A stretch of DNA of 57,898 nucleotides from Candidatus Peribacteraceae bacterium (GTDB lineage Bacteria; Patescibacteriota; Gracilibacteria; Peribacterales; Peribacteraceae). Location of the stretch: positions 79,455 to 137,352 of the forward strand of contig JAQVMB010000001.1 of the NCBI GenBank assembly GCA_028703835.1, written 5' to 3'. This document shows, piece after piece, positions 1 to 57,898 of the stretch (within the stretch, counting starts at the first letter, position 1; every line of letters starts with the position of its first letter). The translations under genes and the position numbers were made by a program. The notes beneath the pieces were generated by a model. It saw only the letters and a program-made list of their open reading frames with translations. It was not told the origin of the DNA and searched no databases.

Positions 1-1
1 G

Positions 2-373
2 CGGTGGCGCCTCCGTCTCGTTGCCCGGCGCGCCGAAGACTTGCTGCTGCTCGCACACGTGGGGGATGTCATCCGGGAGAAGGGCTACGCGCTCCAGCGG
101 TATCTCGGCAAAGGCGACCACGGAGACCAGGTCAAAGCATTGCAGCGCTTCCTCGCGCAGCAGGGACATCTGGGAGCCGACCGCGTGACGGGGAACTTCG
201 GCGCCGAAACGGAACGCGCCGTCACGGCGTACCAAATCGCCGCGGGCGTCATTGCCAATGCGACGGAGCGCGGGGCGGGATACGTGGGGCCGGCGACGCG
301 TCGGCAGATCACGGCGGACATGCGCATCGCGCTCTTCCGTCAAGTGCGCGCGGAGGGATTGGAAGTCCTTTGA
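2..373 (+). CDS. Peptidoglycan-binding domain protein, 3' end only
   Basis: The reading frame is open to the left window edge, so this is the C-terminal end of a longer protein. The visible ~123 residues contain one peptidoglycan_binding_1-type repeat: GDQVKALQRFLAQQG, a GNFGAETERAVTAYQ segment, and a closing PATRRQI. This three-helix fold is normally a cell-wall targeting module attached to a hydrolase, transpeptidase or surface protein. The catalytic part, if any, lies outside the window. A TTG at 41 could be read as a start, but the uninterrupted upstream frame makes truncation by the window more likely. The gene stops 65 nt before the next envelope gene, which has its own promoter. Confidence 0.75.
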   Translation, partial: RWRLRLVARRAEDLLLLAHVGDVIREKGYALQRYLGKGDHGDQVKALQRFLAQQGHLGADRVTGNFGAETERAVTAYQIAAGVIANATERGAGYVGPATRRQITADMRIALFRQVRAEGLEVL

Positions 374-401
374 CACGGCCTGCGAACAGTGGCTTTGGGT
401 C

Positions 402-430
402 TTGAAAATATCCGAATTTCTGCGGACAAT
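402..430 (+). promoter_or_regulatory. Promoter of the RlpA-like gene
   Basis: TTGAAA (402-407), 17-nt spacer, GACAAT (425-430). The start codon is 8 nt after the -10, so transcription should begin at or next to the ATG (leaderless). Confidence 0.5.
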
Positions 431-438
431 TTTTTTCT

Positions 439-1506
439 ATGCGCAGACCCGTCATCTTTGCCATCACCGGCTTGTTGCTCCTGGCGTCTTTTCCCGTCTT
501 CGCGGATGCCGCACCCGTCACCCGCCGCGACGGATTCCTGTTGATCTGGGAGAGCATTGATCGCCCGGCCGGGGACACGCACGGCCATTCGTTCACCGAC
601 CTGGCAGCGGGGGAGCGCGGCTTCGGGGAGATCGCGTACGCGGAGGCGCGCGGGTTGATCGACGAGGCGCCGTCGTTCCGTCCCGACGAACCGCTGGCGC
701 TTCCCGACGCGCTCGTGTGGCTTTTCCGCACGAGGAGCGTAGCCGACGTCGACGAGATCGCCGTCGACCTGCTTCCGGGGCTGCTCGAGCGTTATCCGAT
801 TGCCTCAGTGACAGGCGCGGGCAGCGGCGCGACGGTCTCTGCCGAAAACATTTCGGAGGAGCAACTGCTCTCCGTGATGCGGAATCTGGACGAGCATCTC
901 CGCGATGAAATCCATGAAGTCAGCCTGTATTCGGAGAAATTCCACGGGAAGGGCACCGCCTTCGGCGAGACGTTCGATATGTATGCGCTCACCGCGGCGC
1001 ACCGGACGTTTCCACATAACACGCTCGTACGCGTCACGAACCGCGACAACGGCAAGAGCGTGACGGTGCGCATCAACGATCGAGGCCCATTCGTCCAAGG
1101 ACGGGATATGGATTTGAGCCTCGCGGCATTCCTGGAGCTGGCGCCCCGTTCGCAGGGCGTGCTGCGCAATGTCACGTTCCAACGGCTCGGCGACGCGAAC
1201 GGCGCGGGGCAGTGCGCGGTCGACACGGTGTACCAAATCCGCATTACGCGCGATGTGCGCCTCCAGCCCGGCGTGCCGCATATCCTGTCCCTCGGTTCGC
1301 CGATGACGCTGCATGCCGACGCATCCTTCGTCGTCCGGTCGGTCACGTATCCCGACGGCAACAGATCGTTCCTGCAGGACTGGGTGCTGCCCGGCGAGAC
1401 GTTTCAATTCGTCCCGTCCGTCGCGGGCACGTACACGTTCCGCATGGGAACGAAGGAAGGACGTGCGCGGGACATGACGGTGCGGGTGGTGGAATGCAAA
1501 CCGTGA
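439..1506 (+). CDS. Exported SLH-like / RlpA-like double-psi beta-barrel protein
   Basis: 355 residues with a clear N-terminal signal peptide (about 1-25, ending in FADA). Residues ~30-95 resemble a single S-layer-homology repeat (SFTDL, AYAEARGLI, FRPDEPL). Residues ~165-245 form an RlpA-type double-psi beta-barrel: a Y-S-x-K-F-H-G-K-G-T start, then RVTNRDNGKSVTVRINDRGPF and DMDLS, which holds the Asp of the family active site. Some RlpA proteins are lytic transglycosylases that cleave peptidoglycan lacking stem peptides. The C-terminal ~95 residues look like an all-beta domain that I cannot name. Probable role: cell-wall remodelling or a wall-attached surface protein. It sits beside another peptidoglycan-binding gene. 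Confidence 0.75.
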   Translation: MRRPVIFAITGLLLLASFPVFADAAPVTRRDGFLLIWESIDRPAGDTHGHSFTDLAAGERGFGEIAYAEARGLIDEAPSFRPDEPLALPDALVWLFRTRSVADVDEIAVDLLPGLLERYPIASVTGAGSGATVSAENISEEQLLSVMRNLDEHLRDEIHEVSLYSEKFHGKGTAFGETFDMYALTAAHRTFPHNTLVRVTNRDNGKSVTVRINDRGPFVQGRDMDLSLAAFLELAPRSQGVLRNVTFQRLGDANGAGQCAVDTVYQIRITRDVRLQPGVPHILSLGSPMTLHADASFVVRSVTYPDGNRSFLQDWVLPGETFQFVPSVAGTYTFRMGTKEGRARDMTVRVVECKP

Positions 1507-1850
1507 GGAATCCGAGGAAGCCCCTCCTTCGCCAAGGCTTCGGAGGGCAGGCGAGGAAACCGAAGAGGTTTTTGTTACCTCAACCCCTCACCCCTTCTCC
1601 CGCCTCATGCTACCGCATCGGAGCCGCTTCCGATCTATGCTGGAACTGACGCGGGGAGAAGGGGGATGTGCATTGTTTGTATTTGTCTCATGGGAAGGAG
1701 GACAGCGACAGGACAGCATACATTCCCCTTCTCCTTACCTTCGATGCATGAAAATAGAGAGCAAAGCCGTCTCCCGGAAAAGCGTGGAAGGAGAAGGGGG
1801 TAGGGGATGAGGTGAAACAAACAAAAAAAGCGCCCTCGGCTTTTCGGCAC
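1505..1850. repeat. ~340-bp nested inverted-repeat element, copy A
   Basis: This element fills most of the gap between the RlpA-like gene and the next ATPase. It begins at the stop codon with GAGGAATCC-type 9-mers. It has an outer arm CCTCAACCCCTCACCCC (from 1578) pairing with GGGGGTAGGGGATGAGG (to 1812). An inner pair, GGAGAAGGGGGATG (~1655) and CATTCCCCTTCTCC (1721-1734), allows either two tandem hairpins or one large cruciform. It shares its interior with the copies at 4579 and 27094. Its right end is the most diverged of the three. No ORF inside is credible. Confidence 0.85.
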
Positions 1851-1930
1851 TTGTCCTTTGCGACGACGAAGGATTGCCTGTTTCTTGGAAATCCATACGT
1901 CCAAATCACCTACAACGAAACGCAGTTTTG

Positions 1931-1939
1931 TGCTATAAT
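1931..1939 (+). promoter_or_regulatory. Extended -10 promoter of the TraG/VirB4-like ATPase gene
   Basis: TGCTATAAT is a perfect extended -10. The -35 region is weak. Expected transcription start ~1946, giving a leader of about 26 nt. Nothing else is recognisable between element A and this site. Confidence 0.6.
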
Positions 1940-1971
1940 AAACAGATTTCCCTCTATCCTTCCTTCCCGTA

Positions 1972-4578
1972 ATGGTCGCTCTCCTGCGGCTCCTCCTCTG
2001 GCCAATCATCTGGGTGCTCGTGTGGGCGTTTGGCAAACTTGCCCTCCATGCGGATCTTTTCGTGATGGCCTGGCGGTGGTGGCTGGACGATCCGGTCGAA
2101 AACACGCTCATCCTTCTCACGGCGTACATGCTGTGGCGGTGGGCGAAGTACTGGGTCCGTTTCTGTTATGCGTGGTGGATGGGGAGCAGGCTCGTGAGCA
2201 TGAAGGTGCTGCTCCCGCGCACGGACAGCAAGATCGACCAGGAGAAGCGCACGGAAAAAGATTTCAAGGAGAAGATGGCGGTGATGGAACAACTGTACCG
2301 CGCCCTCTGGGAAGTGCGGAGCCTCACGTTCTGGCAGTACATGCACTTCTGGATGTTCCGGTATGCGACCGTCAGCTTCGAGTTGTTCGTCGAGCACGGC
2401 GAACTGAGCTTCTACGTCCTCACGCAACCCAGCCTCGTGTCGATCGTGGAGAAGCAGATCACGGCGTTCTACTCCGATGCCGAGGTGACGTTGCAGCCGA
2501 CGCCGGAAATGCGCCGGAAGGGGTACAAGCTCGTGGGCTACAACATGATCACGAAGAAGAATTCCCTCTACCCGATCCGCTATTACGAGGAGATGCAGGA
2601 CGACCCGCTCAATGACATCGCCAACGTGCTCAGCAAGCTGGAGCCGGAAGAGATGGCCGCGGCCCAAGTGGTCATCACGCCGGCGTTCAGCGACCGCTGG
2701 GCGAAGAAGACGCGGAACTTCGCCAGCATGAAGTTCAAGGGGAAGAAGGATTCCTGGGTGTCGCACATTCCCGTCATCGCCCCCCTCGTGCGGTTTTTCT
2801 GGGGCGTGGCGGGCGACGGCATGAGCAATGCGCCGGGTGCGTCGGGCGGGGATTCCTTCGTCCGCATGATCCAGCCGGAGGAAGAGCTCTACAAGCGCAT
2901 GGGCCAGAAGGCGGGGATGAGCGGCTTCCACACGTCGGTGCGCATCCTCGCGTCCGCCAAGACGTGGAAGCGCGCCCTCGACATCACGAACAACGTCCAA
3001 GTGGCGTTCAACGTGTTCAAGGATTTGTACGGCAATTGGTTCATGAACCGTCGCATGTTCGTGGACTTCTTCCCGCTCTTCCTCAACGCGCCGATCATCC
3101 ACTGGCTGTGGAAGCACCGCATCAACGGGTTCTACCACCGGCGCAATCTCTTCGTGGAGCGGGAATTGGCGAGCATCTACCACTTCCCCGACAGCCGCTA
3201 CAACAAGATCCCCATCGTCCAGTGGATCAGTTACAAGGTCCTGCCGCCTCCGCCGAACATCCCGAAGGAAGGCATCCTCCTCGGCATCAACCGACACCGC
3301 GCCGTGGAGACGCCCATCCGCTTCCTGGACACGGACCGCACGCGCCACCAGTACATCATCGGAAAGTCCGGTTGCGGAAAATCATCCATCATCAGCTTCC
3401 AGGCGCGGCAGGATGTGGCGCGCGGCGCGGGCTTGTGCGTCGTGGACCCGCACGGGGACCTCATCGAAGACGTGCTGGCGCACGTGCCCAAGGAGCGGGC
3501 GAAGGACGTGGTGGTCTTCGACCCGGCCGACACCGACCGCCCCATGGGCTTGAACCTTCTGGAGGCGAAGACGGACGAGGAGAAGGACCGCGCGTCCATC
3601 GACGCGATGGAGATCTTCATCAAGCTCTTCGGCAACGAGATCTTCGGCCCCCGCATCCAGCACTACTTCCGCAACGGCTGCCTGACGCTGATGGACGACG
3701 AGGAAGAGGGCGCCACGCTCATCGACGTGCCGCGCCTCTTCGTGGACGACGAGTTCCAGCGGTACAAAGTGAGCAAGTGCAGGAACGTGGTGGTGCGCAG
3801 CTTCTGGGAGCATGAAATCGCGAAGACCGGCGCGCGCGAGAAGGAGGAAATGATCCCGTACTTCTCGGCGAAGTTCGGCCCCTTCGTGACGAACCGGACG
3901 ATGCGCAACATCATCGGACAGCCCAAGAGCGCGTTCGACATCCGGCGGATCATGGACGACGGCAAAATCCTCCTCGTCAACCTCAGCAAGGGGAAGATCG
4001 GCGACATCAACGCGCAGCTGCTCGGCCTCATCTTCGTGAACAAAGTGAACATGGCGGCGCTCTCCCGCGCGGACGTCCCGCAGAAGGACCGTCGGCGCTT
4101 CTACCTGTACGTCGACGAATTCCAGAACTTCGTCACGGAGGCGTTCGCCACCATCCTGTCCGAGGCGCGCAAGTACGAGCTCGGCCTCATCATGGCGCAC
4201 CAGTACATCGGGCAGCTGGTGGGCAAGACCGGCGCGTACGAGCAGTCTTCCACGAAGATGCGCGACGCCGTGTTCGGCAACGTCGGCACCATCATGAGCT
4301 TCAAGATCGGCGCGGAGGACGCGGAGTATATGGCCAAGGAAATGGCGCCGGTGCTGAGCGAGCAGGACGTCATCGGCATCCCGAACTTCCACTGCTACGT
4401 GAAGCTGAACATCAGCAACACCACGTCGCGGCCGTTCTCCATGGCGACGATCTACGACGAATCGCAACGCAGCGACAAGATGGCCGCGCTCATCAAGGAA
4501 TACAGCCGCATGAAATTCGGGCGGAAGCGGATATTCGTCGATCAGGAAATCGAGGATCGCATCGGGATCGGGCATTGA
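1972..4578 (+). CDS. Membrane-anchored TraG/VirB4-like (HerA/FtsK superfamily) ATPase
   Basis: 868 residues. The first ~75 contain two hydrophobic segments, so the protein is tethered to the membrane, followed by a ~370-residue region without recognised motifs. The motor domain has a Walker A motif, GKSGCGKSS, near residue 463; CVVDPHGDLIEDV follows. A Walker B, LYVDEFQNF, lies near 711, and an arginine/sensor region (MAHQYIGQL) follows it. This architecture belongs to the conjugative coupling-protein / VirB4 / DUF87 group that pumps DNA or protein across membranes. No relaxase, pilus or other secretion genes lie nearby, so it is not part of a visible conjugation cluster. It is probably a core CPR gene, possibly linked to type IV pili or DNA uptake; that role is inference. 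Confidence 0.7.
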   Translation: MVALLRLLLWPIIWVLVWAFGKLALHADLFVMAWRWWLDDPVENTLILLTAYMLWRWAKYWVRFCYAWWMGSRLVSMKVLLPRTDSKIDQEKRTEKDFKEKMAVMEQLYRALWEVRSLTFWQYMHFWMFRYATVSFELFVEHGELSFYVLTQPSLVSIVEKQITAFYSDAEVTLQPTPEMRRKGYKLVGYNMITKKNSLYPIRYYEEMQDDPLNDIANVLSKLEPEEMAAAQVVITPAFSDRWAKKTRNFASMKFKGKKDSWVSHIPVIAPLVRFFWGVAGDGMSNAPGASGGDSFVRMIQPEEELYKRMGQKAGMSGFHTSVRILASAKTWKRALDITNNVQVAFNVFKDLYGNWFMNRRMFVDFFPLFLNAPIIHWLWKHRINGFYHRRNLFVERELASIYHFPDSRYNKIPIVQWISYKVLPPPPNIPKEGILLGINRHRAVETPIRFLDTDRTRHQYIIGKSGCGKSSIISFQARQDVARGAGLCVVDPHGDLIEDVLAHVPKERAKDVVVFDPADTDRPMGLNLLEAKTDEEKDRASIDAMEIFIKLFGNEIFGPRIQHYFRNGCLTLMDDEEEGATLIDVPRLFVDDEFQRYKVSKCRNVVVRSFWEHEIAKTGAREKEEMIPYFSAKFGPFVTNRTMRNIIGQPKSAFDIRRIMDDGKILLVNLSKGKIGDINAQLLGLIFVNKVNMAALSRADVPQKDRRRFYLYVDEFQNFVTEAFATILSEARKYELGLIMAHQYIGQLVGKTGAYEQSSTKMRDAVFGNVGTIMSFKIGAEDAEYMAKEMAPVLSEQDVIGIPNFHCYVKLNISNTTSRPFSMATIYDESQRSDKMAALIKEYSRMKFGRKRIFVDQEIEDRIGIGH

Positions 4579-4920
4579 CGGAAGAATCCGAGGAATCCGA
4601 AGAAGCCGAAGAATCCGAGGAGATTTTGGTTTTGTTCTACCTCATCCCCTCACCCCTTCTCCCGCCTCATTTCACCGCATCGGATCCGCTTCCGATATAC
4701 TCTGGAACTGAATAGGGAGAAGGGGGATGTTGGTTGTTTCTATTTGTCTCATGCGAAGGAAGACAACGACAGAACATCACACATGCCCCTTCTCCTTTTC
4801 TTCGGTGCTCCTCCCGGAAAGAAGAAGGCTTCCCTCGGAGGAAAGCGTGGAAGGAGAAGGGGGTAGGGGATGAGGTCATAAACAGACAGAAAAACATCTT
4901 CCCTTGTCTCTTCGGAATCC
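4579..4920. repeat. ~340-bp nested inverted-repeat element, copy B
   Basis: Starts one base after the ATPase stop codon with imperfect 9-mers (GAAGAATCC/GAGGAATCC), then the outer arm CCTCATCCCCTCACCCC (4640), the inner hairpin arms, and GGGGGTAGGGGATGAGG (ending 4875). It closes with TCTTCGGAATCC (4909-4920), roughly the inverse complement of the opening 9-mers, so the whole unit has terminal inverted repeats. It occupies most of the 556-nt gap before the receiver-like gene. Confidence 0.85.
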
Positions 4921-4960
4921 TTTTGAATAATGATGGTTTGTATGTTCCGTCATGCGTTCA

Positions 4961-5122
4961 ATGAGCATGTCGAACGCCATCACGACCGACGACAGCGTGG
5001 CGGTTGCTACTTACTTTGAAACGCCTTCGCCGTCCACGGGCAGCTCGAGTGCGGGAGCGACGCGGGTGTTTGCCGTCAGGCATGGGTTGGAACAGTTGAC
5101 CTGGTGGAAAAGGGGAGCATAA
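4961..5122 (+). CDS. Possible small protein, 53 residues
   Basis: A short open frame beginning MSMSNAITTDD and ending WWKRGA, with mostly G/C third positions as in neighbouring genes. A second ATG lies at 4967. A TATGTT hexamer sits at 4941-4946. No known domain; rich in Ser and Thr. Its stop codon overlaps the -10 of the next gene. It may be a real small gene or chance; no homology can be claimed. Confidence 0.3.
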   Translation: MSMSNAITTDDSVAVATYFETPSPSTGSSSAGATRVFAVRHGLEQLTWWKRGA

Positions 5123-5125
5123 AAT
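5096..5125 (+). promoter_or_regulatory. Promoter of the receiver-like gene
   Basis: TTGACC (5096-5101), 18-nt spacer, TAAAAT (5120-5125); ATG 9 nt downstream, so the transcript is probably leaderless. Confidence 0.55.
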
Positions 5126-5134
5126 CCGCCTCCT

Positions 5135-5572
5135 ATGGAAATACTGATCGTCCGTGACGATAGTGAAGGCCGGCAGTCAATTATCGATATTGCGCTGGAT
5201 GCCGGATTCCTGTCCGAGAATATCCGGGCGACGGCAAGCGAAGCGGAATCGTTGGCTATTATGCGGTCGTTCGTTCCGGACATGGCAGTCGTGGATCCAC
5301 ACCTGACGAAGGACGAAAGGTTTGAGAACGGACTGAACGTGATTCGGAAAGCGCTGCAATTCAATAGGCAATGCATAGCCTTGTGCGTCACCCTGCGGGG
5401 TGAAAGAGAATTGGGTGTTCGTGCATTCCAAGCGGGAGCGAAAGATTACGTCGATCTTAGCTGGCCCCGGATCAACGGGTGGGAGTTGTTGCGGCAGAAA
5501 CTGCAGGTCTGGAAAGGAGTGTTGGAGAGCAGGGAAGTACAGGGTTCACAGGCTCATCAGGATCCTCTATGA
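5135..5572 (+). CDS. Orphan receiver-like (CheY-fold) protein
   Basis: 145 residues that read like a degenerate response-regulator receiver domain: MEILIVRDD at the N-terminus (acidic pair), MAVVDPHL around residue 50 (candidate phospho-acceptor Asp), a Thr in CVTLRGE, and the conserved Lys in GAKDYVDL. There is no DNA-binding output domain. The ~30-residue tail overlaps the promoter of the next gene (ybaB). A cognate kinase is not adjacent. It could be a phosphorelay intermediate or a protein-interaction module; the fold assignment is moderate, the partner unknown. Confidence 0.55.
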   Translation: MEILIVRDDSEGRQSIIDIALDAGFLSENIRATASEAESLAIMRSFVPDMAVVDPHLTKDERFENGLNVIRKALQFNRQCIALCVTLRGERELGVRAFQAGAKDYVDLSWPRINGWELLRQKLQVWKGVLESREVQGSQAHQDPL

Positions 5573-5573
5573 T
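5545..5573 (+). promoter_or_regulatory. ybaB promoter
   Basis: TTCACA (5545-5550), 17-nt spacer, TATGAT (5568-5573), inside the end of the preceding gene. The ybaB ATG is 6 nt after the -10, so a leaderless mRNA is expected. Confidence 0.6.
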
Positions 5574-5579
5574 CTTCCC

Positions 5580-5870
5580 ATGGTCTCCTTCTCCCAAGCG
5601 CGCGACATGTTCCGCCTCCAGCGCGAGGCGAAGAGAGTGAAGAAAGAACTGAGCAAGATATACGTGGAAGCCGAAGCCTCCGGCGTGAAAGTGGTCGTGA
5701 ACGCCGAGATGGAAGTGATATCGGTCGAGATCGCGGACGATGTCCCCCGCGAGAAGATTCCCGCCCTCATCACGGACGCTTTCAACCGCGCCGTCAAGAA
5801 AGCGCAGGTCGTGTCCGCTGAGAAAATGCAGGGGATCATGGGGGAGATGGGGATGCCGACGGCGGAATGA
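5580..5870 (+). CDS. ybaB: YbaB/EbfC family nucleoid-associated protein
   Basis: 96 residues, the usual family length. The pattern matches YbaB/EbfC: a basic coiled N-terminal helix (MFRLQREAKRVKKEL), a central beta-hairpin (VVVNAEMEVISVEI), then a C-terminal helix (NRAVKKAQVVSAEKM). These small dimers bind DNA and coat the nucleoid; the gene often accompanies dnaX/recR, but not here. The frame stays open upstream, yet ATG 5580 fits both family length and the promoter, whose -10 lies just 6 nt upstream. It is followed by an AT-rich hairpin and mltG on the same strand. Confidence 0.85.
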   Translation: MVSFSQARDMFRLQREAKRVKKELSKIYVEAEASGVKVVVNAEMEVISVEIADDVPREKIPALITDAFNRAVKKAQVVSAEKMQGIMGEMGMPTAE

Positions 5871-5871
5871 A

Positions 5872-5963
5872 CAATTGAAAATTGAAAATGGAAAATGATG
5901 GAAGCAATTCCAGAACATGTAGAACTGCCGACATTTTCAATTTTAAATTTTCCATTTTCCATT
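5872..5963. repeat. AT-rich inverted repeat between ybaB and mltG
   Basis: Left arm CAATTGAAAATTGAAAATGG (from 5872) and right arm made of CATTTTCAATTTT and TTTTCCATTTTCCAT (5932-5963) can fold into a long A/T hairpin. The composition differs sharply from the flanking GC-rich genes. The right arm runs into the mltG start. Confidence 0.75.
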
Positions 5964-5964
5964 T

Positions 5965-6993
5965 ATGGTGGCTTACATGAAACTCCTTCGAAACATTGCC
6001 ATCACAATCGTCGCCGTCCTGATCCTGTCCTTCGTCTGGTACAAGCACGCGCTTTCTCCCGTGGACGCCTCCGACGACGTCCGCTCCATCATTGAGATCC
6101 CCAAGGGGTCATCAGTCGCAGCAATTGCGGATATCTTGGAAGAGCAGGGGATCATCCGGTCGTCGTCCGCGTTCTCGCTCTACGCCCGCCGGCACGGTCA
6201 GACCGCGTCGATGAAGGCGGGCAGCTTCGTGCTGCGCCCGTCCATGGGCGTGCCCGCCGTCGTCGAAACGCTCACGAAGGGGACGGCGACGGAAGCGAGC
6301 GTCACGATTCCCGAGGGCTACGCCGTGTCGGACATCGATGCGTTGCTTGCGGAGAAGGGGATCACGAAGGCGGGGGAGATCGCCGCATGCGCCCGCACCT
6401 GCGATTTTGCGTCGTTCACTTTTCTCCCTGCGGACGTCAAGAATCTTGCGAGCCGGGGCGGGAAGCTGGAGGGCTATTTGTTCCCCGATACCTACTTCGT
6501 CCTGGAGAACGAGTTCGTACCGAAGTTCTTCCTGGAACGCTTGCTGGGCACGTTCCGCACGCGGGTCGTGGAAGGACTCGCGGAGGACATCCGCGCGTCC
6601 GGCCGTCCGCTCCATGAGATCGTGGCGATGGCGTCCTTGGTGGAAGAGGAATCGCGCAAGGGCGAGGAGCGGAATGTCGTGGCGGGGATCCTGTGGAAGC
6701 GGCTGGAGGCGGGCATGGGGCTGGGCGTGGACGCCGCCGTGCGCTATGCCGTCAACAAGCCGCGTGCGGCCATCACGAAGACGGATCTCGATCTGGATTC
6801 ACCCTACAACCTCCGTAAGTACCGGGGCCTGCCGCCCGGCCCCATCGCGAACCCGTCGCTCGAAAGCATCAAGGCCGCCCTGCACCCCAAGGCTACCGAG
6901 TACTGGTATTACCTCCATGACGATAACGGCCAAATACACTATGCCGTCACGAACGACGAACATAACCGAAACAGAGCGCTTTACCTGCAGTAG
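5965..6993 (+). CDS. mltG: MltG endolytic murein transglycosylase
   Basis: 342 residues (338 if ATG 5977 is used), normal for MltG/YceG. One N-terminal membrane helix (about residues 8-24), a LysM-like region (IPKGSSVAAIADILEEQGI), then the YceG catalytic domain with the conserved MASLVEEES, whose Glu is the catalytic residue in the family, and the signature LPPGPIANPSLESIKAAL. MltG cleaves nascent peptidoglycan glycan strands at the membrane and sets strand length. It follows ybaB and may be read from the same promoter through the hairpin. Confidence 0.93.
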   Translation: MVAYMKLLRNIAITIVAVLILSFVWYKHALSPVDASDDVRSIIEIPKGSSVAAIADILEEQGIIRSSSAFSLYARRHGQTASMKAGSFVLRPSMGVPAVVETLTKGTATEASVTIPEGYAVSDIDALLAEKGITKAGEIAACARTCDFASFTFLPADVKNLASRGGKLEGYLFPDTYFVLENEFVPKFFLERLLGTFRTRVVEGLAEDIRASGRPLHEIVAMASLVEEESRKGEERNVVAGILWKRLEAGMGLGVDAAVRYAVNKPRAAITKTDLDLDSPYNLRKYRGLPPGPIANPSLESIKAALHPKATEYWYYLHDDNGQIHYAVTNDEHNRNRALYLQ

Positions 6994-7019
6994 TCACGTA
7001 ACGATATTTCTGCTATAAT
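6991..7019 (+). promoter_or_regulatory. Promoter of the LOG-family gene
   Basis: TAGTCA (6991-6996), 17-nt spacer, extended -10 TGCTATAAT (7011-7019), overlapping the mltG stop. Leader about 21 nt. Confidence 0.65.
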
Positions 7020-7047
7020 ACTTGGAACGCTAACCGTTTCCTTCTCT

Positions 7048-7656
7048 ATGCCGTTCCAGCAGAAAATCAAGATCGGGGTGATGGGCTCCGCAAGCGGGCC
7101 GCAGATCGATGATCCCGTCGCACGGGAGAAGGCACGTTCGCTCGGCTGCGAGATCGGCAAGAGGGGATACGTGTTCATCAACGGCGCCTGTCCGGGCCTG
7201 CCCAATGACGCGCTGGAAGGGGCGCAGGAGACGGGCGCGCTCACCATCGGCATCTCGCCCGCGTTCTCCGAGTATCAGCACGTGAACGAGTACGGTTCCC
7301 CGCGCACGCACGACCTCCTGATTTACACCGGCATGGGGTTCATGGAACGCGACGTCATCAACATCCGTTCCGTGGACGCCATCATCATCGTGGGCGGCGG
7401 CATCGGGACGCTCAACGAGTTCACCATCGCGTACGACGAAGGTCGTCCCATCGGCATCCTCACGAACTCGGGCGGCATCAGCGACTCCATCGAGCATATC
7501 GTCGTGGAACTCTGCAAGCGCGAGATGCCCGAGAATATCGTCATGGATGATGATCCCGCGCGGCTCCTCGACAAGCTGGAGGTGGCCATCAAGGCGTTCC
7601 CGCTCCCGATCCAGGAAGACCATCGCGTGCGGAGTTTGAAACAGGGGCGCGGTTAG
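7048..7656 (+). CDS. LOG/lysine-decarboxylase-like (SLOG) family protein
   Basis: 202 residues with a Rossmann-like SLOG fold. The N-terminal IGVMGSASG is the nucleotide-binding loop, and VGGGIGTLNEFTIAYD is the GGGxGTxxE signature of LOG proteins (TIGR00725-like group). Plant and bacterial LOG enzymes remove ribose 5-phosphate from cytokinin or other nucleotides, but most bacterial members of this subgroup have no known substrate; the historic 'lysine decarboxylase' label is wrong. No pathway neighbours help. A strong extended -10 promoter lies just upstream. Confidence 0.8.
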   Translation: MPFQQKIKIGVMGSASGPQIDDPVAREKARSLGCEIGKRGYVFINGACPGLPNDALEGAQETGALTIGISPAFSEYQHVNEYGSPRTHDLLIYTGMGFMERDVINIRSVDAIIIVGGGIGTLNEFTIAYDEGRPIGILTNSGGISDSIEHIVVELCKREMPENIVMDDDPARLLDKLEVAIKAFPLPIQEDHRVRSLKQGRG

Positions 7657-7659
7657 CTG

Positions 7660-7678
7660 GTAGGTTGTAGCTTGTTGA
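7660..7678. repeat. Left inverted repeat flanking the four-helix-bundle gene
   Basis: GTAGGTTGTAGCTTGT begins here; its inverse complement (made of CAACCTAC and TACAAGCTACAACCTAC) occurs at 8092-8121, just beyond the gene. The left copy also supplies the -35 of the enclosed gene. Confidence 0.8.
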
Positions 7679-7692
7679 AAATGGTGTATAGT
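7665..7692 (+). promoter_or_regulatory. Promoter of the four-helix-bundle gene
   Basis: TTGTAG (7665-7670), 16-nt spacer, TATAGT (7687-7692); ATG 7 nt downstream (leaderless). The -35 lies inside the inverted repeat. Confidence 0.5.
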
Positions 7693-7699
7693 ATTATTT

Positions 7700-8086
7700 A
7701 TGGTTGGGATGATACGATCTCATCGGGATTTGATTGTGTGGCAGAAAGCAATGGATCTTGTTGATGGGGTCTATTCGTACACGGAGCACTTCCCTCGATC
7801 TGAACAGTACGGTCTCACCAAGCAGATGCGTAACGCCGCCGTGTCGATACCATCCAATATTGCTGAAGGAAGAAGACGGGGAACGAGAGCTGATTACCGG
7901 CATTTTCTTCTGATCTCATTTGGTTCCGGCGCAGAACTTGAAACACAATTGGAGATTGCGAGACGGAGAAAATATGGGGATGACATGCTCGCATCCAAAA
8001 TCGAAGTTCTTCTTACGGAAGTCATGAGCATGCTGAATGTCATGATCCAGAAATTGGAAAGTCCTGCACGCATGCAACGATCCTGA
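7700..8086 (+). CDS. Four-helix-bundle (S23/bVHP-type) protein
   Basis: 128 residues with the family hallmarks: L-x-VWQKAMDL near the start, QMRNAAVSIPSNIAEG in the middle, and a final helix rich in Leu/Met. The family was first seen in 23S rRNA intervening sequences, and members form pentameric four-helix bundles; function unknown. They are scattered widely, often as accessory genes in CPR and Bacteroidetes. This copy sits between matching inverted repeats (7660 and 8092), giving a ~460-nt unit that looks like a mobile or once-mobile cassette. Composition is less GC-rich than the neighbours, supporting transfer. Confidence 0.85.
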   Translation: MVGMIRSHRDLIVWQKAMDLVDGVYSYTEHFPRSEQYGLTKQMRNAAVSIPSNIAEGRRRGTRADYRHFLLISFGSGAELETQLEIARRRKYGDDMLASKIEVLLTEVMSMLNVMIQKLESPARMQRS

Positions 8087-8091
8087 AACCA

Positions 8092-8121
8092 TCAACCTAC
8101 AACCTACAAGCTACAACCTAC
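8092..8121. repeat. Right inverted repeat flanking the four-helix-bundle gene
   Basis: Composed of tandem CAACCTACAA / GCTACAACCTAC units, inverse complement of the repeat at 7660; further CATCCTA units continue to about 8135, where der ends. Confidence 0.8.
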
Positions 8122-8131
8122 ATCCTACATC

Positions 8132-9487
8132 CTACTCCCTGTCCCGCGGCCCCTTCGTGATCCACCGGACGGGCGTCCCTTCGAGCCCGAACGTCTCCCG
8201 CAGGCGGTTATCCAGGAAGCGCAGTTGGCTCAATTGCACGTGCTTCGGGTTCTTCACGAACAGGATGAACGTCGGCGGCGGGTCCTTCGCCTGGGTGATA
8301 TGCTTGGCGGAGGAGAGCGAGCTCATCGGTTTGCCGAAGATCTGGTCGCGCAGCCACGTGTGCAGTTCCTTCTCGGGAAGGCGGCGCGTCCGGTTGGCGT
8401 ACACCATGGTGACGAGGTTGAAGAGCTTCGGCAGGTTCTGGCGCGTGAGGGCGGAGACGGAGAGCACGGGCGCGTAGCGGCAGAACAGGAACGTGTCCTT
8501 CAGCTCTTCCAACTTCAACTCGCGTTCCTCCGTCGTGATGAGGTCGGTCTTGTTCAGCACCAGGATGATCCCTTTTCCCCCATCGACGGCGAGCCCCACG
8601 ATGTGCTTGTCCTGCTTGGAGATCGGCTGCGTGGCGTCCAGCACGATCACCGCGACGTCCGCGTCTTCGATGGCGCGGATGGTGCGGAGGAACGCGTACC
8701 CTTCGATGCCGCGGTCGCGGTGCGCGTGGCGTGCGAGGCCGGCCGTGTCCACGAAGAGGAACTCCTTGTCGTCGCGGCGGATGACCGTGTCGGTCACGTC
8801 CCGCGTGGTGCCGGGAACGGGCGAGACAAGGCGCGGGGATTCTTTGCGCTGCACGTCCGACATGAGCGCGTTGATGAGCGAGCTCTTGCCCACGTTGGGC
8901 TTCCCCACGAGCGCGATGCGCGGGATGCCCGCCTCCGCGGCCGGGCGCTCCTGCTTGTGGAACTGCAGCTTCACCAGTTCCCGTCCGACGGCTTGCCGGA
9001 TGTCCGCGGTGCCCACGTTGTTGAGGGCGCTGACGGGGATGATTGCTGAGCCGATGCCGAGCTCATGCAGGGCGCGCTCCGCTTCCTCCGCGATGTCCGG
9101 GTTGTCGCACTTCGTCGCGACGATGATGACCGGCACGTGGCGCTTGCGGCCCTTGCGCAGGATCTGCGCGATGGCGCGGTCGCTGGCGGTCAGTTCTTCC
9201 CGCGCGTTCACGGTGAAGAGGATCAGGTCCGCGTGGTGCACCGCCAGGAGTGATTGCTCATGCACGTCCTTCTCGAAGTCCTTGTCCTCCGTCCCGCCGC
9301 CCATCCCGCCCGTGTCGAGGAGGAGGTAATCGACGTCGTCCGTCTCGATGCGGCTGGCGATGTGGTCGCGGGTCGTGCCGGGCACGTCGCTCACGATGGC
9401 AACCCGCCGTTTCAGGAGGCTGTTGAAAAGCGTGGATTTGCCCGTATTGGGCCTGCCGATAATCGCGACGGTCGGGAGTTGAGCCAT
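8132..9487 (-). CDS. der: GTPase Der (EngA), ribosome biogenesis
   Basis: 451 residues with two complete GTPase domains in tandem: first G1 GRPNTGKS near the N-terminus with DTGG as G3, second G1 GKPNVGKS with DTAG; both have N-K/T-K-x-D-type G4 motifs (TKCD, NKTD). A C-terminal KH-like domain ends in RWITKGPRDRE. Der is an essential 50S-subunit assembly factor. A TTG two codons upstream (9493) is possible, but ATG 9487 (MAQLPTVAI) matches the family start and lies 8 nt from a TACACT -10. It probably follows the unknown gene at 9552-10268 on the same strand. Confidence 0.95.
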   Translation of the reverse strand: MAQLPTVAIIGRPNTGKSTLFNSLLKRRVAIVSDVPGTTRDHIASRIETDDVDYLLLDTGGMGGGTEDKDFEKDVHEQSLLAVHHADLILFTVNAREELTASDRAIAQILRKGRKRHVPVIIVATKCDNPDIAEEAERALHELGIGSAIIPVSALNNVGTADIRQAVGRELVKLQFHKQERPAAEAGIPRIALVGKPNVGKSSLINALMSDVQRKESPRLVSPVPGTTRDVTDTVIRRDDKEFLFVDTAGLARHAHRDRGIEGYAFLRTIRAIEDADVAVIVLDATQPISKQDKHIVGLAVDGGKGIILVLNKTDLITTEERELKLEELKDTFLFCRYAPVLSVSALTRQNLPKLFNLVTMVYANRTRRLPEKELHTWLRDQIFGKPMSSLSSAKHITQAKDPPPTFILFVKNPKHVQLSQLRFLDNRLRETFGLEGTPVRWITKGPRDRE

Positions 9488-9495
9488 GTGCAAGG

Positions 9496-9501
9496 AGTGT
9501 A
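9496..9501 (-). promoter_or_regulatory. Probable -10 of der
   Basis: TACACT on the minus strand, 8 nt before the ATG; no convincing -35. Confidence 0.4.
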
Positions 9502-9551
9502 TCGGTCTTGGGGTACGGGGTCATCACGGATTCCTCTCAGGCATGCGGCGG

Positions 9552-10268
9552 TCAGGCTGCCGTCTGATCACCGGAAGAAGACCTCAGCACTTTCTCCAGC
9601 ATAGCCAGAATTGCATTCGTCGTTTGCAGCAAATTTCGATCTTGTTCGTCCAATACTTTCGCGGCTGCGTGCAGCTTTTCGTCGTATTCCCTGTCCGTTG
9701 CTCCCGCCAGCTGGTCGCGGAAAGTACCCGTCGTTTTCCTGATCTTTTCGTCGGCGGCGGGCAGCGGATCTTCGGGCATGCACGCCGTGTCCGCGGCATC
9801 GGGAGTCATTGCCAGGCGATGTGCTTCCGTTTCCTTCCGTTTTCCCAACGTATGCAGGAATGCGCGAACGTCCTCCAAATACTTTGCCGGGTCAGGGGAG
9901 TTCTCCTGACCGAACTGCACCTGTGCCAAGGGGGATGTGCCGGCGATCTGATCCAGCTGTTCCCGCACTGTGACGGCGAACGTGAACAGGGTGCCTTGCC
10001 CGTCCGGATCCGTGAGTCTGTCATCGATGTTCATTGCCAACATCGCGCACGCATCAGCATCCTCAAGCATGCTGTCCAACCGTTCCGATTGCGAGGGCGA
10101 CGCATCGCAAAATGAAGGGCCGGCGAGGGCATTCCGCGCAACGATGGCATCCCGAAGAGCCGCGCCGGCTTCATGTATTTTCTGAAGCTCATTCCTCTCG
10201 CTCTCCGGCCGCACGCCTTCGCGGTCGTACAGTGAGAAACAAGGAGCCATGATATTTGGCGTTTCCAT
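9552..10268 (-). CDS. Uncharacterised acidic helical protein
   Basis: 238 residues from ATG 10268 (METPNIMAP). The start is chosen because a TTGACA/TATTGT promoter ends 8 nt upstream; the longer frame would run through that promoter. The protein is predicted mostly helical, acidic in its middle, without signal peptide or membrane segment, and ends in a helix rich in Leu and Asn. I recognise no domain. It precedes der in the same direction and diverges from leuS, whose promoter lies ~60 nt away. Confidence 0.6.
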   Translation of the reverse strand: METPNIMAPCFSLYDREGVRPESERNELQKIHEAGAALRDAIVARNALAGPSFCDASPSQSERLDSMLEDADACAMLAMNIDDRLTDPDGQGTLFTFAVTVREQLDQIAGTSPLAQVQFGQENSPDPAKYLEDVRAFLHTLGKRKETEAHRLAMTPDAADTACMPEDPLPAADEKIRKTTGTFRDQLAGATDREYDEKLHAAAKVLDEQDRNLLQTTNAILAMLEKVLRSSSGDQTAA

Positions 10269-10276
10269 GGTTAGAT

Positions 10277-10306
10277 ACAATATTATACATAATACAGTTT
10301 TGTCAA
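10277..10306 (-). promoter_or_regulatory. Promoter of the unknown gene upstream of der
   Basis: Consensus TTGACA (10306-10301), 18-nt spacer, TATTGT (10282-10277) on the minus strand; ATG 8 nt later. The surrounding region is strongly A/T-rich. Confidence 0.65.
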
Positions 10307-10339
10307 TATTTATTGCAGCGGCGACGGAGAAGTGGGGAA

Positions 10340-10368
10340 TTGTCGTAGTGAAGCGGAGATCGTATAGT
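10340..10368 (+). promoter_or_regulatory. leuS promoter
   Basis: TTGTCG (10340-10345), 17-nt spacer, TATAGT (10363-10368); ATG 6 nt downstream, so leaderless. Divergent from the promoter at 10277-10306. Confidence 0.6.
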
Positions 10369-10374
10369 GCCCGT

Positions 10375-12762
10375 ATGACCAATACCTACGATCCGACCTC
10401 CGTCGAAGCCAAGTGGCAGAAGAAGTGGGAGGAAGCCAAAGCATTCAACACCGATCTGAAGAAAGCGAAGGACCCGTTTTACGGACTCGTCATGTTCCCG
10501 TATCCCTCGGGCGACAAGCTGCATGTGGGGCACTGGTACAACTTCGCGCCCGCGGACAGCTACTTCCGCTGGCAGCGCATGAAGGGGCACGACACGTTCA
10601 CGCCCATGGGCTTCGACGCGTTCGGCCTCCCCGCGGAAAACTACGCCATCAAGACAGGTGTTCCCCCGGCGGAGTCGATCAAGAAGAACGTGGCAACCAT
10701 GATCACGCAGCTCAAGCGCATGGGCTGCATGTACGACTGGGAAAAGACGGTGAACACGTCGGATCCCGAATACTACCGGTGGACGCAGTGGCTCTTCCTG
10801 CAGATGTTCGATCACGATCTCGCGTATAAGAAGGAAGCGAGCGTCAACTGGTGTCCCAACTGCCAGACGGTGTTGGCGAACGAGCAGGTTGCGGACGGTC
10901 ATTGCGAGCGATGCGGCACGGAAGTCATCCAGAAAAAGTTGAACCAGTGGTTCTGGAAGACGACGCAGTACGCGCAGCGTCTGCTCGACGGCTTGGACAA
11001 GCTGGAGTGGCCGGAGAAGACGAAGCTGATGCAGGCGAACTGGATCGGCCGCAGCGAAGGAGCCGAGATCACATTCGCGCTCACGGGACATGATGAAACC
11101 GTCAAGGTCTACACCACGCGCCCGGACACGCTCTTCGGCGTCACGTACATGGTCTTGGCGCCGGAACATCCGCTCGTCGATGTGCTGACGGAGGAGCACC
11201 ATCGCGGCGCGGTGGAGGCGTACAAGAAAGAAGTGGCGAAGAAGACGGAACTCCAGCGGACGGACTTGAACAAGGAGAAGAGCGGTGTGCCGCTCGGGTC
11301 ATTCGCCGTCAATCCTGCAACGAACGAACGCATTCCGATCTGGATTGCTGATTACGTGCTCGCGCAGTACGGGACGGGCGCCGTGATGGCAGTGCCGGCG
11401 CATGACGAACGCGATTATGACTTCGCAAAGAAGCATGATCTGCCGATGAAGGAAGTCGTGAAGGGGGGCGATGTGTCGCAGGCTGCTTTCGCGGAAGAAG
11501 GCGTTGCGATGCAGTCGCAATTCCTCGATGGGCTGCGGACGCCGGAAGCGAAGAAGAAGATCATTGCCTGGCTGGAAGACGAAGAGAAGGGCAGGGGAGT
11601 GGTGCAGTTCAGGTTGAAAGACTGGCTCGTCTCCCGCCAGCGCTACTGGGGCGCGCCGATTCCGATCGTCTACGATCCCGAAGGCAGGCCGCACCCCGTT
11701 CCCGAGAAGCACCTGCCGTGGCTGCTGCCGACCGATGTGGAGTTCAAGCCCACGGGCAAGTCGCCGCTTACCGAGAGCAAGGAATTCGTCGAGCGCACGG
11801 AGAAGATCTTCGGCAAGGGCTGGACGCCGGAGTACGACACGATGGACACATTCGTTTGTTCCAGCTTCTACTATCTGCGCTACCTCATGCAGGGCGATCC
11901 CAAGAAATTCGTGGATCCCACGCTCGAGAAGAAATGGATGCCCGTCTCGATGTACATCGGCGGGCCGGAGCATGCCACCATGCATTTGATTTACGCCCGC
12001 TTCGTCATGATGGCGCTCAGTGACTTCGGCATCGTGTCGCACGAGGAGCCGTTCGAGCGGCTGGTACACCAGGGCCTCATCACGAACGGCGGCGCGAAGA
12101 TGAGCAAGAGCAAAGGCAACGTCGTCAGTCCCGATTCCTTCGTGGACCGCCACGGCGCGGACGTGTTCCGCATGTACCTGATGTTCATGGGACCGTTCAC
12201 GGACGGCGGCGACTGGAGCGACACGGGTATCAAGGGCATCGATCGTTTCGTGCAGCGCGTGTGGGGACTGTTCGGCGAGAAGCCGGTGAAGGGCGCGGAT
12301 GACGACGCCACCGTCGTTGCCGTGCTGCACAAGACCATCAAGCGCGTCACGGAGTCCGTCGCCGCGTTCCGGTTCAACACCGCCATCGCCGCGCTCATGG
12401 AATTCCTCAACGCCGTGGAGGGAAAGGCGCATTCCCTCACCACTGCGCGGACGTTCACGCGGCTCCTCGCTCCGCTCGCGCCGCATTTGGCGGAAGAGCT
12501 CTGGCATGCGATGGGCGGCAAGGACTTCGTCATCGACCAGCCGTGGCCGGAGTACGAGGCGAAGTATCTCCTCTCCGACACGCTCACCGTCGTCGTGCAG
12601 GTCAACGGCAAGTTGCGCGGGAACATCGTCGTGCCCTCCGATGCCCCCGAAGCCGACGTGATCGCCCGGGCGAAGGAAGACGAGAACGTGAAGAAATTCC
12701 TGACGGGGCCGATCAAGAAGGAGATTTACGTCAAAGGAAGACTCGTGAATCTCGTGGTTTGA
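10375..12762 (+). CDS. leuS: Leucyl-tRNA synthetase
   Basis: 795 residues, compact for a bacterial LeuRS (usually ~860). Class I signatures are present: HVGH at about residue 50 following FPYPSG, and KMSKS near residue 575. A zinc-type cluster, CPNC...CERC, lies in the first third. A CP1 editing domain is present (TRPDTLFG, the conserved Thr-rich editing motif, and YGTGAVMAVPAHDERD). The C-terminal domain ends with VQVNGKLRG and KEIYVKGRLVNLVV. The start at 10375 gives the normal N-terminus (YDPTSVEAKWQ) and lies 6 nt after the -10. It charges tRNA-Leu in the cytoplasm. It ends 63 nt from a convergent gene with no clear terminator. Confidence 0.97.
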   Translation: MTNTYDPTSVEAKWQKKWEEAKAFNTDLKKAKDPFYGLVMFPYPSGDKLHVGHWYNFAPADSYFRWQRMKGHDTFTPMGFDAFGLPAENYAIKTGVPPAESIKKNVATMITQLKRMGCMYDWEKTVNTSDPEYYRWTQWLFLQMFDHDLAYKKEASVNWCPNCQTVLANEQVADGHCERCGTEVIQKKLNQWFWKTTQYAQRLLDGLDKLEWPEKTKLMQANWIGRSEGAEITFALTGHDETVKVYTTRPDTLFGVTYMVLAPEHPLVDVLTEEHHRGAVEAYKKEVAKKTELQRTDLNKEKSGVPLGSFAVNPATNERIPIWIADYVLAQYGTGAVMAVPAHDERDYDFAKKHDLPMKEVVKGGDVSQAAFAEEGVAMQSQFLDGLRTPEAKKKIIAWLEDEEKGRGVVQFRLKDWLVSRQRYWGAPIPIVYDPEGRPHPVPEKHLPWLLPTDVEFKPTGKSPLTESKEFVERTEKIFGKGWTPEYDTMDTFVCSSFYYLRYLMQGDPKKFVDPTLEKKWMPVSMYIGGPEHATMHLIYARFVMMALSDFGIVSHEEPFERLVHQGLITNGGAKMSKSKGNVVSPDSFVDRHGADVFRMYLMFMGPFTDGGDWSDTGIKGIDRFVQRVWGLFGEKPVKGADDDATVVAVLHKTIKRVTESVAAFRFNTAIAALMEFLNAVEGKAHSLTTARTFTRLLAPLAPHLAEELWHAMGGKDFVIDQPWPEYEAKYLLSDTLTVVVQVNGKLRGNIVVPSDAPEADVIARAKEDENVKKFLTGPIKKEIYVKGRLVNLVV

Positions 12763-12825
12763 CCAGATCGGAACTTGCCCTGAGCGAGGCCGAAGGCCGA
12801 GAGGAAGAATCGTGAGACGACCCTC

Positions 12826-13482
12826 CTACGCCCGTGATTGCAGTAAAAATGCAGTGCGCAATCCGAGCGAGTCCAAGGACTCTTGCTGCATGATGTCGAA
12901 CGAAGCGTCTTCCAGCAGGGATCGGAGGGAATCGGCCGTGTGGCGCGTGCGGGCGGCGACGAACGCGTCCTCGCCCATGCGCTTTTGCCACCGGCGTTCC
13001 GAAGCGGAGTTGAGGAGCGCCAGCGTTTCCTCCCTGCTTCTGCCCCTCATCGTGTAGTCCACGACGGAGAAGAGTGCGCGCCGATGGTACTCTTGCAGCA
13101 GCAGGAGGGTGAGGGCGGGATCTTCGTTGCCCAGGCAGCAAAGGACGTACGAGAGGTTGACGAGGTCGAACGGGGGCATGGGATAGCCGTACACTTCATG
13201 CGCCTGCGCGATGCGGACGTGGGCATCGCGGGGAAAGTGAATGGGGACGTCGGGTTTGTCGAAGAGCGCCAAGCGTCCGCGGTTCGTCAGGATGCTTTGG
13301 AAGATGATACGGCTCACGCCGTTCTCGCCCGTGCCGAAATCCAGCACCTCGACGGGGTCGTTCTGTCGGGCGGGGCGACGATTGTCGGGGATCGCTGCGA
13401 GCGATTCCTCGTAGAAGTTTCCCAATGTTCCGTATGCACCGAATGCATCTCCCGACGATGTGGAAAGCGTAATAGTATTCAC
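12826..13482 (-). CDS. Putative SAM-dependent methyltransferase
   Basis: 218 residues from GTG 13482, chosen because TTGACG-17-TATTAT ends 6 nt upstream; a TTG at 13497 would lie within the promoter. A class I methyltransferase-like motif I, VLDFGTGENG, is followed by an acidic residue after the second strand (ALFDKPD) and a motif resembling post-II (FDLVNLSYVLCCLGNEDP). The substrate cannot be told; the fold assignment rests on these motifs only. It is convergent with leuS. The gene upstream on the same strand (13541-13996) ends 58 nt away. Confidence 0.55.
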   Translation of the reverse strand: MNTITLSTSSGDAFGAYGTLGNFYEESLAAIPDNRRPARQNDPVEVLDFGTGENGVSRIIFQSILTNRGRLALFDKPDVPIHFPRDAHVRIAQAHEVYGYPMPPFDLVNLSYVLCCLGNEDPALTLLLLQEYHRRALFSVVDYTMRGRSREETLALLNSASERRWQKRMGEDAFVAARTRHTADSLRSLLEDASFDIMQQESLDSLGLRTAFLLQSRA

Positions 13483-13488
13483 ATAACA

Positions 13489-13517
13489 ATAATACAATTA
13501 TGCAAGTATCTCGTCAA
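13489..13517 (-). promoter_or_regulatory. Promoter of the putative methyltransferase
   Basis: TTGACG (13517-13512), 17-nt spacer, TATTAT (13494-13489), minus strand; GTG start 6 nt downstream. Confidence 0.65.
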
Positions 13518-13540
13518 ACGATCGGTGCCACGGACTATTA

Positions 13541-13996
13541 TCAATTCTGTGAAGTATCGATGCCCAATGCCTTCAATTTTCTGCAGATCTCCCGCTGCAA
13601 TTGATGCAGCAGCAACACGCGGTCTCGAAGATTGAACGGCGTCGCGATCGCGAGTTGCCGGAACAATCCGAGCGTCTCTTCGTTGTTGACTTGGTCATGG
13701 AGGAGACTGAGTTCCGGATCGGCATGGTCGCAGCGATGAGTGCAGAGATCAAAGATATTCCGCTTGTCTTCCAGGATCGCACGGACCAGCGCCCGCACGT
13801 CTTCGCGGCCATGCAATGTCAACGCTTCGGAGAAGAGGGCGTCGTGCAGCCGGTGGATGCGTTGTTCGATGGAATCGAGGGCGCGTCCCAAGGCCGATCG
13901 CAGCGCTTCCGGTTTCCGCCTTCGGGCGAAACGCTCGAGCATGTTTGCCGCCGCTCCTTCGAGGGCCGGTGTTTCCGGAGACAGGGCGGTTGCCAT
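13541..13996 (-). CDS. Uncharacterised helical protein
   Basis: 151 residues from ATG 13996 (MATALSPETPALEG); an in-frame ATG at 14035 would add 13 residues. A TTGTCA/TACGTT pair precedes ATG 13996 with a 10-nt gap, favouring the shorter form. It is almost entirely alpha-helical and rich in Leu, Arg and Ala, with no signal peptide or known motif; a His/Cys cluster (DLCTHRCDHAD) is the only distinctive feature and might bind metal. It diverges from the RNA methyltransferase gene. Function unknown. Confidence 0.5.
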   Translation of the reverse strand: MATALSPETPALEGAAANMLERFARRRKPEALRSALGRALDSIEQRIHRLHDALFSEALTLHGREDVRALVRAILEDKRNIFDLCTHRCDHADPELSLLHDQVNNEETLGLFRQLAIATPFNLRDRVLLLHQLQREICRKLKALGIDTSQN

Positions 13997-14064
13997 GGTG
14001 GCGGGCAACGTATCGGAAGATGCGTCCCGTGACAAAATCTTCTTCGCGCATGTCCGGTTTCTTG

Positions 14065-14070
14065 TATCCT
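14065..14070 (+). promoter_or_regulatory. Probable -10 of the NSUN-type methyltransferase
   Basis: TATCCT 9 nt before ATG 14080; -35 not convincing. The same hexamer occurs before the CPBP gene. Confidence 0.4.
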
Positions 14071-14079
14071 GCAGTGGAT

Positions 14080-15549
14080 ATGTCCGCCTCGCATGATTCT
14101 CCTTTGCTCCGGGCCCTCGACCGCTACGCCGCTTTCACGGATCTTTCCGCGTTGAAGGAGGCCAGCCTGAAGCCGCTGCGCAAGTCCAAGCGCATCAATA
14201 CGCTGAAGACCAATGCTGATGCCTTCCTGTCGTGGGCGAAGGAGCGGGGATGGCAGCTCGAGCCCGTACCGTGGTGCAACGAAGGATATTTCATTGACCG
14301 GGAAGACCGCGAAGTGGCGCTCGGCAAAGACCTGCTGCACCTGCTCGGCCACACGTACATGCAGGAGGCCGCGAGCATGTTGCCCGTGGAATTGCTGGAC
14401 CCGCAGCCGGGCGAGACGGTGCTGGACATGAGCGCGGCGCCCGGCAGCAAGACCACGCAGATCGCGGCGAAGATGCAGGGGAAAGGGGTGATCATCGCCA
14501 ATGACGTGCAGGAGAAGAGGTTGTGGACGCTCAAAGCCGCGCTCCATCGCTGCGGCGCGTCCAATGTGATCGTCACGAAGAAGGTGGGCCAGTGGTTCGC
14601 CCGGCAGATGACGGAGCGTTTCGACCGCGTGCTCTGCGACGCGCCGTGCACCGCGCAGGGGACGGTCCGCAAGGATTCCGATGCGCTCCTCTACAGCTCG
14701 CTGGAGAACGTGGGGAAGATGGCGCGGCTGCAGCGCGAGTTGCTGGAGGCGGCGGTGGATGCGGCGAAGGTCGGCGGCACCGTCGTGTACTCCACGTGCA
14801 CGCTCTCGCCCGAGGAGAACGAAGCCGTCGTCGGTTCTGTGTTGGAGAAGTATCGGGGACGGCTGGAAGTCGTTGATCCGCACGAGCGAATGCATCATGC
14901 AGAATGGAAAATGGAACAAGCGATTGAGAATTCACTTCGTGTGCAGCAGGCGGTTGCGAAGGAACAGAATTCTCCATTATCAATTATCAATTCTCCATTA
15001 ATCCGTCTCTGGCCCCAGACGTTCGACACGGAAGGGTTCTTCGTCGCCGCCCTGCGCAAGACCGCGCCCACGCGCGCAGCGGAGCCGTTGGATGCCGTCC
15101 GGTTCCAGGAGGAACGCTTGCCGCGTTCCCGCCAGAAGCAGGTGGGGGAACACTTCGCGGACAAGTATGGGACGACCTTCCTGCGCGAGGGGGACCGTCT
15201 CTTCGAGCGCGCATCGCAGGTGATCCTGTCCACGGAAGAAGTGAGCGAATTCCGGCTTCCCGTGCAGAACTACGCACTCGGGATCCCGTTTGCACGGCGC
15301 ATCGAAGAGAACCGCTTCCGCATCGACCACGACACGGCCACGCTGCGCGGCGGCGACGCAACCATGAATGTCCTGGATGCGGATGATGCGCTCCTTGCGC
15401 TCCTGCTGGACGGCAAGGACGGCGCCTGCGATCCGCAGTTCCGCGGCGACGTGCTCCTGCGCTACCGGGACATGATCATCGGCACGAGCCTGGCGAAGGA
15501 AGGGAAGCTCTTCAATCGTCTGCCGAGGTGGATCGTGTTGAAGTCATGA
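14080..15549 (+). CDS. NOL1/NOP2/Sun (RsmB/RsmF-type) rRNA cytosine-C5 methyltransferase
   Basis: 489 residues. The catalytic core is complete: SAM motif I DMSAAPGSKTTQIA, motif IV DAPCTAQGTV with the release Cys, and motif VI YSTCTLSPEENEAVV with the nucleophilic Cys of the TC pair. The C-terminal ~170 residues resemble the PUA-like RNA-binding region of RsmF. These enzymes make m5C in 16S rRNA or tRNA. The start (MSASHDSPLLRALDRY) fits the family and a nearby -10. Between the motif VI region and the conserved TEGFFVAAL strand there is an extra stretch (about 14898-15002) whose DNA is an AT-rich palindrome-type repeat in frame. The core should still fold. Confidence 0.85.
   Translation: MSASHDSPLLRALDRYAAFTDLSALKEASLKPLRKSKRINTLKTNADAFLSWAKERGWQLEPVPWCNEGYFIDREDREVALGKDLLHLLGHTYMQEAASMLPVELLDPQPGETVLDMSAAPGSKTTQIAAKMQGKGVIIANDVQEKRLWTLKAALHRCGASNVIVTKKVGQWFARQMTERFDRVLCDAPCTAQGTVRKDSDALLYSSLENVGKMARLQRELLEAAVDAAKVGGTVVYSTCTLSPEENEAVVGSVLEKYRGRLEVVDPHERMHHAEWKMEQAIENSLRVQQAVAKEQNSPLSIINSPLIRLWPQTFDTEGFFVAALRKTAPTRAAEPLDAVRFQEERLPRSRQKQVGEHFADKYGTTFLREGDRLFERASQVILSTEEVSEFRLPVQNYALGIPFARRIEENRFRIDHDTATLRGGDATMNVLDADDALLALLLDGKDGACDPQFRGDVLLRYRDMIIGTSLAKEGKLFNRLPRWIVLKS
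14898..15002 (+). repeat. AT-rich repeat embedded in frame in the NSUN-type gene
   Basis: The segment contains GAATGGAAAATGG near its left end and CTCCATTATCAATTATCAAT plus TCTCCATTA at its right end, resembling the intergenic A/T palindromes (compare 5872). It codes for a polar, Gln/Asn/Ile-rich linker (KEQNSPLSIINSPLI) unlike the rest of the protein. Codon composition drops abruptly in GC here. Confidence 0.55.
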
Positions 15550-15644
15550 AGCTGCGCACCGTCGGTAACACCCATCCGATCCCGTATCAGAATGGAATGT
15601 CATTTGCATGACAACCGATTCTGACGGACGGCAAAAGCCGTTTC

Positions 15645-15653
15645 TGCTATCCT
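15645..15653 (+). promoter_or_regulatory. Extended -10 of the CPBP protease gene
   Basis: TGCTATCCT, 8 nt before ATG 15662; no clear -35. Confidence 0.45.
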
Positions 15654-15661
15654 GTGCGGTC

Positions 15662-16429
15662 ATGAAGCATTTTAACCTCAAACTCTACGTTACGCTCCTC
15701 CTTGCGGGGGTCGCGGGTGCGGCGGCGGTGCTGCCGTACGTCTTCACCACCAGCGGCTTTGCGCTGGCCGCGGACGCGCAGCTGGCGGGCGTCGCGGCGC
15801 TGCAGTTGCTGCAGGCGACCGTGCTGCTCGCGGTGGCCGTCTTCCTCGGGACGCTCTTTTACAAAGAAGCGGGCCTCTCGGTGCCGTACGTCGAAGCGCT
15901 GCTCGCCGGCAAGAAGCGGCCGGCGGGATTCTGGAAAACCGCGGGCGTCGCCCTCCTCGCGGGCGTCGCGGTGAGCCTCGTCGTCATCTTCGCGGACGCC
16001 GTGCTGTTCGGCACCGCCATCGGCTCCAGCCTGAGCCGCAGCACGCAGGCTCCCGTGTGGCAGCGTCTCCTAGCGACGCTCTACGGCGGCGTCGACGAGG
16101 AGCTCCTCATGCGCTTCTTCCTCATGACGGTGCTGGCGTGGCTCCTGCTGCGCGCGTGGAAGGACAAGAAGAAAACGGCGATGCGCATGTGGACGAGCAT
16201 CGTCCTCACGGCGCTGATCTTCGGCGCGGGGCACCTTCCGTTCACGGCGTCCGTCGTGTCCCTCACGTGGATCATCGTCATCCGCGCGCTCCTGCTCAAC
16301 GGCATCGGGGGCGCAGTCTTCGGCTGGCTCTTCTGGAAGAGGGGATTGGAGTCCGCCATGATCGCCCACTTCGCCGCGGACGTGGTCTTGCTCATTCTGC
16401 TGCCGCTGGTCGTGCCGGCGATCGGATGA
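15662..16429 (+). CDS. CPBP-family intramembrane metalloprotease (CAAX/Abi type)
   Basis: 255 residues with about six to seven membrane helices. The three metal-site motifs are present in order: VDEELLMRFF (the EExxxR motif), FGAGHLPF (first His), and MIAHFAADV (second His). Family members cleave substrates inside the membrane (CAAX processing, bacteriocin maturation or self-immunity). The start at 15662 (MKHFNLKLYV) was preferred over 15608 because the -10 lies at 15648 and the longer version adds a non-membrane leader. The substrate is unknown and no bacteriocin gene is beside it. Confidence 0.85.
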   Translation: MKHFNLKLYVTLLLAGVAGAAAVLPYVFTTSGFALAADAQLAGVAALQLLQATVLLAVAVFLGTLFYKEAGLSVPYVEALLAGKKRPAGFWKTAGVALLAGVAVSLVVIFADAVLFGTAIGSSLSRSTQAPVWQRLLATLYGGVDEELLMRFFLMTVLAWLLLRAWKDKKKTAMRMWTSIVLTALIFGAGHLPFTASVVSLTWIIVIRALLLNGIGGAVFGWLFWKRGLESAMIAHFAADVVLLILLPLVVPAIG

Positions 16430-16543
16430 GGAGTCATCGATAATCTCCCGAAATTGATGCTCATGATTGCGCAGGCTGATGCGGGAATTTCAAGAGGGTA
16501 TGGACAGAATGAATATTTGTACACTTGACCGCTATTTCATCCT

Positions 16544-17140
16544 TTGTGCAGAGTGTCACAGATGCACGCCTCTTGCCCGTTGTCAGGCGGAAAGAACGGC
16601 AGAGAAAGAGAAAGCGGATTGTCGTGCCATTTCACAGTGTCTCCGGAGATTGGGGGAGAGGGAAACGCATGCTCAACGCATCCGGAAGCGGAGCATCCGC
16701 TTCCCCAGGATTACGCGAATGAATTTGCAGCCATGCTGTCGTGGTGTCTCTTGTACAAGGGAGGGGATGTTGATCTGGAAGAATTGCACGTCCGGTTGGC
16801 GGACATGGTGTCGAGGGGGCATCCGCGGAGTTTGGAGGAGTACTGGTTCCATTTCTTGAAACGGCGGGCGGATCCGGAGGCGCTCGATGAGGCCATGCTG
16901 CAGGGTCTGGCACGGGACTGTGTTTCGCTGGTCGGGGAAGAGGCGCGCTCCAGCTTGCACGAGGCCGTGACGCAGGTGCGTACGATCTGCTCCGGTGAGA
17001 CCGTGGATTCGGATCGGATCAACGGGCTCATGGAGACGCTGGGGCAAGCGCTCTTCGTCATTTATCCGGAGGAAGCGGGCGCGGAGGTTCGCGAGAAGAT
17101 CAGGAGGCTGCTTGCGCCCGAAGGGAGTGAATCGGCCTAG
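16544..17140 (+). CDS. Uncharacterised protein upstream of dnaG
   Basis: The frame is 198 codons long but the true start is uncertain: the first ~55 codons (Gly/Ser/Cys-rich, low quality) may be non-coding, while from about PQDYANEFAAMLSW onward the sequence is regular helical protein. ATG 16733 (MLSWCLLYKGG) is a conservative start. Short helices with Leu repeats and no membrane segment; ends 34 nt before the dnaG ATG. No domain recognised. Possibly transcribed with dnaG, although dnaG has its own -10. Confidence 0.5.
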   Translation: MCRVSQMHASCPLSGGKNGRERESGLSCHFTVSPEIGGEGNACSTHPEAEHPLPQDYANEFAAMLSWCLLYKGGDVDLEELHVRLADMVSRGHPRSLEEYWFHFLKRRADPEALDEAMLQGLARDCVSLVGEEARSSLHEAVTQVRTICSGETVDSDRINGLMETLGQALFVIYPEEAGAEVREKIRRLLAPEGSESA

Positions 17141-17159
17141 GGGGCCGGCAGGAAGGGGG

Positions 17160-17165
17160 TATAAT
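17160..17165 (+). promoter_or_regulatory. dnaG -10 box
   Basis: Perfect TATAAT 9 nt before the dnaG ATG; no recognisable -35. The mRNA should begin within a base or two of the start codon. Confidence 0.6.
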
Positions 17166-17174
17166 CCGCTTCCC

Positions 17175-18935
17175 ATGGACGTCGCGCAGGACATCAAGAA
17201 CCGGCTGTCGATCGAAGACCTGGTCGGGCAGTACTGCCAGTTGCAGAAGAAGGGGCGCAACTTCGTCGCGCTCTGCCCGTTCCACAAGGACTCGCATCCC
17301 AGCCTGCTCGTGTCGCCGGACAAAGGGATCGCGTACTGCTTCGCCTGCCAGACGGGCGGGGACATCTTCAGTTTCTACCAGGCCATCGAGGGCGTGGATT
17401 TCCGGCAGGCGTTGAAGGACTTGGGCGAGAAGACGGGCGTGCGGGTGGAGGAGCACCATGCCGTGTCCGCGGTGAAGAAGGACGAGAAGGAGCGGCTGCG
17501 CGAATGCCTGGAAACCGCCGCCCAATTCTATCGCGAGCAGCTGGCCGCATCGGCGACGGCGCAGAAGTACCTGGCGGACCGGTCCGTTCCTGCTGAGCAG
17601 ACGGCATCGTTCGGGCTGGGCTACGCACCGGATTCCTTCTCCGCCACGTACGAGCACCTGCTCAAGAAAAATTTCTCGCGCAAGGAGATCCTGGCGGCGG
17701 GCTTGGGCGTCCAGAAGGAGCTCCAGGAAGAACGCATCTACGATCGTTTCCGTCATCGCCTCATGTTTCCCATCCACGACCATCAGGGGAACATCGTCGG
17801 GTTCGGCGGGAGGACATTGGGGGATGACGACGCGAAGTACGTGAACTCGTCGGAGGGGCCGCTCTACCACAAGTCGAACGTACTCTTCGGCCTCCACCAC
17901 GCGAAGGAGGCGATCCGCGAGAGCCGACGCGTGATCATCGTGGAGGGGTACTTCGACCTGCTCGCGTGCCATCGGGTGGGCGCGGCGAACGTGGTGGCGA
18001 CGAGCGGCACCGCGCTGACAGAGCAGCACGCGAAACTGCTGAAGCGGTACGCCGAGACGGTGTGCCTCTGCCTGGATTCCGACCGCGCCGGCCGCGAGGC
18101 CGCGGAGCGCGCGTTCCTGCTCCTGTCGCAGCAGGAGACGAACGTGCGGTCCGTCACGCTGCCGCGCAAGGACGCGAGCGAGCTCCTGCAGGAGGATCCC
18201 GGGCTCCTGCGCTCGACGCTCGAAGAGGGCGGCATCCCGTACCTGGACCGCGCCATCGCGGAGCTGGCGGCCGGGGAACTGACGGATGCGGCGAAACGCC
18301 GCGACGCGTTGCGCCGTCTTCTCACGCTCCTTGCCGCGCTGCCCTTCGTCTCCGAGAAGGCCGCGTACGTCGCCAAGGCCGCGGCGCTCTTCGGGGTCAC
18401 CGAGCGGACGCTGGAGGACGACCTCCGCGCCGCCGCACGGACGCAGGCAGTCCCTCCCGTCGCTCGCGTTCCCGAACGGGAGGCGGGCACCGGCCATTCC
18501 CGTTCCGAATTCTCGAAGGCGGAGATCGCGCTGGCGTTGTTCCTGCTGTATCCGCGGCTGCGAAACCCGTTGCTGCAGGAGCTCATTCCGCCGGAGGAAG
18601 AGTTCACTGCCGCACTCCACAAGGCGCTCAAGGAAGCGCCCGCCGATGCGTCGTGCGCCGTCGATGAGTTGGGCTTGGCGCCGGAACACCGGGAGCGCGC
18701 GGGCATCATCATACTGTTCGTGGAGGAGCACGGGCTGGCCGCATGGTCCGAAAACCTCGCCGTGCGCGAGATCCGCAAGAACGTCGTCGCCGCCAACCGC
18801 GAGGCACTGCGGCGCAGGCAGGAGGAGCTGACGAAGAAAATCATCGCCGCTCGCACGGTGAAGGACGCCACGGAAGAGGCGTTGTTGCAGAACCAGTATC
18901 AGCAGTTGTTGAGGCTGAGGAAGATCGCGGGATGA
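17175..18935 (+). CDS. dnaG: DNA primase
   Basis: 586 residues. N-terminal CHC2 zinc ribbon with C34, H37, C55 and C58 (CPFHKDSHPS ... CFACQTGGD); catalytic core starting with the GYAPDSF region; Toprim domain with IIVEGYFDLLACH and LCLDSDRAGREAA, whose acidic residues bind Mg2+. The C-terminal ~170 residues are helical like the helicase-interaction domain. It synthesises RNA primers at the replication fork. ATG 17175 gives the standard DnaG N-terminus (DIKNRLSIEDLVGQY); the upstream extension of the frame is not part of it. dnaG precedes rpoD, the classical macromolecular-synthesis order without rpsU. Confidence 0.96.
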   Translation: MDVAQDIKNRLSIEDLVGQYCQLQKKGRNFVALCPFHKDSHPSLLVSPDKGIAYCFACQTGGDIFSFYQAIEGVDFRQALKDLGEKTGVRVEEHHAVSAVKKDEKERLRECLETAAQFYREQLAASATAQKYLADRSVPAEQTASFGLGYAPDSFSATYEHLLKKNFSRKEILAAGLGVQKELQEERIYDRFRHRLMFPIHDHQGNIVGFGGRTLGDDDAKYVNSSEGPLYHKSNVLFGLHHAKEAIRESRRVIIVEGYFDLLACHRVGAANVVATSGTALTEQHAKLLKRYAETVCLCLDSDRAGREAAERAFLLLSQQETNVRSVTLPRKDASELLQEDPGLLRSTLEEGGIPYLDRAIAELAAGELTDAAKRRDALRRLLTLLAALPFVSEKAAYVAKAAALFGVTERTLEDDLRAAARTQAVPPVARVPEREAGTGHSRSEFSKAEIALALFLLYPRLRNPLLQELIPPEEEFTAALHKALKEAPADASCAVDELGLAPEHRERAGIIILFVEEHGLAAWSENLAVREIRKNVVAANREALRRRQEELTKKIIAARTVKDATEEALLQNQYQQLLRLRKIAG

Positions 18936-18941
18936 AACCAA

Positions 18942-19071
18942 TATTCAATGTTCAAGATTTCAAGAATCAAGAAATGATTCAAATTTCTTTAGACGATAGT
19001 CATCTTGGGCATTGGGAACCCGTGTCATTGATATTTTCTTGAACATTGTATTCTTGCATCATTGGATATTT
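18942..19071. repeat. AT-rich palindromic repeat between dnaG and rpoD
   Basis: AATATTCAATGTTCAAG at the left and TTCTTGAACATTG with CATCATTGGATATT at the right are imperfect inverse complements around a GC-richer centre. The remainder of the 319-nt gap holds only the putative rpoD promoter (19127) and a ~100-nt leader. Confidence 0.65.
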
Positions 19072-19126
19072 CTCAGGCAGGGAAAACATCCGGCAAGAAA
19101 TACGAAGAATAAACTGTCGAAAAAGG

Positions 19127-19155
19127 TGGACAAATCCGTCATAGAATTGTAGATT
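19127..19155 (+). promoter_or_regulatory. Possible rpoD promoter
   Basis: TGGACA (19127-19132), 17-nt spacer, TAGATT (19150-19155); would give a leader of about 90 nt, long for this genome. Confidence 0.4.
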
Positions 19156-19254
19156 GCACCGTTTCTTCCCGCTTCGAACTTCGCCCTTCCCATAGGGGAT
19201 CCGATTCTCTACCCTGTACGGGACTCTTTGGGAATTCCACCCCCCAGTTTGCCT

Positions 19255-20730
19255 ATGGCTTCTCATCCCAGAAAATTCATCGCCCAACCCACCGACGAGG
19301 ATCTGAAGAAGTTTCCGGAGAAGGTGACGCACCTCATCAAGAAAGGCCGCGAGCAGCGGTATGTCACGCACCAGGAGATCATCGCGGCGGTGCCGAACGC
19401 CGAAGAGAACGTCGACATGCTCGACGAGATTTACACTATGCTCGTGGAGCTGGGGATCCAGGTGATCGACGTGAAGGACGCGCTCATTTGGGAGAAGAAG
19501 GGCAAGATGCCCGTCGAGGCGGCCGCGGAACCGGTCGAAGATTTGGCGAAAGTCGCGGCGGGAGCGGAGGATACGGCGGAAGGGGATGAGGACGCCGAAC
19601 CGGAGGAAGAGAAGGTGGAGGCGCTGGGCGACGAAGTGGACGACGACGCCATGAAGATGATCTCCACGGCGGGAATCGTGGTGGACAGCGACAAGGACAT
19701 CTCGGAAGAGGAGCGCAAGAAGCGCCGCAAAGAGCGCGAGATCGATCTGCTCGAAATCAGCAACGACTCCGTGCGCATGTACCTCTCGGAGATCGGCCGC
19801 GTGCCGCTCATCGACGGACGCAAGGAGGTGGAGCTCGCCCGCCGCATCCGCAAGGGGGACGCCGGCGCCAAGCAGCAGCTGGCCGAGGCCAACCTGCGCC
19901 TCGTCGTGTCCATCGCGAAGAAGTACATCGGACGCGGTCTCTCGTTCCTGGACCTGATCCAGGAAGGGAACATCGGCCTCTTCCGCGCCGTGGAGAAGTT
20001 CGACCCGGAGCGCGGCTTCAAGTTCTCCACGTACGCCACGTGGTGGATCCGCCAAGCCATCACTCGCGCCATCGCGGATCAGGCGCGCACGATCCGCATC
20101 CCCGTCCACATGGTGGAGACCATCAACAAGCTGACGCACACGCAGCGGCGCCTCGTGCAGGAACTGGGCCGTGAGCCGACGCTGGAGGAGCTCGCCGTCG
20201 AGATGGAAATGGACATCAAGAAGGTGGCGCACATCCAGAAGATTTCGCAGGACATCATCTCGCTCGAATCGCCGGTCGGTTCGGAGGAGGACAGCAAGCT
20301 CGGGGACTTCATCGAAGACGAGGAGGCCGTGAACCCGTTCGAGGCGACCAACCGCCAGCTGCGCAAGGAGAACGTCCACGCGATGCTGGAGTTCCTCACG
20401 CCGCGCGAGCGCAAGATCATCGAAATGCGCTTCGGGCTCAAGGACGGCATCGGGCACACGTTGGAAGAAGTGGGGAAGGAATTCGGCGTCACCCGCGAGC
20501 GTATCCGCCAGATCGAGGCCAAGGTGCTCCAGAAAATGCGCGACCATCCCCGCTCCCTGACCATCCGCGAGCACGGCGGCGCCCCGAAACGCGTGGGTTT
20601 CTCGCACATGCATGCTTTCACGCAGCAGAAGGGCTGTCCCAATTGCAAGGAGGGCACGCTTGTCGACATCATCAAGGACGGTGAGCAGATCAAGAAATGT
20701 GACCACTGCGCCAAGGAATACAAGGAATGA
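19255..20730 (+). CDS. rpoD: Primary sigma factor RpoD (sigma-70) with C-terminal zinc ribbon
   Basis: 491 residues. Region 1.1-like N-terminus, an acidic linker, then regions 1.2 to 4: [11 protein letters not shown] (1.2), [12 protein letters not shown] and the [22 protein letters not shown] block (2.1-2.2), [13 protein letters not shown] (2.3-2.4), the region 3 block with RIPVHMVE, and the region 4.2 helix-turn-helix [15 protein letters not shown]. This is the housekeeping sigma, recognising TTGACA/TATAAT-type promoters. Unusually, after region 4.2 the protein continues ~50 residues and ends in a CPNC-x17-CDHC zinc ribbon (C461, C464, C482, C485). ATG 19255 (MASHPRKF) was chosen; another lies at 19228. 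Confidence 0.95.
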
Positions 20731-20880
20731 CAACACAACAAACAGAAACATAAACACGTCGCATGCCATTCATGCCATGCCGCAGAGGCTTCAGCCTCTG
20801 CCGGAGGGCTGAAGCCCTCCGCTGCGCACGTTGAAACGCGCGCCACAGTTTTGTCTATTGTTTCTGTTTCCCGCCCGTTC
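20731..20880. repeat. Orphan REP pair (mini-element related to the RAYT unit)
   Basis: Two GC-rich hairpins in a row: GCAGAGGCT-TC-AGCCTCTGC (20782-20801) and GGAGGGCT-GA-AGCCCTCC (20803-20820). The left flank (ACAACAAACAGAAACATAAA then GTCGCATGCC) and right flank (TTGTTTCTGTTTCC...CGTTC) resemble the ends of the transposase unit at 45041-45865. It directly follows the rpoD stop and may also stop transcription. Confidence 0.75.
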
Positions 20881-20883
20881 CTC

Positions 20884-20892
20884 TGCTACCAT
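20884..20892 (+). promoter_or_regulatory. Extended -10 of the UvrD-like gene
   Basis: TGCTACCAT, ending 6 nt before ATG 20899. It lies at the right edge of the REP mini-element. Confidence 0.45.
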
Positions 20893-20898
20893 CCCGGC

Positions 20899-23889
20899 AT
20901 GGCCTCTCCTTCCAAAGCGACCAAGACGAAGACTGCGGTCGGCGCGGGCGGTTTGAGCGTGTCGCTCTCCCTCTTCGACACGGAGTACGCCAAGCTGAAC
21001 CCCGATCAACGGAAAGCGGTGGACACCGTCGAAGGGCCGGTGATGGTGGTGGCGGGTCCCGGCACGGGCAAGACGCAGACGGTGGCGATGCGCGTGGCGA
21101 ACATCCTCCGCAAGACCCAAGCGCGGCCGGGGAGCGTGCTGTGCCTCACGTTCTCCACCAGCGGCGCAACGGCGATGCGCGAGCGCTTGCGGCTCCTCAT
21201 CGGGGCGGATGCGTACGGCGTCACGGTGTCCACGATCCACAAGTTTTGCCAAGACATCATCACGGACCATCCCGCGCTCTTCGATGAATGGTCCGCGCTG
21301 GAGCAGATTTCCGACTTGGAACGTTTCCGAGAACTGAATAAAATAATAGATCAGCTTTTGCCAGATCTCGTACTGCTCAACCCGAAATGCCCCTATGTTC
21401 GTACGAAGGAATTGATCGCACGCATTTCGGACGTGAAGCGCGAGGGGAAAACCGTGGAGGATTTGCGGCAGGCGGCGGAAGAGTATGCGACGGTGATGGA
21501 GGGGAAGAGCAAGCCGGGAACGAAAGCGCACGAGAAGAACCTGCTTTCCGCGCGGAAGTTCCGGGAGTTCGTCGAGATTTTCGACCGTTACCGGCAGATG
21601 CTCCGACTGACGGGACGCTACGACTACGATGACATGATCCTGTTCGTCATCCGCGCGCTGGAGCGGGAGGAATGGCTGCTCGCGCAGTTGCAGGAACGGT
21701 ACCTCTACGTGCTCGTCGACGAATTCCAGGACACGAACGGCGCGCAGTACCGCGTCATCGACCTGCTCACCAAGCCCGTGACGCCGGAAGACCGGCCGAA
21801 TTTGTTCGTCGTCGGGGATGACGACCAGGCCATCTACCGCTTTCAGGGCGCGAATCTCCAGAACATCCTCCGCTTCCGCGAACGCTTCCCCGATGCGGCG
21901 GTGGTCTCGCTCACGACCAGCTACCGTTCCACGCAGGCCATCCTGGATGCGGCTTCCCGCCTTATCGCCCGCAATACGGAACGTCTCGTGGGGCGCATCG
22001 ACGGCCTGCGGAAGGAGCTCCGTGCCGCCTCGGGAGAGCAGGGGAATGTTCCCGTCCTCCTGCGGCCGCCCAGCGACATGGCGGAGCCGTGGATGATCGT
22101 GGACATCGTCCGCGATCATCTCGACGCGGGCTTGAAGCCGTCCGACATCGCCGTCATCGTGCAGACCAACCGGGAACTGCGCCCCTACTACGACGTCCTC
22201 ACGGGAAAGGGGATTCCCGTCCGCATCACGGGCAAGCGCGATCTCCTGGAGCATCCGCTGGTCCTCCAGCTCGTCGCGATCCTCCGTGCGATCCACAAGC
22301 CCGATACGAGCGCGCGCTATGCGGGTGCGTTGGGTGCGGAATGCCTGGGCATCCATCCCGCCGACGTCGCGCATCTCTGCCGGTTACACCGCGAACGGAA
22401 ACAGCCGCTCCGCGATGTCCTCGGTTCCCTGGATCAAAGCGACGCGCCCGACGTCCGCTTCGCCGATAAGGACAGGCTCGTGCGGACGCGCGATTTGCTG
22501 GACGACTTGCACCAGAAACTTCCCACGCGGACCGTGGTGGAGACGATCGAACGCGTCTTGCACGATTGCGGCCTGCTCGCGAAAGGCAGGGAGATCCATC
22601 CGCTCGATCTCGCCGCCTTGCAGAGCTTTTTCGACCGCGCCAAGGAGCGCATGATCGAGGTGCCGGGCGTGACGTTCGAGCTCTTCATGGCGGACTTGGA
22701 GCTGTACGCCAACCCGGACTACGGCTTGCGCATGACGTACGACATCCCGCACCTGGTCACGGAAGGCGTGCAGCTGATGACGGCGCACCAGAGCAAGGGG
22801 ATGGAATTCGCCGTCGTCATCCTCGCGAACTTCCGCGAGGGCCTGTGGGACAAACATCGCAAGCCCGGGGGGATATCGTTGCCGGAAGACCTGCTCTTCG
22901 GCTGGGAGAAGGAGCAGAAGGCGTTCGAGAAGAACCAGGACGAACGCCGCGTCGCGTTCGTGGCCATGACAAGGGCTGAACGCGAATTGATCCTCTCCTG
23001 CCCCAAGGAATTGACGGCGGGGGACAAGACGAAGTCCGTCTCCCCGTCGGCATTCGTGGCGGAGGCCGGGCCGTTGCCCGAGGAGGAACGGGGGATCGAC
23101 GATCCCGAACACGCCTCGACGCTGCTCCTCAATCCCGCGCCGGCGTTCGACGCGCAGATGCGGGATTTCCTGACGGAGCGCCTGCAGACGTTTGCGCTCT
23201 CCGCATCGGGCCTCAACCGCTTCCTGGAAGATCCCGTCGAGTTTCTCCGCATCGACCTCCTGCAGGTGCCGCAACTGTCCGAGTACGCCCGCGCGTACGG
23301 CAACGCCGCGCACTGGGCGCTGCGCCAGTGGGGGCTCGCGATGCAGCGGGGAATGCCCATCGGCAAGGAGGCGTTCCTCGGCTACTTCCAGAACTTCCTG
23401 CAGGAGCGGGAATTCCTCGCGGACAACGAGATGAAGCTCCTCCTCCACCTCGGCCAGGAAGCGCTGCCGCGCTACTTCGACCAGCGGCTTGCCGCATCCG
23501 CGCCGTTCATCGACCAAGTGGAGAAGATGTTCATCACGCGTCTGGGTGATATCCCCGTGAAAGGGAATGTCGACCGCATCGATCGCGACCACCCGGAGTC
23601 CGCGTCCGGCACGGTGATCGATTACAAGACGGGTCGGCCGCAGAGCGAGAACCAGATTCGGGAAGGGGATTACTACCGCCAGTTGCAGTTTTACGCCGTC
23701 CTGCTCGAAGAAGCGTATCCCTCGCTGACGCCCAAGGCGTTCATCCTCGAATTCATCGGGGACCGGGAAGAGCACCCCGTCTCCCGCATCTTCCAAATCA
23801 CGTCGGAGGAGAAGAAAGCGATGCGCGAGCTGATCGCGAAAGTGTGGGGGAAGATCGTGAATCTCGATTTCACTCCTTTGTTGCTCTGA
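20899..23889 (+). CDS. UvrD/Rep-type superfamily 1 helicase fused to a PD-(D/E)XK nuclease
   Basis: 996 residues. Helicase motifs in order: Walker A GPGTGKT, DEFQDTN (motif II), VGDDDQAIYRFQGA (motif III), TTSYRS (motif IV), MTAHQSKGMEF (motif V), and VAFVAMTRAERELIL (motif VI). The last ~270 residues are a RecB/Cas4-like nuclease domain: LSASGLNRFLEDPVEFL, then GNVDRID and VIDYKTGRP, which carry the catalytic Asp and Lys. Architecture resembles AddB/AddA-type or CPR helicase-nuclease fusions for DNA-end processing and repair. ATG 20899 starts 6 nt after an extended -10; the longer frame at 20851 lies in the REP element. AddAB/RecBCD partners are absent here. Confidence 0.9.
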   Translation: MASPSKATKTKTAVGAGGLSVSLSLFDTEYAKLNPDQRKAVDTVEGPVMVVAGPGTGKTQTVAMRVANILRKTQARPGSVLCLTFSTSGATAMRERLRLLIGADAYGVTVSTIHKFCQDIITDHPALFDEWSALEQISDLERFRELNKIIDQLLPDLVLLNPKCPYVRTKELIARISDVKREGKTVEDLRQAAEEYATVMEGKSKPGTKAHEKNLLSARKFREFVEIFDRYRQMLRLTGRYDYDDMILFVIRALEREEWLLAQLQERYLYVLVDEFQDTNGAQYRVIDLLTKPVTPEDRPNLFVVGDDDQAIYRFQGANLQNILRFRERFPDAAVVSLTTSYRSTQAILDAASRLIARNTERLVGRIDGLRKELRAASGEQGNVPVLLRPPSDMAEPWMIVDIVRDHLDAGLKPSDIAVIVQTNRELRPYYDVLTGKGIPVRITGKRDLLEHPLVLQLVAILRAIHKPDTSARYAGALGAECLGIHPADVAHLCRLHRERKQPLRDVLGSLDQSDAPDVRFADKDRLVRTRDLLDDLHQKLPTRTVVETIERVLHDCGLLAKGREIHPLDLAALQSFFDRAKERMIEVPGVTFELFMADLELYANPDYGLRMTYDIPHLVTEGVQLMTAHQSKGMEFAVVILANFREGLWDKHRKPGGISLPEDLLFGWEKEQKAFEKNQDERRVAFVAMTRAERELILSCPKELTAGDKTKSVSPSAFVAEAGPLPEEERGIDDPEHASTLLLNPAPAFDAQMRDFLTERLQTFALSASGLNRFLEDPVEFLRIDLLQVPQLSEYARAYGNAAHWALRQWGLAMQRGMPIGKEAFLGYFQNFLQEREFLADNEMKLLLHLGQEALPRYFDQRLAASAPFIDQVEKMFITRLGDIPVKGNVDRIDRDHPESASGTVIDYKTGRPQSENQIREGDYYRQLQFYAVLLEEAYPSLTPKAFILEFIGDREEHPVSRIFQITSEEKKAMRELIAKVWGKIVNLDFTPLLL

Positions 23890-23919
23890 GCGCAGACGAA
23901 AGGTGACGACCCGGCCTGA

Positions 23920-24108
23920 TCATTCGCACGGTTCTTCCCACACACGCAGGCATTTTTGCTTCGCTTCGCACCAGGAATAGCCGGCAGAAGGAATGCAGCC
24001 GTGCACATCGCGATCGCCGCCGAGGAGCGGCTCGGGTTCGTCCGCGGAGGCGCAGGCGGCGAGGAGGATGGAGGCGCCGAGAAGGGTGCCGAGGAACAGG
24101 CGTTGCAT
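23920..24108 (-). CDS. Small Cys-rich lipoprotein
   Basis: 62 residues: a lipoprotein signal peptide (ILLAAC, Cys ~20), then an acidic stretch and a compact Cys-rich C-terminus (GCIPSAGYSWCEAKQKCLRV, ending WEEPCE). The pattern of one Cys before SAGY-x-WC and two after, with WEE, recurs in short bacterial lipoproteins of unknown role; two disulfides are likely. It ends 30 nt from the convergent helicase gene and starts 64 nt after rdgB, on rdgB's strand. Confidence 0.65.
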   Translation of the reverse strand: MQRLFLGTLLGASILLAACASADEPEPLLGGDRDVHGCIPSAGYSWCEAKQKCLRVWEEPCE

Positions 24109-24132
24109 GGATGGAATGGGAAAGACCAATCC

Positions 24133-24160
24133 ATTCTACGATCACATTGCCCCTTGGAAA
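24133..24160 (-). promoter_or_regulatory. Possible promoter of the small lipoprotein
   Basis: TTTCCA (24160-24155), 16-nt spacer, TAGAAT (24138-24133), minus strand; leader about 19 nt. Confidence 0.4.
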
Positions 24161-24172
24161 CAGGGGGCGGGC

Positions 24173-24772
24173 TCAGGATACGGGCTTCGTCCGAAGATGA
24201 TCCGCAAATTTCCGGCTTGCCTTTCCCCTGTGGCTCGTACTATTTTTTTGTTCAATCGAAAGGGCGGAGAAGACCCTGTCATATCCTTCTGGTTTGAAGC
24301 AGGCGGAGATCGGAAGCCCGGGCAAAAAGTCCGCTTCCATGGTTTCCGTGATGGTTCCCTCGCACGTGCCTTCGAAGATGTGCAGCTTCCCGTCTCCGTC
24401 GATGTGCGCGAGCGTGCAGACGAAGCGCGCCTTCTTGTTCTCCTCCCGCTTCATGCGTTCCAGGAAGTGCGCGATCCATTCTTCATCGGTTGCAGCCGGT
24501 CCCGCGCCCCAGCGGCGCGTGTGGAGGCCCAGTTCATCCCGAAGGGCTTCCACTTCGATGCCCGAATCGTCCGCGAGGACGGGGACGCCGGTCTTCTCGA
24601 AGTAAAACGCCGCCTTCTGCACGGCGTTCTCGGCGAAGGTCGTTCCCGTCTCCGCCGGCGCTTCCGCGAAAGAGAAATCCGCGGGCGTCAGGATCGTCAC
24701 CGGGAGGCCGGAGAGGACCTCGCAGATCTCGATGACTTTGCCTCTGTTGTTCGTACCGATCAGTAAATCCAT
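24173..24772 (-). CDS. rdgB: XTP/dITP pyrophosphatase (RdgB/HAM1 family)
   Basis: 199 residues, standard length. Signatures: the nucleotide-binding N-terminal TNNRGKVIEI, ETGTTFAENAVQKA (catalytic Glu/metal region), ADDSGIEVEALRDELGLHTRRW, and C-terminal EGYDRVF and SHRGKA. The enzyme removes non-canonical purine triphosphates (ITP, XTP, dITP) from the nucleotide pool. ATG 24772 (MDLLIGTNN) lies 6 nt after TACAAT. Between the GYD and SHR motifs the usual T-A-E segment is replaced by ALSIEQKNST, a small deviation. It lies 35 nt downstream of ftsK on the same strand. Confidence 0.93.
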   Translation of the reverse strand: MDLLIGTNNRGKVIEICEVLSGLPVTILTPADFSFAEAPAETGTTFAENAVQKAAFYFEKTGVPVLADDSGIEVEALRDELGLHTRRWGAGPAATDEEWIAHFLERMKREENKKARFVCTLAHIDGDGKLHIFEGTCEGTITETMEADFLPGLPISACFKPEGYDRVFSALSIEQKNSTSHRGKASRKFADHLRTKPVS

Positions 24773-24778
24773 GTTTGG

Positions 24779-24784
24779 ATTGTA
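24779..24784 (-). promoter_or_regulatory. rdgB -10 box
   Basis: TACAAT on the minus strand, 6 nt before the rdgB ATG, in the 35-nt gap after ftsK; no clear -35. Confidence 0.45.
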
Positions 24785-24807
24785 CCTGAAGATCGGCCGA
24801 AGCCCGA

Positions 24808-27042
24808 TCAATCGGCGAGCTTGTCGATGTACACTTTCCGAGGCTTCGCGCCGTCCGGGGGGCCGATCAATCCTTTCTCTTCCATGATGTCCAGGAGGCG
24901 CGCGGCGCGGGCGTAGCCTACTTTCAATTGCCGTTGCAGGAGGCTTGCGGAAGCCTTGCCCGTCTCCTGCACCACGCGGACGGCTTCGAAGAACATGTCG
25001 TCGCCGCCGTTGTCATCCGCTTCGAGGTCGATCATCTGGTGCTGCATCCCGATGCCTTCGTTGTCCCCGTCATCCGTCCCCTCACCGTTCTCGTCATCGT
25101 TGCTCAGGCCGATCTGTTCCGTGATCTTGCCGCCGCCCGCGATCTTCACCGCGTTGATGACGCGTTCCACCTCCTGCGTGGAGGTGAAGATGCCCTGCAT
25201 GCGGACGGGCTTCGGTGTCTTCGCGTCCATGAAGAGCATGTCGCCTTGGCCGAGCAGGTCTTCCGCCCCGATGCCGTCCAGGATCGTGCGCGAGTCCACC
25301 GAGCTGACGACGCGGAACGCGATGCGCGTGGGGATGTTGGCCTTGATGAGGCCCGTGATGACGTCCACCGACGGGCGCTGCGTGGCGATGATGAGGTGCA
25401 TGCCCACGGCGCGGGCCATCTGGGCGACGCGGGCGATCATCGTTTCCGTGTCGCGCCGGAACTGCCGCATCATGAGGTCGGCGAGCTCGTCCACCACGAT
25501 GACGATGCGCGGGAGCAGGTTCTGTTCCTCCTTCTGCTTGTCATTGAACTCGTCGATGTTGCGCGCGCCCTGTTCCGAGAAGCGGTGCAGCCGGCGGCCC
25601 ATTTCCGCCACGGCCCAGCGCAAGGCTTGGAGCGCCTTTTCCGCTTCCGTGAGGACGGGCGTGAGGAGGTGGGGGATGCCGCCGTAGGGCATCAGTTCCA
25701 CGCGCTTCGGGTCGATGAGGATGAACTTCAGTTCGTGCGGCGCGTTCTGGTAGAGGAGGGACGTGAGGAACGTGTTCATGCACACCGATTTTCCGGAGCC
25801 GGTGGCGCCGGCGATGAGGAGGTGGGGCATGGTCTCCAGGTTGGCCACCACCGCCTCGCCCGAGACGTCGCGGCCGAGCGGCAGCGTGAGCGAAGACTGG
25901 CTCTGCACGAAGGACGGGCTCTCCATGATCTCGCGCAGGTGCACGGTGGAGCGGTGGATGTTCGGCATCTCGATGCCCACGAGCGACTTGCCGGGGATGG
26001 GCGCCTCGATGCGGAGGCTGGGGGCGGCGAGCGCCAGGGCCAAGTCGTCCTTGAGCCCCGCGATCTTGCTGAGGCGCACGCCTTCGGCGGGTTCCAGCGT
26101 GAACTGCGTCACGGTCGGGCCGGGACGGGCGTCCTTCAGCGTCACGTCGATTTCGAATTCCTTCAGCTTCTCCTCGATGCGCTTCGCCTGCGCCTTCAGC
26201 TCGTCGTCGTCCACCAGGAGCTGGCTCTGCGCGTCTTCGAGCAGGTCGTAGGCGGGGAAGGTCCACTCCTCGTAGCGCGTGTCCTTCATCTCGATGGCAT
26301 CGGTCTTCTTCTTGATCAGTTTCTCTTTGCCGCTCTTGTCGACCTTGCCTCTCAGAGACGCTTTCGCGAACGCGGGCCGGACGATGTTCAGTTCGCTCAC
26401 GGGCGCGTCCTGTTCCACCAGGTCTTCGTCGTCGTCTTCATCCCCGGCGATCGGCTCTTCCTCATATTCCTCTTCCAGCGACTCCACGACGCGCGGGGTC
26501 CGTGCGGTCCGCGCCGGCTCGCGATGGCGGAAACGGGCGAAGAGCGCGCCCAAATCCGGTTCGAACGCGATGACGAGGCCGGCCAGGAACATCCCTCCCA
26601 AGATCGTGTACCCCGCGGCGGGGCTGAGGAAGCGGAAGAAGGGAAGGCTGACCATGAATCCCACGGCGCCCGCCAGCTCGTCTTTGCGCGCCAAAATCTC
26701 CTCGAACGGCGCCTGCAGATGCATGAGGCCGAGGAAGGAGAGCAGGCAGAAGAGGAGGCCCACGGAGCGTTTCGTCTCGATGCGGCGGTCGGGAGCGATC
26801 CAGCGGAGGATGCCCGACGCGAAGAGGAACACGGGGAAGACGACCCCCCAGCGCCCGAAGAGGAAGGTAAGGATGGCGTTGATGACCGTTCCCGCGCGCC
26901 CGGCGTTTCCAAAGAGCGCCAGCAGGAGCAGGATGGAGAGACAGATCTGCACGATGCCGCTCACCGCCGCCCAAGTGGAGGATTTCAGCTCCAGCGTATC
27001 GTCGCTCGCCCGCCGTTTAACTCTGCGTCGCGCTTTCGGCAC
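24808..27042 (-). CDS. ftsK: DNA translocase FtsK/SpoIIIE
   Basis: 744 residues. About four N-terminal membrane helices (residues ~22-170), an acidic linker, then the motor: Walker A GATGSGKSV near residue 410, Walker B IVIVVDELADLMM, and RAVGMHLIIATQRPSVDVITG. A C-terminal winged-helix gamma domain (ARAARLLDIMEEKGLIGPPD) reads polarity sequences. It clears chromosome termini at the division septum. The start is GTG 27042 (VPKARRRVKRR), 7 nt after TATACT. Upstream lies repeat element C and the divergent epimerase gene. Confidence 0.96.
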   Translation of the reverse strand: MPKARRRVKRRASDDTLELKSSTWAAVSGIVQICLSILLLLALFGNAGRAGTVINAILTFLFGRWGVVFPVFLFASGILRWIAPDRRIETKRSVGLLFCLLSFLGLMHLQAPFEEILARKDELAGAVGFMVSLPFFRFLSPAAGYTILGGMFLAGLVIAFEPDLGALFARFRHREPARTARTPRVVESLEEEYEEEPIAGDEDDDEDLVEQDAPVSELNIVRPAFAKASLRGKVDKSGKEKLIKKKTDAIEMKDTRYEEWTFPAYDLLEDAQSQLLVDDDELKAQAKRIEEKLKEFEIDVTLKDARPGPTVTQFTLEPAEGVRLSKIAGLKDDLALALAAPSLRIEAPIPGKSLVGIEMPNIHRSTVHLREIMESPSFVQSQSSLTLPLGRDVSGEAVVANLETMPHLLIAGATGSGKSVCMNTFLTSLLYQNAPHELKFILIDPKRVELMPYGGIPHLLTPVLTEAEKALQALRWAVAEMGRRLHRFSEQGARNIDEFNDKQKEEQNLLPRIVIVVDELADLMMRQFRRDTETMIARVAQMARAVGMHLIIATQRPSVDVITGLIKANIPTRIAFRVVSSVDSRTILDGIGAEDLLGQGDMLFMDAKTPKPVRMQGIFTSTQEVERVINAVKIAGGGKITEQIGLSNDDENGEGTDDGDNEGIGMQHQMIDLEADDNGGDDMFFEAVRVVQETGKASASLLQRQLKVGYARAARLLDIMEEKGLIGPPDGAKPRKVYIDKLAD

Positions 27043-27049
27043 GGGCGTC

Positions 27050-27055
27050 AGTATA
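27050..27055 (-). promoter_or_regulatory. ftsK -10 box
   Basis: TATACT on the minus strand, 7 nt before the GTG start; the -35 is weak. Confidence 0.45.
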
Positions 27056-27093
27056 GAAGCATCGGGGCAGGGAGCGGAAGGGGGAGTTTTGGA

Positions 27094-27430
27094 CGGAGGA
27101 ATCCGACGAAACCGAGGAAACCGAAGAATCCGAGGAATCCGAGGAGGGTTTGTTGTTACCTCAACCCCTCACCCCTTCTCCCGTCTCATGCCACCGCATC
27201 GGAGCCGTTTCCGATCCATCTTGGAACTGACGGGGGAGAAGGGGGATGTAGGTTGTTTGTATTTGTCTCATGCGAAGGAAGACAACGACAGAACAGCATA
27301 CATTCCCCTTCTCCTTTCCTCCGATGCTCCTCCCGAAAAGAAATAAGGTCTCCCTCTGAGGAAAGCGTGGAAGGAGAAGGGGGTAGGGGATGAGGTGAAA
27401 AATATCCTTCCTCGGTCTCTTCGGCATCCT
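27094..27430. repeat. ~340-bp nested inverted-repeat element, copy C
   Basis: Fills the 401-nt gap between divergent ftsK and the epimerase gene. Same order as copies A and B: 9-mers (GAGGAATCC/GAAGAATCC), outer arm CCTCAACCCCTCACCCC (27159), inner hairpin arms, GGGGGTAGGGGATGAGG (ending 27395), and a closing TCTCTTCGGCATCC (27417-27430). Between the inner arms it shares TATTTGTCTCATGCGAAGGA with copy B. Confidence 0.85.
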
Positions 27431-27431
27431 C

Positions 27432-27437
27432 TATGAT
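27432..27437 (+). promoter_or_regulatory. -10 of the epimerase-like gene
   Basis: TATGAT, 6 nt before ATG 27444 and immediately after element C. Confidence 0.5.
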
Positions 27438-27443
27438 GCAGCC

Positions 27444-28292
27444 ATGAACGTCCTCATCTTCGGTTCCCGCGGCTACATCGGCTCCCAATTCCTGCAGCTC
27501 TATCCGGGGGCGGCTGCGCCGTCCGTCGATATCGCGGATGCGGCGGCCGTTGCGGCGATCCTTGATACGGAGAAGCCCGACGTCGTCATCAATGCCGCCG
27601 GGAAGACGGGACGGCCGAACGTGGACTGGTGCGAGGACCACAGGATGGAGACGCTGCGCAGCAACGTGACGGGGCCGCTCACATTGCTGGAAGAGTGCGG
27701 CAAGCGCGGCATCTACTGGGTGCATCTCGGCTCGGGCTGCATTTATGCGGGGGACAACGGGGGGAGGGGATTCACCGAAGAGGATCCGCCGAATTTCGAA
27801 GGCTCGTTCTACTCGTTCACGAAGAACGTGTCGGACCGCGTCCTGCAGCGGTTCACCTCGCCCGCGGGCGGAACCGGGGGGGTGCTGAACCTCCGCTTGC
27901 GCATGCCGTTCGACGGCACGACGAGCCCGCGCAACCTCCTCACGAAGCTGAAGGGCTATGCGAAAGTGCTGGACGTGCCGAACTCGATGACCTTCATCCC
28001 GGAATTCCTCTCGGCCGCCGCCGCGCTCATCGGGCGCCGGAGCACGGGGACGTTCAACATGGTCAACGAGGGCGCGATCTCCCCCTACGAGATCATGACG
28101 ATGTACCGTGACATCGTGGATCCTTCGCACACGTTCGAACGGCTGACGCTGCAAGAATTGCCCGGCATCGTGAAGGCCGTCCGCAGCAATTGCGTCCTGT
28201 CGTGCGCGAAATTGCGGGAGGCAGGGATTGTACTGTCACCGGTGCGGTCGGTTGTCGGGGATGCGCTCCGCACCTTGCGGAAGGCGGGCTGA
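27444..28292 (+). CDS. RmlD-like NAD(P)-dependent sugar-nucleotide reductase/epimerase
   Basis: 282 residues of the extended short-chain dehydrogenase type. The nucleotide-binding motif GSRGYIGS is at residues ~7-14; VVINAAGKTGRPNVDWCE, a TV/NVAG-like block, places it near dTDP-4-dehydrorhamnose reductases and their plant NRS/ER relatives; YSFTK holds the catalytic Tyr and Lys. It probably reduces or epimerises an NDP-sugar for surface polysaccharide. No other rml genes are nearby, so the exact substrate is unclear. The start lies 6 nt after a -10. Confidence 0.8.
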   Translation: MNVLIFGSRGYIGSQFLQLYPGAAAPSVDIADAAAVAAILDTEKPDVVINAAGKTGRPNVDWCEDHRMETLRSNVTGPLTLLEECGKRGIYWVHLGSGCIYAGDNGGRGFTEEDPPNFEGSFYSFTKNVSDRVLQRFTSPAGGTGGVLNLRLRMPFDGTTSPRNLLTKLKGYAKVLDVPNSMTFIPEFLSAAAALIGRRSTGTFNMVNEGAISPYEIMTMYRDIVDPSHTFERLTLQELPGIVKAVRSNCVLSCAKLREAGIVLSPVRSVVGDALRTLRKAG

Positions 28293-28396
28293 GCAAATCG
28301 TCTGTGCAAAACCGGACACTTGGCGCGAAACAACACGCGCGATCTTTCAACCGCTTGCGTCCTTCTCTATCATGTCGGTACTTCCTCCTTTCAGCC

Positions 28397-28771
28397 ATGA
28401 CTACATCTTCCGTTTTGTTGCGCGTCGTGCCGCTTGCACTAGCACTGTCATTCACCGCATGCACGCCCGCCAATTCGGCATACAAACCGGCTGCGGGCGC
28501 ATCGGCTTCATCGCAAACCATACGTTTCGTGCGCATCCAAACCGGCGCATTCCTGCCGGCCATCCTGCGCGTGAGCAGCGGAACGGTCGTCCGCTGGAGG
28601 AACCTGGAAAATCGCGACCAAACCATCGTGAGCGAGGGGAAGCCGTCGATCAACAGCAAGCCGTTTGCCCCGGGGAAAAATTACAATTACCGGTTTACGA
28701 AGGCGGGCGTGGTGAAATACCGCAGCGGGCTCTATCCGGACATGCAGGGGACGATCGAAGTGACGGAATGA
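28397..28771 (+). CDS. Cupredoxin-like lipoprotein lacking copper ligands
   Basis: 124 residues with a lipobox (FTAC, Cys ~22) and an all-beta domain with cupredoxin-type strands: IQTGAFLPAILRVSSGTVVRWRN, then FAPGKNYNYRFTKAGVVKY and the final MQGTIEV. In active cupredoxins the motifs are WxNxDxxxHT and Y-x-C-x-x-H-x-x-M. Here the first His is Gln (ENRDQTI), the Cys position is Arg/Ser (KYRSGLY) and the second His is missing, so it is unlikely to hold type I copper. It may be structural or bind another ligand. The frame is open further upstream, but ATG 28397 gives the signal peptide. Confidence 0.65.
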   Translation: MTTSSVLLRVVPLALALSFTACTPANSAYKPAAGASASSQTIRFVRIQTGAFLPAILRVSSGTVVRWRNLENRDQTIVSEGKPSINSKPFAPGKNYNYRFTKAGVVKYRSGLYPDMQGTIEVTE

Positions 28772-28800
28772 CGGACTGCGCGGATAGAGGTCGAAGATCC

Positions 28801-28829
28801 TTGACAGAAAGGAGGCGGAGGCAAATAAT
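28801..28829 (+). promoter_or_regulatory. Promoter of the MarR-led exporter operon
   Basis: Perfect TTGACA (28801-28806), 17-nt spacer, AATAAT (28824-28829). Expected start ~28836, leader about 8 nt. Confidence 0.7.
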
Positions 28830-28841
28830 TAGGTATCCTAA
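28829..28841 (+). promoter_or_regulatory. Probable MarR operator
   Basis: TTAGG-TAT-CCTAA, a perfect 5-bp inverted repeat spanning the transcription start and ending 2 nt before the marR-type ATG. Its position fits repression by the regulator encoded immediately downstream. Confidence 0.55.
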
Positions 28842-28843
28842 GT

Positions 28844-29320
28844 ATGAACGCGATGCTCGGCAAATCTCCGCTCGACCGCATCATCGACACGACGTTCGAC
28901 CTTTCCCGCGTCTTCCGGCACGTCATGATGGACATGGCGAAGGAAGGGACGACGGTGAACTTCCTCCAGATCCACGTCCTCGCCATCGTGGGGGAGCAGA
29001 AAGGAATCACCATGAAAGAATTGGCGGGTATCCTCCGCATCGCATCGCCGTCCGCGACGTCCTTCGTGCACCGGCTCGTCAAAATGGGTTGGCTGCGTCG
29101 CGAACATGATTCCCGCAACCGGAAACTCGTGCGGTTACGGCTGACGGAGAAGGGGAGGGCCGTCCTGCGGGAGAAGACGGCGAAGCGTACGGCGATCATC
29201 ACGGCCATCCTTTCCACCCTGTCGCCTGCGGAACAGCAGTCGCTTGCCCGTATACTCGTGAAACTCCATCGTTCCTGCGCGGATTTCCATCGCGTGCGTT
29301 CCCCCCTTCCCTCCGTATGA
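28844..29320 (+). CDS. MarR-family transcriptional regulator
   Basis: 158 residues with the MarR winged helix: recognition region ITMKELAGILRIASPSATSFVHRLVKMGWL, wing with REHDSRNRKLVRLRLTEKG, and flanking dimerisation helices. MarR proteins repress efflux genes and release DNA on binding small phenolic or toxic ligands. It overlaps the next gene by the ATGA arrangement, so it is the first gene of the exporter operon 28844-34457. A 13-bp palindrome overlapping its start is the obvious target for autoregulation. Confidence 0.88.
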   Translation: MNAMLGKSPLDRIIDTTFDLSRVFRHVMMDMAKEGTTVNFLQIHVLAIVGEQKGITMKELAGILRIASPSATSFVHRLVKMGWLRREHDSRNRKLVRLRLTEKGRAVLREKTAKRTAIITAILSTLSPAEQQSLARILVKLHRSCADFHRVRSPLPSV

Positions 29321-31053
29321 AACCCTTCTCTTTTGTCACCCGGCACAAGAAAGCATCCGTCATCACTGTGGGGTTGCTCGTCGTCATCGGCGTCCCCGTC
29401 GCGCTTCTCGCGCGTCCGAAGCAGCCCGAATTCGTTACGGCGCTCGCGGAGCGCGGCGATATCGTGCAGACCGTGGAGGCGGTGGGTACCGTCACGTCCG
29501 AGCGCGATTTGGAGCTGAAATTCCCGTTGACGGGCATCATCGCGAGCGTGACCGTGAAGGAGGGCGATGTCGTGAAGGCTGGACAGGCGCTCGCCCAGCT
29601 GCGCTCGGGCAACTATGCCGCGGCGGTGGGAATCCAGTCCGCAAGCCTGCAGTCCGCACTGGCCGATTTGCGCAAGCTGGAGGAGGGGACGCGCCCGGAG
29701 GATATCGCCATCGCGGAGGCGCAGGTCGCGAACAAGCGCGCGGCGCTCCAGGTGGCGCAGGCGTCGCTCGAGAACGCCAAGAAAGACTTGGGTCAGGCGC
29801 AGGAGCAGTTGCGGATTTTGGGACTGGAGGCGAACACCGCGCTCGCGGGACAGGTGGAAACGGCGCGCACCACGATCGCCACGCAGCTCGTGACGGGGGA
29901 GACGGCGCTCTCCGTCCTCGAGGACGTGATGGGCAAGACGGTGGTGCAGGATGCGCTCGTCCGGTCGCTCGGGGGAGAAGACCGTGAGGTGCGTGCGTTG
30001 CGGCAGGCGGCGCTCACGGCGATCCAGAGCGCCCGGCAGCGTTCGCTGGCCGCCCAAGACCATCTGGCCTCGCTCGCCGCCTTGTCGGAGGCGCTGGATG
30101 CCCTCCACAAGTCGGGAACGGCGCTCGACCAATTGTTCAGCCTGCTTATCCGCGCCCCCGAGACGACGTACTACACCAGCGCGGTCCGGGAGGAGTACAA
30201 GAACGTCATCGCGGCGCAGCGCAGTGCGGTGCAGGCCGCCCTTGCGGCGGTGTCCACGGCGCAAAGCAACCTCCAGAGCGCCTCCGCCACCTATGACACG
30301 AGGATCGGCACCGCGCGCTCCACGATCTCGGCCAGCGAAGGCGCGCAACGGCGGGCGGAAGCGGATATCCTCACGTACCAGACGGCGCTGCAGGCGCAGG
30401 AAGCGGATTTGGCCCTGAAGAGGGCGGGGACGCGGCCGACGGACATCGACGCCGCGCGCGCACGCGTCCGCCAGGCGCAGGCTTCGCTGGCGCAGGCGCA
30501 GTCCAATTATGCGGATACCATCCTCCGCTCTCCCGTCGACGGGACCGTCACGCACGTGAACGTGAAAGTGGGCGAATCCGCGCCCGTCACGGACCCGGCC
30601 GTCACTGTGCTGGGGCAGTCGCCGTTCCGGATCGAGATGCACGTGTCCGAAGTGGACGTGCCGAAGCTCGCGAAGACGCAGAGCGGCGCGATCGAACTCG
30701 ATTCCTTCCCGGGGGTGTCCTACCGGTTGCGCGTGAACGAAATCGAGCGCTCTCCGCGCAACGTCGACGGCGTGTCGAAGTACCGCGTGAAGCTGGATTT
30801 CGTGCATCCCCACGACGAATTCAGGATCGGCATGACCGGCGACGTGACCGTCACGACGGGGGAGCGCAGGGATGTGGTCTTCGTGCCCGGCCGCGCCGTC
30901 CTGACCAACGACGGCGCGAAGGTCGTACGGATCCTGCGGAAGGGCAAAGCCGTGGAACAGGCCGTGACGACGGGGATGGAAGGGCAGTCGGGGGACGTGG
31001 AGATCACGTCCGGGCTGGAGGGAGGCGAGACCGTCGTCATCCTGGAGAAATAG
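29317..31053 (+). CDS. HlyD/MacA/YknX-type membrane fusion protein
   Basis: 578 residues. One membrane helix (about 12-32), first half of a lipoyl domain (LKFPLTGIIASVTVKEGDVVKAGQ), a very long coiled coil (~95-405, Ala/Gln-rich), second lipoyl half (ILRSPVDGTVTHVNVKVGE), and beta-barrel and membrane-proximal domains. In MacAB/YknXYZ exporters this protein links the ABC permease to the substrate path. The coiled coil is longer than in MacA. In a single-membrane cell it cannot reach TolC, so it probably acts across the wall as in Bacillus YknX. ATGA overlap with the MarR gene. Confidence 0.88.
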   Translation: MKPFSFVTRHKKASVITVGLLVVIGVPVALLARPKQPEFVTALAERGDIVQTVEAVGTVTSERDLELKFPLTGIIASVTVKEGDVVKAGQALAQLRSGNYAAAVGIQSASLQSALADLRKLEEGTRPEDIAIAEAQVANKRAALQVAQASLENAKKDLGQAQEQLRILGLEANTALAGQVETARTTIATQLVTGETALSVLEDVMGKTVVQDALVRSLGGEDREVRALRQAALTAIQSARQRSLAAQDHLASLAALSEALDALHKSGTALDQLFSLLIRAPETTYYTSAVREEYKNVIAAQRSAVQAALAAVSTAQSNLQSASATYDTRIGTARSTISASEGAQRRAEADILTYQTALQAQEADLALKRAGTRPTDIDAARARVRQAQASLAQAQSNYADTILRSPVDGTVTHVNVKVGESAPVTDPAVTVLGQSPFRIEMHVSEVDVPKLAKTQSGAIELDSFPGVSYRLRVNEIERSPRNVDGVSKYRVKLDFVHPHDEFRIGMTGDVTVTTGERRDVVFVPGRAVLTNDGAKVVRILRKGKAVEQAVTTGMEGQSGDVEITSGLEGGETVVILEK

Positions 31054-31137
31054 CAGGCCGTTTTGCATTGCTCTTTTTCATTTCAAATCGCGCATGCAAA
31101 ATGCACAATGAGAAATGAATCTTCTCCTTCCCCGATC

Positions 31138-31872
31138 ATGACTGCGCCCGCCCCCCTCATCCAACTCCAGGACCTCCAGAAGTCGTATTTCAACGACGGG
31201 ATGGAGACGCCGGTCCTGCATGACGTGAACCTCACGATCGACAAGGGGGAATTCGTGGCGATCATGGGCCCGTCGGGTTCGGGCAAATCCACGCTGATGC
31301 ACATCCTCGGCTTCCTCGACCGCCCTACGGAAGGCAAGTACGTGTTCCGCGGCCGGCCCACCGAGAAGATGGACCAAGACACGTTGGCGCGCATCCGCGC
31401 CACGAGCGTGAGCTTCGTCTTCCAGGCGTTCAACCTCCTGCCGCGCACGTCCGTCCTGGAGAACGTGACGCTCCCGTTGCTCTACCATCCTTCCATCCCC
31501 GCGTCGGAACGGAAGAAGCGCGCCCTGCGGGCCATCGAAACAGTCGGCCTGACGGACCGCGCCACGTATCTCAGCCACCAGCTTTCGGGCGGGCAGAAGC
31601 AGCGCGTGGCCATCGCCCGGTCCCTGGTGACGGAGCCGGACGTCATCTTCGCGGACGAGCCCACGGGCAACCTGGACTCGCGTTCCGGCATGCAGGTGAT
31701 GGAAGCGCTGCAGGCGCTCAACGACGACGGCCGGACGATCATCCTGGTGACGCACGAGGCGACGACGGCGGAGCATGCGAGCCGCATCATCACGATCCAT
31801 GACGGGCGTATCACGGGGGACAAGCGCGATTTCCGGCGCCGCGTCGCGAAGGACGGCGCCGCCCTCAAATGA
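31138..31872 (+). CDS. MacB/LolD-type ABC transporter ATPase
   Basis: 244 residues: Walker [11 protein letters not shown]-loop [10 protein letters not shown], signature LSGGQKQRVAIARS, Walker B VIFADEPTGNLDS, and H-loop LVTHEAT. The [10 protein letters not shown]-loop is typical of MacB/LolD/FtsE-like proteins. It powers the two permeases downstream; its stop overlaps the permease start (ATGA at 31869). ATG 31138 was chosen over the upstream frame because it gives the usual LIQLQDLQKSY start. The 84 nt before it are A/T-rich with small TTTCATTT/AAATGA arms. Confidence 0.93.
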   Translation: MTAPAPLIQLQDLQKSYFNDGMETPVLHDVNLTIDKGEFVAIMGPSGSGKSTLMHILGFLDRPTEGKYVFRGRPTEKMDQDTLARIRATSVSFVFQAFNLLPRTSVLENVTLPLLYHPSIPASERKKRALRAIETVGLTDRATYLSHQLSGGQKQRVAIARSLVTEPDVIFADEPTGNLDSRSGMQVMEALQALNDDGRTIILVTHEATTAEHASRIITIHDGRITGDKRDFRRRVAKDGAALK

Positions 31873-33104
31873 CGATGCGGACGAACGATCTCTTTCGCAT
31901 GGCTCTCCATGACATCCGGATCAACGGGTCACGGTCCGTCCTCACGACGCTCGGCATCATCATCGGCGTGGGGGCCGTGGTCCTCATGACGGGGGTCGGC
32001 CGCAGCATGGAGGGCGTCATCCTGGGTCAGATCAACACCCTCGGGCCGCGCACCATCGCGCTCTGGCCGGGCAAGGGCCCGGAAGGGGGCGCGTCCATCG
32101 GATCGGATTACCAAGCGGTCACGATGCGGGACGTGGAAGCGCTCCGTCAACTGCGCTCCGTCACGGACGTGGCTCCCATGATCCTCCTCAACGATCCGGC
32201 GACCTACGGCCGCGAGGAATCGGAAGCGTCCGTCGTCGGCTCGCCGCCCGCGTATTACGAAGGCGTCTCGCTGGAGGTCACTGCGGGCCGGTTCCATGAC
32301 GAGTCCGACGAACAGGGCGTGCGCACCGTCGCGGTCATCGGTTCCGACATCGCCCGCGACCTCTTCTTCGGCCGGGATCCCGTCGGGGAACGCATCGGCA
32401 TCGGGGACCGGAAGTACACGGTCATCGGCGTGCTGAAATCCGTCGGCTCGCAGTTCTTCCAGAACCAGGATACGCGCATCATCATCCCGTTCTCCGTCGC
32501 GCGCACCATCGAACAGCGCGATTACGTGGACATGGTGACGATGCGTGCGACCGGCGACATCGACGCCGGCGTGGCGGACGTGGAATACCTCCTCCGGAAG
32601 CGCCACAGCATCGTGTCGCCCTCGGATGAACCGGCGAAGAACGATGACTTCCTCGTGCGAACCGCGCAGCAGGCGCAGGACATCCTCGGCACCGTCTCCC
32701 TGGCGCTGACGCTCTTCATCACGATGGTGGCGAGCATTTCCCTGATGGTCGGCGGCATCGGCATCATGAACATCATGCTCGTGTCCGTCACGGAACGGAC
32801 GCGCGAAATCGGCTTGCGCAAGGCGCTGGGGGCCACGGGACGTGACATCCTCCTGCAGTTCCTCGTCGAGGCGGTGGTCGTGACGGTGTTCGGGGCGTTC
32901 ATCGGGCTCCTGCTCGGCGTCCTGCTGGACGTCCTCATCGTGCTCATCGCGCGCAGCTTCCTCGCCGCGTACATTTTCGCCCTCAACCCGTATGCCATCG
33001 TGGCGGCGCTCGCCACGGCCATCGGCGTCGGTCTCGTCTTCGGCATCTATCCCGCCCGGAAGGCCTCTCGCCTCGATCCCATCGAAGCTTTGAGATATGA
33101 ATGA
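31869..33104 (+). CDS. MacB/FtsX-type ABC permease, first paralogue
   Basis: 411 residues. N-terminal helix (VLTTLGIIIGVGAVVLM), a MacB-PCD extracytoplasmic domain of about 220 residues, then three C-terminal helices with the family motif GGIGIMNIMLVSVTERTREIGLRKALGA, and the ending DPIEALRYE. It forms the membrane part of a tripartite exporter with the preceding ATPase. It is followed after 135 nt by a second permease of the same family; the two could form a heterodimer. Confidence 0.92.
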   Translation: MTMRTNDLFRMALHDIRINGSRSVLTTLGIIIGVGAVVLMTGVGRSMEGVILGQINTLGPRTIALWPGKGPEGGASIGSDYQAVTMRDVEALRQLRSVTDVAPMILLNDPATYGREESEASVVGSPPAYYEGVSLEVTAGRFHDESDEQGVRTVAVIGSDIARDLFFGRDPVGERIGIGDRKYTVIGVLKSVGSQFFQNQDTRIIIPFSVARTIEQRDYVDMVTMRATGDIDAGVADVEYLLRKRHSIVSPSDEPAKNDDFLVRTAQQAQDILGTVSLALTLFITMVASISLMVGGIGIMNIMLVSVTERTREIGLRKALGATGRDILLQFLVEAVVVTVFGAFIGLLLGVLLDVLIVLIARSFLAAYIFALNPYAIVAALATAIGVGLVFGIYPARKASRLDPIEALRYE

Positions 33105-33119
33105 TTCCTTTGCCGTTGC

Positions 33120-33210
33120 CGGCCGTACTTCATTCGAGGAAGCTGTCAGCTTCCAGCGGTCGGCGATCAGGACGACTGAAAGCAGGTCGCTGACAGCTGT
33201 CCGCTCCTCC
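33120..33210. repeat. CAGCT-rich palindromic repeat between the two permeases
   Basis: GAGGAAGCTGTCAGCTTCCA, CAGCGGTCGGCGATCAG, GACTGAAAGCAGG and TCGCTGACAGCTGTCCG form overlapping inverted repeats. The same vocabulary recurs at 43680-43760 (in the second exporter operon) and inside carB at 56450-56520. Confidence 0.7.
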
Positions 33211-33239
33211 AATGCTCTCTCCACTCTCCTTGTTCTCTG

Positions 33240-34457
33240 ATGCTCCTCTCCGACACCCTTTCGACGGCGACCAGGGGACTCACCCGCAACCTCATGCGGT
33301 CCCTTCTCACGACGCTCGGCATCATCATCGGCGTCGGTTCCGTCGTTCTGATGGTCTCCATCGGGTCCAGCTTCCAGGCGTTCATCCTGGAGCAGGTGGA
33401 GAGCTTCAGCGGCGACATCTTCGAAGTCCACCCGAAGGGGCTGGAGACGTTCGGCGGCGCCATCGATACGATCTCGAACGACGACTTCGACGCCATCCGG
33501 CGGCTGTCCACCGTGACCAGCGCCGCTCCCGTCGTCTTCGTCCGCCAGCGCATCACGTACGGCCGTGAGAGCGTTTCCCCCATGATCTTCGCCACCACCG
33601 AAACGATTTTTTCCAATTTTTCCCTGAAGGTCGCGCAGGGCCGCCTGCTCGATGAATCGGACGTGAAAGGCGCCAAGACCGTCGCGGTCATCGGTTCCAA
33701 GGCGGCGGAAGATCTCTTCGGCGACGACGATCCGCTGGGGAAGCGCATCACCATCGGCACGGCGAAGGTCACCGTCGTCGGCGTTCTGGAGAGCCTCGGT
33801 TCCCTGGTGGGCCAGCAGATGGACGCCTATGTCTACCTGCCCATCACGTTGGGCCGGATGATCGCGGGCAATTCGTCCGTCGTGAACTACATCTCCCTCA
33901 AGTCCGCCGGCAACGTGGAGCTGACGAAACTCGACATCGAGACGCTCCTCCGCCAGCGCCACGACATCGACAATCCCGCGAACGACCCGGACAAGGACGA
34001 TTTCGTCGTCCGTTCCTTCGAGCAGGCCACCGAAATGATCGGCGTCGTCACGCTCTCGATCACGCTGTTCCTGGGGCTCCTCGCGGGCATCTCGCTCCTC
34101 GTGGGCGGCATCGGCATCATGAACATCATGCTCGTGTCCGTCACGGAACGGACGAAGGAGATCGGCTTGCGCAAGGCCCTGGGCGCGCGGCAACGCGACA
34201 TCCTCCTGCAGTTCCTCGTGGAGTCCGTCCTCCTCACCGTCGCGGGCGGGCTCATCGGCGTGACGGGAGCCGTCACCGGCGGTTACCTCCTCGTCACCCT
34301 TGCGGGACGGTTCCTGGAAGGCTTCTCGTATTCGCTCCCTCCCAGCGCCGTCCTCCTCGCCGTCGGCATGGCGGCGGGAGTTGGACTCCTCTTCGGCATT
34401 TATCCCGCCAAGCGCGCGGCCGTCCTTGACCCCATCGAAGCGATGCGCTCGGAATGA
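33240..34457 (+). CDS. MacB/FtsX-type ABC permease, second paralogue
   Basis: 405 residues with the same plan as its neighbour: VTERTKEIGLRKALGARQRDILLQFLVES, closing with DPIEAMRSE. The extracytoplasmic domain differs in sequence from the first paralogue (VHPKGLETFGGAIDTISNDDFDAI), so the pair is not a recent duplication. With one ATPase for two permeases, a heterodimeric LolCE-like exporter is plausible. Last gene of the MarR-led operon. Confidence 0.92.
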   Translation: MLLSDTLSTATRGLTRNLMRSLLTTLGIIIGVGSVVLMVSIGSSFQAFILEQVESFSGDIFEVHPKGLETFGGAIDTISNDDFDAIRRLSTVTSAAPVVFVRQRITYGRESVSPMIFATTETIFSNFSLKVAQGRLLDESDVKGAKTVAVIGSKAAEDLFGDDDPLGKRITIGTAKVTVVGVLESLGSLVGQQMDAYVYLPITLGRMIAGNSSVVNYISLKSAGNVELTKLDIETLLRQRHDIDNPANDPDKDDFVVRSFEQATEMIGVVTLSITLFLGLLAGISLLVGGIGIMNIMLVSVTERTKEIGLRKALGARQRDILLQFLVESVLLTVAGGLIGVTGAVTGGYLLVTLAGRFLEGFSYSLPPSAVLLAVGMAAGVGLLFGIYPAKRAAVLDPIEAMRSE

Positions 34458-34463
34458 GACGCA

Positions 34464-34491
34464 TTGAACAAATACAATATTATTATATTCT
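34464..34491 (+). promoter_or_regulatory. Promoter of the winged-helix gene
   Basis: TTGAAC (34464-34469), 16-nt spacer, TATTCT (34486-34491); ATG 6 nt later. The 40-nt gap is almost pure A/T. Confidence 0.6.
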
Positions 34492-34497
34492 CGTATT

Positions 34498-35058
34498 ATG
34501 CAATTAAACGTCATTCAAGCTCTCATCCAAGTGAATTGCGCCACTACTCCGGAGGAACGCCGCGAGAGGGCGCGTGATTTCGGGCAGGCATTGGGCCGGG
34601 AAATCGGATTGGGGCGCAGATCCACGCTCGCATTGTTGCAGGACGTTGTGGATGCCGGCGAAACGCAGGGGGAGGTGGGGGCGTTCGTCCATGCGTTATT
34701 GGGCGGGTACGTGGAGCGCGCCCGGGCAGTGATGCATGCCAAGGAGCAGGATGCGCTGGCGCGGAAGCAACTGCACCATGTGATCCTGGAAACGCTGTCC
34801 GAAATGCTGGAGAGCGTGTCCGGCAACTCGGATGATTTTTCGGACGGGCTGACACTCGAGGACCTCGCGCAAAAAACGACGGCGGGAGAAGGGCAGGTGG
34901 CGGCGGCGCTGCGGGAATTGCGCGAAGAGAATCTGGTGGATTGCGTCGCTGACGAAGCCGCGCACAAGGTCCGATACTACATCACCACGGAGGGCATCAT
35001 GACGCTGCAACTGAGCGGAGAGCAACGGGATGGGGAAACGGCCGGCAAGGAAGTGTGA
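34498..35058 (+). CDS. Unknown protein with a C-terminal winged-helix-like domain
   Basis: 186 residues. The N-terminal two thirds is helical (EERRERARDFGQALGREIGL; Ala/Glu-rich). The last ~75 residues read like a winged helix: LTLEDLAQKTTAGEGQVAAA as the helix-turn-helix and NLVDCVADEAAHKVRYYITTEG as the wing. No known family recognised. It may be a transcription factor, perhaps of the exporter operon just upstream, or of its own gene. The next small gene has a separate promoter. Confidence 0.6.
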   Translation: MQLNVIQALIQVNCATTPEERRERARDFGQALGREIGLGRRSTLALLQDVVDAGETQGEVGAFVHALLGGYVERARAVMHAKEQDALARKQLHHVILETLSEMLESVSGNSDDFSDGLTLEDLAQKTTAGEGQVAAALRELREENLVDCVADEAAHKVRYYITTEGIMTLQLSGEQRDGETAGKEV

Positions 35059-35105
35059 ATATTCGACGAATGAAGGAAGAAAATGGTTCTCCCTGTCAGG
35101 AAGTC

Positions 35106-35133
35106 TTTACAAGGGACTGCGAATCTCTATCAT
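35106..35133 (+). promoter_or_regulatory. Promoter of the internally duplicated gene
   Basis: TTTACA (35106-35111), 16-nt spacer, TATCAT (35128-35133); leader about 18 nt. Confidence 0.55.
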
Positions 35134-35157
35134 GACGTTCCTTTTCTTTCAGAACAT

Positions 35158-35571
35158 ATGGCTCTCCATCCCGAAGGATACGAATGCCGCGTCCAAGCGG
35201 ACCCGGTGCGGATCTCGCGCGAGACAGGCATGACGGTATTGCCGCTGCGGATGATGGAGAATGACGATTGGATCGTGTCGGTGCCCCGCATCGAAGCAAT
35301 CCAATGCAATGCAGCGGAACGTTTGAGACCGTATCTGAGTCCAAAGATGACGGGAGAATATCGCGTCCAAGGTGACCCTGTCACGATTTCACAGTCTACG
35401 GGTCTGACGCTGCAGATGAAGGGGGCTCGGGAAAATGACGACCGAGTGGTAAGCGTATCACCTCTCGACCGCGAGAGGAGAGATGTCGAAGGTTTGCTGC
35501 AACAGTTTCTTGCGGCGCGAGGGGACGGCGAGCTACGACAACACCCCGACGTCCGCAAGCAGGCCGCCTGA
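35158..35571 (+). CDS. Unknown protein with an internal tandem duplication
   Basis: 137 residues from ATG 35158 (MALHPEGYECRVQADPV). Two copies of a ~45-residue unit: ECRVQADPVRISRETGMTV ... ENDDWIVSV and EYRVQGDPVTISQSTGLTL ... ENDDRVVSV, followed by a short Arg/Glu/Gln-rich tail. No signal peptide or membrane helix. The unit, about three to four predicted beta strands, suggests a duplicated small beta domain. It ends 2 nt before the convergent EamA gene. Function unknown. Confidence 0.6.
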   Translation: MALHPEGYECRVQADPVRISRETGMTVLPLRMMENDDWIVSVPRIEAIQCNAAERLRPYLSPKMTGEYRVQGDPVTISQSTGLTLQMKGARENDDRVVSVSPLDRERRDVEGLLQQFLAARGDGELRQHPDVRKQAA

Positions 35572-35573
35572 CC

Positions 35574-36443
35574 TCAGGCGAAGCGCAGGCCGAGGATGCC
35601 CGCGATGACGGCGGCGATGGAGAGCCACTGGGCCGGACGCAGTTTTTCGCCGTACAACCAGTGCGCCAGGAGGGCCGTGAAGGCGAGCGATACCGTCCCG
35701 ACCGCACCGAGAACCGCCACGGGTCCCAGGCGCACCGCGAGCCCGAAGCAGCCCGTGCCCAGGAGGGTGGGCCAGGAACGCAGAGCGATGGCGCCGAAGG
35801 AGCGGAGGGAAATACGCTCCAGGCTTCGTCCTCCCGCGCCGCGCCGGAGCGCCAGCAGCACGACGGTCGCCGCGGCGATGGCCGCCTCCCAGAAGTACCC
35901 GCCCACCAAGGGGCTTGCGGAACGGCTGAGCGTGATGAACGCGACGTTGGCGAGGACGAACGAGAATGCCGACAGGAGGACCAGAAGGAGTCCGAGCAGG
36001 CCGCGTTCGTCCAAGTGCGGCATCGCATGCTTGCGGGTCCCGAGGAACACCCCCGCTGCAATGATCAACGCGATGCACAATACGGCGGCCGGGGAGAGGT
36101 TCTCTTCCCAGAACGTCCATGCGACGGCGGCGAGCAGGATGGTGGTGACGGAGCGCTGGAGCGCATGCGCGACGCCCACGGGCACGAAACGGTATGCCGC
36201 GTACGCGAACGTCAGGGAAAACCCGCCGCCGATCCCTCCCAGCAGAAGCATGTCCCACTCCCGCAACACGGCGAATAGTTCTCCGGAGGAAGCACCCAGG
36301 AGGAGCGGCAGGAGCGTGACGGGGAAGGCGACCCCGCGGTAGAAGGCGAGGCTGAGCGTGTCCATGTTCCGTGCGTAGGGCACGAGCAGCACGCTCTGCA
36401 GCGCGTAGCCGGCAGCCGAAAGGAGGGCAAGGAGGTGGAACAT
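35574..36443 (-). CDS. EamA/DMT-superfamily transporter
   Basis: 289 residues with about ten membrane helices and two EamA repeats; the second ends with ALLAHWLYGEKLRPAQWLSIAAVIAGILGLRF, typical of drug/metabolite transporter permeases. Helix 1 carries AAGYALQSVLLVPYARNMDTLSLAFYRG. These proteins move amino acids, nucleosides or drugs out of or into the cell; the substrate is unknown. The convergent neighbour ends 2 nt away, so no terminator fits between them. Confidence 0.88.
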   Translation of the reverse strand: MFHLLALLSAAGYALQSVLLVPYARNMDTLSLAFYRGVAFPVTLLPLLLGASSGELFAVLREWDMLLLGGIGGGFSLTFAYAAYRFVPVGVAHALQRSVTTILLAAVAWTFWEENLSPAAVLCIALIIAAGVFLGTRKHAMPHLDERGLLGLLLVLLSAFSFVLANVAFITLSRSASPLVGGYFWEAAIAAATVVLLALRRGAGGRSLERISLRSFGAIALRSWPTLLGTGCFGLAVRLGPVAVLGAVGTVSLAFTALLAHWLYGEKLRPAQWLSIAAVIAGILGLRFA

Positions 36444-36559
36444 TCGTCAATGGCGTACAATGGGCGTTCGGTTGCAGTGTACGCGAAATTCACGTAAACG
36501 CGGAGGGAGGTGTACGAATTGAGTACAAAAAATTCAGCGTTATGAAGGCGTGCACATTA

Positions 36560-36588
36560 TTGACATAAATGTACATAAATTCTATTAT
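36560..36588 (+). promoter_or_regulatory. Consensus promoter of the unknown gene at 36612
   Basis: TTGACA (36560-36565), 17-nt spacer, TATTAT (36583-36588). The predicted start (~36595) lies after the first in-frame ATG (36591), so translation should use ATG 36612. Confidence 0.7.
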
Positions 36589-36611
36589 GAATGTCTCTTC
36601 GATATTTTCTT

Positions 36612-37325
36612 ATGGGTAGTTTGCGTACTTCAGAAACAGCTCTTGTCACTGTGCAGCAACAGAACGAGTCTTCGGAAAGATCGAAGGACGGTTGCAGAGA
36701 TCGAAGAGTTTGGGCGGTCATCAAGCGACCGGGCGAGTCACATGAGGTTCATGCGGCGATAGAAACCGAAAGAAACAAGTTCACAAGCGTGGGACGCTGG
36801 GAAGCATTAACAGCTTCTGTTTCGATACCGACTTTCGAGGAAATCTACTACAAAGTGTCTACGGAAGTAACAAGCACACTGAAACGACTGTTCGAGCTAT
36901 TCGGAGCCAGTACCCCGGATTCTCTCGTTGTCCCTGAGATGCAGTATTTGCAGCTTTCCTTGAACCGCTTAGGATTGCCGATTTATCCTGAAACAGGTGT
37001 ATGGACTTCACGAGAAGATTTCGACTTTTCGAAAAGGCAGCTCATCGGATATGCCGATAGACATTTTGATAGACGTCGAGATTCTTGGCGGCGGCTGCGT
37101 GGATTAGACCCCCAACAGCCAGATCCTCTGGCCAACATCGAACAGGATTCTCCATCAACTGGTATCGAATATGCACAATTGATCGTGCAGGCACACATTG
37201 TGAGAAGAGAACTGGATGAGTTGATTGCGATGGTTCATCCAGATCACCAAAACGATCTCAGATCTGCGGCAATCGTATTAGAACGAGTACCACACCCCGG
37301 AACAGACCTATTGTCCCCCCGTTGA
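36612..37325 (+). CDS. Unknown protein of atypical (lower-GC) composition
   Basis: 237 residues (244 if ATG 36591 were used, which the promoter position argues against). No signal peptide, membrane helix or recognised domain; the middle (EEIYYKVSTEVTSTLKRLFELFG) and C-terminus (AQLIVQAHIVRRELDELIAM) are helical. Its codons are visibly richer in A/T than those of neighbouring genes, suggesting recent acquisition next to a tRNA gene, a common insertion site. No integrase is present. Confidence 0.55.
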   Translation: MGSLRTSETALVTVQQQNESSERSKDGCRDRRVWAVIKRPGESHEVHAAIETERNKFTSVGRWEALTASVSIPTFEEIYYKVSTEVTSTLKRLFELFGASTPDSLVVPEMQYLQLSLNRLGLPIYPETGVWTSREDFDFSKRQLIGYADRHFDRRRDSWRRLRGLDPQQPDPLANIEQDSPSTGIEYAQLIVQAHIVRRELDELIAMVHPDHQNDLRSAAIVLERVPHPGTDLLSPR

Positions 37326-37436
37326 ACCTTCCTTCTCTTTCCCATACACTACGAAAAGCAACAGGACGTTCTTTCGGCAACAGCGTGGGTCGGCCCGGCT
37401 TCGTCTGCGGACTTTGCCGAGGCGAGTAGCGTTCTC

Positions 37437-37445
37437 TGCTACACT
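37437..37445 (+). promoter_or_regulatory. Extended -10 of tRNA-Tyr
   Basis: TGCTACACT, ending 28 nt before the mature tRNA. Confidence 0.4.
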
Positions 37446-37473
37446 TCCACGTCGTTCATTTTCTTCTTTGATT

Positions 37474-37559
37474 GGGTCGGTAGCGAAGTGGTCAAACGCA
37501 GCAGACTGTAAATCTGCCGTCTTCGGACTTCGAAGGTTCAAATCCTTCCCGGCCCACCA
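37474..37559 (+). tRNA. tRNA-Tyr (GTA anticodon)
   Basis: 86 nt. The acceptor stem GGGTCGG pairs with CCGGCCC, followed by discriminator A and an encoded CCA (37557-37559). The anticodon GTA is at 37508-37510 in ACTGTAAATC. A long variable arm (CGTCTTCGGACTTCG region) makes it class II, as expected for bacterial tRNA-Tyr; T-arm GGTTCAAATCC is normal. Confidence 0.95.
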
Positions 37560-37650
37560 GTAATCGCATGGGGAGGAGAACCTCCCAATCACGCCCGTGG
37601 CTGCGAGAACTCACCGTCCATGCCCGGTCGAAATGAAGTGTGCAATGCGT

Positions 37651-37676
37651 GAAGAAGCCCCTTTCGGGGCTTCTTC
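37651..37676 (+). terminator. Terminator hairpin after tRNA-Tyr
   Basis: GAAGAAGCCCC-TTTC-GGGGCTTCTTC with an 11-bp stem, followed by TGTTCTTCTC. It could serve both the tRNA and the convergent secreted-protein gene. Confidence 0.75.
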
Positions 37677-37699
37677 TGTTCTTCTCTTCCCGATAGAGG

Positions 37700-38341
37700 T
37701 TATTGATTGTCGGAGGTGGAGGATCCGTTCCAGCCGCGATGCATACCGCGCCCCATGCCGGGGTTCGGCAGGGTGACACCTTTCTCTTCCGCGATCTCCT
37801 GGATGGTCTTGCCGCCGTCGAGGGCGCTCTTCAGCTCATCGGCGGTCATGCCCAGTTTCTCGGCGATCATGCCGTTGCCAAAGTTCCCGCCCTTCATGTC
37901 CGGGCCGTTACCGCGCATTCCCATGGATCCGGCGCCGAAGCCCATGCCGAATCCGCCGGCATTGCCGCAGGCGGTTTTCACCGATTCGCGGGCGGAGGCC
38001 ATCGCATCCTGCTGGGATTCCATGGCGGTCCGGAAATCGTCATTCGCTTTCTTGACTGCTTCCTGGCGTTGCGTGTCATCCGTGATGGTTGCGGCGGCGG
38101 TCAGGGCGTCTTTTCGTGCCTGCAACGCGGTCTTGTGTGCGGCAAAGAATGTGTCCATGTTCGACAGTTGCGTCCCGTCCGCGTCCGCGAGCGCTTCGAC
38201 GCAGGTTTGGGAGGGGATGGGCTGCGTGCGAGCGGCATTGGACGATACGCCGGAGGCGGCGCTCGCCAGCTGGGCGACGAGCGGAACGGCCAGTGCGAGG
38301 GAGGAGGCGCCTGCGATGACGCCGAGCGTGAATTTTTTCAT
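37700..38341 (-). CDS. Secreted Met/Gly-rich protein with a GKTIQEIA-type helical repeat
   Basis: 213 residues with a signal peptide (about 1-29, ending LASAAS). Helical middle with many Ala, Gln and Lys (residues ~45-120), a Gly/Met-rich segment (GFGMGFGAGSMGMRGNG), then the motif AEKLGMTADELKSALDGGKT followed by IQEIAEEKGV, and a tail GMGRGMHRGWNG rich in Met, His and Gly. The same motif occurs in the protein at 40544. Its promoter carries the CTTAATC repeats of the neighbouring two-component system, so it is probably a regulon member. Spy/CpxP-like sensing or metal binding by the Met/His tail is speculation. Confidence 0.6.
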   Translation of the reverse strand: MKKFTLGVIAGASSLALAVPLVAQLASAASGVSSNAARTQPIPSQTCVEALADADGTQLSNMDTFFAAHKTALQARKDALTAAATITDDTQRQEAVKKANDDFRTAMESQQDAMASARESVKTACGNAGGFGMGFGAGSMGMRGNGPDMKGGNFGNGMIAEKLGMTADELKSALDGGKTIQEIAEEKGVTLPNPGMGRGMHRGWNGSSTSDNQ

Positions 38342-38366
38342 ACGAGAGTGGGGGGAAAAAATGAGA

Positions 38367-38390
38367 GATGTCCGTCGCGACAGGGACATC
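38367..38390 (-). promoter_or_regulatory. 5' leader hairpin of the secreted-protein gene
   Basis: GATGTCC and GGACATC (7-bp perfect arms) enclose CTGTCGCGAC, itself palindromic. It lies at or just after the predicted transcription start (-10 TATGAT 38393-38388) and may stabilise the mRNA or bind a regulator. Confidence 0.4.
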
Positions 38391-38420
38391 ATACGAGGGC
38401 ATCTTTAAGAGCGGATTAAG
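38388..38420 (-). promoter_or_regulatory. Response-regulator boxes and -10 of the secreted-protein gene
   Basis: CTTAATC (38420-38414) and CTTAAAG (38409-38403) are direct repeats 11 nt apart on the minus strand, followed by TATGAT (38393-38388). Compare 40415-40432 and 40470-40487. Confidence 0.6.
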
Positions 38421-38452
38421 GGGTGTTGATAGGTTGGACACTTCTCAAAGGT

Positions 38453-38537
38453 ATCAAGAATTCAAGAATGATGGAATCCTTGAGATCCTGCCTTTTGAGA
38501 TCTTTCCCGAATTCCTGCAATCCTGAATTCTTGGATT
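38453..38537. repeat. Palindromic repeat between the kinase and secreted-protein genes
   Basis: TATCAAGAATTCAAGAATGATGG at left mirrors TTCCTGCAATCCTGAATTCTTGG at right; the centre contains TGAGATC/GATCT arms. It ends at the kinase stop codon and may terminate that operon. Confidence 0.6.
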
Positions 38538-38538
38538 C

Positions 38539-39711
38539 TCAGTGTGTGAGGGCGATGGCGAACTTTGTTCCCTTTCCCGTCTTGCTCTGCACGCCGATGG
38601 ACATTCCGTGCAGTTCCACGACGCGTTTCACCAGGGCCAGGCCCAGGCCGAAGCCGTGCCTGGCTCGCGACGTATCCGCTTGGTAGAAGCGGTCAAACAC
38701 ATGGGGGAGATCTTTCGCGGGAATGCCGATGCCCGTATCTTCCACCGAGAGCTGTTCTGCGGTGAGGCGGATGCGCACGGTTCCGCCCGCCGGTTTGCTG
38801 AATTTGATCGCGTTCGAGAGCAGGTTGCCGATCGCCTGGCGCAAGAGGAGCGCATCGCCGCGCACGGTCACCTTTTGTTCCGTTTCCGTTTCCAGCGTCA
38901 CGTGCGCATCTTTCGCGGACGAACGAAGTTTCGCCGCCGCTTCCCGGACGAGAGCGGACAGGTCGACCATGCCGTTCTCGAGGACGAACGAATCGAGACG
39001 CGCGAGTTCCAGAAGTCGCTCCACAAGGACGGCGACGTCTTTCAGGTCTTCCTTCGCCGAGAGGATGCCTTCGCGGAGCTTGCCGTTCCGCATCGCGAGA
39101 TCGAGCGACGAGTTGACGGTGGCCAGCGGTGTGCGCAATTCATGACTGGCGTCCTGCGTGAATTGTTCGAGGCGTTCCATCATGTCTTGTGCGGGTTGCA
39201 GACTGCGTCGTGCGAAGGAAATGCCCACGGCATACGTGAGGGCGGACATGCCGACGCTCACGGCGAGATAGAGCCAGATTCGCAGCGGCAAATCTCCCAT
39301 CTGCTGTCGTTCGAGATCTGCGAACTGCACGTAACCTTTCACGGCGCCGTTCTCGAGGACGGGGCGGGTGAGTACGGCATATTGCTCGTTTTGGACGGTG
39401 ATGCGGGAAAAGCCCGGTTCCGTGGTGACGGGAACGTCTTCGAAGAAGCCGCCATCATAGACGACATTTCCTTCCGTATCTAAGACTCGGATGCGTTCCC
39501 GCATGCGAGGCGCCATCCCGGGTGGCGGTGCACCGCGTCCGAACTGTAAAGGGCCGGGGCCGGTCTCGGAGAATCGTTCGAGGCGGAACAACGTCTGACG
39601 ACGGGCGTTCCCGAAGTCGGCGACCAGGAAGATCGCGCCGTTCACCATAAAGAGGAGGAAGACGAAGGCGGTGAACTGGAGCGCGATGCGGCGGCTGATC
39701 TTCTTGAACAT
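38539..39711 (-). CDS. Sensor histidine kinase
   Basis: 390 residues. Two membrane helices (about 9-31 and 145-166) enclose a ~110-residue extracytoplasmic sensor containing RIRVLDTEGNVVYDGG. Dimerisation/phospho-acceptor helix with DASHELRTPL (His190), then N-box NLLSNAIKFS, G1 DTGIGIP, F-box and G2 HGFGLGLALVK of a standard HATPase. It phosphorylates the response regulator encoded one base upstream. The ligand is unknown; the regulon content (exporter and small envelope proteins) suggests envelope stress or a toxic compound. Confidence 0.93.
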   Translation of the reverse strand: MFKKISRRIALQFTAFVFLLFMVNGAIFLVADFGNARRQTLFRLERFSETGPGPLQFGRGAPPPGMAPRMRERIRVLDTEGNVVYDGGFFEDVPVTTEPGFSRITVQNEQYAVLTRPVLENGAVKGYVQFADLERQQMGDLPLRIWLYLAVSVGMSALTYAVGISFARRSLQPAQDMMERLEQFTQDASHELRTPLATVNSSLDLAMRNGKLREGILSAKEDLKDVAVLVERLLELARLDSFVLENGMVDLSALVREAAAKLRSSAKDAHVTLETETEQKVTVRGDALLLRQAIGNLLSNAIKFSKPAGGTVRIRLTAEQLSVEDTGIGIPAKDLPHVFDRFYQADTSRARHGFGLGLALVKRVVELHGMSIGVQSKTGKGTKFAIALTH

Positions 39712-39712
39712 G

Positions 39713-40375
39713 TTATGCGGAAGGGACGAGATACCCTTTGCCCGGGACCGTCTGTATCACGGACTTGCCCAGTTTACGCCGGAGGTAGGCGACGTGCACA
39801 TCGACGGTCTGCGAGAAGAGCAGTTCATCACGGCCGCCCCACACGTGTTCGATGATCCTTGGGCGGTCCTGCACTGCACCCTTGTTGCGCAGCAGGAATT
39901 CGAAGAGTGCGTATTCCTTTGGGGAAAGGTCGACTTTCTTTCCGCTCTTGCGCACTTCCTGCGTGTTCGTGTCCAAGCTGATCGTTCCCGCCGAGAGCAG
40001 GGGATTCTTCTCGTCGCAGTGGCGGCGCAGGAGGGCGCGCACGCGCGCGAGCAACACGTCCAGATCGAAGGGCTTGGTGAGGTAGTCGTCCGCGCCGATG
40101 TTGAGGCCGTGGACGATTTCCTGCTGCTTCGTCCGCGCCGTGAGCATCAGGATGGGCATGCTTTTCTTGTTCTGACGCAGCATCGTGCAGATCACGTAGC
40201 CGTCCATGCCGGGCAGGTTGATATCGAGGATGAGGAGGTCCACCTCCTGCGTCATCGCCTTCTCGAAGCCTTCCTTCCCGTCATGTGCGACGGTGACCGC
40301 GTAATGTTCCAGCTCCAGGTACTCCCGGATGTTCCGCGCCAGTTTCTCCTGATCCTCAATGAGGAGGATGTGCAT
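39713..40375 (-). CDS. OmpR/PhoB-family response regulator
   Basis: 220 residues: receiver with phospho-acceptor Asp51 (LLILDINLPGMDGY), conserved Thr (MLTARTK) and Lys (DDYLTKPFD), then a winged-helix output domain (LSPKEYALFEFLLRNKGAV, and VDVHVAYLRRKLG with the recognition helix). ATG 40375 (MHILLIEDQEKLARN) is the proper start; the longer frame is not. It is followed by the kinase after a 1-nt gap. Direct repeats CTTAATC-N4-CTTAATC precede this gene and two other transcription units, so it is very likely autoregulated. Confidence 0.95.
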   Translation of the reverse strand: MHILLIEDQEKLARNIREYLELEHYAVTVAHDGKEGFEKAMTQEVDLLILDINLPGMDGYVICTMLRQNKKSMPILMLTARTKQQEIVHGLNIGADDYLTKPFDLDVLLARVRALLRRHCDEKNPLLSAGTISLDTNTQEVRKSGKKVDLSPKEYALFEFLLRNKGAVQDRPRIIEHVWGGRDELLFSQTVDVHVAYLRRKLGKSVIQTVPGKGYLVPSA

Positions 40376-40414
40376 GGTTGCACGAGGGGTAGAATACGTA
40401 GGGTAGAGCAGAAG

Positions 40415-40432
40415 GATTAAGGTGAGATTAAG
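40415..40432 (-). promoter_or_regulatory. Response-regulator binding repeat upstream of the two-component operon
   Basis: Two CTTAATC copies on the minus strand (40432-40426 and 40421-40415), 11 nt start to start, then TACCCT ~9 nt further. Spacing fits an OmpR/PhoB dimer at the -35. Confidence 0.65.
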
Positions 40433-40469
40433 AGATAGAAGTGACTCGATATTGCCGTTGCCGTCAGTT

Positions 40470-40505
40470 CTTAATCTCGTCTTAATCCTTTGTCTGTAGT
40501 ATAAT
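40470..40505 (+). promoter_or_regulatory. Response-regulator repeat and promoter of the second exporter operon
   Basis: CTTAATC at 40470-40476 and 40481-40487 (11 nt apart) followed by TATAAT at 40500-40505. With a 17-nt spacer the -35 would lie at 40477-40482, where there is no TTGACA, so activation by the bound regulator is expected. Confidence 0.7.
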
Positions 40506-40543
40506 AGCAAGATTACATTCCTACCACTTTCCGTCTCCTTTCT

Positions 40544-40927
40544 ATGAAGAGCATCCATCCTCTCTCCTTTGTTCTGGGATTTGTCTCGGGACTCGTCATC
40601 CTGCTGGTCGTTGCAGGCGGCCTGCGTCTCTTCGGATCATCGCGTTCCGGCATGCCCGCTCGAAACGGCGCTTGGCAGCAGAATGCGGGGCAGGGGATCG
40701 GTGCGGGGCGGATGGCGGAGCGATTGGGCATGACGGAGGAGGACCTGCAGAAGGAATTGGCGGCCGGGAAGACAATGCAGGAGATCGCGGCTGAACGCGG
40801 CGCCGAGATGCCAGGCCGGGGCATGGGGCGCGACAATATGCTTGTGACAGGATCCGGAAGCATGTCTTCCGTCGCATCCGGTTCCGGCATTCTCCGGCTC
40901 CAGACCGGTGCCATTCTTCAACCCTGA
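40544..40927 (+). CDS. Membrane-anchored protein with the GKTMQEIA-type repeat
   Basis: 127 residues. One N-terminal membrane helix (LSFVLGFVSGLVILLVVAGG), a Gly/Gln-rich stretch, then MAERLGMTEEDLQKELAAGK followed by TMQEIAAERGAEMPGRGMGR, closely resembling the motif in the secreted protein at 37700. The C-terminus is Ser/Gly-rich. It is the first gene of the exporter operon (stop overlaps the next start as TGATG) and lies behind the CTTAATC repeats. It may modulate the exporter or the kinase; unproven. Confidence 0.6.
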   Translation: MKSIHPLSFVLGFVSGLVILLVVAGGLRLFGSSRSGMPARNGAWQQNAGQGIGAGRMAERLGMTEEDLQKELAAGKTMQEIAAERGAEMPGRGMGRDNMLVTGSGSMSSVASGSGILRLQTGAILQP

Positions 40928-42948
40928 TGATTATGTATATCCCTTCTTTCGTGCAACGCTTCCGTGTGCCTGACCGTTTGCAGCCGTTCCTGCGGCGCAT
41001 CGAGCGGCGGAGCTTCTCATACGGTTTGATCCTGTGTCTTCTCCTTGGCGGCAGCTATGCATTGTTCACCGGTGATGAGTCAACGGACGCGCAGGACCAA
41101 GCGGTGGCCGCGGTGGAACGCCGCACGATCGTGACGTCGGTGAAGGCGGTGGGGACGGTGACGTTCGCGAGCGAGCAGGAAATGCAATTCAACCAGAAAG
41201 GCACCGTTGCCCGCGTGCTCTTCAAGGAAGGTGATGCCGTGAAGAAGGGGCAGGTGATCGCCGAGCTGGACAAAACGACCGTCCTCGCCGATATCCGGCA
41301 GGCGGAACTGTCGGTGGGAGCCAGCTACTTGCAGCTGCAGCAGCAGCAGAGCGAGCGCCAGCAGCAGATTATCGAAGCGGAGAACGCCCTGCGCGAAACC
41401 GAGCGGCAGTTCCAGCAGGCGCAGAACAGCCTGCAGGTGGCCCAGGAGGAGCTGCCGTCGGACCTGGAGGCGGCGCAGCGAGCCGTTGCGGAAAAGGAAG
41501 CGGCGCTCGCGCAGGCGCAGGCGGAGCTGGCCAAGACGCAGCAGACGGAGCTGCAATCCCTCGCCAAGACGACGCAGGACATCCTCGCGGATTCAGAAAA
41601 GCTTCTCGACACATTGTACGGAGTCCTTACGCAGGGGAGTTCCGCACGCCCTCCGCGGGGAAATTACACGTTGGATATTTACCATCAGCTCTTCCGGGAT
41701 TTGTCCGCGAAACAACAAGTGGAACGCAGTTATCTGGATGCCGTTCGTTCGGCGGAACAGATGCGCGGGACGTACGGTGACACACTCTCCACACAGCGGA
41801 CTCCTTCCGTCCTCCTCACGGCTCTCGGGGAAGCGGAAACCCTTGCGGAAGCCGTACACCTTCTTTCGGAGGGCATGTATGCCATGCTGCAGGGGGCGAC
41901 GACGGATGCGGACAACTTCACCGTCGCGGACCTGGCATCCACCCGCACCACGGTGAGCTCCGCCCGTTCGACGGCCTCAGCGCTCATGCAGAGCGCCCAG
42001 ACCGCGCGGTCCAATCTTGCCGCCGCCACATCGTCGGGCGACGGCATACCGAGCCTCACGCTGAAGCAGAAGGAAGATGCGGTCGTGTCGGCCGGGAATG
42101 CCCTGACACAGGCAAAGGCAAATCTCCAGTTGCTCCAGACGAAGACGCCGGGCGACCTGGAACAACAGCAGGCGGCCATCGCGAAAATGCAGGAGGAGCT
42201 CCAGTCGAAGAAGGCGGCGGTGCAGTCCACCAAGACGAGCGTGGATGTGAATATCCAGCTCAAGCAGAATGATGTCGCGCAGAAGTCCACGTCGCTCTCC
42301 AAGACGCGCAAGACCGTGGAAGACTACCAGCTCGTCGCACCGTTCGACGGCGTCGTCCGCCGCATCGACTACCAGGTGGGTGACAACCTGTTGGATACCG
42401 GTGAAGACAAATCCGTCGTGTTGGAGAATCCGGATTTCCTCATCGTGACGATTCCGCTGGACCAGGTGGACGTGGTCCGTGTCCTGCGGGACATGCCCGC
42501 AGCCATCGTATTTGATGCCGTTCCCGGGCAGACGTTCCAAGGCGCCGTCGACGAGATCAACCCCGTTCCGATCGTGCAGTCGAGCGTCGTGTCCTACGAG
42601 GTGGCCGTGAAGTTGGCGACGCCCGAGAGCCTCACGATCCTCTCCGGCATGACCGCGACCGTGGAAATCGAGACGGCCCGCAAGGAGAGCGTGGTTGCCG
42701 TGCCCAATCTGGCGCTGAAGACGATCGGCACGGCGAAGACCGTGCAGAAAGCGTCGGGAGAGACGGCGACGGTGACGATCGGCGTGACGGACGGCCGGTA
42801 CACGGAGATCCTCTCCGGTGTGCAGGAAGGGGAGAGCGTTGTCTCCGTGAACGTGTCCGCCGCCGGCTCCGCAACCAGTACCAACGCCAACTCCGCGCAG
42901 CAATTGATGCGCATGGGCGGAGGGATGGGAGGGCCGCGGGGCGGCTGA
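40927..42948 (+). CDS. HlyD/MacA/YknX-type membrane fusion protein, second system
   Basis: 673 residues, longer than most MacA proteins. One membrane helix (about 34-49), lipoyl half (FNQKGTVARVLFKEGDAVKKGQVIAELDK), a very long helical hairpin (~120-470, Gln/Ala-rich), second lipoyl half (LVAPFDGVVRRIDYQVGD), beta-barrel, and a Gly/Met-rich tail (MRMGGGMGGPRGG). It connects the downstream ABC ATPase and permease to the substrate outside. The start is ATG 40927, or ATG 40933 two codons later. Confidence 0.88.
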   Translation: MIMYIPSFVQRFRVPDRLQPFLRRIERRSFSYGLILCLLLGGSYALFTGDESTDAQDQAVAAVERRTIVTSVKAVGTVTFASEQEMQFNQKGTVARVLFKEGDAVKKGQVIAELDKTTVLADIRQAELSVGASYLQLQQQQSERQQQIIEAENALRETERQFQQAQNSLQVAQEELPSDLEAAQRAVAEKEAALAQAQAELAKTQQTELQSLAKTTQDILADSEKLLDTLYGVLTQGSSARPPRGNYTLDIYHQLFRDLSAKQQVERSYLDAVRSAEQMRGTYGDTLSTQRTPSVLLTALGEAETLAEAVHLLSEGMYAMLQGATTDADNFTVADLASTRTTVSSARSTASALMQSAQTARSNLAAATSSGDGIPSLTLKQKEDAVVSAGNALTQAKANLQLLQTKTPGDLEQQQAAIAKMQEELQSKKAAVQSTKTSVDVNIQLKQNDVAQKSTSLSKTRKTVEDYQLVAPFDGVVRRIDYQVGDNLLDTGEDKSVVLENPDFLIVTIPLDQVDVVRVLRDMPAAIVFDAVPGQTFQGAVDEINPVPIVQSSVVSYEVAVKLATPESLTILSGMTATVEIETARKESVVAVPNLALKTIGTAKTVQKASGETATVTIGVTDGRYTEILSGVQEGESVVSVNVSAAGSATSTNANSAQQLMRMGGGMGGPRGG

Positions 42949-42980
42949 ACCATCCGCATTTCAGATTATACCGTCTCTCC

Positions 42981-43646
42981 ATGATTCAGCTGCGCCACAT
43001 CATCAAGTCGTATCCGCTCGGAGAGGAGCGGCTTGTCGTGCTGAAGGGCATTGCGCTCACGATCAAGCGTGGGGAATTTGCCGCCATCATGGGGCCGTCC
43101 GGATCGGGCAAATCCACGCTCATGAACATCATCGGTCTTCTGGATACGCCGACGACGGGATCCTATCTCCTGGAGGGAAAGGAAGTGGGGAATTTGAGCG
43201 AGAACGAGCAGGCGGACGTGCGGAGTTCCCGTATCGGGTTCGTTTTCCAGGCGTTTAATCTCCTGCCGCGGATGGATGCGTTGCGCCAGGTGATGCAGCC
43301 GCTCCTGTATCAGGGCGTGCACCGTTCGCTGGCGGAAAAGCGGGCGCGGGAAGCGCTGCATATCGTCGGCCTCTCCGAACGCATTTCCCACAACCCCAAC
43401 GAGCTTTCCGGCGGACAACAGCAGCGCGTCGCCATCGCGCGGGCGCTCGTCACGGATCCGGCCATCATCCTGGCGGACGAGCCCACGGGCGCGCTGGATA
43501 CGCAGACCGGCGAAGAAGTGATGGAGATCCTCACGTCGCTCAACAAGCGGGGAAAGACCATCGTCATGGTGACGCACGAGCCGCGCGTCGCGGGTTTCGC
43601 GCACCGCACCATCCATATCCAGGACGGCCTTATCCTTACACAATGA
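42981..43646 (+). CDS. MacB/LolD-type ABC transporter ATPase, second system
   Basis: 221 residues, complete: Walker [11 protein letters not shown]-loop [11 protein letters not shown], signature [14 protein letters not shown], Walker [15 protein letters not shown]-loop MVTHEPR. Pairs with the permease at 43789. It is only moderately similar to the first ATPase in this window outside the motifs, so the two exporters are distinct. Confidence 0.94.
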
Positions 43647-43674
43647 TTTCCACGTTTGTTTCTGCCGGCTGCAC

Positions 43675-43760
43675 TTCTCTCCCGGAAGCTCTCAGCTATC
43701 AGCGGTCAGCTGTCAGAATGCCTGAAAGCCGGAAGCTGACGACTGAAAGCTTCTCTGTTT
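43675..43760. repeat. CAGCT-rich palindromic repeat in the second exporter operon
   Basis: CCGGAAGCTCTCAGCTATCA, CAGCGGTCAGCTGTCAG, GCCTGAAAGCCGGAAGC and GACGACTGAAAGC. Same words as at 33120-33210; both copies sit just before a permease gene. Confidence 0.7.
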
Positions 43761-43788
43761 CTCTCTCCGCTTCCATCCGCCCCGTCAC

Positions 43789-45018
43789 ATGAACTTCCTC
43801 GAGAACATCCGCAACGCGCTCGGCGCCATCGGGAGCAACAAAATGCGCTCCGGCCTCACGATGCTCGGCATCATCATCGGCGTGTCGTCGGTGGTGCTGC
43901 TCGTGGCCATCGGGCAGGGCGCGCAACGCAGCGTCACGTCGCGCATCCAGAATCTGGGAACGAACCTGCTCACCGTCTCACCCGGCAGTCCCAACCAGAC
44001 GAACGTGCGGTTCGGCGGCGGCGGAGGCGGCGGAAGCACGACGGCGTTGCAAATGACGGACGCGGAGGCCATCAAGGAATTCGTGACGGGACTCAGCGGC
44101 ATCGAGCCGGAGATGCGCAGCCGATTCCAAGTGATTTACGGCAGCAAAAACACGAACACGACGGTCGTGGGCACCACGGAGGCGTATACCGCCGTCCGTA
44201 ACGCGCCGCTTGCGTACGGGAGTTTCATCACGGCGGAGCACGTCGCGAACGTGGAGCGGGTGGCGGTGCTGGGGCCCACGACGCTCTCCACGCTCTTTCC
44301 GGATGATCCGGATCCGTTGGGCAGGGACATCCGCATCGGCGGCAACATCTTCACGGTCATCGGTGTGATGGAGTCCAAGGGCCAACAGGGATTGGATAAT
44401 TCCGACGACATGATTTTGGTCCCGGTCACCTCCATGCAGAAGCGCCTCACGGGAGCGGAGACGCTCAGTTCCATCGCCGTGTCCGTCGCGGAGGCGTCGG
44501 ACATGGACCGTGTTCAAGAGATGATTACGGCGGTTCTCCTCAACGAGCACCGGATCACGGACGTGAGCAAGCAGGATTTCACCGTCCTCAACCAGGCGGA
44601 CGCGGTGGAAACGCTCAACGAAGTGACGTCCACGTTCACGCTGCTCCTCGGCGGCATCGCCGCGATTTCACTGTTGGTCGGCGGCATCGGCGTGATGAAC
44701 ATCATGCTCGTGTCGGTGACGGAACGGACGCGGGAGATCGGCGTCCGCAAGGCCATCGGCGCGAAGAAACGCGACATTCTCCTGCAGTTCCTCGTTGAGG
44801 CGGTGGTGCTGAGCGTGCTGGGCGGCCTGGTGGGCATTCTCTTCAGCGCCATCGGTTCGTGGCTGGTGACGCTGTATGCCAGCCTGGACGCAAGCATCGC
44901 CCTCTCGTCGGTCTTCCTGGCGTTCGGGTTCTCCGTGTGTGTGGGCGTCTGCTTCGGCATGCTGCCGGCGTGGAAGGCGGCGAAGCTGCGGCCGATCGAG
45001 GCGCTGCGGTATGAGTGA
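43789..45018 (+). CDS. MacB/FtsX-type ABC permease, second system
   Basis: 409 residues with the MacB plan: first helix GLTMLGIIIGVSSVVLLVAIG, a PCD domain (with a Gly-rich run FGGGGGGGS near residue 75), three C-terminal helices and GGIGVMNIMLVSVTERTREIGVRKAIGA, ending PIEALRYE. Here a single permease would work as a homodimer, unlike the two-permease first system. Last gene before the transposase unit. Confidence 0.93.
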   Translation: MNFLENIRNALGAIGSNKMRSGLTMLGIIIGVSSVVLLVAIGQGAQRSVTSRIQNLGTNLLTVSPGSPNQTNVRFGGGGGGGSTTALQMTDAEAIKEFVTGLSGIEPEMRSRFQVIYGSKNTNTTVVGTTEAYTAVRNAPLAYGSFITAEHVANVERVAVLGPTTLSTLFPDDPDPLGRDIRIGGNIFTVIGVMESKGQQGLDNSDDMILVPVTSMQKRLTGAETLSSIAVSVAEASDMDRVQEMITAVLLNEHRITDVSKQDFTVLNQADAVETLNEVTSTFTLLLGGIAAISLLVGGIGVMNIMLVSVTERTREIGVRKAIGAKKRDILLQFLVEAVVLSVLGGLVGILFSAIGSWLVTLYASLDASIALSSVFLAFGFSVCVGVCFGMLPAWKAAKLRPIEALRYE

Positions 45019-45078
45019 GCGGGCGTTCTGCGAAGGGATGGAACGGAAATGAACAGGAACAGAACACAAAAATCGTGG

Positions 45079-45119
45079 CATGCCTCTCGGAGGCATGGTT
45101 CTGCGGCCTTTGAGGCCGC
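45079..45119. repeat. Upstream REP pair
   Basis: Hairpin CATGCCTC-TCG-GAGGCATG (45079-45097) followed by GCGGCCT-TTG-AGGCCGC (45103-45119). Confidence 0.85.
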
Positions 45120-45136
45120 ACAGGAAGAATTATGAT
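45109..45136 (+). promoter_or_regulatory. Promoter of the REP transposase
   Basis: TTTGAG (45109-45114, in the REP hairpin), 16-nt spacer, TATGAT (45131-45136); ATG 6 nt later. Confidence 0.45.
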
Positions 45137-45142
45137 GAGAGT

Positions 45143-45823
45143 ATGACGGGTACGTTGCAGAAAAGGCACGGCGCATTCCTACCCCATTGGACAATCAAGA
45201 ACGGCATTTATGCCATATGTTTTCGGCTTGCAGATTCGATTCCCCAGATGCAATTGCGCTTATGGCAGCAAGAACGAAGAGACATCCTTGATGCCGCTCA
45301 AACCGGCAAGCGAGATCTTACGCCCCAGGAACGATTGCATCTTGTGCAGTTGAATAGCATGTCCATAGAACGATATCTTCGATGCGGATATGGAGACTGT
45401 TGGCTTCAGCGGGAAACAATCGCAACTATCGTGATTGATGCGTTGAAGTACTTTGAGGGAGAGAGATATCGCCTGTTTGCCTGGTGCGTCATGCCCAATC
45501 ACGTGCACGTAGTTGCTCAACCCTTTCCCGGTCAAACCCTCAGTGCCATTCTTCAGAGTTGGAAAGGGTTTACTGCCAGAGAAGCGAACAAGACGCTCCG
45601 TAGAACCGGAATGTTTTGGCAGCGGGAATACTTTGATCGATGGATACGCACGGCGGATGAACTTCAACATCACATCGCATATACTTGGGAAAACCCTGCT
45701 CTTGCCGGTCATGCCGCATGGCGATGGCGCTGGAAAATGGAAGAGGAGAGCGTTCGAACATTTATCCGTTCACATCCTGATTCACCCTGGAGCGGGCTCG
45801 AAGCCCGCGAAACCGCTCGCTGA
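45143..45823 (+). CDS. REP-associated tyrosine transposase (RAYT, IS200/IS605-like Y1 HUH)
   Basis: 226 residues. The HUH motif is in CVMPNHVHVVAQP; the single catalytic Tyr is probably in FWQREYFDRWI, followed by HHIAYTWENPALAG, which is typical of RAYTs. These enzymes cut single-stranded REP hairpins and are thought to have spread REP/BIME sequences; they are usually single-copy and domesticated. ATG 45143 fits the family start and lies 6 nt after a -10. The last codons overlap the downstream REP hairpin. The gene looks intact. Confidence 0.9.
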   Translation: MTGTLQKRHGAFLPHWTIKNGIYAICFRLADSIPQMQLRLWQQERRDILDAAQTGKRDLTPQERLHLVQLNSMSIERYLRCGYGDCWLQRETIATIVIDALKYFEGERYRLFAWCVMPNHVHVVAQPFPGQTLSAILQSWKGFTAREANKTLRRTGMFWQREYFDRWIRTADELQHHIAYTWENPALAGHAAWRWRWKMEEESVRTFIRSHPDSPWSGLEARETAR

Positions 45824-45832
45824 AAGCGAGCG
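45792..45832. repeat. Downstream REP pair
   Basis: Hairpin GCGGGCT-CGA-AGCCCGC (45792-45808) inside the transposase C-terminus, then CGCTCGCT-GAA-AGCGAGCG (45814-45832), 8-bp perfect arms. Confidence 0.85.
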
Positions 45833-45916
45833 TCACATGTTTGCTGTTTGTGTTTGTTTCCGTTCTGCCGATATGTGGAACCATCCGGCACTACTATCAA
45901 TAACAATTGTCGTGGC

Positions 45917-46642
45917 TTACTTGTCCGTGCCCGCTTTCCATTCCCAGATCACGTGGCCGTGCACGTTCCGGATGGCCTCGATGATGTCTTCATCCGTCAG
46001 TTTCTCCGTGGAGGCGGCATGTATATCGAGGTAATCGAGAACGCCCCGCATGATCTTCACGAAGACGCCTCCTTTGAGATCTTGCGCATTCAAGGCCTTC
46101 GTCTGGAGAAGCCCGCGGTGGATCGCTTCCTTCCAGCAGGGTCGCAGCTTGTGTTTCAGGAGCTGCCAACGCAACGTGCAGGTCTGGTACTTCCGCAGCA
46201 ATGTTTCACGTACGTCCGTTTCGCTCGCATCGTTACGTTGCACGAGGACCGCATGTTTCTTCAGGGTTGCGAGGTCCACGTTGCGCACTTCACCCAGGGC
46301 GGGAATGGTGAGCAACGCCCTCAGCATGCATGTGTGCTCCGTAGCAAAAATTTCATACCCTTTGATCGTCGCCGCACCCTTGAAGAAGATGGAGCAGTCA
46401 TCGTCTTCTCTTCCTCTGTCGACACTCGCTTCGATGGTGATGGCGGAGCCGGGAGTGAATTGCATGGCGATGCGTTCCAGCTCCAGACCGATCACAAAAC
46501 CCGCTTCCTGTCGCGTCAGCGATGCGATCTTGTTGATCTCTCGTCCTACGACAGAACCGATTTCGGCTTTCGAAAGCCGTAATCCTTGGGCGATGTACTC
46601 TCGTTGCTTCTCGGTGCTGGCGCACGGTTTCCCTTTGGGCAT
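45917..46642 (-). CDS. Unknown basic helical protein
   Basis: 241 residues from ATG 46642 (MPKGKPCASTEKQREYIAQG), chosen because TTGACT-18-TATATT ends 6 nt upstream. The first 60 residues resemble a helix-turn-helix-like helical block (LRLSKAEIGSVVGREINKIA). The middle includes IFFKGAATIKGYEIFATEHTC and the C-terminus an amphipathic region (TDEDIIEAIRNVHGHVIWEW). No signal peptide or membrane helix. I do not recognise a family. The upstream gene on the same strand (46701) ends 58 nt away. Confidence 0.55.
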   Translation of the reverse strand: MPKGKPCASTEKQREYIAQGLRLSKAEIGSVVGREINKIASLTRQEAGFVIGLELERIAMQFTPGSAITIEASVDRGREDDDCSIFFKGAATIKGYEIFATEHTCMLRALLTIPALGEVRNVDLATLKKHAVLVQRNDASETDVRETLLRKYQTCTLRWQLLKHKLRPCWKEAIHRGLLQTKALNAQDLKGGVFVKIMRGVLDYLDIHAASTEKLTDEDIIEAIRNVHGHVIWEWKAGTDK

Positions 46643-46648
46643 GTGTGT

Positions 46649-46678
46649 AATATATATAACAAAATACAAAATAGTCAA
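46649..46678 (-). promoter_or_regulatory. Promoter of the unknown gene at 45917-46642
   Basis: TTGACT (46678-46673), 18-nt spacer, TATATT (46654-46649) on the minus strand; ATG 6 nt later. Confidence 0.65.
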
Positions 46679-46700
46679 ATAGCATTGGATGTGGAATTCC

Positions 46701-47726
46701 TCACCAAACCGTCCGTTTTCCCTCATACCGTATCAGCGTCACGCCGGTTTGCTGCCCCAAAAGTTCCTTCGAGAGGGGATCGTTGTAATCGGAATCGTAG
46801 ACGACCGTGTCGATACCGGCGTTGAGGATCATCTTGGCGCAGATCACGCACGGGAATGTGTTGCAGTAGAGCGTGGAGTTTTCGATATTGATGCCGAACT
46901 TCGCGGCTTGCGTGATGGCGTTCTGTTCCGCATGCGTCCCGCGGCAGATTTCCGCGCGCTGTCCCGATGGGATGCCGAGTTTCTCGCGCAGGCACCCGCC
47001 CATCTCCGCGCAGTGGGGGACGCCACGCGGCGCGCCGTTGTACCCGGACGTGAGTTGCTGCTTGTCTTTCGCGATCACGGCTCCGACTTTCCGGCGCAGG
47101 CACGTCGCGCGCTTCGCCCACGTGTAGGCGATCTCCATGAAGATCTCATGGAAGGACGGACGCGCCTCGCCGCTGAGGAGCTTGAGGAAGTGGTCGAGTT
47201 TCGCGTCGAGAGCTTCGAGCGTCCCTTCGTTGATGATGAGGTAATCGCAGCGATCGAGGCACCGTTGCACCTGCTGGCCGTCAGGCGGCTCGCCGATACC
47301 CTTCTCGCGGTTCAGACGTTCCAGGATTTGTTCCTTCGTGAGGGCCGATCCTTCGCGGTTGCGCGCCTGCAGCCGCAGCACGACGGTGTCGGTCCCCGCC
47401 GTCACGCCGATCAGGCGGAAGCCGGGGATCTTGCGCAGTTCCGATTCTTCGGCGGGATTGCGGATGCCGTCGATCACCCAGTCCTTCGGTTCGCGCTCCA
47501 CGGATTCACGCACCATCTTCCCCAGAACGCCAGGCCCCTGCGTCCGCCGCAAGTCGTTGCCGACGTTCTGCAGGTTCTCGCGCGTGTGTTCCAGCCCGCG
47601 CTTCGTGGCTTCCGCCCGGACCATGTCCGAAAGGCTGATGGCCGTGAAGCCCCGTTGCTGCAGGAGCTTCACGATCTCTCCCTTGCCGCTCCCCATGGTG
47701 CCCGTGAGTCCGATGTGGCGTTGCAT
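46701..47726 (-). CDS. P-loop kinase / dCMP deaminase fusion protein
   Basis: 341 residues. N-terminal ~190: a nucleotide-kinase-like P-loop (GTMGSGKGEIVKLL), with DWVIDGIRNPAEESEL and later YLIINEGTLEAL, resembling dephospho-CoA/adenylate kinase-type proteins. C-terminal ~150: a cytidine/deoxycytidylate deaminase with the zinc motifs GTHAEQNAI (HAE) and FPCVICAKMI (PCxxC). Deoxycytidylate deaminase makes dUMP for thymidylate synthesis. Kinase plus deaminase in one chain resembles yeast-type Dcd1. ATG 47726 (MQRHIGLTG) lies 7 nt after GATACT. The start is preceded by ~180 nt without genes. Confidence 0.88.
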   Translation of the reverse strand: MQRHIGLTGTMGSGKGEIVKLLQQRGFTAISLSDMVRAEATKRGLEHTRENLQNVGNDLRRTQGPGVLGKMVRESVEREPKDWVIDGIRNPAEESELRKIPGFRLIGVTAGTDTVVLRLQARNREGSALTKEQILERLNREKGIGEPPDGQQVQRCLDRCDYLIINEGTLEALDAKLDHFLKLLSGEARPSFHEIFMEIAYTWAKRATCLRRKVGAVIAKDKQQLTSGYNGAPRGVPHCAEMGGCLREKLGIPSGQRAEICRGTHAEQNAITQAAKFGINIENSTLYCNTFPCVICAKMILNAGIDTVVYDSDYNDPLSKELLGQQTGVTLIRYEGKRTVW

Positions 47727-47733
47727 GCGTGCA

Positions 47734-47739
47734 AGTATC
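47734..47739 (-). promoter_or_regulatory. Possible -10 of the kinase/deaminase gene
   Basis: GATACT on the minus strand, 7 nt before the ATG; no clear -35. Confidence 0.35.
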
Positions 47740-47903
47740 GCGGACTGGCGGGCATTTACAAGAGGGGAGTGTCTTTCCGGCATCAAGAAGCGAAAATTAA
47801 GAACATGGAGATTTTGGCTTCATACAAATAAATATGTGATGTCTGGAGTGTGTCTTGAGAGTGGCGTAGCATACGCCTCCACGGTTTCTTTCCTCTCTTT
47901 CGT

Positions 47904-48269
47904 ATGAGTCACTGCCCCCACGAGAGCCGAGCGGATGCAAGCGTCATGATCGGTACCGAAGTCCGGCCGGTCGTGAGCTGCTTCCATACGCTAGAGTCCG
48001 TCATTGATTTGGGGACGCAGACCATTCGGAACGGGAACGGCGACCAGCGACTCCTCACCGCGATTGCGGCCATTGATTGGCGTGGGAGGAGGAATTCTCT
48101 ATTGAATAAATTGCTGGCTGATGAAGGAATAAATGCACATGTGGATCGGCAGGGTGTCATCACGTTTGTGGATGACGAGTGTGGTGAGACGAAAGCAAAA
48201 GTGCTGTCCATTCTGAACGGTCCTCATCACGACGTACATGCCGTGACGGGAACGACTGCCGCTGCCTAG
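47904..48269 (+). CDS. Unknown small protein
   Basis: 121 residues (107 if ATG 47946, MIGTEVRPVV, is used). Contains a helical block (LLTAIAAIDWRGRRNSLLNK) followed by beta-like GINAHVDRQGVITFVDDE. No signal peptide or known motif. Coding is supported by the amino-acid pattern, but no neighbour or promoter explains its role. Confidence 0.4.
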   Translation: MSHCPHESRADASVMIGTEVRPVVSCFHTLESVIDLGTQTIRNGNGDQRLLTAIAAIDWRGRRNSLLNKLLADEGINAHVDRQGVITFVDDECGETKAKVLSILNGPHHDVHAVTGTTAAA

Positions 48270-48367
48270 CGTTGCGGCAGGAGTCTGAGCTCGGCGGATA
48301 ACAGCTTCGGAACGGTGACATTCCAGACATGGTGATGCGCGGAAGGTTGAAGTATGTTTGATTGCTC

Positions 48368-48396
48368 TTTACATCCAAGGTGTACGTGCGTACACT
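48368..48396 (+). promoter_or_regulatory. Promoter of the small gene at 48404
   Basis: TTTACA (48368-48373), 17-nt spacer, TACACT (48391-48396); ATG 7 nt downstream. Confidence 0.6.
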
Positions 48397-48403
48397 CTCG
48401 GAC

Positions 48404-48658
48404 ATGACCACCTTGCTCACCAACCTTCCATCGACGTACGCGCCGCGCGTTACGTTGGATTGCACCGCTTCCCGTTGGCACCGGCAGGAACGGGCGACGC
48501 ACGAAGAGCAATTCCTGGAATGGGTGAGGAACTTTCCCCGGAAGGATGTCCTCCATGTCTATCTCACCGCGACGATTGCAGACCGCGAAAGCCGCTTCCT
48601 CAAGAACAAGCTGCAGGCGCTCGGGTGCACCGTCACGGCGCGCGTCTGCTGTGGCTGA
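48404..48658 (+). CDS. Unknown small protein, 84 residues
   Basis: From ATG 48404 (MTTLLTNLPSTYAPRVTL), fixed by the promoter 7 nt upstream. Helical, with EEQFLEWVRNFP and DRESRFLKNKLQAL, ending in VTARVCCG with a Cys pair. No domain recognised. Followed by the pilin gene after 135 nt. Confidence 0.5.
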   Translation: MTTLLTNLPSTYAPRVTLDCTASRWHRQERATHEEQFLEWVRNFPRKDVLHVYLTATIADRESRFLKNKLQALGCTVTARVCCG

Positions 48659-48708
48659 GCGGCAGCCGTTACGCAAGCACGATTTACGATTTGATCAAGT
48701 GCATGCGG

Positions 48709-48736
48709 TTTACCGTACAGGAAGCTGGTGTAAACT
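48709..48736 (+). promoter_or_regulatory. Possible pilin promoter
   Basis: TTTACC (48709-48714), 16-nt spacer, TAAACT (48731-48736); leader about 50 nt. Confidence 0.4.
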
Positions 48737-48793
48737 TTCCAGCCAGATACGGGTTGCGGCTTTCCGCGGCCTTCTCCTTCCCACTTCTTCTCT

Positions 48794-49261
48794 ATGCGTT
48801 CCTCATCCGTTGGCCGACGGGGGTTCACCCTCATCGAACTCCTGCTCGTGATCGGCATCATTGCCATCCTTGCGTCGATCGTGATCATCGCGATCAATCC
48901 CACCAAGCAGCTGGGCACAGCGCGCGACGCGCAGCGCCGCAGCGATGTCAACACGATCCTGAATGCGGTGTACCAGTACTCCATCGACAACAGCGGCGCA
49001 TTGCCCGGTGATATTCCGGTCACTCCCGCAGACGCCAAGCCCGTTTGCTTGGGTACTGTCACGGGAGCAGCTTGCACCGACGCCCCGGTCAGCGGCGTGG
49101 ACTTGTCAGATCTGACCGGTCCCTACCTCGTGGACATTCCCCAGGATCCGAACAAGGCAGATGCAACTACGACGGGTTATACGATCGTCAAAGATGCCAA
49201 TGATCGTATTACTGTTGCCGCTGTGGGAGAACAAACGGCATCCATCAGCGTCACGCGCTGA
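48794..49261 (+). CDS. Type IV pilin-like protein
   Basis: 155 residues. Short basic leader RSSSVGRRG followed by the prepilin motif G-FTLIELLLVIGIIAIL, where the prepilin peptidase cuts after Gly; then the amphipathic helix (QLGTARDAQRRSDVNTILNA) and a C-terminal beta domain with a Cys pair (residues ~84-93). It is the structural unit of a type IV pilus or pseudopilus. The pilB, pilC, pilD and pilM genes are not in this window. The terminator follows 16 nt after the stop. Confidence 0.93.
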   Translation: MRSSSVGRRGFTLIELLLVIGIIAILASIVIIAINPTKQLGTARDAQRRSDVNTILNAVYQYSIDNSGALPGDIPVTPADAKPVCLGTVTGAACTDAPVSGVDLSDLTGPYLVDIPQDPNKADATTTGYTIVKDANDRITVAAVGEQTASISVTR

Positions 49262-49276
49262 TTGACTTTGGAAAGG

Positions 49277-49310
49277 AAAGCCCTCCGGGAATCGGGGGGC
49301 TTTTTGTTTG
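49277..49310 (+). terminator. Rho-independent terminator of the pilin gene
   Basis: AAAGCCCTCC and GGGGGGCTTT form the stem around GGGAATC, followed by a T-tract. Confidence 0.9.
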
Positions 49311-49325
49311 TTTTCTTTGTTCTGC

Positions 49326-49564
49326 CTCTCCCCTAACCCCTCCCCTCCCAGCCCGTCATTTCGCCTTCCCCTCCTTCGCTCCTTCCACCTTCGTCCTTCG
49401 GGCTACGGCGGACAGGTCGGAGCTACGGAGGGCAGGCTGGGGAGGGGAATGTTTGCTGTTCTGTTGTTGTTCGTTCGAGAGCAACAGACAACTTCAAAAC
49501 ATAGACATTCCCCTCTCCGGGCAGGAGAAAGGGTGGCGATGGCGGAGAGAGGTTAGGGGAGAGG
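49326..49564. repeat. Nested inverted-repeat element, related type D
   Basis: Outer arms CCTCTCCCCTAACC (49326) and GGTTAGGGGAGAGG (ending 49564); inner arms GGGGAGGGGAATGTTTG (~49440) and CATTCCCCTCTCC (~49505). Same two-level design as copies A-C but different sequence. It fills the gap between the pilin terminator and the end of the cupredoxin-like gene. Confidence 0.75.
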
Positions 49565-49613
49565 CAAAAAGAAACAACAAAAACAAACCACCCCTCTTCT
49601 CACTTCCGCCCTG

Positions 49614-50720
49614 TCATTCCCGGCCGGCAAACAATGTTCTCCGTCCCGTCCAAACGAATGCTGCGATGCTTCCCGCCAACACCAGCCACAGTTCCGGACC
49701 GGCTTTGGTGCTTTCGTACACGGTGTCCGGCACGCAGCCTGCTTGTCCGGGGACGCAGGCGGCGCCATGGAGCGCGGGGCGCGAAGCGGCGGAACGTGCG
49801 GAAGATGCGGAGCGGGAAGAGCCGGCGGACACGGGTGTTCCCTGCGCGCCGATTTGGTACGGGTTGATGGGAAGCAAGTCTTCCATGCGAGCCTGTGCGG
49901 ACGATTCTTCGTCGGAGGCGGGTGCGGGAAGCGTCGGGATGTCCGTTTCCATCGGTTCCTGCGTCCGTGAAGCGGCGGATGAGGCGCGTTCGGAGGAGGC
50001 GGCGGGAGCGGACGAACGGGAAGAGGAGAAGGCACGGGAAGAAAGAGCGCGGGAAGACAGGGAGGAAGATGCGACGGGTCGCGAAGAAGCTGCATCGTCC
50101 GTATCGGTGGTGAAGACGGCATCCTGGGAAGATGCCGATTGCTCTTCCTCCGTGGGAATGCCGGACGACGATGCCGAGGCGACGGTGCCGTCATCGTCCC
50201 CGTCGGTCACGATCAGGGCGCCGATGACATCCTGTGACGTGAGGGATGCGTAGTCATGGCGTCCGGGTTCGAGGGAAGGGGAAACCATGAAGGCGTACGT
50301 CGAGCCGGGGAAGATGGCGGGGGAGTAGAGGTAGTTTCCGCTCTGGTCCTGCACGGTTGCGGATTGCAGGATGTGCGGCAATTCCTGCTCGTTATGCCAC
50401 ACGACCGTCTGCCCAGGGCGCACGTCGGCTTCGGCGGGATCGAGTCCTGCGGCGGTGATGCGAATGTCCATTTGCATCGGGAAATCGAGGGACGGGCCTC
50501 CGAGCGCTCCCCATCCGATGCGGAAGAGATTGCCTCCCGCGTACAAAATGCCGATGCCGGTGACGAGCAGAATGCCAAGGACGGCGCTCGGGAGACGTGA
50601 AACCGCAGCGCTTGCCACGGGAATGCGGACGGGAGCGGCATCCGGCGCAAGAAGCTCCTCCCGTGAACGGGGGGGAAGGTCTTCGCCCGTCGCGTGCCAG
50701 CGGGGATGCAGGCCGGTCAT
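49614..50720 (-). CDS. Membrane-anchored cupredoxin-like protein with Ser-rich stalk
   Basis: 368 residues. First membrane helix ~43-62, a cupredoxin-like domain ~83-172 (MDIRITAAGLDPAEADVRPG, TVVWHNEQELPHIL, then FPGSTYAFMVSP), a Ser/Ala-rich acidic stalk (~180-300), and a C-terminal helix (~342-357) followed by a basic tail. The first copper His is present (LPHIL) but the Cys/His/Met end of the site is not (HDYASLTSQDVIG), so copper binding is doubtful. Its ATG overlaps the stop of the cohesin gene (4 nt), making it the third gene of the operon. Probably displayed on the cell surface. Confidence 0.7.
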   Translation of the reverse strand: MTGLHPRWHATGEDLPPRSREELLAPDAAPVRIPVASAAVSRLPSAVLGILLVTGIGILYAGGNLFRIGWGALGGPSLDFPMQMDIRITAAGLDPAEADVRPGQTVVWHNEQELPHILQSATVQDQSGNYLYSPAIFPGSTYAFMVSPSLEPGRHDYASLTSQDVIGALIVTDGDDDGTVASASSSGIPTEEEQSASSQDAVFTTDTDDAASSRPVASSSLSSRALSSRAFSSSRSSAPAASSERASSAASRTQEPMETDIPTLPAPASDEESSAQARMEDLLPINPYQIGAQGTPVSAGSSRSASSARSAASRPALHGAACVPGQAGCVPDTVYESTKAGPELWLVLAGSIAAFVWTGRRTLFAGRE

Positions 50721-52258
50721 GTGCGGGGGAGGGAAGCGACGAATTGCCGGCGGACGGCCATGAGCGTGCCGATGACGGCGGAGACGACTAGGAGCAGGAC
50801 GGCGGTGGAAGGGAGGCCGGAAGCGCCGGGGACCGATCCGTCGCCGATCGTTTTCACGGGGTTCTGTCCCTGCGGTCCCTTGTCTTCCGGCCGCAGATAG
50901 AGCGGCGACGTCGCGGAACGGGGATCGCCGATGGTGACGGCGACTTCGCGGCTGAAGGAGGTTTCCTCGTTTGCGTCATTGAGGCCGCGGATGGCGATAT
51001 AATAGGTGACGCCTTCCGGGAGCGAGCGCACCGACGCGGACGTTTCATCCGCGCGGACGGTGCGGCGCTGGACGTACCTGCCCGTCTCCGTCCCGTAGTA
51101 CACGTTGTATCCCTGCAATGCCGGGGAAGAGAGTGTATCCCAAGCGATGAAGAGGGACGTGCCGTCGGTGGTGGCTCGCACGTTCTGCACCTGGAGGACG
51201 ACGAAAGCACTCCGTCCGCCCGATGATGCGGCCCCGTCATCCGCCGCACCGTGCGGTGTTTCCGACGGGGCGCTCGATGCTTCCGAAGAAGCGAGCGAGG
51301 ACGAAGACGAAACCGCGGGCGCCGTCTCGCCGGAAGCGGCGCTGCTCGATTGAACGGGCGGAACGGATGCGACGGACGCGTCCGAAGACGATGCGTCGTT
51401 TTCGTCCGCCGCGGACGATGCGGAGGAAGCGGGAACGGAAACGGAGGAAGAGGATCCCTCCGCGGGTTTCACGGATGGCTCGACGACCACGGAGAGCGTG
51501 CCCAATTTCGGCGACAGGATATTGTTGCCTGCGGCGGAATACACGGCTGCGTGCGGCGAAGAACCGGATGTGTCATAGAAGGCGATGACGCTCTTGCTGC
51601 CGGGAGGGGAACGGAGGACGCGGAATTGCACGTGGACGACGGGGACGATGGCATTCTTGTTCATGTCGGGAGTCGCCGTTTCCAGCTGGATCATCGCGTA
51701 CCCGCGTTCCGGATCGAACGCCGATTCGCCGGGCGTCGCGAGTGGGAAGAGCGAGGAAGGCGTGATCGACATGCCTTCCAGGATGTCGGGGTCGTACTGG
51801 AGCCAGGAGCGCACCTTCTGCACGGCCGCCTTGGGGGTGTTCTGCACCACGATGTCCAACGAGAGGATGTCTCCGACCGGCAGGGGATTCGTCTGGAGGG
51901 TCAGGGGGGACGTGACGAGGAAGGCGGAGCACTTCTTCTGGTCTTCCGTATTGTTCTCCAACCCCGCGCAGTGCGGACGGACGGAAAGGAACGCTTCCTT
52001 TGCTTGCTTCTTCGCCGCGGACGATGCCGATGATGCGGGGGCGGGAAGGGAGGCGGCGGACGATGCGGCGGCTGCCGCGGCGTCATCCGCAAGGGATGAA
52101 ACGGATGAGAACATCGTCGAGGAGCTGCCCGTTCCTGTCAGCACGTCGGCGGCGGCTCCGTGCAACCCGCGGACGGCGTAGGCGCCCGTGCCGGTCATGG
52201 CCGCCGCGAGGAGCGCGAGCGCAAGGAGGTGGCGGTGCATGGAATGCTGGGAAGTCAT
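50717..52258 (-). CDS. Cohesin-domain surface protein with FnIII and C-terminal anchor
   Basis: 513 residues. Signal peptide (~10-28), Ala/Ser-rich stretch (45-85), a cohesin-like domain ~115-260 (NPLPVGDILSLDIVVQN, SWLQYDPDILEGM, VPVVHVQFRVL, then a closing LGTLSVVV), a Ser/Ala-rich acidic linker (~265-348), a fibronectin type III domain ~352-443 (LFIAWDTLSSPALQGYNVYY and VTYYIAIRGLND), and a C-terminal helix ~484-503 preceded by GLPSTA and followed by RR. Cohesins bind dockerins by calcium-dependent contacts. A dockerin protein is encoded 3 nt upstream. LPSTA is a loose match to sortase signals; simple membrane anchoring is as likely. Confidence 0.8.
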   Translation of the reverse strand: MTSQHSMHRHLLALALLAAAMTGTGAYAVRGLHGAAADVLTGTGSSSTMFSSVSSLADDAAAAAASSAASLPAPASSASSAAKKQAKEAFLSVRPHCAGLENNTEDQKKCSAFLVTSPLTLQTNPLPVGDILSLDIVVQNTPKAAVQKVRSWLQYDPDILEGMSITPSSLFPLATPGESAFDPERGYAMIQLETATPDMNKNAIVPVVHVQFRVLRSPPGSKSVIAFYDTSGSSPHAAVYSAAGNNILSPKLGTLSVVVEPSVKPAEGSSSSVSVPASSASSAADENDASSSDASVASVPPVQSSSAASGETAPAVSSSSSLASSEASSAPSETPHGAADDGAASSGGRSAFVVLQVQNVRATTDGTSLFIAWDTLSSPALQGYNVYYGTETGRYVQRRTVRADETSASVRSLPEGVTYYIAIRGLNDANEETSFSREVAVTIGDPRSATSPLYLRPEDKGPQGQNPVKTIGDGSVPGASGLPSTAVLLLVVSAVIGTLMAVRRQFVASLPRT

Positions 52259-52261
52259 GGA

Positions 52262-52609
52262 TCACTGGCGGGAAACGGCGCGCAGGAGCGCGAGCAAGTC
52301 GTCGAGTGTCAGGGTGCCGTCCCCGTCGAGATCGGCGTCCGGGACGTCGTCGGCTTCGCTGTCCGTCTGTAAGAATGTCACCAGTGCGATGGCATCCTGC
52401 AGGTCCGTGGACCCGTCCGCATTGATGTCACCCGTTGCGGGGGCGCCGGAGAGCAGATTCGCCTGTTGCGCCTCACTGCGGCCGACCGGATGGACTTCTC
52501 CCGCGCTCTGGATGCCCACGAGGAATGCACCAGCCACGCAACTGAGCGCAAGACCTCCCAAACGGAGATTTTTGAAGGACAGGAAGCGTTGAAGGTGTGT
52601 GTGTAACAT
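52262..52609 (-). CDS. Small exported dockerin protein
   Basis: 115 residues. N-terminal hydrophobic segment (~16-33) acting as signal or anchor, a short linker, then a type I dockerin-like module: two F-hand loops with Ca2+ ligands D61-N63-D65-S67-D72 and D93-D95-D97-T99-D104, each followed by a helix (AIALVTFLQ and LLALLRAV). With no catalytic domain, its partner is presumably the cohesin of the next gene. Its -10 TATACT lies 8 nt before the ATG. First gene of the operon 52609-49614. Confidence 0.85.
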   Translation of the reverse strand: MLHTHLQRFLSFKNLRLGGLALSCVAGAFLVGIQSAGEVHPVGRSEAQQANLLSGAPATGDINADGSTDLQDAIALVTFLQTDSEADDVPDADLDGDGTLTLDDLLALLRAVSRQ

Positions 52610-52617
52610 TTCTCTCC

Positions 52618-52646
52618 AGTATAAGCCTTTTTCGCCTCTTTCTCAA
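52618..52646 (-). promoter_or_regulatory. Promoter of the dockerin/cohesin operon
   Basis: TTGAGA (52646-52641), 17-nt spacer, TATACT (52623-52618), minus strand; ATG 8 nt later. GGAGAG lies in the gap and could act weakly as an SD. Confidence 0.65.
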
Positions 52647-52765
52647 TCGATGGCATCTTGACAATCCATCGGCATGGGATGTTGCTATACACGATGGAAA
52701 ACACTTGGGAAGCATGAAATCTGTTGAGAACGGCGGTTTCTTCGCATGCAGGTCGCGGGATGCGG

Positions 52766-52771
52766 TACACT
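52766..52771 (+). promoter_or_regulatory. holA -10 box
   Basis: TACACT, 6 nt before GTG 52778; -35 weak. Confidence 0.45.
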
Positions 52772-52777
52772 GCCGCC

Positions 52778-53752
52778 GTGGCGGCAAACTTCTTCTACTT
52801 CACCGGTGAGAATGCGTATGCCCTCCGCGAGGAACTGGGCAAGTGGAAGCGGCAGTTCATGGAGAGGCACGGGGAGGAAAACCTCCTCGTGTTGCCTGCC
52901 GCGACCGTCCGGTTCAGGTCGTTTTTGGATGAGGCGGGCGTGGCCCCGTTCATCGCCGCCAAGCGTTTCATCCTCGTGGAGGGAACGCCGCCGTTTTCGA
53001 AGGAGGAGGTGGAAGCGTTGCCGTCGTCCATTCACCCGGATTGCATCGTCGTCATTGCGGATGCGCGGCCGGACAAGAGGCTGAACGCCGTGAAGGCCTT
53101 GGCAAAAGCGGCGGAGATGAAGGAGTTCCCGCTCCTCAAGGGCGCGCCGCTTCTCCACTGGATGGACCGGTATGCGGAGGCGTGCGGCGTGACGTTGACC
53201 CGGCCGGTGTCGTCGGCGCTCCTGGACGTGGTCGGCGAAGACCAGGATGCGCTGTCCCGGGAAATCGAGAAGCTCGCGCTCTACGCGACCGGGACGCCGC
53301 TCACGCCCGCGCACGTGGAAGCGCTCGCGGTGCCGTCGGGGGAGCGGAAAGTTTGGCAGCTCACCCAGTATCTTGCCGAGGGGAAACGGGGCGGCGCGAT
53401 GCGGTACGCCCGGCAGTTGCTGGAACACGGCGAAGACCCGTATGCGGTATGGAGCGTCCTCCTCTGGATGCTCCAGAGCCTGGTATCGGTTCGGGCGGCG
53501 GTGCGCGGCGGAGAACGACAGCCCGCCAGGATCGCGTCCCAATTTCGCGTGCCGTTCCCCACGGCGCGGGCGCTCCTTCCGCTCGCATCGCGCATCGCGG
53601 ATGACCGTTTGCACGACTTCCTCTCATGGGCGGCCGGATCGGACGTGCACCTGAAGACCGGCGGATACCGCGCATCGCGCGACGCGCCGGAGGAACTGAT
53701 CTGCCTCATCGACAGCTTCATCATCCGATGCGGCGACGCGGCAGCCGCGTGA
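52778..53752 (+). CDS. holA: DNA polymerase III delta subunit (HolA)
   Basis: 324 residues. N-terminal strand NFFYFTGENAYALREELGKWK, domain with KRFILVEGTPPFSKEEVEALPSSIHPDCIVVI, then AGRASEIEKLALYATG-like lid (DALSREIEKLALYA) and a C-terminal helical domain (VWSVLLWMLQSLVSVRAA). HolA opens the beta clamp for loading. The GTG start (VAANFFYF) is preferred to ATG 52760 because the -10 TACACT lies between them, 6 nt before the GTG. Divergent from the dockerin operon. Confidence 0.85.
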   Translation: MAANFFYFTGENAYALREELGKWKRQFMERHGEENLLVLPAATVRFRSFLDEAGVAPFIAAKRFILVEGTPPFSKEEVEALPSSIHPDCIVVIADARPDKRLNAVKALAKAAEMKEFPLLKGAPLLHWMDRYAEACGVTLTRPVSSALLDVVGEDQDALSREIEKLALYATGTPLTPAHVEALAVPSGERKVWQLTQYLAEGKRGGAMRYARQLLEHGEDPYAVWSVLLWMLQSLVSVRAAVRGGERQPARIASQFRVPFPTARALLPLASRIADDRLHDFLSWAAGSDVHLKTGGYRASRDAPEELICLIDSFIIRCGDAAAA

Positions 53753-54166
53753 TCATGTCCCGGATTCGATCTGCCGGAGGAGATCTTCCGTTTTTTGCTC
53801 CTCTTCCCGCTTGTGCGTGCTTTCCGCCGCCGTGCGGGTTTCCCGCTTCTTCTGCCGTTCCTGCTCGGCGGTGCGCAGGAACTCCGTATCCTGCACATTT
53901 TCCAATTCCTTCGCGTATTTCTCGTCGATGGCACGCAGCTGTTTCCGCTCATTTTCCAGGATATCCTGCAGGTTGCGCACTTGGTCGGGCGTCATGACCG
54001 GCAGGATGTTGATCCAGTACTGCCGCTCTTCGTCATTCATGCTCTCGGATTCCCCGATCAGGGCGACGAGCGGCCCGAACGTTTTCGCCACGTCCGCCGG
54101 CACGGACAAGCCTTGCCCCTTCGCAGGGGCGGGAGCACCGCCGGACGGGATGGGGGCATCGGGCAT
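53753..54166 (-). CDS. Unknown charged coiled-coil protein downstream of greA
   Basis: 137 residues: Pro/Ala-rich start, then a helical region with DEERQYWINILPVMTPDQVRN and a long charged coiled coil (ENERKQLRAIDEKYAKELEN, KKRETRTAAEST). No signal peptide. It begins 20 nt after the greA stop and ends adjacent to the convergent holA stop, so it is probably cotranscribed with greA. CPR genomes often carry short coiled-coil proteins of this kind; no role is known. Confidence 0.6.
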   Translation of the reverse strand: MPDAPIPSGGAPAPAKGQGLSVPADVAKTFGPLVALIGESESMNDEERQYWINILPVMTPDQVRNLQDILENERKQLRAIDEKYAKELENVQDTEFLRTAEQERQKKRETRTAAESTHKREEEQKTEDLLRQIESGT

Positions 54167-54186
54167 GGACGGCGCGGAAAACGGGA

Positions 54187-54729
54187 TCAGGCGACCAAGA
54201 GGATTTCGTACTTCAGGATGCCCGACGGGGAAACGATCTCCACCACGTCGCCCTTGCTGCGGCTGAGGAGGGCCTTGCCGATGGGGGATTCGTTGCTGAT
54301 CTTGTGGTCCAACGGGTTCGCTTCCGTCGAGCCGACGATCGTGTACCGTTCCGGGTCGTCGCCGTCCGTCTTGTTCACAAGGGTGACGGTGGAGCCGATT
54401 TCGACCACTTTTCCGTGCTTCACGTTCTTGTCCGTGATGATCTTCGCATTCTTGATTTTCTGTTCCAGTTCCAGGATGCGCCCCTCCACGAAAGCCTGCT
54501 CGTTCTTGGCTTCCTCATACTCGGAATTTTCGGAGAGGTCCCCGTAGGAGATCGCTTCCTTGAGCCGTTGCGCCACTTCCGCGCGCCGGACGGTCTTGAG
54601 CATCTCCAATTCCTCCTTGAGCTGCCTCAGGCCTTCTTTCGTGACGAGCGTCTGGTCCTCGTCGCCGACGAAGCCGGTCGAGCCGCCTGTCGCCTGGTCG
54701 TCATCGCTGATGGAAAAATCGTCTGCCAT
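54187..54729 (-). CDS. greA: Transcription elongation factor GreA
   Basis: 180 residues, about 20 longer at the N-terminus than typical GreA (~158): an acidic Asp/Gly leader precedes LVTKEGLRQLKEELEMLK. The antiparallel coiled coil contains the tip acidic residues in GDLSENSEYEEAKNEQ, which are delivered to the RNA polymerase secondary channel to trigger transcript cleavage. The C-terminal FKBP-like domain has GSTVTLVN, ISNESPIGKALLS and GDVVEIVSPSG. ATG 54729 is the only ATG preceded by a good promoter; the longer frame is upstream of it. Confidence 0.94.
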   Translation of the reverse strand: MADDFSISDDDQATGGSTGFVGDEDQTLVTKEGLRQLKEELEMLKTVRRAEVAQRLKEAISYGDLSENSEYEEAKNEQAFVEGRILELEQKIKNAKIITDKNVKHGKVVEIGSTVTLVNKTDGDDPERYTIVGSTEANPLDHKISNESPIGKALLSRSKGDVVEIVSPSGILKYEILLVA

Positions 54730-54755
54730 GGAAAAAGAGGTGGGAAAACCCCTGT

Positions 54756-54783
54756 ATTCTATGGGTTTTTGGCGCGTTGACAA
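54756..54783 (-). promoter_or_regulatory. greA promoter
   Basis: TTGTCA (54783-54778), 16-nt spacer, TAGAAT (54761-54756), minus strand; leader about 20 nt. Confidence 0.6.
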
Positions 54784-54860
54784 GGAAGAAGAGGGGATTG
54801 AAAGGACGTGAACGGGGCAAAGGAAACAAAGGAAGCAAAAGAAGCAAACGAAACAAAGAT

Positions 54861-57800
54861 CTACATTTGCTTCCCTGCGCTCTCCCCGGTCACGCCTCCC
54901 TGTAGCACGTCCGGCCACCGCAGCAGCGGCAGGGCGTCGGGATCCTCCTGGAGCATCGCTTCGATGAACCGTTTCACCAGCTGGACGTTCGTCAGGAGGG
55001 GGACGCCTTGGTCGATGGCGGTCCGGCGGATGGAGTATCCGTCCGTCTGTTCCTGCGTGCCGGAGTGCGTGGGGACGTTGATGACGAGGTCGATGCGCTT
55101 CTGCTCCAGGTATTCGCGGATATTGGGGCTGCGCGGTTCCGACACCTTGTGGAGGAGCGCCGACGGGATGCTGCGGGATTGCAGGAACTCATGCGTGCGC
55201 TCGGTGGCGAAGAAGGAATACCCTTTCTCGTACAGCGAACGGATGGAGGGCAGGAGGTCCATCTTGTCTTCGAGGCGCCCGATCGTGACGAGCACGTTCT
55301 TCTTCGGCATGCGGAAGCCGACGGCGAACAGCGCTTCGAGCAGCGCCTGCTCCGCGTTCAAGCCGAAGCACGCCACTTCCCCCGTGCTTGCCATTTCCAC
55401 GCCGAGACGGGGATCCGCGCCCTTGAGGCGGCTGAAGCTGAACTGTGCGGCTTTCACCGCCACGTGGTCGAGGTCGACCGTCTGGTACCGGCGGCCGGTC
55501 GGCGCCTTGCCCAGGAGCGCCTGAGTCGCGATGACCGCGAAATTCTCGCCGGTGACTTTGCTGACGAAAGGGAAGCTGCGGCTGGCGCGCACGTTGCATT
55601 CGATCACTTTCAAGCGGTTGCTCTTGGCGAGGAACTGGATGTTGAAGGGTCCGGAGATATGCAGGGCCCGCACGATGCGCTTGGTGATCACTTTCAACTG
55701 GCGCAGCGTCCCGAGGTTCACGCGCTGGGGCGGGAGCACCATCGTGGCGTCGCCGGAATGCACGCCTGCGTTCTCGACGTGCTCCGAAACGGCGTAGATC
55801 AGCAAGTCGCCGTCCTGCGCCACGCCGTCGAATTCGATTTCCTTCGCGCCGACCTCGAACTTCGAGATGACCACGGGCGCTTCCCGGGAGACGAGGGAAG
55901 CCTGGTGGAGGTAGGCTTCCAAGTCGTCCCCGGAGTGCACGACGGCCATGGCGGCGCCGGACAGCACGTAGCTGGGACGGACGATGACGGGGTACCCCAC
56001 GGACTCGCAGAACGATTTCGCGGACGCCAATTCCGCGAATTCCTTCCATTCGGGTTGGTCGACGCCGAGCTCGTCCAGGTGGGTGCTGAACTTGTGGCGG
56101 TCTTCCGCGCGGTCGATATCCTCCGCCGAGGTGCCGAAGAGAGGGAGTCCCTGGGCCGCGAGTTTCCTGCTGAGGGAGTTCGGGATCTGTCCGCCCATGG
56201 ATACCACGATGCCCGTCGGTCGCACGATTGCCGCGATATCACGTACCCGTTCCTCCGACAGTTCTTCGAAGAACAGTGCGTCGCACTCATCGTAGTCGGT
56301 GCTCACCGTCTCCGGGTTGCTGTTGATCATGGTGACCGCGTATCCCTGCCGCTGCAGCTCGTGCGCCGCCTGGACGCAGCACCAGTCGAACTCGACCGAA
56401 GAGCCGATGGAATAAGGGCCTCCACCCAAAACGATTGCTCGTGATTGTTGCGGGGAGCTGCCAGCTTTCAGTGTACAGCTATCAGATTTTTCGTTTGTGG
56501 ATGTACTGACCGCTTCAGCGGTTCCAGGGAAAAAGACGTCATGCTCCGTCCCGTGGTACGTCATGTAGAGGTAGTTCGTGTGGGCCGGGAATTCGCCCGC
56601 CAGCGTATCAACCTGCTTGATGACCGGCACGATGCCTTCCGCGAGGCGTTGGGTGCGGACGTCTTCCGCCGTGCCGTCCCGGATCTGGGCGATGCCGCGG
56701 TCGGAGAATCCGGCGCGCTTCGCGCGGTGCAGGAGTTGCGGATCCAGAGCCGACGCCTTCGTGTGGAACAGTTCCTGCGCGATGCGCCCGCAGAAGGCGA
56801 TGCGGTCCAGGAACCATCGGTCGATGCCTGTCGCGATGCTCGCCTCCTCCGTCGTCCATTCGCCCCGGAGGGCGTGCGCGACGGCGAAAATGCGGCGGGG
56901 CGTGGGCCGTTTGACTTCGCGCGTGAGGTCCGGGAACCGGATGGTGCACGGATACAGCCCTTCCTCGCCGATGTTCAGCATGCGCACCGCTTTCTGGAGA
57001 GCCTCCTCGAAAGTGCGTCCCAGCGCCATCACCTCTCCCACGGATTTCATCTCGCTCGTCACCTGCTCCGAGACGAAGCGGAATTTTTGCAGGTCCCAGC
57101 GCGGCATTTTGACGGCGACGTAGTCCAGGGACGGCTCGAAGTCGGCGCACGTGACCTCCGTGATGGCGTTCCGCAGCGAAGGAAGGGAGTGGCCCAAGGC
57201 CAGCTTGGCCGCCACGAAGGCCAGCGGGTAGCCGGTCGCTTTGGATGCCAGCGCCGAACTGCGGGAGAGGCGGGCATTCACCTCGATGACGCGGTAGTCG
57301 CGGGAACGGGGATCCAGCGCGTACTGGATGTTGCATTCGCCGACGATGCCCAGGTGCCGGATGACGCGCAGCGCGATGGACCGCAGCATCTGGTACTCCG
57401 TGTTGTCCAGCGTCTGGCTGGGGGCCACCACGATGGATTCGCCCGTGTGGATGCCGAGCGGATCCACGTTCTCCATGTTGCAGACGGTGATGCAGTTGTC
57501 GTTGCGGTCCCGCACGACCTCGTATTCGATTTCCTTCCAGCCCGTCAGGTCTTCCTCCACCAGCACCTGCGGCGATTCCACGAAGGCGATTTTCAGCAGG
57601 GAATGCAGTTCCTCCTCCCGGGATGCGCGGCCGCTGCCCTTGCCGCCCAGCGCGAACGCCGCGCGCACGATGACGGGATAGCCGATGGTTTTGGCGGCCG
57701 ACATCGCCTCCGCCGCGCTCGTGCATGCCTGGGAACGCGGCACGCGGACGTCGATGGATTGGAGTTCCTTGTTGAACAGCGCCCGGTCTTCCGTCTTGCG

Positions 57801-57898
57801 GATGCTGTCGACGGGCGTGCCCAGGACGCGAATGTTGTAGCGCGAGAGGACGCCCTGCTCCTCCAGTCGCAGTCCGCAGTTGAGGGCCGTCTGTCCCC
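54861..57898 (-). CDS. carB: Carbamoyl-phosphate synthase large subunit, 5' truncated by window
   Basis: About 1012 residues visible; the frame is open to the right edge (visible start is GQTALNCGLRLEEQG). Two ATP-grasp halves are recognisable: VRAAFALGGKGSG and VRPSYVLSGAAM, each with ENV/HSGD motifs (VDPLGIHTGESIVV, VENAGVHSGDATMVL). Between them lies the oligomerisation domain; the C-terminus holds the MGS-like allosteric domain (MDLLPSIRSLYEKGYSFFAT). CarB makes carbamoyl phosphate for pyrimidine and arginine synthesis with CarA. An extra in-frame stretch (~56450-56520) sits in the linker before IVLGGGPYSIGSSVEFDWC; its DNA matches the CAGCT-rich palindromes of the exporter operons. The gene remains intact. 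Confidence 0.95.
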   Translation of the reverse strand, partial: GQTALNCGLRLEEQGVLSRYNIRVLGTPVDSIRKTEDRALFNKELQSIDVRVPRSQACTSAAEAMSAAKTIGYPVIVRAAFALGGKGSGRASREEELHSLLKIAFVESPQVLVEEDLTGWKEIEYEVVRDRNDNCITVCNMENVDPLGIHTGESIVVAPSQTLDNTEYQMLRSIALRVIRHLGIVGECNIQYALDPRSRDYRVIEVNARLSRSSALASKATGYPLAFVAAKLALGHSLPSLRNAITEVTCADFEPSLDYVAVKMPRWDLQKFRFVSEQVTSEMKSVGEVMALGRTFEEALQKAVRMLNIGEEGLYPCTIRFPDLTREVKRPTPRRIFAVAHALRGEWTTEEASIATGIDRWFLDRIAFCGRIAQELFHTKASALDPQLLHRAKRAGFSDRGIAQIRDGTAEDVRTQRLAEGIVPVIKQVDTLAGEFPAHTNYLYMTYHGTEHDVFFPGTAEAVSTSTNEKSDSCTLKAGSSPQQSRAIVLGGGPYSIGSSVEFDWCCVQAAHELQRQGYAVTMINSNPETVSTDYDECDALFFEELSEERVRDIAAIVRPTGIVVSMGGQIPNSLSRKLAAQGLPLFGTSAEDIDRAEDRHKFSTHLDELGVDQPEWKEFAELASAKSFCESVGYPVIVRPSYVLSGAAMAVVHSGDDLEAYLHQASLVSREAPVVISKFEVGAKEIEFDGVAQDGDLLIYAVSEHVENAGVHSGDATMVLPPQRVNLGTLRQLKVITKRIVRALHISGPFNIQFLAKSNRLKVIECNVRASRSFPFVSKVTGENFAVIATQALLGKAPTGRRYQTVDLDHVAVKAAQFSFSRLKGADPRLGVEMASTGEVACFGLNAEQALLEALFAVGFRMPKKNVLVTIGRLEDKMDLLPSIRSLYEKGYSFFATERTHEFLQSRSIPSALLHKVSEPRSPNIREYLEQKRIDLVINVPTHSGTQEQTDGYSIRRTAIDQGVPLLTNVQLVKRFIEAMLQEDPDALPLLRWPDVLQGGVTGESAGKQM
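56450..56520 (-). repeat. CAGCT-rich repeat embedded in frame in carB
   Basis: Plus-strand words GGAGCTGCCAGCTTTCAG, TACAGCTATCAG and CTGACCGCTTCAGCGG match those at 33120-33210 and 43675-43760. It encodes a Ser/Thr-rich linker (TSTNEKSDSCTLKAGSSPQQ) between the two halves of CarB. Confidence 0.6.

Follow-up and report, generated by a model that had tools for sequence, protein, structure and literature searches.

The question raised by this locus is what lies between rpoD and the gene for a UvrD-type helicase that follows it, and how the hairpins found there relate to those of a transposase unit roughly 24 kb away. The whole stretch of DNA analysed, called the window below, comprises 57,898 nucleotides (79455-137352 of contig C10) of a host genome of 1,335,977 bases in 40 contigs. 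Coordinates are those of the window unless a contig is named, and the features are compiled in Table 1.

The insert between rpoD and the helicase gene

An insert of about 140 bp occupies window positions 20731-20872 between rpoD and the helicase gene, starting immediately after the rpoD stop codon (TGA, 20728-20730). Its outermost parts are an A/C-rich arm on the left and a T/G-rich arm on the right; between them stand GTC, a row of four adjacent 20-nt hairpins and CAC, in that order. Each hairpin comprises an 8-bp stem and a 4-nt loop, with one mismatch apiece in hairpins 1 and 4. The loops read TTCA, TTCA, TGAA and TGAA in order, the left two hairpins being opposite in orientation to the right two, and the outer feet of the cluster are tagged GTC/GTG. 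An inverted repeat that is exact over 11/11 positions (AAACAGAAACA and TGTTTCTGTTT) lies in the outer flanks, and in the minimum-energy fold, calculated with RNA parameters, the arms pair outside the hairpin cluster. The right border of the element was judged by eye from empty sites, with an uncertainty of about 5 bp. A sequence-only reading had described a pair of GC hairpins here, with GCATGCC just inside. Hairpins are present at this place, but they number four, and GCATGCC, which does occur both in the rpoD element and in the transposase unit, is the 5' arm of the first hairpin and not a separate motif.

Table 1. Coordinates of the features discussed in the text, with the evidence for each.
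Feature	Position	Strand	Evidence or remarks
rpoD (sigma-70)	19228-20730	+	Pfam sigma-70 regions 1.1-4; TIGR02393 above cut-off
Left outer arm, A/C-rich, with AAACAGAAACA at 20740-20750	20731-20757	+	Not present in G001 and G003 at the syntenic junction
Left end: tag GTC(G) and hairpin 1 (20761-20780; GCATGCCA TTCA TGCCATGC, one C.C mismatch)	20758-20780	+	Fold; compensatory changes among the three copies
Hairpin 2 (GCAGAGGC TTCA GCCTCTGC)	20782-20801	+	Fold
Hairpin 3 (CGGAGGGC TGAA GCCCTCCG), inverted orientation	20802-20821	-	Fold
Right end: hairpin 4 (20824-20843; GCGCACGT TGAA ACGCGCGC, one A.C mismatch) and CAC; minus-strand tag GTGG	20824-20846	-	Fold, end alignments, compensatory changes
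Right outer arm, T/G-rich, with TGTTTCTGTTT at 20859-20869	20847-20872	-	Inverted repeat, empty-site comparison
-10-like TACCAT, TG one base upstream	20887-20892	+	6 nt before the helicase ATG; sequence comparison
UvrD/PcrA-like helicase with C-terminal PD-(D/E)XK nuclease domain	20899-23889	+	PF00580, PF13361, PF12705
RAYT unit left end: A/C-rich arm 45041-45074, tag GTGG 45075-45078, hairpins 45079-45097 and 45102-45120	45041-45120	+	Sequence reading; model R1
RAYT (TnpA-REP-like Y1 HUH transposase)	45143-45823	+	PF01797, NF047646, 4er8, orthologue alignment
RAYT unit right end: hairpins 45792-45808 and 45814-45832, minus-strand tag GTGA 45833-45836, T/G-rich arm 45838-45865	45792-45865	-	Sequence reading; model R1
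Copy 2, behind a zinc-ribbon gene	C10:45407-45535		BLAST, sequence reading, covariance search
Copy 3, between an antiporter gene and sufB (before sufB)	C19:7628-7753	reverse	BLAST, sequence reading, covariance search

The distance from the rpoD stop to the helicase ATG is 168 nt here versus 39 nt in both G001 and G003, two genomes of the same genus, and comparison of the syntenic junctions of these two revealed neither a hairpin cluster nor an A/C arm. In G002, a third genome of the genus, the gene neighbouring rpoD differs. The -10-like TACCAT box lies 14 bp beyond the right arm of the insert and is conserved in G001 and G003, both of which are without the insert, so the box is ancestral, predates the insert and is outside the element. 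Thus, the element does sit exactly between rpoD and the helicase gene as had been proposed, but the -10 is not at its border. The insert supplies new sequence at the -35 position of this box. An effect on helicase expression is possible from the sequence, and any influence on the expression of rpoD or the helicase gene is put forward here as a prediction. The start of the helicase gene looks leaderless (window 20884-20901), with TGCTACCAT six nt before the ATG conserved in three species (G000, G001 and G003).

Copies in the host genome and the ends of the RAYT unit

BLAST with the rpoD element returned nine weak places in the host genome besides itself, and two of these (E 0.03 and 2.3) proved on reading to be further copies; the whole-genome covariance search described below recovered them as well, so the first reading does not fail for want of further copies. 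All three copies in 1.34 Mb are intergenic and diverged from each other, and by their small number they differ from the many-copy dispersal of REP/BIME sequences. A large copy number was also considered and rejected, since the pattern GCN6TTCAN6GC is no commoner in the genome than its reversed control (82 versus 98 matches), and the seven of these 82 matches with at least 7 of 8 Watson-Crick pairs all fall in the three known loci. Adjacent hairpins clustered in threes or more only at the three elements in a sample of 352,656 bases made up of the window and 16 stretches of the host genome, two of which were chosen for holding the other two copies; 20 first-order Markov resamplings produced one such cluster in total.

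The copies at C10:45 kb and on C19 have three hairpins each, with TTCA, TTAA and TGAA loops, share a central palindrome and show 88% mean column identity. The rpoD copy has left and right ends in common with these two and carries two other hairpins in the middle. All three copies begin with a TTCA-loop hairpin on the left and end with an inverted, TGAA-loop hairpin on the right, which is the inverted orientation of REP/BIME sequences. By definition the REP tag is GT[AG]G, separated by 0-2 nt from the foot of its hairpin, whose stem is 7-20 bp and whose loop is 2-5 nt long. The right end is tagged GTGG in all three copies and the left end in the C19 copy only, the rpoD and C10:45 kb copies having GTCG there. 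Some stems hold one mismatch. Over the three copies, 5 of the 16 base pairs in the end hairpins are changed on both sides, compared with 0 of 500 shuffles, which indicates that the stems were kept while their sequence changed. Alignments of the ends among the copies gave Z scores of 8.8-11.2 for right against right and 4.2-7.2 for left against left.

The RAYT unit (45041-45865) consists of a gene between two hairpin pairs and A/C - T/G arms. A covariance model, R1, was built solely from the three non-autonomous copies. Over the whole 1.34-Mb genome R1 gave nine matches with E no higher than 10. Six of them come from the three copies, each matched on both strands; the others are the right end of the RAYT unit (45744-45866, E 0.0014) and its left end (45045-45159, E 0.45, and on the other strand E 9.6). 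The R1 E-values are rough and the RAYT left end alone is not significant in this search; moreover, the A/C arms, found next to other repeats as well, contribute to the score, so the genome search is no test of the hairpins alone.

Pairwise alignment of the rpoD element with the RAYT ends gave Z 6.9 for right against right and Z 4.6 for left against left, and none of 300 shuffles scored as high in either, whereas the crossed pairs were weaker (Z 3.2 and 4.2, each equalled by the best shuffle). The RAYT right end aligns with the right end of the C10 copy at Z 6.5, and with the C19 copy better at the left end (Z 5.6) than at the right (Z 4.6). The RAYT left end against the left ends of the C10:45 kb and C19 copies reached Z 3.0-3.1, below the best shuffle. 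Together, the R1 matches and the Z scores of 4.6 and 6.9 relate the rpoD insert to the hairpins flanking the RAYT of the same genome, the left end being weak by itself, and assign it to the REP type seen at the ends of the genome's single close RAYT unit. The likeness of the flanks to the 45041-45865 unit, noticed at first from the letters, therefore held up in proper alignment and in the covariance search. The RAYT ends have loops of 3 nt where the copies have 4 nt, and the tag is GTGG at five of the eight unit ends, GTCG at two left ends and GTGA at the RAYT right end.

The RAYT protein and comparison across genomes

The RAYT gene has a likely start at 45143, and its stop codon (45821-45823) lies inside the right-end hairpin. 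Its product matches PF01797 above the cut-off (E 3.9e-9) and has a Y1 domain with HUH motif and tyrosine. NF047646, 'REP-associated tyrosine transposase', is its best NCBIfam match (E 5.9e-20), yet the score of 71.6 bits remains below the cut-off of 80. A profile of four RAYT sequences has a single PDB match, the TnpA-REP structure 4er8 (E 1.9e-5). Residues H120, H122, W159, Q160 and Y180 are invariant in the four orthologues and correspond to HVH, WQ and the tyrosine of YTWxNP/YVWxNP; Y180 is taken as catalytic because of its place before NP, and the HUH, WQ and Tyr motifs are intact. The tyrosine motif equals none of the subclass motifs in Table 1 of PMC6006769, as far as the accessible part of that paper goes, and 2.4 and 2.7 look nearest. 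The gene is present in a single copy flanked by REPs. Of the two neighbouring ORFs checked, one encodes a MacB/FtsX permease and the other has no Pfam match. At E up to 0.001 the host genome contains one other relative, which is very distant (25% identity, on C35). GGAG-tagged hairpins of the GGGAGCAGGCATTCCTGCC type flank that gene (L042, C35:33427-36651, at about 1320-1925) and represent a second REP type in the genome.

Strong RAYT orthologues (E below 1e-60) occur in 4 of the 59 genomes searched, the host included, and matches at E up to 0.001 in 15 of the 59. The same-genus genomes G001, G002 and G003 gave no RAYT match and no R1 match at E up to 1. In a tree of 33 sequences the host RAYT groups with those of G023 and G027 in a supported clade (100/99). 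GTGG-tagged inverted hairpins are found at both ends of the orthologues of G023 and G006, and those of G027 are less regular; by eye, none of the three has A/C arms like those of the host at its RAYT ends. With R1, the RAYT ends of neither G023 nor G027 were recovered. The model has three matches in G006, the best of which (E 4.6e-4, better than the host RAYT right end) is a two-hairpin place without A/C arms, the other two being weaker. A GTGG hairpin pattern was searched in 36 genomes, the host included and G023 and G027 not among them, and by eye gave clear hairpins only at the RAYT flanks of G000 and G006, with one unclear match in G002. G006, whose genus within the family is a different one, also has a pair of hairpins tagged GGAG and bordered by sequence rich in A/C and T/G (L257, contig C21, at about 1501-1600).

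Relatives of the RAYT were represented by the best 80 of 512 confirmed. GT[AG]G-tagged hairpins point inward on both sides of the gene in 51 of these best 80, compared with 0-8 of 80 for control tags, and tagged hairpins that point outward are frequent there too (30 and 38 of the same 80). Planctomycetota, Verrucomicrobiota or Acidobacteriota groups are named in the titles of 63 of these 80, which recalls the GTAG/GTGG REP families described for the PVC superphylum in the available part of PMC3733652 (e.g. O. terrae GTAG-20). The stem and loop sequences differ from those at the relatives' RAYTs, and the left tags of two copies are GTCG.

The RAYT unit is absent from the 400 nt behind MacB in G001, G002 and G003, where other genes follow, and the antiporter-sufB junction of G002 is without the C19 hairpins, though a short A/C-like stretch is present. 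The multigene family to which its neighbour belongs leaves the C10:45 kb copy without a clean empty site. Presence of the units is restricted to the host lineage, and the empty junctions in the sister genomes suggest that the rpoD, C19 and RAYT units are insertions specific to it; those species are diverged from the host, and losses of long standing could account for the pattern instead.

Mode of spread and alternative explanations

The insert is probably a non-autonomous REP cluster, similar to a BIME or REPIN, of the RAYT (TnpA-REP) system and was probably spread in trans by the RAYT of the window. A non-autonomous element mobilised in trans had been suggested from the outset: that it is non-autonomous and RAYT-related is well supported by the R1 search and the copies, and we infer its mobilisation and the role of the window RAYT in making the insertions. 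REP/REPIN-type elements are a known kind of bacterial element. The accessible parts of PMC8266576, PMC6006769, PMC3116915 and PMC3733652 report binding of TnpA-REP to tagged REP hairpins in single-stranded form, with cleavage close to the foot, and propose trans movement of REP doublets as whole units. By analogy, the host RAYT, as an HUH/Tyr single-strand transposase, would recognise tagged hairpins on single-stranded DNA, cut near the hairpin feet and then rejoin, and hairpin units would thereby spread in trans to intergenic sites after rpoD, after the zinc-ribbon gene and before sufB. A search of one literature library found no paper linking RAYT or REP with Patescibacteria or the candidate phyla radiation. 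The system is a reduced RAYT/REP case: a single RAYT unit with three miniature derivatives in 1.34 Mb, and sister genomes as empty controls. Copy numbers this low open a view on how a REPIN family begins or dies out.

Like the REPINs and BIMEs linked to RAYTs (PMC3116915, PMC6006769, PMC8266576, in the parts available), the insert is non-coding and intergenic, with tagged inverted hairpins and a cognate RAYT flanked by similar hairpins; it differs from them in having 3 copies instead of tens to thousands, 3 or 4 hairpins, and outer A/C - T/G inverted arms. TIRtrons and TIRYT genes, as presented in the available part of PMC3733652, likewise have a tyrosine transposase gene enclosed by long terminal inverted repeats, with copies of the repeat dispersed elsewhere, and the Pseudomonas TIRs of the same paper join degenerate GTAG units to other hairpins, whereas the outer arms here consist of A/C-rich tracts of low complexity joined to tagged hairpins. 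IS200/IS605 elements such as IS608 and their MITE-like derivatives share the HUH Y1 transposase (PF01797) and subterminal hairpins, but the RAYT-type motifs (WQ, tyrosine before NP) and inverted hairpin pairs found here set the present units apart.

An unlikely alternative to spread in trans is that each copy is the decayed remnant of a full RAYT unit that once stood there and lost the gene between its ends. This would agree with the best matches of the rpoD copy, left to RAYT left and right to RAYT right, and with the location of the G023 and G027 RAYTs directly behind a gene of the zinc-ribbon family that precedes the C10:45 kb copy. However, this family has 21-69 matches in five of the seven genomes searched, which makes the co-location weak; the central palindrome common to two copies is absent from the RAYT unit, which fits copying of an already reduced form; and no RAYT coding remnant was detected at the copies at E up to 0.001. 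For the same reason of family size, the notion that the site is a hot spot common to the relatives' RAYTs was dropped. The zinc-ribbon counts, which include partial matches, refer to each of G000, G001, G003, G023 and G027; the genes are often adjacent, and the members read have the C-terminus CEECYLKEVY or similar.

Returning to the REP cluster, its outer arms suggest a further, quite doubtful reading in which these arms and not the REP hairpins define the mobile boundaries, as a modular end common to different palindromic cargos. One machinery would then spread unrelated hairpin units, each left with the same low-complexity inverted arms, the cargos being the GTGG REPs, the RAYT gene and other palindromic repeat families. 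An A/C-rich tract, read inward, is present at all eight outer flanks of the four units (0.55% of random 36-mers have one), a count that is descriptive, as the rule for the tract was set after the flanks were seen. Control 60-mers behind long ORFs held the A/C tract in 17 of 445 and the T/G tract in 15 of 445 cases. A/C - T/G arms are also found at the ends or junctions of other palindromic repeats in the host genome, some in mirrored order. They may serve as functional ends or as pairing arms, or may be a mere by-product. The A/C arm as sole marker was rejected, since a loose rule gave at least 173 tracts in the 353-kb sample, many of them coding or at other repeats. No description of such arms was found in the available parts of the four papers cited above for TnpA-REP.

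It is very improbable that the element is primarily an immobile structure that evolved behind rpoD to terminate its transcription or to stabilise the 3' end of its mRNA. Strong hairpins do stand directly behind the rpoD stop, and on either strand the last of them is followed by a T-rich arm, but the consensus scan of 20600-21000 reported neither a terminator nor a promoter, for which reason both were rejected as the primary explanation, and the element occurs at two unrelated places and is absent behind rpoD in G001 and G003; it may still act secondarily as a terminator or stabiliser. Equally remote is a chance likeness of unrelated hairpin clusters through composition (A/C-rich spacers and GC hairpins), for which the A/C-rich tracts at other palindromic repeats and the R1 match to the armless place in G006 might be cited, but which is disfavoured by the R1 result in the host genome, where only copies and RAYT ends were returned, by the uniqueness of the hairpin clusters in the 353-kb sample and by the compensatory changes in the end hairpins.

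Two other kinds of repeat in the host genome were observed. An interspersed repeat of about 250-310 bp occurs at window 1549-1829, 4581-4894 and 27105-27402 and at L088 17777-18028; the copy at window 4581-4894 has the ends ACCTCATCCCC/GGGGATGAGGT with T/G and A/C tracts outside, in mirror order to the REP units. A repeated junction at L081 (about 18599), L083 (12957), L084 (8583) and L085 (15999) consists of T/G and then A/C tracts, of the GTTTG..CAAAC type, between GC-rich repeat sequences.

Follow-up and report, generated by a model that had tools for sequence, protein, structure and literature searches.

A conserved dockerin, cohesin, and cupredoxin-fold operon in Peribacteraceae and its predicted cell-envelope complex

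What do a cohesin and a dockerin build when neither is joined to an enzyme? The question is posed by three adjacent genes of a Candidatus Peribacteraceae bacterium (Patescibacteria; genome 1.34 Mb, 98.5% complete), within a 57,898-nucleotide stretch of DNA that is called the window below. An initial annotation had proposed that the pair may form a minimal surface complex or adhesion device and that no system of this design had been described. The second claim holds in part: Noncellulosomal cohesins and dockerins have been described from archaea, ANME archaea among them, and from diverse bacteria (PMC9012536), whereas we found no description of the architecture seen here—a single-pair, cargo-less three-protein operon, apparently reduced from a five-gene assembly. 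The ANME study refers to Peer et al. 2009 and to experiments in which archaeal pairs were assayed for binding; it also cautions that what such modules imply does not follow clearly from their mere presence. S-layer proteins, sortase, and large exported proteins are mentioned in the Peribacteria genome paper (PMC4736985), but cohesin and dockerin are not. Our literature search found no paper joining dockerin, cohesin, and Peribacteria, and its sole match for dockerin with Gracilibacteria was a rumen survey.

Organization of the Locus

The three genes lie on the minus strand, in the order small dockerin protein (52262–52609; 115 aa), cohesin-FnIII protein (50717–52258; 513 aa), and a protein with two transmembrane (TM) helices and a cupredoxin fold (49614–50720; 368 aa). 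A 3-nt gap separates the first two ORFs and a 4-nt ATGA overlap joins the second to the third, in exact agreement with the initial annotation. Joint conservation of the three genes across Peribacteraceae argues that the arrangement is not due to chance. NCBIfam holds no model for any of the three proteins.

A sigma-70-type promoter, TTGAGA-17-TATACT (52618–52646, minus strand), heads this tight operon, with its −10 box ending 8 nt upstream of the dockerin start codon. The single promoter proposed earlier is borne out: It is the sole sigma-70-like match within 3.7 kb (shuffled sequences give 0.4 ± 0.6), and a TATAAT-like box stands directly 5′ of the dockerin start codon in nearly all of 29 relatives, so close that a very short transcript leader is expected. 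Read-through from the dockerin into the cohesin ORF over the in-frame TGA was considered and is unsupported, because the two ORFs share a frame in only 9 of 29 loci and differ in the others.

Divergently upstream, and outside the system, lies a conserved holA-like gene (DNA polymerase III delta; 52724–53752, plus strand). Other features of the window include a type IV pilin-like gene convergent to the operon (N_methyl, 28.7 bits; 48794–49261, plus strand), clusters of MacB/FtsX-type permease and HlyD-like fusion protein genes with an ABC ATPase (29317–45018), an IS200-like (Y1) transposase-related gene (45080–45823, plus strand), an 868-aa type IV secretion coupling-protein-like ATPase (1972–4578, plus strand), and the window's sole tRNA gene, for tRNA-Tyr (37474–37559, plus strand). 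Several relatives carry a homologue of the MacB/FtsX-HlyD cluster downstream of the operon.

Domain Architecture and Predicted Folds

The dockerin protein consists of an N-terminal TM segment (aa 17–33), a juxtamembrane motif, and a type-I-like dockerin. Its two Ca2+ loops, DINADGSTDLQD and DLDGDGTLTLDD (aa 61–72 and 93–104), both fit the pattern D-x-N/D-x-D-x3-D/T-x2-D and are complete, as first described. Dockerin_1 (PF00404) scored 22.2 bits in one run and 23.5 in another, against a cut-off of 22.9, and Peribacteraceae orthologues lie clearly above it (34.6 and 37.1; range 34–37). Two complete loops and a profile match place the module in type I, though the window score straddles the cut-off. 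Compared with the PDB, the dockerin sequence returned calmodulin EF-hand matches, which are uninformative.

The second protein carries a cohesin (aa ~89–262), a Ser/Ala-rich linker, an FnIII domain (aa 350–445; fn3, 31 bits, cut-off 25), and a C-terminal TM (aa 484–506); its N-terminal signal is probably cleaved. Profile matching, which placed the window dockerin at or near its threshold, left the window cohesin below its own: Cohesin (PF00963) scored 19.8–21.6 bits under a curated cut-off of 24.1. Several Peribacteraceae orthologues pass (41.9 in G184, 38.9 in G062). We modeled the natural in-frame dockerin-TGA-cohesin stretch, read under table 25, with AlphaFold2 from the family alignment (pTM 0.56), and the predicted structure has the cohesin jelly-roll fold, with pLDDT ~95–98 over most of the domain. 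The best VIA-align matches in the PDB, which span the cohesin part of the model alone, are cohesins: 2vo8 (Z 14.0, rmsd 2.4, 134 aligned), 2w1n (cohesin plus FnIII; Z 13.6), and archaeal 2xdh (Z 12.3). Fold and orthologue scores together uphold the cohesin identity initially assigned. Two cysteines at the cohesin N terminus, C97 and C110, are invariant and may form a disulfide. In several relatives (loci L067, L072, L075, L077, L078) a Cys-rich repeat (CxxxxCxxGxC) takes the place of the window protein's Ser/Ala-rich linker.

The third protein runs from a cytosolic N-tail through TM1 (43–61), the cupredoxin fold (82–172), a Ser/Pro-rich linker, an NPYxxG motif, and a (T)GP motif to TM2 (342–365). 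The term cupredoxin-like, used in the initial annotation, fits the fold and not the copper site. A Greek-key beta-barrel is present in the predicted model (pLDDT 92–98; Z 12.0 to 4hcg, rmsd 1.8, 86 aligned), but none of 30 members has a Cys in the ligand loop of a type 1 copper site, and the Cys-x-x-His pattern is absent. Copper binding and electron transfer were accordingly rejected, the ligands being missing family-wide. Possible sortase anchoring of the third protein (LPxTG-type motif, TM, and basic tail) was also considered. Before TM2 the family consensus reads QPxTGPxxW, and the window copy TKAGP; sortase was found in 40 of 40 relatives, with four sortase matches in the window genome.

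Predicted TM topology supports the membrane or surface placement of all three products. Conservation is high in the ectodomains and extends into the helices of each: F29 and G32 are invariant in the dockerin protein, A494, G497, T498, A501, R504, and Q505 are invariant or nearly so in the cohesin-FnIII protein, as are A46 and G49 in TM1 of the third. From these conserved residues, helix packing among the three proteins can be proposed.

Distribution in Peribacteraceae

The gene order recurs throughout the family. Among 31 family genomes studied in detail, all of which carry the holA-like gene as a marker of the locus, 29 have a small dockerin immediately 5′ of cohesin-FnIII, and the third gene follows in nearly all. 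The other two are G180, with a large dockerin protein instead, and G184, with no detected dockerin. A search of 74 family genomes with a family profile detected the dockerin in 70, in most of them once. Of the four lacking a match, G216 and G220 are incomplete; G184 and G219, from a single genus, retain the cohesin, and the link between the two modules is therefore not absolute. Cohesin-like ORFs also occur elsewhere in the phylum, where the profile matched 52 of 287 genomes, Peribacteraceae accounting for 13.

Because the window genome has just one detected dockerin and one detected cohesin, and most others a single detected dockerin, the cohesin of the operon is the obvious partner. Three family genomes (G207, G208, G232) encode additional proteins of large size that contain DUF11, DUF4215, and between one and four dockerin stretches (L137:506-7093, L139:4740-9173, L138:5318-7111), which are possible clients of the surface cohesin.

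Larger Operons in Relatives

Other families of the class carry a larger operon around the cohesin-FnIII-TM gene. Among the sister families examined, members of f9 (G049, G095, G031, G009) show a five-part order, and f2 (G001, G035) carries related versions. Upstream stand a lipoprotein-like cohesin of ~200 aa and dockerin/Ig-like proteins of 559–2459 aa; 3′ lies a two-TM protein whose N terminus bears a similar W/T motif and which also has an N-x-x-T-V motif and a TGP C terminus. Between families, the cohesin profiles match at 99.8%. For the third protein, the comparison is weak (33 C-terminal columns, 22% probability), and its homology, which draws on motifs and this C-terminal match, is proposed tentatively.

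The Peribacteraceae member G180 has the five-gene form at the holA locus: a first protein of 565 aa, an Ig-like one of 1320 aa, a lipoprotein cohesin, cohesin-FnIII, and a two-TM protein. The 565-aa protein ends in a dockerin and bears the TM motif SFVLGL (SFxxG) of the small dockerins. A tree of cohesin-FnIII proteins, for which f9/f2 served as outgroup, has G180 splitting before all other family members (99/94), a basal place that its long branch leaves short of beyond doubt. Given the five-gene form in basal G180 and in other families, the window operon looks like the reduced core of a larger five-gene assembly. Reduction would have cost the first protein its payload between TM and dockerin and removed two further components entirely, the Ig-like protein and the lipoprotein cohesin; TM-dockerin, cohesin-FnIII-TM, and the two-TM protein would have been kept.

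A separate architecture occurs in further families of the class (f18, f23, f26), where a single chain of ~500 aa combines a lamin-tail domain, a cohesin, an FnIII-like domain, and a C-terminal dockerin (L142:8036-9505, L143:7271-8947, L144:6095-7564, L145:601-2097, L146:7569-9089, L147:5799-7241; Pfam run on the first two loci). In most, a gene for a smaller TM protein follows. This chain is a possible self-polymerizing surface fiber.

Predicted Assembly and Competing Readings

We hold with moderate confidence that the operon encodes a small noncellulosomal cohesin–dockerin complex of the cell envelope, assembled in cis, probably Ca2+-dependent, whose cargo has been lost and whose core has been kept. 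The genes, their folds, conservation, and coinheritance, the relatives' larger operon, and the basal place of one of them are the observations from which we infer topology, binding, Ca2+ dependence, packing, and cis assembly. The dockerin protein would be held by its N-terminal TM, and the cohesin-FnIII protein by its C-terminal TM, each with its binding module outside. The third protein would cross the membrane twice and expose its copper-less cupredoxin on the outer side, where it would serve a structural or a binding role. Dockerin would lock into cohesin on the same cell, probably with Ca2+, and the TM regions of the three proteins would pack into one surface complex, which large Ig-like dockerin proteins would join in relatives with the ancestral operon. 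Of the two roles first suggested, comparative data favor the minimal surface complex.

Whether the dockerin stays in the membrane depends on its N-terminal segment. The annotated "exported dockerin" stands as to its two Ca2+ loops; the hydrophobic segment is probably a retained anchor and not a cleaved signal, as the invariant F29 and G32 suggest. Were it cleaved, a mature dockerin of ~70 aa would act as a soluble adaptor or cap, plugging the surface cohesin or passing it to other partners. The very small size of the mature protein fits such a role, and near-invariant A47, beyond the TM, could be where processing occurs. However, A47 lies ~14 residues past the hydrophobic core, invariant residues and a conserved juxtamembrane motif would be unusual in a disposable signal, and the motif is retained in the 565-aa G180 homologue; we regard cleavage as unlikely.

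An anchored dockerin could instead act in trans, binding the cohesin of another cell in kin aggregation or host attachment. Both modules are seemingly membrane-tethered and surface-exposed, syntrophic-consortium ANME archaea are rich in noncellulosomal dockerin and cohesin proteins (PMC9012536), and a Saccharibacteria epibiont is reported to have a dockerin-domain protein among its essential proteins (PMC10633639). The reach from TM to dockerin end is short, however (~70–80 aa), and tight co-operon structure with conserved TM residues suggests in-membrane partners, which leaves adhesion between cells a slim chance.

Similarly improbable is a cohesin that works as a general receptor, displaying other surface proteins that bear dockerins, the small dockerin being a remnant or place-holder. 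In its favor, other families and G180 have genes for large dockerin proteins next to those for cohesins, and a few family genomes have the extra DUF11/DUF4215 proteins; but most family genomes, that of the window included, have no other detectable dockerin, and the small one is conserved. Finally, although cohesin and dockerin are cellulosome modules, a minimal cellulosome, or any other scaffold for enzymes, merits practically no credence: The operon's dockerin protein, the genome's sole detected one, carries no catalytic domain, no dockerin-bearing enzyme was detected in the genome, and its one dockerin and one cohesin come with no enzyme domain.

To a broader proposal we give slightly less than even credence: Patescibacteria of this class would assemble a dedicated membrane-surface machine by cohesin–dockerin locking, and the cargo-free pair itself would be the conserved functional unit in Peribacteraceae, a three-protein intramembrane and extracellular complex.

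Relation to Known Systems

The operon shares with the cellulosomes of Clostridium and Ruminococcus the cohesin fold (Z 12–14), a type-I-like two-loop dockerin, and a surface-tethered cohesin. It differs in having no enzymes, no multicohesin scaffoldin, and one pair per genome, in a dockerin that carries a TM alone, and in anchoring via TM helices. The closest folds, those of the Clostridium perfringens GH33 and GH84C modules (2vo8; 2w1n, cohesin-FnIII), also place cohesin before FnIII; there the modules are part of glycoside hydrolases, whereas the window protein is membrane-anchored and has no catalytic domain. With Archaeoglobus fulgidus (2xdh; cohesin fold Z 12.3) and ANME archaea (PMC9012536) the operon shares noncellulosomal modules in an organism with no sign of a cellulosome, but ANME archaea have multicohesin scaffoldin-like proteins and dockerin-bearing transporter proteins, in contrast to the dedicated, conserved three-gene operon of single modules described here. 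The larger operons of other families of the class and of G180 have the same succession of dockerin proteins, cohesin-FnIII-TM, and two-TM protein; they add the 559–2459-aa dockerin/Ig-like proteins and the lipoprotein cohesin, and the window has the core only.

The locus thus offers a single-pair, cargo-less example, conserved family-wide in a ~1.3-Mb genome and accompanied by an evolutionary series from five genes to three. In this operon, the question of what noncellulosomal cohesins and dockerins do comes down to three small proteins amenable to expression and testing. More broadly, the locus suggests that Patescibacteria, a phylum whose cell-surface biology is little known, have conserved surface assemblies.
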